Shown in pieces: positions 1-28,876 of a stretch of 28,876 nucleotides of DNA. How positions within the stretch are numbered: the first letter of the stretch is position 1; every line of letters starts with the position of its first letter. A model generated the notes under the pieces. That model saw only the letters and a program-made list of their open reading frames with translations, did not search any database and had not been told where the DNA came from. The position numbers and the translations under genes were made by a program. The DNA is from a virus: the IMG/VR virus record IMGVR_UViG_3300037993_001115, positions 1 to 28,876 of that record, one strand, 5' to 3'.

Positions 1-53
1 AAACTGAGCGCGGCGTTCGTGAGTCTGCGCGCGCGGTTTGGGAAAGAATGGTT

Positions 54-83
54 TAGGCCGGAATAGGCCGGAACAAGCCGGAA
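54..83. repeat. three 10-bp iteron-like direct repeats
   Basis: Three consecutive 10-base units (TAGGCCGGAA, TAGGCCGGAA, CAAGCCGGAA) sit with exact 10-base spacing, one helical turn, in the gene-free stretch 1-185 beyond the end of the leftward operon. Such phasing suits a protein-binding array, for example a transposase end site or a regulator site, but this is inference. I see no convincing gene elsewhere in 1-185; a 41-codon leftward frame from about 180 has no ribosome-binding site. Confidence 0.45.
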
Positions 84-185
84 CTCAAAGACTTATGCAG
101 CGGCGATGCCTGTCGGGCTGGTTTGGGACGAAAAACGCCCGAGCAGGCGATATTTGAATAGGTTTGTCCCTGATTTTGCATCGCT

Positions 186-692
186 TTAAAGGAGGCTTAA
201 CTGCTCCTTTTGGGACGGTTTATTGGAGGCCTTGGCTGGCTTCACCAGGCGGGCCGCCGCTGCCAGTTCACGAACCGGATCGGGACGCGCCTGGAGAGCC
301 TTGCCAGCGGAAAGCAACGCGTGCTCGGCGAGGGTGCGGATGGACTTCGCAGACTCGTAAATCTCGTCACCATGAACTGCAAAGTGTGACTGGATAATTT
401 TGGCCAACCAGGCGGGTAGATATTTGATGCTGCCGGTGTCGCCGAAGCGGAGAGAGTCCATGAAAACGGACATAAAGATTTCGCGATAGCGGTCGTCCGG
501 GAGCGACACACCTTTTTCAATCAGCCACTTCGCAGGCCATAGCACAACCCACTCAAGCAGGCGGCGATAATCTTTACGAAATTCCACCGCGTGCCCTTCG
601 TAAAATTTACGCGCGATGAAACCCATCAGATCATCAAGCAGCTCCTGGGATGTCTGCTGCTTGCGTTGGAAAATATTTTGTTTTGGGCGCAT
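186..692 (-). CDS. phage early-operon protein of unknown function, 168 aa
   Basis: I do not recognise a family. The protein is mainly helical and soluble, with an aromatic-rich middle (LLEWVVLWPAKWLIEK at about residues 45-60) and a Lys/Ala-rich C-terminus. It has no signal peptide or membrane segment. Its ATG shares one base with the stop of the upstream gene (TGATG junction at 692), so it is the last gene of the leftward early operon inside the window and is probably translated by termination-reinitiation. Position downstream of a Gam-like gene suits an accessory replication or host-takeover function, but nothing in the sequence says which. The long frames read on the opposite strand here are composition shadows. 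Confidence 0.75.
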   Translation of the reverse strand: MRPKQNIFQRKQQTSQELLDDLMGFIARKFYEGHAVEFRKDYRRLLEWVVLWPAKWLIEKGVSLPDDRYREIFMSVFMDSLRFGDTGSIKYLPAWLAKIIQSHFAVHGDEIYESAKSIRTLAEHALLSAGKALQARPDPVRELAAAARLVKPAKASNKPSQKEQLSLL

Positions 693-1189
693 CAGAACGG
701 CATTTCTTCAAGTTCGACTGGTGTAACTTCGGCGGGCACCTCAACTTCGCCGGCGGTGCGGGCGCAGAGCGTGTTGCGCAGATCGGTCAAATCCTTCTCG
801 TTCATATCGTCCAAATCTGCCAGCGAATGCCGCTTGAAGCGGGTGCTGCAAAGCAGACCAACAATCCGATCTTCGGAGAACTTTTCCAGGATGCCGTGGC
901 GTAGGCGGATCAAAGGCTGTTCGGCCTGGCGCATTTGGGCGCCGAAGTTAGTTGGCTGAGTCAGCGCCAGGCAAACCGCTTTGAAATCATCATACATTTT
1001 CAGGTGATCAATTTCTTTGGCCGAGGGGTTGCAGCCAAAAGCGCGGAGGTGGATCATCTCTCGGACCTCAGCCTGCGGCTTGGTCTGAAATTCAGGCAAA
1101 CGATGAACGCGGTTGACCCAATACCAATAAGCCCCATGCTGGTCGTTGGTCATCTTCCAACCGGGCTTGATGTCGTGGCGTCGGCTCAT
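692..1189 (-). CDS. phage early protein, 165 aa, distantly like Mu gp16 in position
   Basis: The start is set by an ATGA overlap with the preceding gene and by a good AGGAGG about nine bases upstream; a longer frame to 1234 exists but lacks this. The N-terminal half is rich in His, Trp and Tyr (HGAYWYWVNRVHRL near residue 20), and the middle contains a helical stretch ending in NPSAKEIDHLK, loosely reminiscent of the DUF1018/Mu gp16 pattern. That similarity is weak and I do not assign it. The C-terminus is acidic and Pro/Val-rich. It is followed with one base overlap by the 168-aa gene. Coding confidence is high, function unknown. Confidence 0.75.
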   Translation of the reverse strand: MSRRHDIKPGWKMTNDQHGAYWYWVNRVHRLPEFQTKPQAEVREMIHLRAFGCNPSAKEIDHLKMYDDFKAVCLALTQPTNFGAQMRQAEQPLIRLRHGILEKFSEDRIVGLLCSTRFKRHSLADLDDMNEKDLTDLRNTLCARTAGEVEVPAEVTPVELEEMPF

Positions 1190-1467
1190 TTGGACATCCT
1201 CCTGACAATTGTTTCTGCTGACGCCATCAGACACTCAATCGCGGTGTCGAGGTAGTCTCCACGTTTCAGGCCTTCGATTCGGATTGTAGCGAAGTGGTCG
1301 TAGCCGGCCTGTCCAAGCTCGCCCTCGGCGCGGACGATGTAGTTACCGATTGGGCCGTTTCCATTTTGCGATGCGGTGCAGTCGTTTTCGATGTCCACTT
1401 TGGCGAGTTGGCGTTTCCGTTTTTCGTCGCCATGCGGTATCAGTTCTACTGTGATTCTGAGTGGCAT
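1186..1467 (-). CDS. small conserved phage protein, 93 aa
   Basis: Begins MPLRITVELIPHGDE, a beta-strand followed by a charged turn, with a later segment GNYIVRAEGELG that looks like a second strand pair, and a helical C-terminus. I recall small proteins with the pattern 'ELIPHGDE...IGNY.V' in many temperate phages, without known function. I chose ATG 1467; an in-frame TTG at 1479 is possible and neither has a clear ribosome-binding site. The stop overlaps the next ATG as ATGA. A hairpin-forming spacer separates it from the Gam-like gene upstream, so it may be the first gene of a separately controlled sub-block. Confidence 0.7.
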   Translation of the reverse strand: MPLRITVELIPHGDEKRKRQLAKVDIENDCTASQNGNGPIGNYIVRAEGELGQAGYDHFATIRIEGLKRGDYLDTAIECLMASAETIVRRMSK

Positions 1468-1520
1468 AATGTCGAACAAATCAGTCCAGCGAAGGGCGGG
1501 TTCGCATCCCAGTTGATTCG

Positions 1521-1549
1521 GAAGTCAGCGGCCCGCCCTCGCTGACTTC
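1521..1549. repeat. perfect 10-bp stem hairpin
   Basis: GAAGTCAGCG and its exact reverse complement CGCTGACTTC flank a 9-base loop in the 114-base gap between the Gam-like gene and the 93-aa gene. There is no T tract on the leftward strand, so a factor-independent terminator is unlikely. An mRNA processing or stability hairpin, or a dispersed palindrome, is more likely. Confidence 0.6.
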
Positions 1550-1581
1550 ACTGTTAGCCGTCAATGCGAACGAGATAATCA

Positions 1582-2103
1582 TTACTTTCCGTTTTCCGAT
1601 GCATCCTTGAGCAGAGCGGTGACGATTTTGTCCACATTTGTGTCGGTCGGGCGGATCACCACCTCGTCGCCGGTGTTGACCACCGTGCATCCGAGTTTCT
1701 TCAGCTCCTCCACCGGCAGATCCGCCAGCATTTTCTTGTCCGGCGTCTCGACGACGTGGATCAGGCCGAGCGCCTCGTCGCCGTAGTTCTTGTGGATCAA
1801 TTCAAGCACCTTGTCGGCGTCGTCGAACTCGATGCCGCCCTTGCCCTTTTGCAGCCCCACCTTCACGCCGTGGAAGACCTGGGTGCGCGGCTGGACGAAC
1901 AAATCCGGATTGCCTTCGATGCCGGCGCGCAGATTGGCTTCGCGTTCGGCGGCGCGGGCCACCAGCTCGCGGATGACGGGCAGCTTCTTGCGCAGGATGG
2001 CGTCCTGCTCGCGTTTGACTTCGGTGACGACTTCAGCCAGTTGGCCGCGGGCGTCGGCGTAGGGTTTGGTGAGACGTTGAATGTCGGGTAGGTTCATGGT
2101 CAT
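1582..2103 (-). CDS. gam: Mu Gam-type host-nuclease inhibitor
   Basis: A 173-aa protein matching the layout of the phage Mu Gam family, which binds DNA ends and protects them from RecBCD-type exonucleases. An N-terminal charged helical hairpin (residues about 10-60) is followed by a short beta part with FHGVKVGLQKGKGGIEF, and then by VIRP-ending strands. The segment ADLPVEELKKLGCTVV with following strand matches how I recall the Gam C-terminal half (LPEEELKxLGxxIV...). It lies downstream of the MuA/MuB-like genes, as Gam does in Mu. ATG 2103 and ATG 2097 are both possible starts. I am confident of the family by pattern, less so of biochemical activity. Confidence 0.75.
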   Translation of the reverse strand: MTMNLPDIQRLTKPYADARGQLAEVVTEVKREQDAILRKKLPVIRELVARAAEREANLRAGIEGNPDLFVQPRTQVFHGVKVGLQKGKGGIEFDDADKVLELIHKNYGDEALGLIHVVETPDKKMLADLPVEELKKLGCTVVNTGDEVVIRPTDTNVDKIVTALLKDASENGK

Positions 2104-2120
2104 ATATTTTGGTTGGTTCC

Positions 2121-2144
2121 GCGTAAAAGGCTTCGCCTCACGCG
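2121..2144. repeat. dispersed palindrome, family B copy 1
   Basis: Core GCGTAAAAGGCTTCGCCT followed by CACGCG: imperfect inverted repeat with GCGT(A)/(A)CGC ends and AGGC/GCCT inside. Overlaps the 3' end of the 131-aa gene. Related copies occur at 3698, 7176 and 7716. Confidence 0.8.
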
Positions 2145-2533
2145 GCAGTTAACTCCAGTTGTTTGGTTTGAAAAGGCACGCGGTTGCGGCGCAGGAATTC
2201 CTCCGCCGCCAGCCGCGAACAAAGTTGATGAACGTTCACCCAACGCGACCGGCTCTCGGGCCGTTCAGATTTCACCCGCTCCTGGTAAAAGGTTCCTTTG
2301 GAGACAATCCCAGCCGGTTCAATGACGTGCGCATTCTTGAGCAGCTCAACGACGCTGCCGGCGATGCCCTGGCCATCGCCGCGATCCGTGTCTGGCACGA
2401 TGTCCGTGGTGAACTTAAACGTGCCCCGGTCGCGCAGATCGAGGGCATGGCGCACGAGCGACACGGCGAACGTGAGCATCTCATCGTTTTTCCAAACGAC
2501 CTGCTGATCCACGGCTGGGGCTGGGGCGGGCAT
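2138..2533 (-). CDS. phage early protein, 131 aa, winged-helix-like
   Basis: Follows the MuB-like ATPase after only three bases. The middle (DGQGIAGSVVELLKNAHVIE, then strands, then SRWVNVHQLCSRLAAEEFLRR) has the rhythm of a winged helix: a helix ending in a hydrophobic LL pair, a beta wing, and a recognition-like Arg-rich stretch. No family is recognised with certainty, so DNA binding is inference. The last three codons are provided by a dispersed palindrome, so the original stop may have been displaced. Confidence 0.65.
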   Translation of the reverse strand: MPAPAPAVDQQVVWKNDEMLTFAVSLVRHALDLRDRGTFKFTTDIVPDTDRGDGQGIAGSVVELLKNAHVIEPAGIVSKGTFYQERVKSERPESRSRWVNVHQLCSRLAAEEFLRRNRVPFQTKQLELTAA

Positions 2534-2536
2534 GAG

Positions 2537-3667
2537 TTAAATCCACTCACTTTCGGCGACGGCCTGTTTCTCGATGCGCAGGTGCGCATCAATGAAATGT
2601 TGCCAGCCGATCTTGCCGTCCTGCTTGTTCGCCAGCTTGCGCGCGTAGCGCAGCCGCTCCGTAATGGCCTTGAGTCCCTGTTCTTTGGCGAGCTGCCTCA
2701 AAACGTCGTAAGGCTTTTCCGCGACGCCCCGAACGGTAATTTCCAGATACTTGTCCGGGAAACCCATCTTGCTGTGCGCCAGTATCGCCTCCAGATCGGC
2801 CTTCGTGGGCATGGCCGGCAGCGCGACCTTGTGGACGCCGCGGCGCCAGATCTGGACCAGCTCGTCCTGGCTGGCGTTTTTCAGATTGGCCAGGTTCGTC
2901 CACGACAGCACCATGCCGCAGCGGCAATAGTCGTGAATGCGCCGGATGACCTCCACGCAAGCGAAGAAACTGTTCAGCCGGTAGGTGTGACGCAGCAGGT
3001 GCATTTCATCCACCACGAGCACTGTGTTGGGCGAGAGGGCGTGCTTGACGCGGTCAATCAGCGCGGCCGTATTGCTGCGCTCGGCGCTCCCCACGCGGCA
3101 GGCTTCGGCAATGGTTCGAATCATCCCGCCCAGGCCGCTCGCGGCCTCCAGCTCGGCCATGAACGTGCGCCCGTGATTTTCATTGGCCGTCACGTGGCGC
3201 AGCGCCCACGTTTTGCCAATCTGCGATGGCCCGGACAAAATGACCGGCGTCTGCGATTCACGCGCCAACTCCACGGCCGTGTAAATCTTGCGGGCAGTGG
3301 GCGTCATCACAAACTGCGTCTCGCCGGCGCTGAACCGCTTGGCCTCCAGCGCGAGAAACTCGCGCAACGTTTTCATGAATTCCGGCGATGGCCCCTTGAG
3401 CGACTTGTCCGGATTCCGATACTTGCCGGTGAGCAACTGGTAGAGCAACTCAGTCGAGCAGCGCAGCCGGCGCGCGGCCTCATCGCGCCGCATGGGATGC
3501 TGCGGATCGGTGCACCAGCGGAACAAGGCAATCACCCCCTCCTGCTCGTCCGGTTTGAAATGCGCGATATCCTCGCGGATCTTGTCCAGGCTGAAATTCC
3601 AACTGGCCCGGACCGTGTCGCTGGCGACGCGCTCCAGCGCCGTCGTTTCCTCCGATTTATCTGCCAT
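2537..3667 (-). CDS. MuB-type AAA+ ATPase, transposition target-selection protein
   Basis: A 376-aa protein with an N-terminal helix-turn-helix (residues about 60-85, DEAARRLRCSTELLYQLLTG), as in MuB, followed by a P-loop ATPase: Walker A GPSQIGKT at 146-153 and Walker B VLVVDE at 216-221. In Mu, the B ATPase forms filaments on target DNA and delivers the target to the MuA transpososome. Gene order A then B in one operon matches Mu. The 3667-3729 gap to the transposase gene carries a dispersed palindrome. The ATPase motifs and neighbour make the assignment strong; AAA_22-type ATPases of Tn7-like elements are the alternative, but the surrounding phage genes argue against that. Confidence 0.88.
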   Translation of the reverse strand: MADKSEETTALERVASDTVRASWNFSLDKIREDIAHFKPDEQEGVIALFRWCTDPQHPMRRDEAARRLRCSTELLYQLLTGKYRNPDKSLKGPSPEFMKTLREFLALEAKRFSAGETQFVMTPTARKIYTAVELARESQTPVILSGPSQIGKTWALRHVTANENHGRTFMAELEAASGLGGMIRTIAEACRVGSAERSNTAALIDRVKHALSPNTVLVVDEMHLLRHTYRLNSFFACVEVIRRIHDYCRCGMVLSWTNLANLKNASQDELVQIWRRGVHKVALPAMPTKADLEAILAHSKMGFPDKYLEITVRGVAEKPYDVLRQLAKEQGLKAITERLRYARKLANKQDGKIGWQHFIDAHLRIEKQAVAESEWI

Positions 3668-3697
3668 ATTGTTCCTCTCGTTTTTTGTTTTGTTTAG

Positions 3698-3726
3698 CCG
3701 CGTGACGGCGAAGCCGTTTTACGCGG
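3698..3726. repeat. dispersed palindrome, family B copy 2
   Basis: CGCGTGACGGCGAAGCCG followed by TTTTACGCG, in inverse orientation to copy 1. Occupies the gap between the MuA-like and MuB-like genes, only two bases past the MuA-like stop. Confidence 0.75.
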
Positions 3727-3728
3727 GT

Positions 3729-5699
3729 TTAAAGCAGCGCCTCGGCGCTGAAATCATCCTCGTTCGGTGTCCCGGCTTTAGCCGGTTCCTGCTCCGCCAA
3801 TTCCGCGGCGTCGCCGTCGTAATTGCGCACGGCGCGCTGGTGCTTCTTTTCCTCCGGCGTCTGGCCAAGCACGCCGGCGTTGTGGTCCAATCTGGCCATC
3901 TCGTCGCGCACGGTCTGCGCGTGACGGGCAATCAACGGCTTCTGCAGTTCGGCTATCCGGTGCGCCCGATGGCCGAATTGCCGGCGCAGGGCGTCGGGAT
4001 CGTTGCGGTCCACGCGCACGACGCGCGGGGCCATGCCCAGGCAACGCTTGCGCGCGTCGCAAACAAAAAGCTGGTTGAGATCGAACGGGTTTACGAAACA
4101 GGTGTATTTGCCGTCCGGCAATTGCTCCTCACGCCCTTCCGGCGTGATGACGGCGCTTTCATAGAGCAGCGGCTCCGGCGCCAGTTCGTGGTCGGAAAAT
4201 TCGTTGAAGTAAGCGCCCCTCACCGTCATGTCCTCGCGCGCGCAATCATCGCCGAGCAGCTCGCAGACGGCGAACGGCGGAATCTTGACCAGGTTGCGGC
4301 CGTCACGCGCGCGCACCTCGGCGGGCGAGAGCTTGCGCTGGCGGATAAAGCGCGGATCGGCCTGGGCCGTCTGCAGCAGCAGCTCGCGCGACACCATCGG
4401 CAGTTCGGAAACCTCGCCGTCCGTCAGCCAGTCGCCGGCCGTGGGCGACATGCGATATTCCACCGCCACGTTCCCGGCGGCGTGCCAGCCCTCCAGGTCG
4501 TGCCAATCGCGCGCGTTAATCACCGCGTAAACGTCCATTAACAGCGGCAAAAAATCGGCGTGATAATCGAGCAAGTTGAGTTTCAACTGGCGCGCGCGCA
4601 GCGGATTCCTGGCGGCGAGCACCGCCATCGCCTTCAGCTCATCCGCGCACTGGACGAGCTGCCCGTGCGTGTATTCGGGGCGGCTCTCCACGTCTTTGCC
4701 CGTCTGCGCCGGCAACATGGCCAGTTCGTTGTGCTTGAGGTTGCGAATGCTTTCCAACGCCGCCTTGAAGCGCGGGTTGCCCTTGCCCTGCCCGCGCCAG
4801 CCGATCACCGCCTGCTCCTCGCCCGTGATGCCGCTCTCGCGCACGACGATTTTCCCGCCGCTGCGGTCGAACAAAATCTTTTTCATGCGGTCGCTGATGG
4901 CTGCCGTGCCGTGCTCGGCCAGGATTTCAGTGCCACGTTCCGAATAGCCCTCGTGATAAAACACGCTGGCCGTGATCAGGCGTGCGAACTTTTCCTTGAG
5001 ATTGTCGAACGTGCCGTCGTCGCGCCGGAACCGCGGCTTGCAACCGAAGGTGATGAGGTAGCCGCTGAACACGTCCATGCAGTCCAGCTCGAGCACGCGC
5101 ACGATCTGGCGGCCGAACACGACAAAGTTATCGTGCCACATGTCGTCAATCATCAGGTGGCTGCCATACCAGAGACCGGCGCGCGTTGAGAAAATCTTCG
5201 GGCCGAACTTTGCCACGGCCATGCCCAGGCCGTTGCGCATGGCCGTGGTGGCAAAAGCGTCGCGGATTTTCTTCTGAATGTTGTCGTAGCCGGCGCCGGG
5301 CGGCGGACAATGGCGCGGCAGAGAGTTGTCCAGGCCGGGGATGGTGGCGCCGTCACGCCATTGTTTTAAAAACGCCCGATGCGCCGGGCGCGTCTTGCGC
5401 TGGTTTTTCTCGGCCAACGCCTTGAACCATTGCACAAACTCCGGCGTCAGCGCCGTGTCCGTGTCCGGCACCTTGGCGCGGTTCACCAGCGCCCGCAATT
5501 CTCCCCCGGCATTGATCCAGGCGTAATACTTCCGCTGCGCGGTCTTCACGCTCACCCCGAACCGGCGGGCAATTTCGCGGAGACTCTTTTGGATTGGCCG
5601 GGTCACCTCCTGCAAAGCGTCGCGCCAGGCTTCCGCCTCCTCGCGCACATCCTTCGGCAGTGATCCCAGAAAATGATTGTCGGTGGTGGTGAGTTGCAT
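3729..5699 (-). CDS. MuA-type DDE transposase/integrase
   Basis: A 656-aa protein the size of MuA (663 aa). An N-terminal DNA-binding part has a helix-turn-helix (residues about 38-60, KSLREIARRFGVSVKTAQRK). The RNase H-fold core follows, with acidic residues at MIDDMWHD (185-189), AEHGTAAIS (E262) and ALESIRNLKHN (E316). A later beta-rich domain (about 480-590) matches the MuA C-terminal barrel. The reaction expected is phage end cleavage and strand transfer for transpositional replication. Oddly, the second catalytic carboxylate appears to be Glu (E262), where MuA has Asp. The extreme C-terminus EPAKAGTPNEDD is encoded by a dispersed palindrome. Its ATG follows the 236-aa gene stop by one base. 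Confidence 0.93.
   Translation of the reverse strand: MQLTTTDNHFLGSLPKDVREEAEAWRDALQEVTRPIQKSLREIARRFGVSVKTAQRKYYAWINAGGELRALVNRAKVPDTDTALTPEFVQWFKALAEKNQRKTRPAHRAFLKQWRDGATIPGLDNSLPRHCPPPGAGYDNIQKKIRDAFATTAMRNGLGMAVAKFGPKIFSTRAGLWYGSHLMIDDMWHDNFVVFGRQIVRVLELDCMDVFSGYLITFGCKPRFRRDDGTFDNLKEKFARLITASVFYHEGYSERGTEILAEHGTAAISDRMKKILFDRSGGKIVVRESGITGEEQAVIGWRGQGKGNPRFKAALESIRNLKHNELAMLPAQTGKDVESRPEYTHGQLVQCADELKAMAVLAARNPLRARQLKLNLLDYHADFLPLLMDVYAVINARDWHDLEGWHAAGNVAVEYRMSPTAGDWLTDGEVSELPMVSRELLLQTAQADPRFIRQRKLSPAEVRARDGRNLVKIPPFAVCELLGDDCAREDMTVRGAYFNEFSDHELAPEPLLYESAVITPEGREEQLPDGKYTCFVNPFDLNQLFVCDARKRCLGMAPRVVRVDRNDPDALRRQFGHRAHRIAELQKPLIARHAQTVRDEMARLDHNAGVLGQTPEEKKHQRAVRNYDGDAAELAEQEPAKAGTPNEDDFSAEALL
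3761..3789. repeat. dispersed palindrome, family D copy 1 (in MuA-like gene)
   Basis: Core GTTCGGTGTCCCGGCTTTAG then CCGGTTC. Inverted arms CCGGCT/AGCCGG enclose TT. Read leftward it encodes AKAGTPNE at the C-terminus of the transposase; family D copies recur at 18226 and 24172. Confidence 0.8.
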
Positions 5700-5700
5700 A

Positions 5701-6411
5701 TTAAACCTTGAGCGGTGATTCCTGGGCGATGAGCGAGACGATTTCCGCGACCACGGCGCCGCGCTTCGCCTTCGGGGTTTTGATGAACTTGTGGCGCAGC
5801 TTCAGCCCGAACTCCAAAACCGAAATCTGCGCGTTAATTTCCAGGTCGCTGTTCTCCGCCGTCAGAAAGAAATCCTTGTTCGAGGCCGCCACCGCCATGC
5901 CCAGGCGCCCGGAATTTTCCAGCGCCTGCTCCCTGGCCTTGGCGCATTCCTCGGCGGTGGTGAGTTTGCGGGCCTTCCCCGGCGCGCAGCCCGGCTTGAG
6001 CGGGTTGCCATCCGCATCCACGTTCTTGAACTCCAGGAAAAGCTGCGATTGCGTCTTCCCTTCAATGATTTTTAGAAGGCTGTCCGGTAAATCCCCGCAA
6101 TGGGCAAATTGGTGAAAATCACCAATTTGGAATTTCCCCTTTTCGCAAACATCACGAGCCAGCCGCATGTAAACATTAGCCTCGTGCCAGACGATCTCCG
6201 GTATGTTCTTTTTGAGCGTTGGCCCAAACGCTCCATGTGGGATGCTGCCGTCCTCTTTGCCGCGTTGCTTGATGTAGTTCAGGTAAATTCCGAGCCAGAC
6301 GGCTTTCTTCGTCGAGTTCAAAAAATTCGAGTGTATTTTCTCGAAGTTAGCCTTGAGCAAATCAAAAGCCTCGGCGTGCCACGCGGGTGGCAATTTTTGA
6401 AGTTTTGTCAT
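5701..6411 (-). CDS. DUF3102-like phage protein, 236 aa
   Basis: The segment AVWLGIYLNYIKQRGKEDG, then PHGAFGPTLKKNIPEI and VYMRLARDV (residues about 38-90), resembles the DUF3102 pattern ('G..L...K..l.HG.F..wl......s..ta..YM.lA') seen in phage and plasmid proteins related to ParB-type helix-turn-helix regions. The C-terminal half is helical with GKARKLTTAEECAKAREQ. It sits immediately upstream of the transposase gene (one-base gap), and its ATG overlaps the stop of the 99-aa gene as ATGA. A role in DNA binding before or during transposition is inference from place and fold. Exact family call is by memory of the pattern. Confidence 0.7.
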   Translation of the reverse strand: MTKLQKLPPAWHAEAFDLLKANFEKIHSNFLNSTKKAVWLGIYLNYIKQRGKEDGSIPHGAFGPTLKKNIPEIVWHEANVYMRLARDVCEKGKFQIGDFHQFAHCGDLPDSLLKIIEGKTQSQLFLEFKNVDADGNPLKPGCAPGKARKLTTAEECAKAREQALENSGRLGMAVAASNKDFFLTAENSDLEINAQISVLEFGLKLRHKFIKTPKAKRGAVVAEIVSLIAQESPLKV

Positions 6412-6707
6412 AATGGCAGCGAGGGGATTTTTGCTTTGGCACGAGCGATTGACTCTTCAATCATCTGGGGGGTTAGTCCGCAGCGATAAACAAACTGATG
6501 CCAGTCGTCTTCATCGAGCAGTAATTTTGCCGCATACAAAAAACCATCTTGCAGGCCGAACAGTTCGCGGGCCTCCCTGCCCAGAGTTTCGGATTCTTCC
6601 GAATGAATATCCATCCCCTCGTCACACCGTTTTTGGGCTTGGATCAGTTTCGCGCCGACGACGAATGCGATTGCGTGGATGTCTTTAGCTAATTGTTCGG
6701 TGTTCAT
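6408..6707 (-). CDS. small helical phage protein, 99 aa
   Basis: All-helical and acidic, containing two likely helices (residues 4-30 and 40-68) and a C-terminal GLTPQMIEESIARAKAKI. No membrane segment. Both ends use ATGA overlaps (6707 with the upstream membrane-protein gene and 6411 with the DUF3102-like gene). I do not recognise the family. Base use and coupling make it a real gene. Confidence 0.72.
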   Translation of the reverse strand: MNTEQLAKDIHAIAFVVGAKLIQAQKRCDEGMDIHSEESETLGREARELFGLQDGFLYAAKLLLDEDDWHQFVYRCGLTPQMIEESIARAKAKIPSLPL

Positions 6708-7030
6708 GGGGCAAAGGAGAAAATAGAAATTAAAACCACCACGATCCCGACGAGCGCGGCGCCGGCGGCCAGGCCGAGCAGGAAAATGTTTTGCAGCGTC
6801 GGCGGAAACTTCGAGTGGCGGTAAATAAATTGTTGAGAGTTCATAGTTGAGGGTTGAGGGTTAAATTCCGGGGGAGGGAATTGGAACGGACCGCCTGTGA
6901 TTTTGTGCAGACGGCCCGTTATGAGTATGATAGCAGTCTTGTTTTTGTAGGCGGCCTTGCGTCCGGTTTTCCTCACGTGGCATAGACCTCCTGGTCTGTG
7001 TTTGTGTTTCCCGGCCATTGGCCGCGCCAT
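6704..7030 (-). CDS. basic protein with C-terminal membrane helix, 108 aa
   Basis: The start at 7030 is fixed by a strong GGAGGT five bases upstream (CGGAGGTGCAACATG). Residues 1-60 are basic (KTGRKAAYKNKTAIILITGR), with the stretch HRPGGLCHV supplied by a family A palindrome. A Pro-rich linker is supplied partly by a CTCAACC simple repeat. The C-terminus is a single membrane helix (IFLLGLAAGAALVGIVVVLI, about residues 82-101). An internal ATG at 6844 would give a 46-aa membrane protein alone, so this may be a repeat-mediated fusion of two genes. It overlaps the tail of the 284-aa frame, which looks non-coding there. Confidence 0.55.
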   Translation of the reverse strand: MARPMAGKHKHRPGGLCHVRKTGRKAAYKNKTAIILITGRLHKITGGPFQFPPPEFNPQPSTMNSQQFIYRHSKFPPTLQNIFLLGLAAGAALVGIVVVLISIFSFAP

Positions 7031-7715
7031 GTTGCACCTCCGTTTCTGAATCACGTGAGTTCACAGACCGGAGGTCTGTGCCACGTAAATTAGTCCGCGC
7101 CGGAGTGCTCGCGACCTCGCGTCTTATTGCGCTCTGTCGGGTGGTGTCGGTTTCCTCGGGCGCGGAAATTAGACCGCGTGATGCCTCCGGCATTTTACGC
7201 TGATACTGCGCCAGCCGGCCGCCCACGCCGCGAACCACTTGCATCAGCCGGCCCGCGCCGCAGAACCGGCTCAGATAAACCTTCACCGACACGCGCCGCA
7301 AAATAATGCCCGACCGCTCCAGCCAGTTCTTGAAATCATCAATCCCGAACGGCGCCTCCTGCACTTTCAAAAAGTCGCCGAGCAAATTCACCAGCCGCTT
7401 GGGAACGCCGTCAACGTCACTTTTAACGGGGCGGTCCGGTGTGCCGCGGCGCAGCCGGGTGATCTGGGTGTAAGTCCAATCTTGCGCCGGCGCCACCGTC
7501 GTGCGCCCCTCCGCAATGGAGCGAGCCAGGTAACGCTTCGCCGCCTCCACCGTCTCCACCGTGGCACAGGTCTCCGACCTGTGGGTTTCTTCTAAGCTCA
7601 TCTCGACGAAGTCCGTATCTGTGCCACAGGGCACCGTCCGCACCGTCGGGATTATCAAGCGGCCCTCGACAATGTCGCGGCACGGATTCTGGACATGTTG
7701 GCGGAGCGTGATCAT
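6861..7715 (-). CDS. phage early protein, about 170-aa core with repeat-derived tail (284-aa frame)
   Basis: The N-terminal part (to about residue 170) looks coding: GIDDFKNWLERSGIILRRVSVKVYLSRFCGAGRL is helical with a possible helix-turn-helix, and no family is recognised. From residue 172 on the frame runs through a family B palindrome and two family A palindromes. The last 65 codons have poor codon choice and overlap a better-supported gene starting at 7030. I think the original stop was lost and the tail is run-through. A further family A remnant is inside the N-terminal half (7561-7627). The ATG at 7715 abuts another family B palindrome. Confidence 0.5.
   Translation of the reverse strand: MITLRQHVQNPCRDIVEGRLIIPTVRTVPCGTDTDFVEMSLEETHRSETCATVETVEAAKRYLARSIAEGRTTVAPAQDWTYTQITRLRRGTPDRPVKSDVDGVPKRLVNLLGDFLKVQEAPFGIDDFKNWLERSGIILRRVSVKVYLSRFCGAGRLMQVVRGVGGRLAQYQRKMPEASRGLISAPEETDTTRQSAIRREVASTPARTNLRGTDLRSVNSRDSETEVQHGAANGRETQTQTRRSMPREENRTQGRLQKQDCYHTHNGPSAQNHRRSVPIPSPGI
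6977..7084. repeat. family A palindromes, two inverted units
   Basis: Unit 1 at 6977-7000 (GTGGCATAGACCTCCTGG, then TCTGTG) and unit 2 at 7062-7084 in reverse orientation (CACAGACCGGAGGTCTGTG then CCAC). The 61-base centre contains the ribosome-binding site and start of the 108-aa gene, so this pair has been split or expanded. Confidence 0.85.
7176..7200. repeat. dispersed palindrome, family B copy 4
   Basis: GCGTGATGCCTCCGGCAT followed by TTTACGC; arms ATGCC/GGCAT with GCGT/ACGC ends. It lies inside the 284-aa frame and encodes the KMPEASRG stretch. Confidence 0.75.
7561..7627. repeat. family A palindrome, degenerate pair
   Basis: A clear unit at 7561-7583 (GTGGCACAGG TCTCCGACC TGTG) and an eroded inverse partner TCTGTGCCAC at 7618-7627. 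In frame within the 284-aa gene. Confidence 0.7.
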
Positions 7716-7740
7716 CGCGTAAAAGGCTCCGCCTCACGCG
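7716..7740. repeat. dispersed palindrome, family B copy 3
   Basis: CGCGTAAAAGGCTCCGCC followed by TCACGCG. It fills the gap directly upstream of the ATG at 7715, leaving no room for another leader there. Confidence 0.8.
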
Positions 7741-7767
7741 ATAGGTCGGAGGTATATTTAAATAGAT

Positions 7768-8292
7768 TCACAAAATCTTTCGCGCCTCCAAAAACCGGAC
7801 GAAGCTCTCCGTCACCACCAGCGGACTGCCCGCCGGTCCCTCGTTCCAACTCGTTCCCGGCACGACGCGCAGCGCACCGTCCACAATCAAATTGATGACG
7901 TGAGTCGAGCTGCAATTCATGATGATCTGCAGCCGCGTGCCCGTGATAAATGGCTTGTTAAAGCCGCGCAGAACCCGCCTTAAAACCTGCTCAAATGTCC
8001 AATCCAACCCTTTGCCGGTGCTGACAAAATGCTCGATGCACTTCGTGAGTATTCGAATCTCGCGCGCCGCCGAACCTCGGCTTGGTATCAATCCTATGTT
8101 CCATGCCCAGGTCAACCCGCCCGTCTCCTCGATGAGCGCGAGCACGTCGTCCTCATTGTGGCCAGGCAACCGGTCCCGCGCGCCGGCCACGGTGGTCATC
8201 GCGCAAAGCGTCAGCTCCCCCGGCAGCACAATCTTGCGTTGCGTAGCAGCCGACGTGAGTCGGCTCTGACATGTTTCAGCCATTGAATTCAT
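7768..8292 (-). CDS. phage early protein of unknown function, 174 aa
   Basis: Starts with an ATGA overlap at 8292; residues 4-16 (AETCQSRLTSAATQR) come from a family E dispersed palindrome, so the native start may be downstream, for example at the conserved-looking LPGELTLCAMTTVAGARDR. The body is mixed alpha/beta with DDVLALIEETGGLTWAWNIG and a C-terminal helix FVRFLEARKIL. No motif identifies a function, and there is no signal peptide. It is an internal member of the leftward operon. Confidence 0.65.
   Translation of the reverse strand: MNSMAETCQSRLTSAATQRKIVLPGELTLCAMTTVAGARDRLPGHNEDDVLALIEETGGLTWAWNIGLIPSRGSAAREIRILTKCIEHFVSTGKGLDWTFEQVLRRVLRGFNKPFITGTRLQIIMNCSSTHVINLIVDGALRVVPGTSWNEGPAGSPLVVTESFVRFLEARKIL
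8243..8270. repeat. dispersed palindrome, family E copy 1
   Basis: GTAGCAGCCGACGTGAGTCG then GCTCTGA: arms AGCCGAC/GTCGGCT with a GTGA loop. It encodes the SRLTSAAT peptide near the N-terminus of the 174-aa protein. A related copy with different arms is at 18470. Confidence 0.75.
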
Positions 8293-8483
8293 GACCATCG
8301 GGCCTTTTGCTTGCCGGCGGCGGCCTTGTTCAACTCGTGGAACCGGCGGTCAATCGCCGCGCAGACTTCTGTCTTTTCAAACGAAGTCAGAGTGTCGTCT
8401 TCGACGGCGTCGGCCCGGTAGGCGTGCAACGTGCCGGCGTCGGTGGCGCGGGAAATATCGAAGAGATAAGCGCGAATAGTCAT
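8289..8483 (-). CDS. small phage protein, 64 aa
   Basis: Reads MTIRAYLFDISRATDAGTLH and is predicted to be a strand followed by two helices, ending in a basic tail (KAAAGKQKARWS). The start is chosen by the ATGA overlap at 8483, just past the family A repeat pair. Its stop overlaps the next start as ATGA. Unrecognised, but the length, coupling and codon use support a gene. Confidence 0.65.
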   Translation of the reverse strand: MTIRAYLFDISRATDAGTLHAYRADAVEDDTLTSFEKTEVCAAIDRRFHELNKAAAGKQKARWS

Positions 8484-8722
8484 GAGCTGTGGCACAGGTC
8501 TCCGACCTGTGTAGTTTGGTTCACAGACCGGAGGTCTGTGCCACGTTGGCGGCAGCGGACAACGGCCAGCACGTCCTCAGTTTCCACAACAATTTCTTCA
8601 GTCGGGCCGACGTAACCTGCGGCCCGGTCTTCGGCCGCCCGCCGTTCGGCGATGGTGAGGCTATAAGCATCCGCATTTTGCCGCGCCTCGTGCTTCCAAG
8701 TGATGGTTTGCGGGGCGTTCAT
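8480..8722 (-). CDS. small phage protein with repeat-encoded C-terminus, 80 aa
   Basis: Residues 1-58 form a helical, charged protein (SLTIAERRAAEDRAAGYVGP). The last 20 residues, starting RGTDLRSVNQTT, are encoded by an inverted pair of family A palindromes, which also supplies the approach to the next gene's start. ATGA overlaps at both ends. The repeat seems to have replaced or extended the original 3' end without breaking coupling. Function unknown. Confidence 0.65.
   Translation of the reverse strand: MNAPQTITWKHEARQNADAYSLTIAERRAAEDRAAGYVGPTEEIVVETEDVLAVVRCRQRGTDLRSVNQTTQVGDLCHSS
8490..8545. repeat. family A palindromes, complete inverted pair
   Basis: Units at 8490-8512 and 8523-8545 in opposite orientation, separated by TAGTTTGGTT. 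Each unit is itself a palindrome (CACAGACCGGAGGTCTGTG in unit 2), and the pair makes a larger inverted repeat: the complete form of the element in this window. Confidence 0.88.
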
Positions 8723-8892
8723 TGCTTGCCTCGACTGGGGTTTTTATCGCCGCGCATGAAGCGTTTAATTTCTGCGCCGTGCAAACAGTGCGAACAGAGA
8801 TCGCGCTCGACCCAACAACAGGTTCCGCTCCGGTCAAAACACGGGGTCGAATTAGTGCAACCACAGCGCCGGCATTTTCGTTCCTTGCTCAT
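8719..8892 (-). CDS. zinc-finger-like small phage protein, 57 aa
   Basis: Reads SKERKCRRCGCTNSTPCF at the start with a later CCWVERDLCSHC: at least six closely spaced cysteines in CxxC pairs, a pattern I recall from small conserved phage proteins (CRxCGC...CxWV..DLCSxC). Zinc binding is inferred from the cysteines; the partner is unknown. The start is fixed by ATGA at 8892; the open frame runs on upstream but that part is unlike coding sequence. The stop overlaps the next start as ATGA. Confidence 0.78.
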   Translation of the reverse strand: MSKERKCRRCGCTNSTPCFDRSGTCCWVERDLCSHCLHGAEIKRFMRGDKNPSRGKQ

Positions 8893-9092
8893 CGCCCGCC
8901 CTCCGGTTTTTGAATCTCGCGTGTGATAAAGAGGACCGGCCGCTGGAGTTCGGCGGCAAAATGTTTGAAGAGCGCGCGGACAGCATCGAGGTCCGCCGTC
9001 GATACAAAATACTTGCACGGGCCGGTAGCATTGGTAACCGCCGACAGTTTCCCGTCGCGCTCCACCCAGGCCGTTGACTCGGTGTGAATCAT
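8889..9092 (-). CDS. small phage protein, 67 aa
   Basis: Reads as two beta-strands (TAWVERDGKLSAVTNATG) followed by a helix (LDAVRALFKHFAAEL) and a last strand (RPVLFITRE). ATGA overlaps at 9092 and 8892. The compact alpha/beta pattern suggests a folded domain, but I do not recognise it. Confidence 0.68.
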   Translation of the reverse strand: MIHTESTAWVERDGKLSAVTNATGPCKYFVSTADLDAVRALFKHFAAELQRPVLFITREIQKPEGGR

Positions 9093-9505
9093 CGCCTGCC
9101 CTCCTTGGTAGGGCGGCGCTGCTGCGCCGCCACCGTTTTACGTTTGGCCTTTTCCCAAAGCCTGTTCACAAAATCGGCAGCTTGAACACCAGTCATGCTG
9201 CGCATCTTTTTGCGTTGGATATCTGTCAGGGTGATGGAGGTTAATGCGCGGAGCGAGTGACCCCGCCGCGCCGGGTTAGAAAGGGGCGCGCAATTTCTTT
9301 GGCGTCCCGGCGATTGCGCGCCTCGGCCACTCGCGGCCGTGACAATAGCCGCCGGAAATTGAAAAGCGCGCGGCGCTGATAAGGTGATAAACGGCGCCGC
9401 GCGCCAGCAGTTTGGGGAACTTCCAACCAGCGGCGCATGAGCAGGAGGGGGCGGCGTTGAAGGGGATGCCGCCACGCCGGGGTTGAAATTTTTTAAAGTG
9501 GTCAT
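9089..9505 (-). CDS. phage early protein, 138 aa, middle part doubtful
   Basis: The start at 9505 is an ATGA overlap with the 81-aa gene. The N-terminus and the C-terminal SITLTDIQRKKMRSMTGVQA with FVNRLWEKAKRK look like coding sequence, but residues about 15-90 are rich in Ser, Ala, Arg and Pro, and another frame (9241-9438) looks at least as protein-like there. A compensating pair of frameshifts, or a small out-of-frame gene, is possible. The last residues TVAAQQRRPTKEG come from a dispersed palindrome. Confidence 0.5.
   Translation of the reverse strand: MTTLKNFNPGVAASPSTPPPPAHAPLVGSSPNCWRAAPFITLSAPRAFQFPAAIVTAASGRGAQSPGRQRNCAPLSNPARRGHSLRALTSITLTDIQRKKMRSMTGVQAADFVNRLWEKAKRKTVAAQQRRPTKEGRR
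9107..9133. repeat. dispersed palindrome GGTAGGGC-type (family C, variant)
   Basis: GGTAGGGCGGCGCTGCTG then CGCCGCCAC: a GGTAGGGC lead followed by a GGCGGCGC/GCGCCGCC stem. Same lead as the copies at 21821 and 26460, with a different stem. Confidence 0.65.
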
Positions 9506-9747
9506 CGGCCAGCCTCCTTGAACCATTCAGGAAATCTGAGCTGGCACTGCAACCGGCGACGCTGGCACTCCACACGAACCTCCACAGCCGCCAATTCATG
9601 AAAACGTGCAGCATCCTGCGCGTCCCCATAGAGTTCTGCGAGTCCACGATACAAAGCAACCCGCCGGGCGTGCTGCAACTGTCCCGCCCACTCCAAACAT
9701 TCATCCAGCACCGTTTGCAAGGCTTCACTCCGTTTAAGCATAAGCAA
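9502..9747 (-). CDS. small helical phage protein, 81 aa
   Basis: Almost entirely helical (KRSEALQTVLDECLEWAGQL, then VALYRGLAELYGDAQDAARF), ending in RFPEWFKEAGR. It starts inside the 3' end of the Ner-like gene (14-base overlap, or 8 if ATG 9741 is used) and ends in an ATGA overlap. Second gene of the early operon. Unrecognised; coiled-coil or four-helix dimer likely. Confidence 0.68.
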   Translation of the reverse strand: MLMLKRSEALQTVLDECLEWAGQLQHARRVALYRGLAELYGDAQDAARFHELAAVEVRVECQRRRLQCQLRFPEWFKEAGR

Positions 9748-9937
9748 TTTCCTCCAGGTGTTTTCGGATCTTCATCGTCTGCTTTCCGGCCCGTTGCCGG
9801 CGCGCTGCGGCATATACCGTTGGCGGCGCGTAGTGAAATGCAAGCGCAAAACTGCGCAGGCTGAAACCACGGTGAATCAGATTTGCCCGGAGCGCCCGAT
9901 AATCTCTGTCATTTATTTTGCTTGCATTCTTTTGCAT
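9734..9937 (-). CDS. Ner-like helix-turn-helix regulator, 67 aa
   Basis: A 67-aa protein with the helix-turn-helix pattern of Mu Ner and Nlp (residues about 12-45: YRALRANLIHRGFSLRSFAL, then FHYAPPTVYAAARRQ). In Mu, Ner represses early transcription by binding between the early and repressor promoters. It is the first gene of the leftward operon and lies just below a promoter whose spacer is a palindrome, so autorepression is the natural inference. The recognition helix is unusual (FHYAPPTVYAAARR rather than GYSPSTVSNAL). Assignment by pattern and place. Confidence 0.75.
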   Translation of the reverse strand: MQKNASKINDRDYRALRANLIHRGFSLRSFALAFHYAPPTVYAAARRQRAGKQTMKIRKHLEEIAYA

Positions 9938-9957
9938 GTCCGTGTATTGTTTGCACG

Positions 9958-9986
9958 AATTTACACAGACTCATGTGAGTCGTCAA
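9958..9986 (-). promoter_or_regulatory. early promoter, sigma70-like
   Basis: On the leftward strand TTGACG (9986-9981) and TAAATT (9963-9958) are separated by exactly 17 bases, 21 bases above the Ner-like ATG. It should drive the whole 9937-186 operon. Confidence 0.65.
9968..9981. promoter_or_regulatory. operator-like palindrome in the early promoter
   Basis: GACTCATGTGAGTC: 6-base arms around a TG centre, lying between -35 and -10 and touching the -35. A repressor dimer bound here would block the promoter. The Ner-like protein or an unseen phage repressor are the candidates. Confidence 0.6.
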
Positions 9987-9998
9987 CAAAAAAGTGCA

Positions 9999-10006
9999 GA
10001 AATCTT
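9999..10006. repeat. target-site duplication, left copy
   Basis: GAAATCTT, exactly repeated at 11719-11726 on the other side of the insertion sequence. Eight bases is the IS1595-family length. Confidence 0.92.
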
Positions 10007-10032
10007 GGCGACTATCCCTTCATGCCCCGTAA
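10007..10032. repeat. left terminal inverted repeat of IS1595-family element
   Basis: Starts GGCGACTATCCC. It matches the right end (11693-11718, reverse strand) at 23 of 26 positions, both ending in GCCCCGTAA. Confidence 0.92.
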
Positions 10033-10074
10033 AAACTGAATTTGAAAATTGATATGTTGGATTCATGGACAAAG

Positions 10075-10941
10075 TTAAATCGAAGTTTCTCCGGCTGCTT
10101 TGGCTGGCATCAAACCCGCCATCAAAGAAGAAAACATCTCGCCGTCGTAGCGGCGGTTGTAACGGAAAGCAAATTCGTCAACGTAGTTCTGCAAATACTT
10201 CCGGCTGACAGAGTGGTGCGTTCCGTCAATGGAACGCTTCAACTGCGCCCAAAAACCTTCGATGGTGTTCGTGTGAGCGCGGCCAACGACATATTCCCCC
10301 GCGCTGTGATTTACGCGGACGTGCTTGAATCCAAACTTGGAAGTGAAGTTGTAAATCGGCGATTCGTCGCTGACGATTTGCGCGGTCGTCTCGACATTTT
10401 TGCGGATATGCCCGATGGCATTTCCTGCCGTCGCGTTGGTGACGACGGTTGCGCGAACTTCCCCGCGCCGCTCGACAACGCCGATCACCGGCGTCTTGCC
10501 AACCGCGCCGCGACCCATGCCGCTGCGTTTTCCCCCAATGTAGGTTTCATCGGCTTCAACAATCCCCGCGAGCGGGTTGCCTTTTCCGGCCATGAGTTCG
10601 CGAATCTTGTGGCCCATCCGATGCGCGGTCTTGTAGCTGACGCCAAGCTGCCGCTCCAATTCTTTCGCGGCCACTCCGTTTTTAGATTTTGCGAACAGAA
10701 AAATTGCGAAGAACCACGATTTCAAACTCGTTTCGGATTTTTCAAAAATCGTTCCCGAGCAGGGGTAAATCTGCGCACCGCACCAAGCGCATTGATAGGC
10801 CCGGCGCTTGGCGCGGCGGTGGAAGCAATCAGATTTTCCGCACTCGCATTTGTGGCCCGCAAAGCGAGCGCGAAAAATGAAGTCCAGACAGGCGGCATCG
10901 TCTGGAAATTCCCCGTCAAAGTCCTTGAAGTTATAGGCCAT
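10075..10941 (-). CDS. IS1595-family transposase (ISXO2-like)
   Basis: A 288-aa protein. An N-terminal zinc ribbon has C32, C34, C51 and C54, followed by a helix-turn-helix region (SKNGVAAKELERQLGVSYKT, about 86-105). The catalytic core has D131 (VEADETYIGGKR), D192 (VSDESPIY) and the HTNTIEGFWAQLKR block (N225/E228) typical of the family, then HHSVSRKYLQNYVDEFAFRYN. It catalyses cut-and-paste or copy transposition of this element. Its ATG lies inside the end of the 56-aa gene (11-base overlap), so expression should depend on translation of that gene. Full length, with no sign of decay. Confidence 0.95.
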   Translation of the reverse strand: MAYNFKDFDGEFPDDAACLDFIFRARFAGHKCECGKSDCFHRRAKRRAYQCAWCGAQIYPCSGTIFEKSETSLKSWFFAIFLFAKSKNGVAAKELERQLGVSYKTAHRMGHKIRELMAGKGNPLAGIVEADETYIGGKRSGMGRGAVGKTPVIGVVERRGEVRATVVTNATAGNAIGHIRKNVETTAQIVSDESPIYNFTSKFGFKHVRVNHSAGEYVVGRAHTNTIEGFWAQLKRSIDGTHHSVSRKYLQNYVDEFAFRYNRRYDGEMFSSLMAGLMPAKAAGETSI

Positions 10942-11101
10942 TTTGTTTCGCTTTCTCGGCGCGGTATTTTGCCCACCGAGCAGCGAGCGCGGCTTTTGCG
11001 CTGTCGCTCGTAAAGCTGGTGGCGCGGGATTTTGCTGCGCCCGTTCCGGCTTTGCCGCCGAGTTTTCCGAGCGCGACCGCCGCTGGATTTTTGGTGCTCA
11101 T
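10931..11101 (-). CDS. small basic protein encoded upstream of the IS transposase, 56 aa
   Basis: Reads STKNPAAVALGKLGGKAGTG, then AAKSRATSFTSDSAKAALAA and RWAKYRAEKAKQNGL. The 'GGKAG..A...AA.ARW' arrangement is common in small bacterial proteins of unknown role, often next to mobile genes; I recall it by pattern only. Strongly basic and Ala-rich, so DNA contact is plausible. It overlaps the transposase start by 11 bases and follows the 150-aa gene by one base, inside the element's ends, so it moves with the element. It might be a regulator of, or helper for, the transposase. Confidence 0.7.
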   Translation of the reverse strand: MSTKNPAAVALGKLGGKAGTGAAKSRATSFTSDSAKAALAARWAKYRAEKAKQNGL

Positions 11102-11102
11102 G

Positions 11103-11555
11103 TTAGTTTACCTCATCGCCAAACTGGTTGAGAGTCGCGCCGTCCGCGCCGATGCTCCAGCTTTTGGGCAGGCTCTTTGTTGAGCCGTGCTGCTCTTGTC
11201 CCTCGACTTCGCGGCAGGCAGCAGAGGCTTTGCCGTCCGCATGGTCGTCGAGGACTTGGAGCACGAGAGCGCGGTCAATGGCAGTCCGCTGGCCGGTATG
11301 CTCCCACACTAGGACGCAGTCACCGTGCGGCAGGTCGTCAACCGCCACCCACTCGCCGCTGGCGTCTTTTTTGTGCGTGCCGCTCGACCGGCCAGGATGC
11401 CAGTCCAACTCCGTCAGTTTAACGCCGTCGCAAAGCACATAGACTTTTTGGTATTGCTCCTTGTTGCCGCCGCCCGCGCCAAACAGGAGGTCATGGAGTT
11501 CCGCCGCCGTGACGTTGCCTCTGGTTATTACCGCTTTTAGATTTTTGTTGTTCAT
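11103..11555 (-). CDS. IS passenger protein of unknown function, 150 aa
   Basis: First gene of the element's operon. It starts with a basic strand (NNKNLKAVITRGNVTAAELH), then YQKVYVLCDGVKLTELDWHP with several alternating strands, then DDLPHGDCVLVWEHTGQRTA, and a polar C-terminal third with DDHADGKASAACREVEGQEQ. It looks like a small beta-barrel-like domain with an acidic tail. No transposase, toxin, methylase or resistance motif is visible. Not a standard IS1595 gene in my knowledge, so it counts as a passenger. A weak A-rich leader precedes the ATG. Confidence 0.65.
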   Translation of the reverse strand: MNNKNLKAVITRGNVTAAELHDLLFGAGGGNKEQYQKVYVLCDGVKLTELDWHPGRSSGTHKKDASGEWVAVDDLPHGDCVLVWEHTGQRTAIDRALVLQVLDDHADGKASAACREVEGQEQHGSTKSLPKSWSIGADGATLNQFGDEVN

Positions 11556-11603
11556 TTTATTTTTTTGCTGGCTCGGGTTACTGGCCCTCGCTCAACTACT
11601 CAC

Positions 11604-11632
11604 ACTATATGGCTATCGCTTGCCGTAGTCAA
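11604..11632 (-). promoter_or_regulatory. promoter of the insertion sequence, sigma70-like
   Basis: On the leftward strand TTGACT (11632-11627), 17-base spacer, TATAGT (11609-11604), 49 bases before the 150-aa gene. This is the best promoter match in the window. The flanking 11556-11692 stretch is AT-rich and contains no further gene. Confidence 0.75.
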
Positions 11633-11692
11633 TAATTATTTTCAACTATTTTTGACCCATAAATAACCCAATAAAATCAATGCTTCTGACGC

Positions 11693-11718
11693 TTACGGGG
11701 CGTCAGGGGATAGTCGCC
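11693..11718. repeat. right terminal inverted repeat of IS1595-family element
   Basis: Reverse-strand GGCGACTATCCC matches the left end, 23 of 26 identical. A subterminal palindrome (CTGACG, 9-base loop, CGTCAG, 11686-11706) overlaps it and is not present at the left end. Confidence 0.92.
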
Positions 11719-11726
11719 GAAATCTT
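11719..11726. repeat. target-site duplication, right copy
   Basis: GAAATCTT, identical to 9999-10006. Confidence 0.92.
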
Positions 11727-11947
11727 TGAGCAGCGAAAATGAGCAAATAAGGTTCAAAGAACGCCTCCTTTTTAGACGCAATCGCCTCAATCTGACACAG
11801 CCCGCGCCGGCGCCATCCGGCCAGATGCCCGCCGACGTGGCCGCGCAAATCCGCGCCAATGCCGAACGCCAATGGCCCGGCGATTACACAATGCAAGAGA
11901 GTGAGATCAGGTGGCAGACCGAAGCCTGGCACAAACTCCATCCGTGA
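11726..11947 (+). CDS. small phage protein, 73 aa, 5' end touched by the IS
   Basis: A basic N-terminus (RFKERLLFRRNRLNL), a Pro/Ala linker, then PADVAAQIRANAERQWPGDY and a helix ESEIRWQTEAWHKLH. The C-terminal 'A..RWP.DY.M...E...Q..A...LH' pattern is familiar from small phage and bacterial proteins of unknown role. The only good starts are TTG 11726, which lies in the target duplication, or in the pre-insertion order GTG 9994, now separated by the element. The insertion may therefore have removed its start or promoter. A terminator follows 54 bases after its stop. Confidence 0.5.
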   Translation: MSSENEQIRFKERLLFRRNRLNLTQPAPAPSGQMPADVAAQIRANAERQWPGDYTMQESEIRWQTEAWHKLHP

Positions 11948-12000
11948 TCCCGTCACTTGTCACTTGACACCCGTCACTCTTTAGAGACTAAGTAGCCGTC

Positions 12001-12036
12001 ACGGGCGGCACTGCGGCGGAGCGGGCCGCCCGTTTT
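12001..12036 (+). terminator. factor-independent terminator
   Basis: ACGGGCGGC, 15-base loop, GCCGCCCGT running into TTTT. It ends rightward transcription of the 73-aa gene and isolates the late block. The gap 11948-12149 otherwise contains a family A pair and no gene. Confidence 0.65.
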
Positions 12037-12038
12037 AC

Positions 12039-12093
12039 GTGGCACAGGCCTCCTGACCTGTGTGCTGGTTCACAGACCGGAGGTCTATGCCAC
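12039..12093. repeat. family A palindromes, complete inverted pair
   Basis: Units at 12039-12062 and 12071-12093 separated by TGCTGGTT. Intergenic, directly after the terminator. Unit 2 has CTATG in place of CTGTG. Confidence 0.85.
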
Positions 12094-12149
12094 ACCCCCA
12101 ATCCCAATCCCCACTGCGGTCAATGCGGCCCTGTTAAGATTGCCCGCAA

Positions 12150-12311
12150 ATGATTCGGGCAGAATTCAAACAACTTGAAGGCCGGCGGACGGCTCGTTCC
12201 TCCGCGGTCCTGCCCGACCGTCTCCGGCCGGTCGCCGGTCCTTCCTCCATCGGAGCCGCGTCGGAGCTTCACCGCGAAGACGGGGCGTTCCCAAACCAAA
12301 CAAAATTATGA
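12150..12311 (+). CDS. possible small gene before the lipoprotein, 53 aa
   Basis: ATG 12150 opens a 53-codon frame whose TGA overlaps the lipoprotein ATG as ATGA, the junction used throughout this phage. The product starts IRAEFKQLEGRRTARSSAVL and is Arg/Ser/Pro-rich without a recognisable fold, and there is no ribosome-binding site. The coupling favours it, the composition does not. If it is not a gene, 12094-12307 is a leader containing nothing I can name. Confidence 0.3.
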   Translation: MIRAEFKQLEGRRTARSSAVLPDRLRPVAGPSSIGAASELHREDGAFPNQTKL

Positions 12312-12841
12312 AATCAAAAATTCTCGTCTCCATCCTCGCCGCAGCGGCCCTCGTGTTCGCCGGGTGCGGGACACCCAACACCAGCAAGGTGCCGCACGCC
12401 TACCAGGCGGCAGGCAAAGTCATTGCCTTCGGCGTCGTCCAGGACCCGGTCACCGGCCAATACTCGCTCGGCTACCGCTCCGGTTTTCTCGGAGGGTCTG
12501 TCGTCCCGATCTTTGTCGCGACCGCAACGAACGGCGAAATAACCGTCATCATGCCGGACACCGTGATGAGTTACGAAGTCGGCGGCAAAGGCGGCTTCTT
12601 TGGCAGCGCGGCGAGCACCGTAACCTTTGCGACCGGCGCGGGCGCGGTCCAGACGCTGCTCGGCGGAATGCACATCCCAATTAACGCGCCCTACTGGACA
12701 AACTCCGCTGTCGGCATAGCCGTCAATCTCCCGCTGGCCGGCGTGCTCACGCCGACGGTCGGGACCACGATCACCACGACGGGAACGAACGGCACAACCA
12801 CCACCACCGGCACGACCGTGCCGATTGTCATCAAGCCCTGA
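12308..12841 (+). CDS. lipoprotein, 177 aa, first clear gene of the late block
   Basis: A short basic N-region and hydrophobic core end in the lipobox LVFAGCG (Cys at about residue 20), so the protein should be exported by Sec, lipidated and anchored in a membrane. The mature part is Gly/Thr-rich with YSLGYRSGFLGGSVVPIFVA and a Thr-rich tail (TTTGTNGTTTTTGTTVPIV). It is not related to any endolysin or spanin I know, but the place just before a lipase and a holin-like gene suggests a lysis or superinfection-exclusion role. Late genes of Mu-type phages rarely start with such a protein. Confidence 0.8.
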   Translation: MKSKILVSILAAAALVFAGCGTPNTSKVPHAYQAAGKVIAFGVVQDPVTGQYSLGYRSGFLGGSVVPIFVATATNGEITVIMPDTVMSYEVGGKGGFFGSAASTVTFATGAGAVQTLLGGMHIPINAPYWTNSAVGIAVNLPLAGVLTPTVGTTITTTGTNGTTTTTGTTVPIVIKP

Positions 12842-13275
12842 TGAATGAGCATTTAAAAAATACGGTGACGGCGATTGACGCCTCCATCCTTGAGGCCGAG
12901 GCGCGGGTAGAGAAGCTGCGCAAAATCCGGCAGGACTTGACGGAGTTATTTGGTGCACCGGAAACCATCGCAATTAAACGCGCCACCTCACCCCGGCCCT
13001 CTCCCCCAAAGGTGGAGAGGGAGAAGAATCCGGCCTCATCGAATTCGGCGATTGCCAGACATTTCAGCCAGCAACCGTCGGCGGAGACCATCGCATTGAT
13101 GGCCGTCGCGCGCAAGATGCCCGAGCCGATCAATGCCGCGACCCTGAGCATCGCAGGTGGTGCGAATAATAAGTTCGCCACCAATTCCATCATGCGCTGG
13201 GCCGCTAAAGGGTGGCTGGAAAAACTTTCGCCTGGCAACTATCGCCGTTCTAAAACTTTCCCAATGCCGAATTAA
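12841..13275 (+). CDS. coiled-coil plus winged-helix-like protein, 144 aa
   Basis: Residues 1-38 form an amphipathic coil (AIDASILEAEARVEKLRKIR). Residues about 80-140 read like a winged helix with INAATLSIAGGANNKFATNS, then IMRWAAKGWLEKLSPGNYRR. The two are joined by ATSPRPSPPKVEREKNP, which is encoded by a family F dispersed palindrome. DNA binding is inferred; a late regulator in place of Mu Mor/C is one possibility. Its ATG shares one base with the lipoprotein stop. Confidence 0.65.
   Translation: MNEHLKNTVTAIDASILEAEARVEKLRKIRQDLTELFGAPETIAIKRATSPRPSPPKVEREKNPASSNSAIARHFSQQPSAETIALMAVARKMPEPINAATLSIAGGANNKFATNSIMRWAAKGWLEKLSPGNYRRSKTFPMPN
12987..13026. repeat. dispersed palindrome, family F, in frame
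   Basis: CTCACCCCGGCCCTCTCC, then CCCAAAGG, then TGGAGAGGGAGAAG: arms CCCTCTCC/GGAGAGGG. I recall this type as a widespread bacterial dispersed repeat. It encodes the linker of the coiled-coil/winged-helix protein. Confidence 0.75.
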
Positions 13276-13277
13276 CC

Positions 13278-14090
13278 ATGCTCCCCCTCGATCCAACGCA
13301 ACCCGGTTTCTCCTGGAGCAACGCCCGCGCCTGCGCGGAGCGCTGTTCGATGGCGTATCACGAGACCGAATCGTCGCTGCGCAACAAAGACATCTCCGGG
13401 AAGATTGTCTGGAATTCGCAGACGGACACGGAGGCGCTCGTCATCAACCACGGGGACTGTATCTGCGTCGCCTTCCGCGGCTCATCGTCGTTGCGCAACT
13501 GGCTGCAGGATTTCAAAGCCCGCTGCGAACATCCGCGCGTCCCGCTCATCGCCTACGACGGCCGGGCCGCCCTGATCCACCAGGGCTTCGAGGAAGACGT
13601 GGACAGCATCACGGTGGATCTCGTGGCACAGGTCTGTGACCTGTGCAAAGACAATACACAGACCAGGAGGTCTGTGCCACTGTTCATCACCGGCCATTCC
13701 AAAGGCGCAGCCGAGGCCATCCTGTTCGCGCTCGAACTGGACCGCCAGCGGTTCCAAATTGCCGGCGTTTACACCTTCGGCCAGCCGCGTGTGGGCAATC
13801 GCGCCTTCGCTAACCTCTACAACGAAACACTCTACGAAGAGACGTTTCGCGTCGTGAACCAGAACGACATTGTCCCGCGCGTGCCGACCGTGCTCATGGG
13901 CTACAAACATTGCGGCCAGGAATTATTTTTGCCCTGTGGCACAGACCTCCGGTCTGTGTTGAACCCTTCACTTTTGTTCAAACTGTTCTCGGATCTCATC
14001 GGCCTTTGGGCGGCCTGGCGCCACGAGACCGACGTGCTCATCGCCGACCATCTCATCGCCGCTTACCAATCTCGAATCCAAATACTATAA
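13278..14090 (+). CDS. class 3 lipase, alpha/beta hydrolase, 270 aa
   Basis: The complete triad is visible: nucleophile S141 in FITGHSKGAA, D197 in NQNDIVPRVP and H258 in VLIADHLIAAY, with the family's oxyanion stretch VAFRGSSS at 64-71 and TFGQPRVGN at 166-174. Lipase_3 enzymes hydrolyse glycerolipid esters. No signal peptide is seen, so a holin or lysis event would be needed for it to reach the envelope from inside. It sits where Mu-type phages keep the endolysin. Two family A insertions (residues 116-134 and 220-227) fall in loops and keep the frame, leaving the motifs intact. Confidence 0.88.
   Translation: MLPLDPTQPGFSWSNARACAERCSMAYHETESSLRNKDISGKIVWNSQTDTEALVINHGDCICVAFRGSSSLRNWLQDFKARCEHPRVPLIAYDGRAALIHQGFEEDVDSITVDLVAQVCDLCKDNTQTRRSVPLFITGHSKGAAEAILFALELDRQRFQIAGVYTFGQPRVGNRAFANLYNETLYEETFRVVNQNDIVPRVPTVLMGYKHCGQELFLPCGTDLRSVLNPSLLFKLFSDLIGLWAAWRHETDVLIADHLIAAYQSRIQIL
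13623..13680. repeat. family A palindromes, inverted pair inside the lipase gene
   Basis: Units 13623-13645 and 13657-13680 around CAAAGACAATA. The pair is read in frame and lies just before the strand leading to the catalytic serine. Confidence 0.85.
13936..13958. repeat. family A palindrome, single unit in the lipase gene
   Basis: GTGG then CACAGACCTCCGGTCTGTG less the shared base; encodes CGTDLRSV between the catalytic Asp and His. Confidence 0.85.
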
Positions 14091-14105
14091 CCCCCAACGA
14101 TCAAA

Positions 14106-14519
14106 ATGCTGCTCGCTGACTCAACGCCCACTGCCAACACCATCTGGATCGCCGTCGTCGCCCTCTCGGGCGTCATGGGCAACTTCGCCCAGCTCGTCAT
14201 CGCCCGCCGCATGGCCGCCCGGCAGCAAGCCGACGTGCGCCTCGTGGCCGACCCGGTGTCGCGCGAGCATTGCGAAGCCATCACCGCGGCCAATGTCACC
14301 CAACTCAAGAATTTTCAGAAACAACTCGACGAATATCGGGAAAGCCGCCGCGTGGACGTGAATGATCTCCACAAAAAAGTCAACACCGCCGCCCAGGACG
14401 TTGCCGCCGTCAAAGCCTCCGTGGACATGCTCTCGAACCGCTTCGACCAGGTGGAAGCCAGCATCAGCAATTTGCCCGACCGCGTCATCGCCACCCTTAA
14501 AAACACCGGAGCCATATGA
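14106..14519 (+). CDS. holin- or spanin-like protein: one membrane helix and coiled coil, 137 aa
   Basis: One N-terminal membrane helix (IWIAVVALSGVMGNFAQLVI, about residues 12-31) precedes a basic RRMAAR stop-transfer and a long coiled coil (NFQKQLDEYRESRRVDVNDL, then KKVNTAAQDVAAVKASVDML). Position between lipase and terminase genes matches lysis proteins of Mu-like phages. The topology fits a phage 'gp24/Rz-like' or small-holin type, not settled from sequence. The stop overlaps the next ATG as ATGA. Confidence 0.65.
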   Translation: MLLADSTPTANTIWIAVVALSGVMGNFAQLVIARRMAARQQADVRLVADPVSREHCEAITAANVTQLKNFQKQLDEYRESRRVDVNDLHKKVNTAAQDVAAVKASVDMLSNRFDQVEASISNLPDRVIATLKNTGAI

Positions 14520-14776
14520 CCGATCTCGAAAAACAAATCCGGCAGTTCATCCTGCGCCTGCTGCTCGCCGCCCGCGACAATCCCATGCCGGACAGCACCG
14601 TGCGCGCGGCCATCGTGGGCGCGTTCCCGCATGTCGCCTTCAGCGGCGGCGACCTGGGCAACTTCATCAAGGACGCCGAGGACTTCAATTTCATTGCCGG
14701 GACCAACGACGACGTGTTCGGCCTCATGTGGGCGCTCACGCCCAAAGGCAAAATCCGCGCCCAACAACTCCGTTGA
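14516..14776 (+). CDS. small phage protein, 86 aa
   Basis: Starts DLEKQIRQFILRLLLAARD and continues with VAFSGGDLGNFIKDAEDFNF, ending in GLMWALTPKGKIRAQQLR. The two-helix plus winged-helix-like hairpin resembles a small DNA-binding or dimer domain. I recall similar proteins before the small-terminase gene of Mu-like phages but cannot name the family. ATGA at the start, and a gap of three bases to the small-terminase ATG. Confidence 0.7.
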   Translation: MTDLEKQIRQFILRLLLAARDNPMPDSTVRAAIVGAFPHVAFSGGDLGNFIKDAEDFNFIAGTNDDVFGLMWALTPKGKIRAQQLR

Positions 14777-14779
14777 TGA

Positions 14780-15367
14780 ATGAGCAAACAAAAAAATTCC
14801 AAGCTCGATCCCTTCGCCGAACGATTGGACCAATGGTTCACGCCCAAAGCCAAGGGCGGCGACGGTTTTACTTTGGCGCAGGCGCAGGAGCAGTTGCGTT
14901 TGGATGGCTGCTCGGTATCCACCTCGCGTTTGGGGGACTGGTGGGAACAGCGCCAATCGCAGAAAGCCCAGGCCGCGATCCTGTCGGACATCGCCACGGC
15001 GGGCCGCATGAACAAGGAACTGGACAAAGCCTTCGCCAAAAATCCCGCGCCGGAAATCGAGCGGCTCATCCAGGTCACCAAGACGCTCATCCTCAGTCTG
15101 CAAATCCAGGGCCGGGCCGATCCCAGGCTGCTCTCGCTGGCGACCGTCATGCAACAGACCGTGCTCAACTATTTGAGCGGCGTCACCAAAGCCAAGCTGG
15201 AGGACCGCAAACTCGGCCTCCAGGAGCGCCGGGTGAAATTGTTGGAACAGAAGGCGGCGGCCTACGACCGCGCCCAGGAAATATTGAACCAGGCCAAATC
15301 GTCCAAGGGCGGCATCACTCCCGAAACCTGGAAGAAGGTCGAGGACGAACTGCATTTGATGCCGTGA
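14780..15367 (+). CDS. Mu gp27-like small terminase (DUF3486-type), 195 aa
   Basis: Order and architecture match the Mu gp27 family. An N-terminal helix-turn-helix-like part contains GFTLAQAQEQLRLDGCSVST and SRLGDWW. A long central helical oligomerisation part follows, with a C-terminal coil (KAKLEDRKLGLQERRVKLLE). Small terminases bind phage DNA and start packaging together with the large subunit. The last codons overlap the terminase start as GTGA. Family call by pattern; DNA recognition is inferred. Confidence 0.8.
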   Translation: MSKQKNSKLDPFAERLDQWFTPKAKGGDGFTLAQAQEQLRLDGCSVSTSRLGDWWEQRQSQKAQAAILSDIATAGRMNKELDKAFAKNPAPEIERLIQVTKTLILSLQIQGRADPRLLSLATVMQQTVLNYLSGVTKAKLEDRKLGLQERRVKLLEQKAAAYDRAQEILNQAKSSKGGITPETWKKVEDELHLMP

Positions 15368-16695
15368 AAAAAGCCGACGCCTATTTTCTGCCCTATCAGG
15401 CCGATTGGATTAACGACCAGTCGCGGCTCAAGATTTGCGAGAAAGGCCGCCAGATCGGCCTCTCCTACGCCGACTCCTACGATTCCGTAAAAAAAGCCGC
15501 GCTCAGAAATGGCCGCGATGTCTGGGTCATGTCCCGCGACGAAGTGCAGGCCAAGCAATACATCCTTTACTGCAAACGCTGGGCCACCGCCCTTAAATAC
15601 GTCATCGCGGATTTCGGCGAACAACTTTTCACCGACAGCGGCGGCAAGGCCGTCAAAATTCAGGTGCTCACCTTTGCCTCGGGTGCCAGCATTTACGCGC
15701 TCTCCTCCAACCCGGACGCCATCGTCGGCAAAACCGGCCACGTCAAACTGGACGAATACGCCATCCAAAAACTGCAGCGCGACCTATATGCTTACGCGAA
15801 GCAGGTCACGCAATGGGGCGGCACACTCTCCATCATCTCCACCCATCGCGGCATCGCCACCCAGTTCAACCAGTTCATCGTTGACATCAAGGAACACGGC
15901 AATCCGATGGGCTGGTCACTGCACACCATCCCGATCCAGCGCGCCGTTGCGGACGGCATCGTCGAGAAAATAAATGCCGCCACCGGCGGCACTGAGACCC
16001 GTGAAGAATGGCTGGCGCGGATGCGCCGCGAGTGCGTTGATGAGGAACAATGGCTCCAGGAATATTGCTGCATTCCCGCCGACGAATCCACGGCCTTCAT
16101 CTCCTATGAGATGATCACCGCCTGCGAGGACGACTCCGCGCCGAAAAATATCGAGTATCTTTTGAATTGCGCCAACCCGCTTTACATCGGCTTCGATGTC
16201 GCCCGCACCACGCACCTCAGCGTCATTGATGTCGAGGAAAAAGTCGGCGACGTTTTTTGGGAGCGCCTCCGGCTCGAACTCCGCGGCAAAACTTTCGCCG
16301 AGCAGGAATTCCATCTCGACAACCTCATGAAACTCCCCGCCGTCCGCCGGGTGTGCATTGACTCCACCGGTTTGGGGATGCAGCTCGCCGAGCGGGCCGT
16401 CGCCAAATACGGTTATCGCGCCGAGGCGGTCCGCTTCAGCGGCACGGTCAAGGAAGACCTCGCCTTCCCCCTCCGCTCCGCCCACGAAGACCGCACCCTG
16501 CGTTACGCAAAATCCGACGCGCTGCGCGCCGACCTGCGCGGCATAAAAAAAGAAACCACCACATCCGGCAACATCCGTTTCGTCGGCGAAGCCGCGGACA
16601 GCCACTGCGACCGTTTTTGGGCCAAGGCCCTCGCCATTCACGCCGGCAAAACTTCCGGACTTTGGGGCGGCGGAAGGGGGGCAATCTTAATTTGA
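15364..16695 (+). CDS. phage terminase large subunit, Mu gp28-like, 443 aa
   Basis: The packaging motor: an ATPase and an RNase H-like nuclease. The ATPase has a P-loop variant KGRQIGLS (residues 27-34) and Walker B VKLDEYA (D130/E131). The nuclease acidic residues are D278 (YIGFDVARTT), D333 (VCIDSTGLG) and D416 (HCDRFWA). I start at GTG 15364, overlapping the small-terminase stop as GTGA. The frame is open far upstream to 14362, but that part overlaps two better genes. The protein is shorter than Mu gp28 (about 550 aa), but all motifs are present. Confidence 0.92.
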   Translation: MKKADAYFLPYQADWINDQSRLKICEKGRQIGLSYADSYDSVKKAALRNGRDVWVMSRDEVQAKQYILYCKRWATALKYVIADFGEQLFTDSGGKAVKIQVLTFASGASIYALSSNPDAIVGKTGHVKLDEYAIQKLQRDLYAYAKQVTQWGGTLSIISTHRGIATQFNQFIVDIKEHGNPMGWSLHTIPIQRAVADGIVEKINAATGGTETREEWLARMRRECVDEEQWLQEYCCIPADESTAFISYEMITACEDDSAPKNIEYLLNCANPLYIGFDVARTTHLSVIDVEEKVGDVFWERLRLELRGKTFAEQEFHLDNLMKLPAVRRVCIDSTGLGMQLAERAVAKYGYRAEAVRFSGTVKEDLAFPLRSAHEDRTLRYAKSDALRADLRGIKKETTTSGNIRFVGEAADSHCDRFWAKALAIHAGKTSGLWGGGRGAILI

Positions 16696-16810
16696 CCCAA
16701 TCCTTTCAAAAACGCCTTTCCGCCACCGAATGGTGCGGACGCCCATTCCGACGCCGCCGGCGACTCATTAAGACAGTCTTAACGGTGGTCTGGCAGGAGG
16801 TCACAAAGGC

Positions 16811-19138
16811 ATGAACCCGGATTTTGCCATCCGCGCCGAAACCTTCGTCCGCACCCAACGGGCGATGCTCGACTGGCACAAGGTCGCCTTCCTCACCAAA
16901 GACGCCGCCGACGCCGCCATCGGTTACGGCAATTTCAGCCAGGGCATCCCCGCCTTCTGGTTCGCGCGCGGCATTGACGGCACCCCCGGCGATCATCTCA
17001 CGGAACCTTACGCCGCCTCCGCCTGGGTCCGCCGTGCCATCAAATTCGTCTCCGGTCCCATCAGCTCCCTTGACCTGGTCTTTTCCCGCCCGACCACCGG
17101 CACGGCCCTGCGCCGGCACAAAGGCAAAGGCCCGCGCCTGTTCACCGCCCGCGGCATTGTCCGGCGCGATGCCACCGCCGAGATCGAGTTGCCACAAATC
17201 CGCGAGTTTCTCAAACAGCCGATGGCCGGACTCACCTACGAAGATTTTGTCGAAGCCAGCATCGGCTGGATGAAACTCCGGGAATGTTTCTGGGTGCTCG
17301 CCGACGAAGGCCAGCGCGTGCCGTTCCCGGAAGTGAAGACCAATCCGTTTGCGCCCATCATCGTCGCCCGGCCGGACCGGATGCGGCCCACCGTCGAGGC
17401 CGGCAAGATCATCGCCTGGAATTTCACCGACGCCTCCGGCAAAGTCTGGGAACTCGAACCCGAACAGGTCGTCCGCCTCTTTGGTTGGAATCCCTACGAC
17501 CCGCATCGCGGCCTCGGCGATTATCCCAGCGCGCACCTCGCCGCCGAGAGTCATCATCTCGGCTCCAAGTTTAAACGCAATCTCACCGCCGACAACGACA
17601 CCGCGCCGATCATCTCCGCCAAAAACGGCACGCCCACCGATACGCAGATCGAGCAGATCAAACTCTCCATCGCCGAGCGTCGCGCCGCCCGGATGCGCGG
17701 CAACTCCAAGGCCCTCTTCCTGCCCGGCGAAGTGGACGTGCACGACCCGAAGATTCTGTCCGTGGACGCCGCGTTCATTGCCGGCATGTTGGAGGACCGT
17801 CACGAAATCTTCATGGCCTTCGGCGTGCCGCCGAGTCTCGCCGACGTGCGCGCCAGCTATTCCATCGGGCAGGCCAGCGACTGGTTCGCGCTCGTTTTCA
17901 ACACCTGCATCCCGGAGGGCAACAAATTTTGCGCCGCGCTGGAAACCCTCATCGAACGCCTCACCGGCCAGAAAGTCGAGGTGGCGCTCGACTGGGACGA
18001 TCACTACGTCATGCAGCAGGTCCGCAGCGAGCGGATGAAAGACGCCGATAGCCTGTTCGCCAAAGGCGTGCCGATGAAACAAATCAGCGAATATCTGAAT
18101 CTGGGCCTGCCGGAATTCGACGAATGGGCCCAAGGCTACATCCCCATCAACATCACGCCGGTGAGCGCCGCCGCCAACGAGGCCGCCCAGGAAGTGACGC
18201 CGCCTACGGAACAGGATTTTGCCGAAGGCGGACCGCCTAAAGGCGGGACACCAAACGAAACCACGACTGAGCCGGTCAAAGCCATGCTGCGCCTGGTCCG
18301 TGGCACAGACCTCCGGTCTGTGTCTCGTTCAACAAAAAATGAAAAACTCCGCGAGGCTCATCGCCGCCTGCGCGCCGCCGCCGTCAAACCGATCCAATCC
18401 AAAGCCTCGAAGATTTTCAACGACTACCGCGTCATCGCCCTCCGCAAACTCGAAGCCGCCCATAAATCCGTAGCAGTCCCGCAATGCGGGATGAGTCCGC
18501 TCAAACTTAAATCCCTGATCGACGTAATCTTTGACCCCGCGATGTTCGGCCACGATCTGTTCGGCGCCCTCAAGACGCCCCTCGTCGCCGTGCTGCAGCA
18601 GGCCGGCGATGAATTCTTCGACGAGATCGGCCAGCCCGACGATCCGTGGAAATATCCGCCGAAGAAAGCGATGGATTTTGTCGGCACCCGCGAATACTGG
18701 ATCAAAAAAACCGGCGAGACCGCCTACAACCAGCTCGACACGGCCGTCAAAGCCGGCATGGAAGCCGGCGAGACCACCAGCCAGCTCGCCGACCGCGTCA
18801 AGGGCGTCTTCAACGATCTCCAAAAATACGAAGCCAAGCGCATCGCCATGACCGAGATCGGCGCCGCCTACGGCGACGCGCGCCACCAGGCGATGGTTGA
18901 CGCCGGCATCGAATACAAGAGCTGGCTCAGTTCCCATCAGGAATGTCCGCCCGGCCGGCAGGAACATCGCGACGCCGAGGAACAATACACGGACGAGCCG
19001 ATCCCCGTGGACGAGCCGTTCATCGTGGACGGCGAGGAGCTGATGTTCCCCTGCGATCCGAATGGTTCGGCCGACAACATCATCAACTGCCACTGCATCC
19101 AGCTTGCCGCGAAAAAACCAACGGAGGAAAACCAATGA
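16811..19138 (+). CDS. portal protein fused to MuF-type head morphogenesis protein, 775 aa
   Basis: Preceded by AGGAGGT nine bases upstream. Residues 1-460 are an HK97/SPP1-type portal with YAASAWVRRAIKFVSGPISS, the clip region and a helical C-terminal part (GVPMKQISEYLNLGLPEFDE). Residues about 560-775 resemble SPP1 gp7/Mu F: KRIAMTEIGAAYGDARHQA and an ending with NIINCHCIQ. In Mu these are separate genes (gp29, gp30). The portal forms the 12-mer DNA gate; the F-type protein is a minor head component. The 100-residue linker carries three different dispersed palindromes (residues about 472-482, 497-504 and 553-563). Confidence 0.9.
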   Translation: MNPDFAIRAETFVRTQRAMLDWHKVAFLTKDAADAAIGYGNFSQGIPAFWFARGIDGTPGDHLTEPYAASAWVRRAIKFVSGPISSLDLVFSRPTTGTALRRHKGKGPRLFTARGIVRRDATAEIELPQIREFLKQPMAGLTYEDFVEASIGWMKLRECFWVLADEGQRVPFPEVKTNPFAPIIVARPDRMRPTVEAGKIIAWNFTDASGKVWELEPEQVVRLFGWNPYDPHRGLGDYPSAHLAAESHHLGSKFKRNLTADNDTAPIISAKNGTPTDTQIEQIKLSIAERRAARMRGNSKALFLPGEVDVHDPKILSVDAAFIAGMLEDRHEIFMAFGVPPSLADVRASYSIGQASDWFALVFNTCIPEGNKFCAALETLIERLTGQKVEVALDWDDHYVMQQVRSERMKDADSLFAKGVPMKQISEYLNLGLPEFDEWAQGYIPINITPVSAAANEAAQEVTPPTEQDFAEGGPPKGGTPNETTTEPVKAMLRLVRGTDLRSVSRSTKNEKLREAHRRLRAAAVKPIQSKASKIFNDYRVIALRKLEAAHKSVAVPQCGMSPLKLKSLIDVIFDPAMFGHDLFGALKTPLVAVLQQAGDEFFDEIGQPDDPWKYPPKKAMDFVGTREYWIKKTGETAYNQLDTAVKAGMEAGETTSQLADRVKGVFNDLQKYEAKRIAMTEIGAAYGDARHQAMVDAGIEYKSWLSSHQECPPGRQEHRDAEEQYTDEPIPVDEPFIVDGEELMFPCDPNGSADNIINCHCIQLAAKKPTEENQ
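18226..18256. repeat. dispersed palindrome, family D copy 2 (inverted)
   Basis: GACCGCCTAAAGGCGGGACA followed by CCAAAC, the reverse orientation of the copy at 3761. Encodes PPKGGTPNE in the portal-MuF linker. Confidence 0.8.
18300..18322. repeat. family A palindrome, single unit in the portal linker
   Basis: GTGG plus the CACAGACC/GGTCTGTG core. Encodes RGTDLRSVS. Confidence 0.88.
18470..18499. repeat. dispersed palindrome, family E copy 2
   Basis: GTAGCAGTCCCGCAATGCGG then GATGAGTCCG: the same GTAGCAG lead as at 8243, with a CCCGCA/TGCGGG stem. In frame. Confidence 0.75.
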
Positions 19139-19329
19139 GCAAATCTTTCATCCGGGCTTTGCGCCCGGGCATTCAGGTCCGCCGGACCGGCTGGCTCGGC
19201 TTCGGCCGCAAGATCGAAGTCCGCGGCGGCGGCCTGACCTACCGCGTGGACCGCCGCGGCGCGAACGAGGAAACCGCCGCCGCCATCAACAGCCGCATCC
19301 CAATTGTGACCACCCGGAAACCAATATGA
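19135..19329 (+). CDS. small basic structural-region protein, 64 aa
   Basis: Strong GGAGGA ribosome-binding site at 19123 and an ATGA overlap with the portal fusion. Sequence SKSFIRALRPGIQVRRTGWL, then IEVRGGGLTYRVDRRGANEE, and a short helix. It could be a small adaptor or head protein; I do not recognise it. The stop overlaps the next gene by ATGA. Confidence 0.72.
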   Translation: MSKSFIRALRPGIQVRRTGWLGFGRKIEVRGGGLTYRVDRRGANEETAAAINSRIPIVTTRKPI

Positions 19330-19610
19330 TTCGTCATTCGTCATTCGTCATTCGTCATTCCGGCTCGCTGGCCGCCGTCCGCCGCGAGCTGGTCAAGGCC
19401 CGCCTGGCGGACACCGTGGCCGTCTCGATGAGCCTCAGGAATTTCTGGCGGCCGCTGGTCCTCTGGCGCGCCGTCAAATTTATTTTCCGCAACCAGCGCC
19501 GGCAGAAGATCCTCGCGCGCCTCGCGCGCGCCCGCATGGGATTCCGCTGGCGCGATTCGCGTCCGCTCAAACTCCAACGCCAGCTCGGCCTTAAACCAAA
19601 AATATCATGA
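19326..19610 (+). CDS. small very basic protein with repeat-derived N-terminus, 94 aa
   Basis: Residues 2-12 (IRHSSFVIRHS) are encoded by three tandem copies of a TCATTCG unit, a widespread dispersed repeat, so the native gene probably started at SLAAVRRELVKARLADTVAV. The body is Arg/Ala/Leu-rich and helical (VKFIFRNQRRQKILARLARA). Two ATGA overlaps. A helical nucleic-acid- or scaffold-binding protein is possible. Unrecognised. Confidence 0.62.
   Translation: MIRHSSFVIRHSGSLAAVRRELVKARLADTVAVSMSLRNFWRPLVLWRAVKFIFRNQRRQKILARLARARMGFRWRDSRPLKLQRQLGLKPKIS
19329..19360. repeat. TTCGTCA tandem (family G) at a gene start
   Basis: Four ATTCGTC-type units back to back (7-base period). A longer relative is at 27236-27297. 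Confidence 0.75.
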
Positions 19611-20287
19611 ACCCCATCCGCCGCACCATCCATCCCGTCGTCCGCATCGTGGACGAAAAAAATTACATCGCCGAGTTCACCGCCAGCGACGAGACCATTG
19701 ACCTCACCAACGAGGTCATCCGCTCCGCCGGCTGGCGCTTCAACCTGGCCAAAAAGAATTTCCCGTTCGTCAACTCGCACGACTACGAGGACATCCGCAA
19801 CGTGCTCGGCCAGGTCATTGATTTTGGCGTCGTCGCCGGCAAGCTCATGAACACCGTCAAATATGCCTTCGCGGAAAATCCGCTCGCCGAGTTTTGCTGG
19901 AAGATGACCGTCGGGAATTTCCTGCCCGCCGTCAGCGTCGGCTGCATCCCGCTCGTGGCCGCCACCCGCTGGGATTCCAACTCGAAACTTTACGACGCGC
20001 AGCGCGCCGATCTGAAACTCGCGCGCGACGTGATGCCCAATATCATCTACATTGAGCAGGAACAAATCGAACTTTCCGCTTGTGTCATCGGCGCCAACCC
20101 CAACGCCGTGGCCAAAGCCTACAAGGCCGGCGCCATCACCGATGCCGACCTTGAATTACTTTCCACCGAGACTGCCAGACGCCAAATCGCCGACTCGACC
20201 GATGGTCCCGCTGCCGTCGAGAAGGCCCGCCAGCGGGTGCGCACGGCAACTCTGATGGAGTTCAAAACCAAAATCAAAAAACTGTAA
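19607..20287 (+). CDS. HK97-type prohead protease, 226 aa
   Basis: The N-terminal beta domain has the catalytic pair expected of the Caudovirales U35/HK97 family: H58 in FVNSHDYED and S157 in QIELSACVIGANPNAVA. The GANPNA after the Ser is a signature. It would cut scaffold and N-terminal parts of the capsid protein in the prohead. It begins with an ATGA overlap and is followed four bases later by the capsid gene. The C-terminal helix is probably its own scaffold-like tail. Confidence 0.9.
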   Translation: MNPIRRTIHPVVRIVDEKNYIAEFTASDETIDLTNEVIRSAGWRFNLAKKNFPFVNSHDYEDIRNVLGQVIDFGVVAGKLMNTVKYAFAENPLAEFCWKMTVGNFLPAVSVGCIPLVAATRWDSNSKLYDAQRADLKLARDVMPNIIYIEQEQIELSACVIGANPNAVAKAYKAGAITDADLELLSTETARRQIADSTDGPAAVEKARQRVRTATLMEFKTKIKKL

Positions 20288-20291
20288 CCGT

Positions 20292-21809
20292 ATGCACAAA
20301 CACAAATATCTGAAACTGTTCGCGCTGCCGGCTCTCGCGCTGGCCGCGCTCCCCGTTCTATTGTTCATCGTCGCCTTCACCTTCATCATGCTGGCCCCGT
20401 CAGGCGTGGCACAGACCTCCGGTCTGTGTTCGATGGCCATCACACCCCTCGTCATCCCCAAGGGCAAGGCGCTGACGGACGAGGAATTCCAGGCCACGCT
20501 CTTCGGCGGCGTCAACTCGCTCATCGAGGAGCAGGGCACCTTCAAGTCCGCTCAGCAAAAAATCCTCGATGACCTCGGCCGGTCCGACAAGGAAGTAAAA
20601 GCCGCGCTGGAGGAATTGACCAAAATAAAAAACACCACGAACACCACGTTTGAGGATATGATGAATCGCTTGGAGAAAGTCCAACGCCAGTTGATGCTGA
20701 ACACCCGCTCCAGCTTCCGCTCGCCCGTTGAGCGCGCCTTGAGCAATGAAGAACTCCGGTTCAACCTCAACGCAATGGCGCGTTGTGTGCTCGCGGCCAA
20801 ATTCAAGGACGCACCCACGCCCGACCCGGCCTTCGTCAAAGCGGTCGAGGAGATGAACGTCAAGGCGAAGATCCTCACCGGCGTTGACGCCGGTCTCGGC
20901 CAGGCCACCGTGCCCACGGATACCTTCAACGAGATTTATGATCTCCTGTTGGAGTATGGCGATTACGCCACGCTCGGCGTTGGACGCGTTGGCGCCCGCA
21001 CGAACGTCCTTCCCATCGCCACCAGCCGGCCGCAGTTCTACTGGATCGGCTCGCAATCCACCTTGGCCGAATCCACGGCCATCACCGCCGGCGCCTTCGG
21101 CGGCAGCCAGGTGCTCAACATCATCAATACCTGCGCCGTGCTCATGTATATCGCGCGCGAACTGCTCGCGGACTCCACCGTGGACCTCGCGCCCTGGGTC
21201 CTCCATCAAATGATCGAGTCCGCCAATTGGGGTCTCGACACCGCCGCGTTCATCGGCACCGGCGCCCAGGACACCACCAACGCCGGCTACATCGGCATCT
21301 TCAACGCCGCGCTCGCGAACACGAACCTCGCGCTCGTCGCCGGCGCCGGCCGCGTCACCACCGCCCAGCTCAAGCTCGACGACTTCGTCAACACGCAGCT
21401 CACCGTCTCGCCCGAGGTATTGAACCGCAAACCCAAATGGTGGGCGCATTCCTTCAACATCGCCCGCGCCGCGCTCATTCGCGACAACAACGGCCGGCCA
21501 ATATTCCAGACCTGGCAGGAAGTGCCCAATCCCGGCGCCATCGGCAGCATCCTCGGCTGCCCCGTCCATCCCACCGCCATCGCTCCCAGCACGGATGGCC
21601 CGAGCACCACGCCCTTTGTGTTCGGCGATCCGCAAGGCATGAGCGTCCTGATCCGGGCCGACCTCGAACTGGCCACCAGCGACGACATCGGCTTCCCGCA
21701 AAACCTGCGTGCCTTCCGCGCGCTGGTCCGCGCCGGCGCGAAAATGAAAACCGTTGCCGCGAGCACCACGCTCAAACCGTTCGCCGTCCTCACCACGGCG
21801 GCGCAGTAA
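20292..21809 (+). CDS. major capsid protein, HK97 fold, with unusual hydrophobic N-terminus, 505 aa
   Basis: From residue 48 it has the typical delta-like domain with a coiled coil (FKSAQQKILDDLGRSDKEVK), then a likely cleavage stretch (RSSFRSPVERALSNEEL), and the HK97 core (TVPTDTFNEIYDLLLEYGDY ... QTWQEVPNPGAIGSILGCPV ... FVFGDPQGMSVLIRADLEL). Residues 1-38 are a strongly hydrophobic segment like a signal peptide or membrane anchor, and 39-47 come from a family A palindrome. The alternative start is ATG 20433, directly after the palindrome, but no ribosome-binding site is there. Any leader would be removed with the delta domain by the protease. Confidence 0.88.
   Translation: MHKHKYLKLFALPALALAALPVLLFIVAFTFIMLAPSGVAQTSGLCSMAITPLVIPKGKALTDEEFQATLFGGVNSLIEEQGTFKSAQQKILDDLGRSDKEVKAALEELTKIKNTTNTTFEDMMNRLEKVQRQLMLNTRSSFRSPVERALSNEELRFNLNAMARCVLAAKFKDAPTPDPAFVKAVEEMNVKAKILTGVDAGLGQATVPTDTFNEIYDLLLEYGDYATLGVGRVGARTNVLPIATSRPQFYWIGSQSTLAESTAITAGAFGGSQVLNIINTCAVLMYIARELLADSTVDLAPWVLHQMIESANWGLDTAAFIGTGAQDTTNAGYIGIFNAALANTNLALVAGAGRVTTAQLKLDDFVNTQLTVSPEVLNRKPKWWAHSFNIARAALIRDNNGRPIFQTWQEVPNPGAIGSILGCPVHPTAIAPSTDGPSTTPFVFGDPQGMSVLIRADLELATSDDIGFPQNLRAFRALVRAGAKMKTVAASTTLKPFAVLTTAAQ
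20406..20428. repeat. family A palindrome, single unit at the capsid start
   Basis: Encodes VAQTSGLC. The conventional capsid start ATG 20433 follows four bases later. Confidence 0.88.
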
Positions 21810-21820
21810 TAACCATTCAA

Positions 21821-21850
21821 GGTAGGGCGCGCAGTCCCCTGCGCGCCGCG
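21821..21850. repeat. dispersed palindrome family C, after the capsid gene
   Basis: GGTAGGGCGCGCAGTCCC then CTGCGCGCCGCG: arms GGCGCGCAG/CTGCGCGCC. Starts 12 bases after the capsid stop. The context ATTCAAGGTAGGGCGCGCA is shared with the copy at 26460. Confidence 0.8.
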
Positions 21851-21883
21851 CCTTAAACCAAAAACATTCAACGAATATAAAAA

Positions 21884-22738
21884 ATGAAAACTGAACACGA
21901 AATCAAAGCCCTCCCCCTGGAGGAAAGACAAAAGCTCGCCATCGAGCTGCGCGCCGTCAAAACCGGCGACAAACTTTACGCCAATGCGAAAGCCCTCCTC
22001 GAACTCATCACCTACTCGCAAGGCTGGAAAGAGCCGGCCCTGATCGAAGTGAAAAATGTATCCGGACATGTGGTCACCGTGGACGACTCGGCCATTGCGC
22101 CCGACGCCACCAGCAAGGTGTTCCCCTGGCAGTTCGCCGCCCTGGCGCGCTTCCTCGAACCCGTCACCAAGGCCGCCGCGCTCCTGCTGCTGTTGCTCGG
22201 CCTGAATGTTTACGCGACCACCACCGACCTCATCGGCTCGGCCGGCGATTATCACGTCATGGCTGTCGCCGGCCTTAACGGCGGCACCAACGCCATCGGC
22301 CCCGCCGGCGTGACGAACTACTTCTATCCGACGATCACGACCAACCAGACGGCCTACCCCACGTGGACCGTCTCGAACGGCGTGTCTTCGGTGGTTTTCA
22401 ACACGAACAACACCTACGTCACCAACGTGCCGGGATTGTTCAGCATCGTGAACTTTGAGGACTTCACCCTCACGTTTGCCTGCGCGTCGCAGGTCAGTTC
22501 CAACCTGACCGAATATGCGTTCGTTGATTATTCATCCGACGGCAGCAACTGGCAGACGAATAAATGGGTCCTGCCGCTGCTGCCCATTGGCACCGGCCAG
22601 ACCACTACCAACCTCGATGTAACCGGATGTTCCGGCGGCTACGGCCGCCTCAATTGCATATCCAACAATTCGGTTTTTTATGCGTTGACCAACATCTATT
22701 TCGAGGTCACCACCAAGACCCGCACCCGCGGCCCGTAA
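21884..22738 (+). CDS. head-tail joining-type protein fused to exported beta-rich domain, 284 aa
   Basis: Residues 1-95 look like a phage head-region protein (VKNVSGHVVTVDDSAIAPDA then KVFPWQFAALARFLEPV), a pattern I associate with small proteins downstream of phage capsids. Residues 96-111 are a hydrophobic segment ending LNVYA/TTTD, exactly like a signal-peptide cleavage site. The remaining 170 residues are Asn/Thr-rich with NTNNTYVTNV and FVDYSSDGSNWQTNKW. It may be two genes joined in frame or a membrane-anchored virion protein. No ribosome-binding site precedes the ATG. Confidence 0.72.
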   Translation: MKTEHEIKALPLEERQKLAIELRAVKTGDKLYANAKALLELITYSQGWKEPALIEVKNVSGHVVTVDDSAIAPDATSKVFPWQFAALARFLEPVTKAAALLLLLLGLNVYATTTDLIGSAGDYHVMAVAGLNGGTNAIGPAGVTNYFYPTITTNQTAYPTWTVSNGVSSVVFNTNNTYVTNVPGLFSIVNFEDFTLTFACASQVSSNLTEYAFVDYSSDGSNWQTNKWVLPLLPIGTGQTTTNLDVTGCSGGYGRLNCISNNSVFYALTNIYFEVTTKTRTRGP

Positions 22739-22815
22739 CGCCGGATTAATTCATGCTCACTCAACCGCCAAAGGACCGGATGCTCAAGTCGCGCGAAGTT
22801 ATGACTCGCGCCCCC

Positions 22816-22838
22816 GTGGCACAGACCTCCGGTCTGTG
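22816..22838. repeat. family A palindrome, single unit, intergenic
   Basis: Located in the 158-base gap 22739-22896, 58 bases before the start of a signal-peptide gene. In frame with the gene downstream (encodes VAQTSGLC upstream of its ATG). Confidence 0.85.
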
Positions 22839-22896
22839 TCCCCCGCCTCCGGCTCCTTTGGCGGCTTCCACCAAACCCATTCGTCCCCTTCGACCT

Positions 22897-23424
22897 ATGA
22901 AAAAACTATTTCTGCTCTCTGCTCTCTGCTCTCTGCTTGCGCCCATCGCCTTTGCCGTCCCCGGCGACGCCCCGTCCCTCAACCTGTATCCCGCCACTCC
23001 TTATCTCGGCGACGATATTTACAGCGTTCACACCAATCTTTTTAGCGCCACCAACGATGTCTCCGCCCGCTTCGCCATCGGCGCCATCGGCTGGCCCGAG
23101 CTGGTCGCCGCCAAGGCCATTGTGCAGCCGGCCAGCGCCACACTCACCAACATCGACGCTTCACTGCTCAACCTCACCAATAACATCACCACCTCAAGCA
23201 ATGCCGCCGTCATCGCCGCCGCCGCCCGTGCCACCGCCAGCGTCAATGCCCTCGCCACCAATGGCGCACTATCGGCCCCAACCATTGTCGGTTATTTCAT
23301 CATCGCCGCCACCAACGCCGGCCCGAATCTCGGCACCAACCGCGTTGACACAAACAATGCCGCCTGGTGCACCGTGTCCAACTCCGCCAACGGCGATGTT
23401 TATAAATTAAAACTTTACAGATGA
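22897..23424 (+). CDS. exported protein with Sec signal peptide among head genes, 175 aa
   Basis: Starts KKLFLLSALCSLLAPIAFAV, a canonical signal peptide with cleavage expected after AFA. The mature part is Ala/Asn/Thr-rich with ATLTNIDASLLNLTNNITTS and a helical AAVIAAAARATASVNALAT, ending in a beta segment AAWCTVSNSANGDVYKLKLY. It looks like a tail-fibre or attachment accessory. The ATG at 22897 is chosen because the signal peptide begins there; the frame is open upstream through the palindrome. The stop overlaps the next ATG as ATGA. Confidence 0.75.
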   Translation: MKKLFLLSALCSLLAPIAFAVPGDAPSLNLYPATPYLGDDIYSVHTNLFSATNDVSARFAIGAIGWPELVAAKAIVQPASATLTNIDASLLNLTNNITTSSNAAVIAAAARATASVNALATNGALSAPTIVGYFIIAATNAGPNLGTNRVDTNNAAWCTVSNSANGDVYKLKLYR

Positions 23425-24092
23425 ACGCCGGCTTTTCCAACCTGACCACGCTCAAAGCCGCGCTGCTCGCGCCCGCCCTGCGCGCCGCCATAGATTTCGA
23501 CGCGCAGATCGCCGTCATCGGCCAGGGCATCGCCGGCCTGTTCAGCACTTATTGCAATCGCGATTTCGGTTACGTTGCCGGCGCGCAGGAGGTTGCCTCC
23601 GGCAACCGCGAATTCTGGTTCGTCCGCCGCTCGCCCGTTTCGGTTTTCTCCAACGTCGAACTCCGGTATTTCCGCGCCGACAACTGGACCAGCATCGCCA
23701 ACCAGCCGCTGGCCGCCGATGAATCCAAGGGCCTCATCCATTTCGGCTACACCCTCGGCCGCGCGCCCATCCAGGTGCGCATCACCTACAACGGCGGCTA
23801 CTTTTGGGAACAGCTTGAGCCGAACGATCCGGCTTATCCCACCGCCGTCCCCGCCGACATCACCAATAACGCCGCCGGCCTTCCACCCGCGTCGTTCAAT
23901 CTGCCGCCCGACCTTTTGAGCGCCTGGCTGCTCCAATGCGAAATCACCTGGAAGATGCGCGACAAACTCGGCGCCGGCATCACCCAGGGCGAAGCCAAAG
24001 GCCGCGGCCCGCTTTACGAGATCAACGACCTCGACCTCGCGCCCATCGTCCAAAAAATGTTGCAGCCCTACAAACGCTATCAATTGACATGA
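23421..24092 (+). CDS. head-tail connector-like protein, 223 aa
   Basis: The N-terminal helices (LTTLKAALLAPALRAAIDFD) and the start of a beta region (IAGLFSTYCNRDFGY) match the layout of gp6/DUF3199-like connector proteins, where a helical core is followed by beta strands (VELRYFRADNWTSI). The C-terminal half ends in helices. It lies between capsid-region genes and gpG-like protein, where connectors are normally encoded. Family not certain. ATGA overlaps at both ends. Confidence 0.6.
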   Translation: MNAGFSNLTTLKAALLAPALRAAIDFDAQIAVIGQGIAGLFSTYCNRDFGYVAGAQEVASGNREFWFVRRSPVSVFSNVELRYFRADNWTSIANQPLAADESKGLIHFGYTLGRAPIQVRITYNGGYFWEQLEPNDPAYPTAVPADITNNAAGLPPASFNLPPDLLSAWLLQCEITWKMRDKLGAGITQGEAKGRGPLYEINDLDLAPIVQKMLQPYKRYQLT

Positions 24093-24154
24093 ATAATCAA
24101 CTTCACTTTTCAATTGCCTCGCCGAAGCCGGGCGAAGGCGGGCAGCTCACATGA
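24089..24154 (+). CDS. tiny open frame, 21 codons, in an ATGA chain
   Basis: ATGA links it to both neighbours. Product begins NNQLHFSIASPKPGEGGQLT. Too short to judge as a protein; it may simply keep ribosomes moving from the connector gene to gpG-like gene. Confidence 0.3.
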   Translation: MNNQLHFSIASPKPGEGGQLT

Positions 24155-24219
24155 AACCAGCCACTACATCGCGCGTTCGGTGTCCACGCTTTAGCGTGTT
24201 CGGCGCTGCCTTCCCATGA
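24151..24219 (+). CDS. tiny open frame, 22 codons, in an ATGA chain
   Basis: Starts in the ATGA of the previous frame and ends in the ATGA of the gpG-like gene. Half of it is the family D palindrome (24172-24204), so its protein content is probably unimportant. Confidence 0.3.
   Translation: MKPATTSRVRCPRFSVFGAAFP
24172..24204. repeat. dispersed palindrome, family D copy 3
   Basis: GTTCGGTGTCCACGCTTTAG then CGTGTTCGG; stem ACGCT/AGCGT where copy 1 has CCGGCT/AGCCGG, with the same GTTCGGTGTCC lead and CTTTAG centre. Confidence 0.8.
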
Positions 24220-24758
24220 GCCAGCCATACGACATCGAGATTTCCGGCGACGCGTTGAAGTGCATCCCGCGCCTCAAGGACGACGCCGGGCTGGGCCGCG
24301 CCATCGCCCGTGAAATGGAATTTCAGAACGACCAGGTCATCAAACAAATCCGCACCGCGCATCTGGCCGGGCCAACCACCGATTCCTCGTTGAGTCCGCG
24401 CACTTATCGGCTGATGACTTCCGTCCGCAAATCCCCCGCCATCATCACCGCCAACCGTGTCGAATCCTCCATCGGCTCCAATGTCAGTTATGCCCTGATT
24501 CACGAACTCGGTTACGACGGTCCCGAGGAGGTCGCCGCCCACGTCCGCCGCCGTTTCACGTCCGGCAAATTTCTGATCGGCGGCAAAACGCGGCACTTGG
24601 AGCACGTCCACACCGGCGATATCAACGTCCGCGCCTACACCCGCCAGATGCACATGCCCGCCCGAGCACCCTTCGCCCACGGCCTCGCCGACCGCGCGCC
24701 GGAATATGGCGAAGGCGTCAGCGGCGCCATCATCAACTATTGGGAGGGCAGGAACTGA
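24216..24758 (+). CDS. Mu gpG-like virion morphogenesis protein, 180 aa
   Basis: Resembles the phage gpG/HK97 gp10 tail-completion family. An N-terminal helical part reads IAREMEFQNDQVIKQIRTAH. A middle conserved block SNVSYALIHELGYDG is the usual 'YA.iHe.G' motif, followed by the C-terminal MPARAPFAHGLADRAPEYGE, which matches the expected 'PAR.P..ga' ending. These proteins are tail-completion or connector components. The start is set by ATGA at 24216. Family call is from the motifs. Confidence 0.82.
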   Translation: MSQPYDIEISGDALKCIPRLKDDAGLGRAIAREMEFQNDQVIKQIRTAHLAGPTTDSSLSPRTYRLMTSVRKSPAIITANRVESSIGSNVSYALIHELGYDGPEEVAAHVRRRFTSGKFLIGGKTRHLEHVHTGDINVRAYTRQMHMPARAPFAHGLADRAPEYGEGVSGAIINYWEGRN

Positions 24759-25465
24759 TGAGCGACACCAAGTTCATCCGCCGCTTCCAGGACCACACGC
24801 TCGCTAAACTGTTGAGCGAGCCGTTGCTCAACGCTGTCTCCATCGCCTCCATGCGCAACCAGGTCCTGCTCAAACCCGAGCAGCGCGCCGTCCCGCACCT
24901 GGCCGGCCGCAACGGCAAAGTCGGCGCCGGCATCCTCATCAACCTGCCCCTCGCCGATCCGACCGACGCCGACGTGCCGGGCGCCCAAATGAGCATCAAA
25001 CTGCCCATTGACATTCTCGTCGCCGATGACATCAGCCTGGTCCTATCCAACGGCGCGCAGATCACCGCCGAGGAGATTGTCGTCATCGTTTGGCTGCTCC
25101 TTAATCAATTCTTAAACCAGTCTTTAGGCAGCGGTAATTGGTTCGTCGTCGGGTTCGATCCCATCGAAGACCGCAAGGGAGCTTACGGCTACCGGCTGGT
25201 CCTCGAAGTCCGCTTCGCCGCCGACCAGCCGGACAAAGTGTCCGCGCCCACGGCCGTCATCGCCGCCGGCCACGCCACCCTCTCCTGCATTACGCCCGGC
25301 GCGGCGATCTACTATACCCTCGACGGCTCTTTCCCCGGTCCCGGAAATTCCGCCGCACACCTTTACACCGCGCCGGTCGCCGTCTCGACCGGACAAGAAC
25401 TGCTCGCTGCAGCTTACCTGGCTAACTACATCGGCAGCGACGTCTGGCAAACCCTGGTCCCATGA
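24758..25465 (+). CDS. phage tail-terminator-like protein with chitobiase-type C-terminal domain, 235 aa
   Basis: GGGAGGGCAGGA precedes the ATG, which overlaps the gpG-like stop as TGATG. Residues 1-155 look like a structural phage protein of unknown family in the terminator position (SNGAQITAEEIVVIVWLLLN, NWFVVGFDPIEDRKG). Residues about 165-235 match the CHB_HEX_C (chitobiase C-terminal, Fn3-like) pattern: ATLSCITPGAAIYYTLDGS, then LYTAPVAVSTGQELLAAAYL. That domain occurs in sugar-binding and secreted proteins and could be virion decoration contacting carbohydrate. Confidence 0.7.
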   Translation: MSDTKFIRRFQDHTLAKLLSEPLLNAVSIASMRNQVLLKPEQRAVPHLAGRNGKVGAGILINLPLADPTDADVPGAQMSIKLPIDILVADDISLVLSNGAQITAEEIVVIVWLLLNQFLNQSLGSGNWFVVGFDPIEDRKGAYGYRLVLEVRFAADQPDKVSAPTAVIAAGHATLSCITPGAAIYYTLDGSFPGPGNSAAHLYTAPVAVSTGQELLAAAYLANYIGSDVWQTLVP

Positions 25466-25466
25466 C

Positions 25467-25496
25467 CCTCAACTCTCAACACTCAACACTCAACCA
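25467..25496. repeat. CTCAACA simple repeat (family H)
   Basis: Several CTCAAC-type units in the gap after the tail-terminator-like gene. Related units occur at 6835-6865 and 27017-27040, both next to an ATG. Confidence 0.6.
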
Positions 25497-25499
25497 TCA

Positions 25500-26450
25500 A
25501 TGAACTCATCCAACATCATAATCGGTCCCGGCTACCTCAGCCGCAACGGCGCCAATTACCGTTTCAACGAAGGCGGCCTCAAAGTAAAATTCATGCGCAA
25601 ATGGCGCGAAGTCTCCGCCGAGGAATTCGGCCGCTTCGACTCCACGCAAACGGACCGCTCCGTCGAAATCACCGGCAAGCTCTGGAGCGGCTACGAAAAC
25701 CTTGGCGAACTTTTCCCCGCCACCATGCTCACGCCCGTCATCGGCTCAACCCTGTTTGGCATCGCCGACAAACTGGCCACGATCAACGGCCAGGACGGCT
25801 CGCGCCTGCTCGTCGCGCGCACCATGTTCACCGAGTTCACCAACCTCGACTTGAGCGTCGAGAAGGAACTCTGGTCCGCCGATATCAAACTAATCGGCCT
25901 GCTCGCCTCCGGTTCCACGCCCACCGACGCCCCCAATGCCGCCACCGGCGCGCCCTACTTTGTTGAGTCGGAAGGCAACGCTTATGCGCCGCCGGCGTTC
26001 AACAAATCCGCGTTCCGGGCGCCCATCATCACCGCCGCCTGGGGCACGCGCCCCGGCTTCACCAGTTTCGTCCCGCGCAAGGGCGTTGCTCTCGCCGGCA
26101 AATACGCCCTCGACCCGGAACCGTGTTACGTGAACGGCTACGGCACGCTGGATATGATCGTGGACGGCTTTGAAGGCGAGGCCAAGATGACGCCCATCGG
26201 GCCGACGCTCGCCCAGATCCTCGCCAATTGCGGCATGGGCGGCGCGCTCGGCGCCCTCCAAAGCACCGCCAACACCGACAATCTGGTGCTCACCGCCTCC
26301 GGCCTGGCCATCACATTGTTCGCGGCGTTCCTGGGCGACCATGACGCCGTCGCCTGGGCGCGGAAAAATAATCGCATCGGCGACTGGACCTGGCGCAGCA
26401 CCGTGCCCTTTGCCGCCGGCCTGCCCACCGCCCGCGCCGCCATCGCATAA
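25500..26450 (+). CDS. putative major tail tube protein, 316 aa
   Basis: A soluble, beta-rich protein: NSSNIIIGPGYLSRNGANYR, then VEITGKLWSGYENLGELFPA, and a C-terminal part ending NRIGDWTWRSTVPFAAGLP. By place (directly after terminator-like gene) and by size it fits a tail tube subunit, and the NIIIGPGxLxRNG N-terminus looks like tail-tube beta-sandwich openings. No exact family recognised; a baseplate or other tail protein is possible. Intergenic palindrome follows its stop. Confidence 0.6.
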   Translation: MNSSNIIIGPGYLSRNGANYRFNEGGLKVKFMRKWREVSAEEFGRFDSTQTDRSVEITGKLWSGYENLGELFPATMLTPVIGSTLFGIADKLATINGQDGSRLLVARTMFTEFTNLDLSVEKELWSADIKLIGLLASGSTPTDAPNAATGAPYFVESEGNAYAPPAFNKSAFRAPIITAAWGTRPGFTSFVPRKGVALAGKYALDPEPCYVNGYGTLDMIVDGFEGEAKMTPIGPTLAQILANCGMGGALGALQSTANTDNLVLTASGLAITLFAAFLGDHDAVAWARKNNRIGDWTWRSTVPFAAGLPTARAAIA

Positions 26451-26459
26451 ACAATTCAA

Positions 26460-26486
26460 GGTAGGGCGCGCACTCCGTGCGCGCCG
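26460..26486. repeat. dispersed palindrome family C, after the tube gene
   Basis: GGTAGGGCGCGCACTCCG then TGCGCGCCG: arms GGCGCGCA/TGCGCGCC. It starts 10 bases after the stop and shares its flank with the copy after the capsid gene. Confidence 0.82.
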
Positions 26487-26525
26487 CTTCCCCAAAAACA
26501 CAACCATCAACAAGCAAAAATAAAC

Positions 26526-26978
26526 ATGAAAACAAAAACAAAACATCTGGCCGCGCTGATCCTGACTGTGGCCTGTGGACTCTGGACTCTGGACTGTCAC
26601 GCCCAAACCTTCGGCGGCGGCATCACCGTCACCGGCAACACCAACGGCCTCATGCAAAGTGTTCCCGGCACGGTGGTCACCAACACCGCCTATCTCAACA
26701 TCCCGGCCAAAACCCTGCTGCTCTCGCAGATCACGTCCACCAACGAAACCGCCATCGGCTACTACGGTTTTCAAATCCCCGCTAATTATCCTCTCATGCC
26801 GGGAACAACCAACGTCTATGTCGTCGCCTCGTTCACCAATTCGTTCGCGCTGCCCGGCGGCACCAACAACGGCACTCTGACGACCAACTTCGCCGGCATT
26901 TACAACCTGCCCATCCCGCTCGTCACCGTCATGGGCCTCAGCATCGGCGCGAACACCAATGTCGCCTACGTGCCGTAA
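26526..26978 (+). CDS. exported Asn/Thr-rich protein, 150 aa
   Basis: A signal peptide (KTKTKHLAALILTVACGLWT, then LDCHA, cleavage expected after CHA) precedes 120 residues of beta-rich Asn/Thr/Gly sequence (ITVTGNTNGLMQSVPGTVVT; FTNSFALPGGTNNGTLTT). Such proteins resemble secreted adhesins or fibre sub-domains, but none is recognised. It is similar in style to the 175-aa and tailspike genes. A non-conventional tail gene; the context is structural. Confidence 0.7.
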   Translation: MKTKTKHLAALILTVACGLWTLDCHAQTFGGGITVTGNTNGLMQSVPGTVVTNTAYLNIPAKTLLLSQITSTNETAIGYYGFQIPANYPLMPGTTNVYVVASFTNSFALPGGTNNGTLTTNFAGIYNLPIPLVTVMGLSIGANTNVAYVP

Positions 26979-27028
26979 TCAAAAAACATTGAATCGTGGA
27001 CACCGAACAAAGCAACCAACACTCAACT

Positions 27029-27238
27029 ATGAACACTCAACCAATCCTCACCCTGGAGAACCTCAAGGCCGACATCGCCGCCATCGAGGCCATCATCAAA
27101 CGTTACGAGCCGGCCCTGGCCCAGGGCACGCATCTGGTGACCGGCACCGGCGCGCTCCGCACCGCCATCCGCTGTCTCAAGGACCACGTCCAGGCTTTGG
27201 CCGCGGCACCGGCGAAACCGGCGGAAGTGCCGAAGTGA
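27029..27238 (+). CDS. small helical protein, 69 aa
   Basis: Helical: LENLKADIAAIEAIIKRYEP, then TGALRTAIRCLKDHVQALAA and a Pro/Ala tail. ATG 27029 lies inside a CTCAAC-type repeat; an in-frame GTG at 26996 is possible. The position after tube and fibre genes would suit a small tail assembly chaperone, but there is no direct evidence. Confidence 0.55.
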   Translation: MNTQPILTLENLKADIAAIEAIIKRYEPALAQGTHLVTGTGALRTAIRCLKDHVQALAAAPAKPAEVPK

Positions 27239-27297
27239 TTTCGGATTTCGGATTTCGGAATTCATTCGGATTTCGGCATTCGTCATTCGTCATTCGC
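27236..27297. repeat. GGATTTC/TCATTCG simple repeat (family G)
   Basis: Short tandem repeats GATTTCG..., GGAATTC... and TCATTCG between 27236 and 27297, ending two bases before the next ATG. I recall this run as a common dispersed repeat of the same host group. Confidence 0.7.
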
Positions 27298-27299
27298 CA

Positions 27300-27734
27300 A
27301 TGGACGTTCTCGCCTACAACGCCGCCGTCAGCGGCCAGCAGCCGCTGGCCCTCGGGGCCATCGCTCAACAAATATGGGTGAACGGCTTCAAGTTCGGCGA
27401 GGACCGGCAGGTCCAGGTCTTCACGCCCTTTCGCGGGGCCGTGCCGATTCTGTTTGACCGCTTGACGCGCACGGAAAGTTTTCACCTCGCCGCCGGCCGC
27501 TCCTTTGGGACGGCGGCGACGGCGCTGGATCAGGCATTGGATTTCATCCGCACCCACGTCGCCGCGGTGCCCGTCCTCGCCAACCTCGTCTTCAGCTCCC
27601 CCAACAAGAAAATCTACCTCCTGAACTGCGGCATCCCGCGCGTCGAGCTGCTGGAAAAGCGCGGCGCGCTCCTGATTTTTTCCTACACCATCACCGGCGG
27701 CACCTTCAGCGCCGCCCCACCCCAGAACTTATGA
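27300..27734 (+). CDS. tail-region protein, 144 aa
   Basis: Soluble alpha/beta protein: QQPLALGAIAQQIWVNGFKF, then an F-rich strand block (VFTPFRGAVPILFDRL), a helix ATALDQALDFIRTHVAAV, and a C-terminal hydrophobic strand (GALLIFSYTITGG). No family recognised. Located directly before the tailspike gene, with an ATGA overlap (27731), it may be a baseplate or spike-adaptor component. Its start follows a dispersed repeat. Confidence 0.65.
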   Translation: MDVLAYNAAVSGQQPLALGAIAQQIWVNGFKFGEDRQVQVFTPFRGAVPILFDRLTRTESFHLAAGRSFGTAATALDQALDFIRTHVAAVPVLANLVFSSPNKKIYLLNCGIPRVELLEKRGALLIFSYTITGGTFSAAPPQNL

Positions 27735-28876
27735 AAAAACTCCTTTTAATTTTTAGTTTCAGCTTTCTGATCGCTGCTTTTGGAACGCCGGTTATGTTCC
27801 CGGTCCGCTCCTTTTTCGGCGGCGGCCAATACCTCCAGACCATCACCGTCACCGCCGTAAACACGAGCCTGACCGACTACACCAACCTTTACGCCGGCCA
27901 GACAATTTCGTTCGTGCCGTCCGGCGGGACCAATCCCATCATCCAACTCCAGCCGAACGACTACGTGCTCACCCTGCCCGAACTCTCGTTGTCCTACCAA
28001 TTTTCCCTGCCGGCCACCAACGCGGTGGTGAACGTGCTCACCCTCATCACCAATGGCCTGTTGTCTTATTACCCGGCGAATCTTTACACCAACTACCCGA
28101 CGTTTGCCGAAGGCGATCTCCGCTGGGACCCGCTCGGCGCCGGTAGCAGCGCCCCCAACACCAACGCGTTGTCCGCGGCCGATGCGGCGCGCCTGGCTAA
28201 CGCCCTAACCAACCTCAACGGCCTCGGTCCCGGCACCAATTCATACGTCTGGCCGAATGCGTCCCATTCGGCCTATGCGTCCCAAGCCACCAATGCTGCC
28301 ACCGCCACCACCGCAACCACGGCGACGAATCTTGTCAATTTCCCATTCAATAAAACTTTGTGGGTTGACCCCGTGAATGGCAGCGATGTGACCGGCCAGC
28401 GCGGCAACGCCGCCAAACCGTTTCAATCCATCGGCTGGTGGCAATCCTTTACCGACGATTCTGACACACCCTTTGCGTATTATCCGACCGGCGCTTTGTC
28501 GGCGGCTGTTGGCGGTGATTTAATCCGTGTTGCTCCCGGCACGAACTGGATCGTCGCCGTCCAACTCTGGCGGGCAGGCCGAACCCACAACGGAGTTTCG
28601 TTGATTGGTGAGGGTGAAGGTGTGACGTTTCTGGTAGAGACAAATTGCCACGACGGAACTGTGCCGATTCAAGTCGTGACGCTTGGCCCGCTCATCCAAC
28701 CCGGTAACAATTCTCTCGTCGGCGGGTTCACTTACATCTCGGCGGACGGTGGCGGCTCCCTTGGGCCGGATGGCTACGGAATCAACGGGTTTGGCTATGT
28801 GACTTACGCGGCCATTTACCCCGGCTTCACCAATGCAACCATGTTCAACATCAGCGGCACGGCGCACAATATAGCC
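27731..28876 (+). CDS. tailspike-like protein with signal peptide and beta-helix, cut at window end
   Basis: An open frame of 382 codons with no stop. Residues 1-18 (KKLLLIFSFSFLIAAFG) are a signal peptide. An Asn/Thr-rich region follows, with a repetitive linker near 175-200 (ATNAATATTATTATN). From about residue 209 the sequence LWVDPVNGSDVTGQRGN with AKPFQSI and GGDLIRVAPGTN is the opening of a right-handed beta-helix as in pectate lyases and phage tailspikes. Typical function: binding and cleaving a host polysaccharide. The signal peptide is unusual for a virion protein. Confidence 0.75.
   Translation, partial: MKKLLLIFSFSFLIAAFGTPVMFPVRSFFGGGQYLQTITVTAVNTSLTDYTNLYAGQTISFVPSGGTNPIIQLQPNDYVLTLPELSLSYQFSLPATNAVVNVLTLITNGLLSYYPANLYTNYPTFAEGDLRWDPLGAGSSAPNTNALSAADAARLANALTNLNGLGPGTNSYVWPNASHSAYASQATNAATATTATTATNLVNFPFNKTLWVDPVNGSDVTGQRGNAAKPFQSIGWWQSFTDDSDTPFAYYPTGALSAAVGGDLIRVAPGTNWIVAVQLWRAGRTHNGVSLIGEGEGVTFLVETNCHDGTVPIQVVTLGPLIQPGNNSLVGGFTYISADGGGSLGPDGYGINGFGYVTYAAIYPGFTNATMFNISGTAHNIA

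Follow-up and report, generated by a model that had tools for sequence, protein, structure and literature searches.

The stretch of DNA analysed here (the window, an IMG/VR record of 28.9 kb) is a linear fragment of a Mu-like transposable siphophage of Verrucomicrobiota. Its plus strand carries genes for a lipoprotein, a class-3 lipase, a DUF2730 releasin-like protein, terminase, a fused portal/MuF protein and a protease, followed by an HK97-type major capsid protein (MCP), adaptor, neck, tube and fibre genes. The late order is that of Mu-like phages, namely terminase, portal/MuF, protease, MCP, the gene at the gp35/gp39 position (here g284, encoding a 284-aa protein), adaptor, neck, tube and tape measure, the last of these being present only in the sequences of relatives. 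As an earlier note on this DNA had stated, the late block opens with a lipoprotein; the gene adjoins those for the lipase and the releasin-like protein, and together they are of the lysis-module type. Coordinates are collected in Table 1.

Table 1 Features of the window discussed in the text.
Feature	Position	Strand	Description
MuB-type ATPase (DNA transposition protein)	2537-3667	-	phrog_296, E=6.6e-22
MuA-type transposase	3729-5699	-	phrog_310, E=2e-10
Gam-like protein		-	PF07352, E=4e-5, under the curated cut-off
Lipoprotein	12308..12841	+	MKSKILVSILAAAALVFAGC, VFAGC lipobox; starts the late block
Prohead protease	19607..20287	+	weak phrog_617/4523/3244 matches; conserved in >20 related loci; candidate for leader removal
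HK97-fold MCP	20292..21809	+	leader, coiled-coil delta-like region (~aa 60-200), Phage_capsid domain (aa 203-490)
MCP leader, aa 1-56	20292..20459	+	MHKHKYLK basic n-region, ~26 hydrophobic residues, then CSMAITPLVIP
24-bp palindrome	20405..20428	+	in frame in the MCP leader (reads VAQTSGLC); missing from relatives' leaders
g284 gene	21884-22738	+	adjoins capsid gene; internal EPVTKAAALLLLLLGLNVYA, predicted cut, then TTTD
g284 N-terminal domain, aa 1-95	21884..22168	+	cytosolic type; JBD30 gp39 / Mu gp35 position
g284 internal signal peptide (predicted), aa 96-111	22169..22216	+	ends LNVYA; h-region and AxA-type site in relatives
g284 beta-sandwich domain, aa 112-284	22217..22735	+	exported type; stand-alone form in L045
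Remnant of conserved ~52-aa small ORF	22753..22896	+	MLxQPPKDRM...; broken by palindrome 22815-22838
175-aa protein	22897..23424 (ATG 22897)	+	classical signal peptide MKKLFLLSALCSLLAPIAFA, predicted cut, then VPG; between small ORF and adaptor gene
150-aa protein	26526..26978	+	N-terminal signal ..GLWTLDCHA, predicted cut, then QTFGGG
Spike/fibre	27731..28876, open at window end	+	signal ..LIAAFG (MKKLLLIFSFSFLIAAFG), predicted cut, then TPVMF; ~85-aa attachment domain; variable region

The MCP was assigned from its match to PF05065 (E=1.3e-24, 87.5 bits against a curated cut-off of 24.2) and also matches phrog_10, while a tblastn search of sequenced-phage records with the MCP gave no match. 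Its relatives were found in metagenomic virus contigs and in Verrucomicrobiota genomes, comprising two subdivision 3 MAGs (assigned by title), one Verrucomicrobiia MAG and Luteolibacter marinus (strain NBU1238, with the distant relative L022). The capsid of this family is present in 7 of the 384 sampled genomes of one Verrucomicrobiota class.

The earlier note had pointed to hydrophobic segments on the capsid leader, the 284-aa protein (internally), the 175-aa and 150-aa proteins and the tailspike, with signal-peptidase sites AFA, CHA and VYA. All of these segments are in the sequence and the sites lie where they had been placed. The signal-peptide prediction that it proposed for each protein was carried out with a home-made rule-based score (basic n-region, h-region, small residues at -3/-1), and the chance level was set by 200 shuffles of each protein under the same score. 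The outcome was uneven. The 284-aa protein stood far beyond chance (0/200 shuffles reached its score), and the 223-aa ORF in which the 175-aa gene lies (5/200) and the spike (8/200) did so moderately, but the 150-aa protein (19/200) and the MCP leader (20/200) did not. Judged from the window alone, the signals of these last two are weak and not exceptional against shuffles; because some segments score weakly in the window, the case for signals rests on the relatives.

In all of the closer relatives a g284 homologue follows the capsid gene. These homologues begin with an N-terminal region of ~95-150 aa; a basic residue and a hydrophobic core then lead up to an AxA-type site, beyond which lies a beta domain. 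Their overall identity is 28-55%, yet residue -1 remains A and residue +1 is Q in most. The strict cut of the score was passed by 15 of the 20 homologues, the window's included; among the other five, the segment is visible by eye in L019, L029, L014 and L030, and the contig of L038 ends before it. The signal was thus seen in every comparable relative whose sequence reaches that point, and an internal signal of the same type also occurs in L041 and in L082, the distant homologue in G337. A Q at +1 in most signal peptidase I substrates is a rule stated as Bacteroidetes-specific (PMC5837995); in our host signal calls, which are noisy, Q stood at +1 in 16 of 103.

AlphaFold modelling of g284 gave two folded domains with a low-confidence stretch at the signal between them, the second domain showing a weak resemblance to CBM6/CBM4 and C1q-like jelly rolls. 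Searches with g284 found no family in Pfam or PHROG and no significant match among PDB sequences. Homology of the N-terminal domain to JBD30 gp39 or Mu gp35 was not detected: the hhalign probability was 0.1 for both, and gene position alone agrees. In one relative (L045) the beta domain is a separate protein with an ordinary N-terminal signal peptide (MKKLLLSAFCAFSAVIPAYS, predicted cut, QLYD), and in two distant relatives (L022, L080) the N-terminal domain stands alone. These forms argue that the internal segment of g284 is a real signal peptide and that the gene in the window is a fusion.

A comparable rearrangement affects the 150-aa domain, which follows an N-terminal signal in the window and, in L023, an internal signal behind a different N-terminal region. 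Such pairs of forms (L045 and g284; the window's 150-aa protein and L023) fit the suggestion in the earlier note that host secreted-protein genes had been captured as fibre parts, as does the similarity of N/T-rich domains to host secreted proteins. That the signals of captured modules are functionless relics is nevertheless highly improbable, since about 20 divergent phages retain the signal pattern though its letters change. The 175-aa gene is nested in a 223-aa ORF (starting at 22753) whose opening corresponds to the small ORF conserved in relatives.

In the relatives covered that far (n=12), the protein encoded just before the tape measure has a signal-like segment, which is N-terminal except in L040, where it is internal. 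Eight of these proteins, including the window's spike, share a domain of ~85 aa that begins directly after the predicted cut. Similarity ends with that domain: 15 pairs match at E<1e-3, all of them within the first 150 residues. A conserved attachment-like domain followed by a variable distal part is the usual architecture of tail fibres, and the layout here is that of a fibre with an attachment domain and a variable tip. The spikes of L019, L021 and L023 have an additional hydrophobic segment ahead of the signal, with the mature start unchanged. Comparison of the spikes with known Pfam and PHROG families gave nothing useful besides a Melibiase_C domain (L020) and a beta-helix (L022).

These folds bear on the possibility that the exported proteins are not virion parts, and are instead secreted decoys, adhesins or glycan-degrading release helpers made by infected or lysogenic cells. 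The signal peptides are of classical type, and the folds are of carbohydrate type (the CBM6/CBM4-like jelly roll, Melibiase_C and beta-helix). The genes, however, keep fixed positions: where relatives are covered across the late block, they follow the MCP and precede the tape measure. The eight spikes also combine an attachment-like domain and a variable distal part in a tail-fibre layout. We consider this explanation somewhat unlikely. Of the earlier proposal that the lysogen makes exported decoys or adhesins, the export is well supported by conserved signal-peptidase-type sites at the starts of mature domains; expression specific to the lysogen finds no support, the genes lying at fixed positions within the late virion block.

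Controls were scored as well. With the same strict cut, homologues of terminase, portal, protease, adaptor, neck and tube gave 0/101, and the structural proteins of Mu and JBD30 gave 0/~46 with the same score, spanins alone being flagged. The score also flagged gene 24740 in 2 of 11 homologues and the lipase in 1 of 13, so internal segments are sometimes called falsely. The g284, spike, 150-aa and 175-aa proteins fit the n-region, h-region and -3,-1 pattern of substrates of Sec and signal peptidase I, as judged by the home-made rule. Taken across the relatives, the predicted signals on virion-region genes are confirmed as real and family-wide at the level of sequence.

The MCP leader differs from these segments. 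Its hydrophobic stretch of ~26-30 residues is longer than a normal signal h-region, it lies at the N-terminal coiled coil's distal end, and plausible -1 residues in the leaders are usually A or G without a shared cleavage motif. AlphaFold modelled the leader as one helix (aa 5-34); the mean pLDDT of the MCP was 53, which is low confidence, and the leader helix alone was used. It is quite unlikely that the hydrophobic segments as a whole are elements of particle structure rather than Sec signals, serving the MCP as prohead scaffold tips, and spikes and decoration proteins as anchors or membrane-active peptides. The leader would suit such a role by its excess length, by the lack of a single conserved cleavage motif and by its place, at which the delta domain is directed into the prohead. 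Small residues at -3/-1 are, on the other hand, retained in the g284 and spike segments, with the mature domain beginning exactly there, and the stand-alone L045 protein has a textbook N-terminal signal.

Several classes of leader were distinguished: class A (window, L009/23, L010/25, L012/26, L013/27, L014, L019), class B (L020, L035, L038, L040) and others (L041, L044, L022, L058, L059). About half of the related capsids have no leader. On the capsid-core tree neither class B (p-AU 0.001) nor class A (p-AU 0.022) forms one clade, and the presence or absence of a leader requires several changes. This discordance between the tree and both leader class and leader presence indicates that the leader has been swapped or lost as a module. 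A separate upstream gene was considered as the origin of the leader and rejected, as leader sequences occur only on MCPs, and never alone, in the searched loci.

We also considered whether the MCP is made from an internal start, the leader being a minor product or an untranslated upstream reading frame. An ATG is found near the leader/core boundary in the window, L023, L026 and L014, and the leaderless relatives begin at the homologous point. In L019 and L027, however, there is no in-frame ATG, GTG or TTG at the boundary, so that the leader must be translated with the MCP there, and inspection by eye found no evident Shine-Dalgarno-like sequence at the boundary. The leader is, moreover, under constraint at the protein level: Ka/Ks was 0.34-1.08 and mostly <0.7 for the leader (0.15-0.27 for the MCP body), and at least 57 amino-acid changes in the h-region across 7 phages introduced 0 charged residues (P ~1e-3, a rough estimate). 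An internal start is decidedly improbable.

We consider it reasonably likely that the phage uses Sec signals late in infection for appendage proteins, and that the capsid leader is a separate, removable membrane tether. Sec export with cleavage by signal peptidase I is the simplest reading of the signals because the pattern of the sites is conserved and the mature domains begin at them. The signals are kept in pattern right before mature domains and are missing from core virion proteins, and leaders are swapped between capsid lineages, all of which supports this proposal. In the scheme that we infer, which extends from export and cleavage to tethering, removal by the protease and the final location of the products, the signals of g284, the 150-aa and 175-aa proteins and the spike would route beta-rich domains via Sec to the periplasm, host signal peptidase would cut right before the conserved mature domain, and the exported domains might be added to particles at lysis or work on glycans of the envelope. 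The g284 product would resemble a small polyprotein, its internal signal yielding a cytosolic, membrane-bound N-terminal domain and an exported ectodomain. It is from gene position only that we infer the presence of g284, the spike and the small proteins in the virion.

For the capsid leader, assembly at a membrane, one of the meanings offered by the earlier note, is the best reading, given its transmembrane length and its position at the distal end of the predicted coiled coil. As an exchangeable helix of transmembrane length on the delta-like region's far end, the leader would hold capsid subunits at the inner membrane while the prohead assembles; the prohead protease would then remove it along with that region. 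Because leaders are missing in about half of the related capsids, such tethering would not be essential. A more far-reaching version holds that heads are built tethered to the inner membrane with outer parts supplied by host secretion, host signal peptidase cutting the g284 mini-polyprotein to give an anchor on the capsid side and an ectodomain in the periplasm, spikes being exported before assembly, and particles being completed outside the cytosol at lysis. We judge this version unlikely. Against our main proposal it counts that tailed phages are known to assemble in the cytoplasm, and are taught as doing so wholly, and that we know of no route for periplasmic parts into a virion.

Partial parallels exist in other viruses. 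T4 starts to assemble its head at the inner membrane, on the cytoplasmic face, and its prohead protease trims the N-terminus of the capsid protein; T4 attaches by its portal and a membrane chaperone, whereas the window's MCP is proposed to use a hydrophobic leader. The flavivirus capsid-prM likewise has a cytosolic capsid-side domain, an internal signal, a signal-peptidase cut and an exported domain. Its likeness to g284 is an analogy of layout only, the proteins and hosts being unrelated. Among Mu-like phages, the Casadabanvirus siphophage JBD30 (PMC11445458) and Mu match the window in the order of protease, MCP, minor capsid protein gp39 (the g284 position), small ORF, adaptor, stopper, tube and tape measure. 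JBD30 gp39 is a trimeric decoration protein (PMC11445458) of 113 aa with neither signal nor ectodomain, whereas g284 has a predicted form of both; the JBD30 structural proteins also have no signal-like segments, and JBD30 has no spike gene ahead of the tape measure.

The premise of the earlier note that ordinary tailed-phage virion proteins are cytoplasmic holds as a rule, but predictions of signal peptides for capsid proteins already exist. The one precedent found in the literature describes predicted signal peptides on the major capsid proteins of Porphyromonas gingivalis phages (proposed Nixviridae), for which its authors suggest cleavage by the prohead protease, and signal peptides obeying the host Q-rule on other phage proteins (PMC10367356). 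Those phages infect Bacteroidota and insert at a tRNA-proline gene, whereas the window's phage is Mu-like, transposable and of Verrucomicrobiota; the text consulted contains no family-wide analysis, internal signal in a head-surface gene or leader swapping (PMC10367356). New, as far as the literature was searched, are the family-wide conservation and swapping of signals, the internal signal in a head-surface gene with stand-alone and fused forms, and the spike attachment domain right behind a signal.

The export signals and capsid leader of this family hint at particle parts made at or outside the cell membrane, and the family allows a direct test of whether some tailed phages build particles via the host export pathway. 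Other phages could be searched for virion genes with internal AxA sites before domains that elsewhere stand alone behind a signal peptide.

The 24-bp palindrome found in the MCP leader occurs at about ten places in the window. In one MAG (G003), the late side of the phage is bordered by apparent host genes, which indicates that the phage is a prophage, at least there, and the final phage gene of this prophage also carries a signal.

About 10 copies of a 24-bp palindrome, CGTGGCACAGACCTCCGGTCTGTG plus one variant, are scattered through the window, and the lipase, portal and major capsid protein leader genes each contain it in frame. The exact palindrome core was not found in any other fetched locus. 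Leaderless capsid proteins share their N-terminal motif with unrelated proteins of 217/225 aa, as if N-terminal pieces had been swapped between these genes.

The Q-rule, glutamine at position +1 of most signal-peptidase I substrates, is Bacteroidetes-specific according to the literature (PMC5837995). Q was among the most frequent +1 residues in noisy signal-peptide calls from Verrucomicrobiota MAGs, occupying this position in 16 of 103 rough calls on the host contigs of G001 and G003 (L061-L079 and L086-L105). In the spike of the L020 prophage, a relative of the window phage, the signal peptide precedes a Melibiase_C domain.

Twelve relatives carry homologues of the window's class-3 lipase, located upstream of their terminase genes, and no muralytic endolysin was recognised within the window. 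The first ~340 residues of the window terminase ORF are Arg/Pro-rich and the match to terminase begins near residue 340; this N-terminal part looks like an out-of-frame extension. An IS1595-type transposase gene separates the early from the late block, and the gene at the tail completion position terminates in a carbohydrate-enzyme-associated domain.

Features of the window and of fetched loci
Feature	Locus	Position	Strand	Match or context
Palindrome copies	window	7062, 7560, 8488, 8522, 12071, 13622, 13656, 13935, 18299, 20405, 22815		
IS1595-type transposase gene	window	10075-10941	-	PF12762
Class-3 lipase	window	13278-14090		PF01764, E=1.6e-29; lysis region
N-terminal part of terminase ORF (~340 residues)	window	14362-15378		
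Fn3_assoc/CHB_HEX domain	window	25280-25465		C-terminal end of gene 24740-25465
MKxILLIADAAxG-like N-terminus	L021	15490-16140		
MKxILLIADAAxG-like N-terminus	L023	15595-16269		
MKxILLIADAAxG-like N-terminus	L039	9959		
MKxILLIADAAxG-like N-terminus	L028	5177		
Prophage spike	L020	17883-20303		Melibiase_C, PF17801, E=2.9e-06
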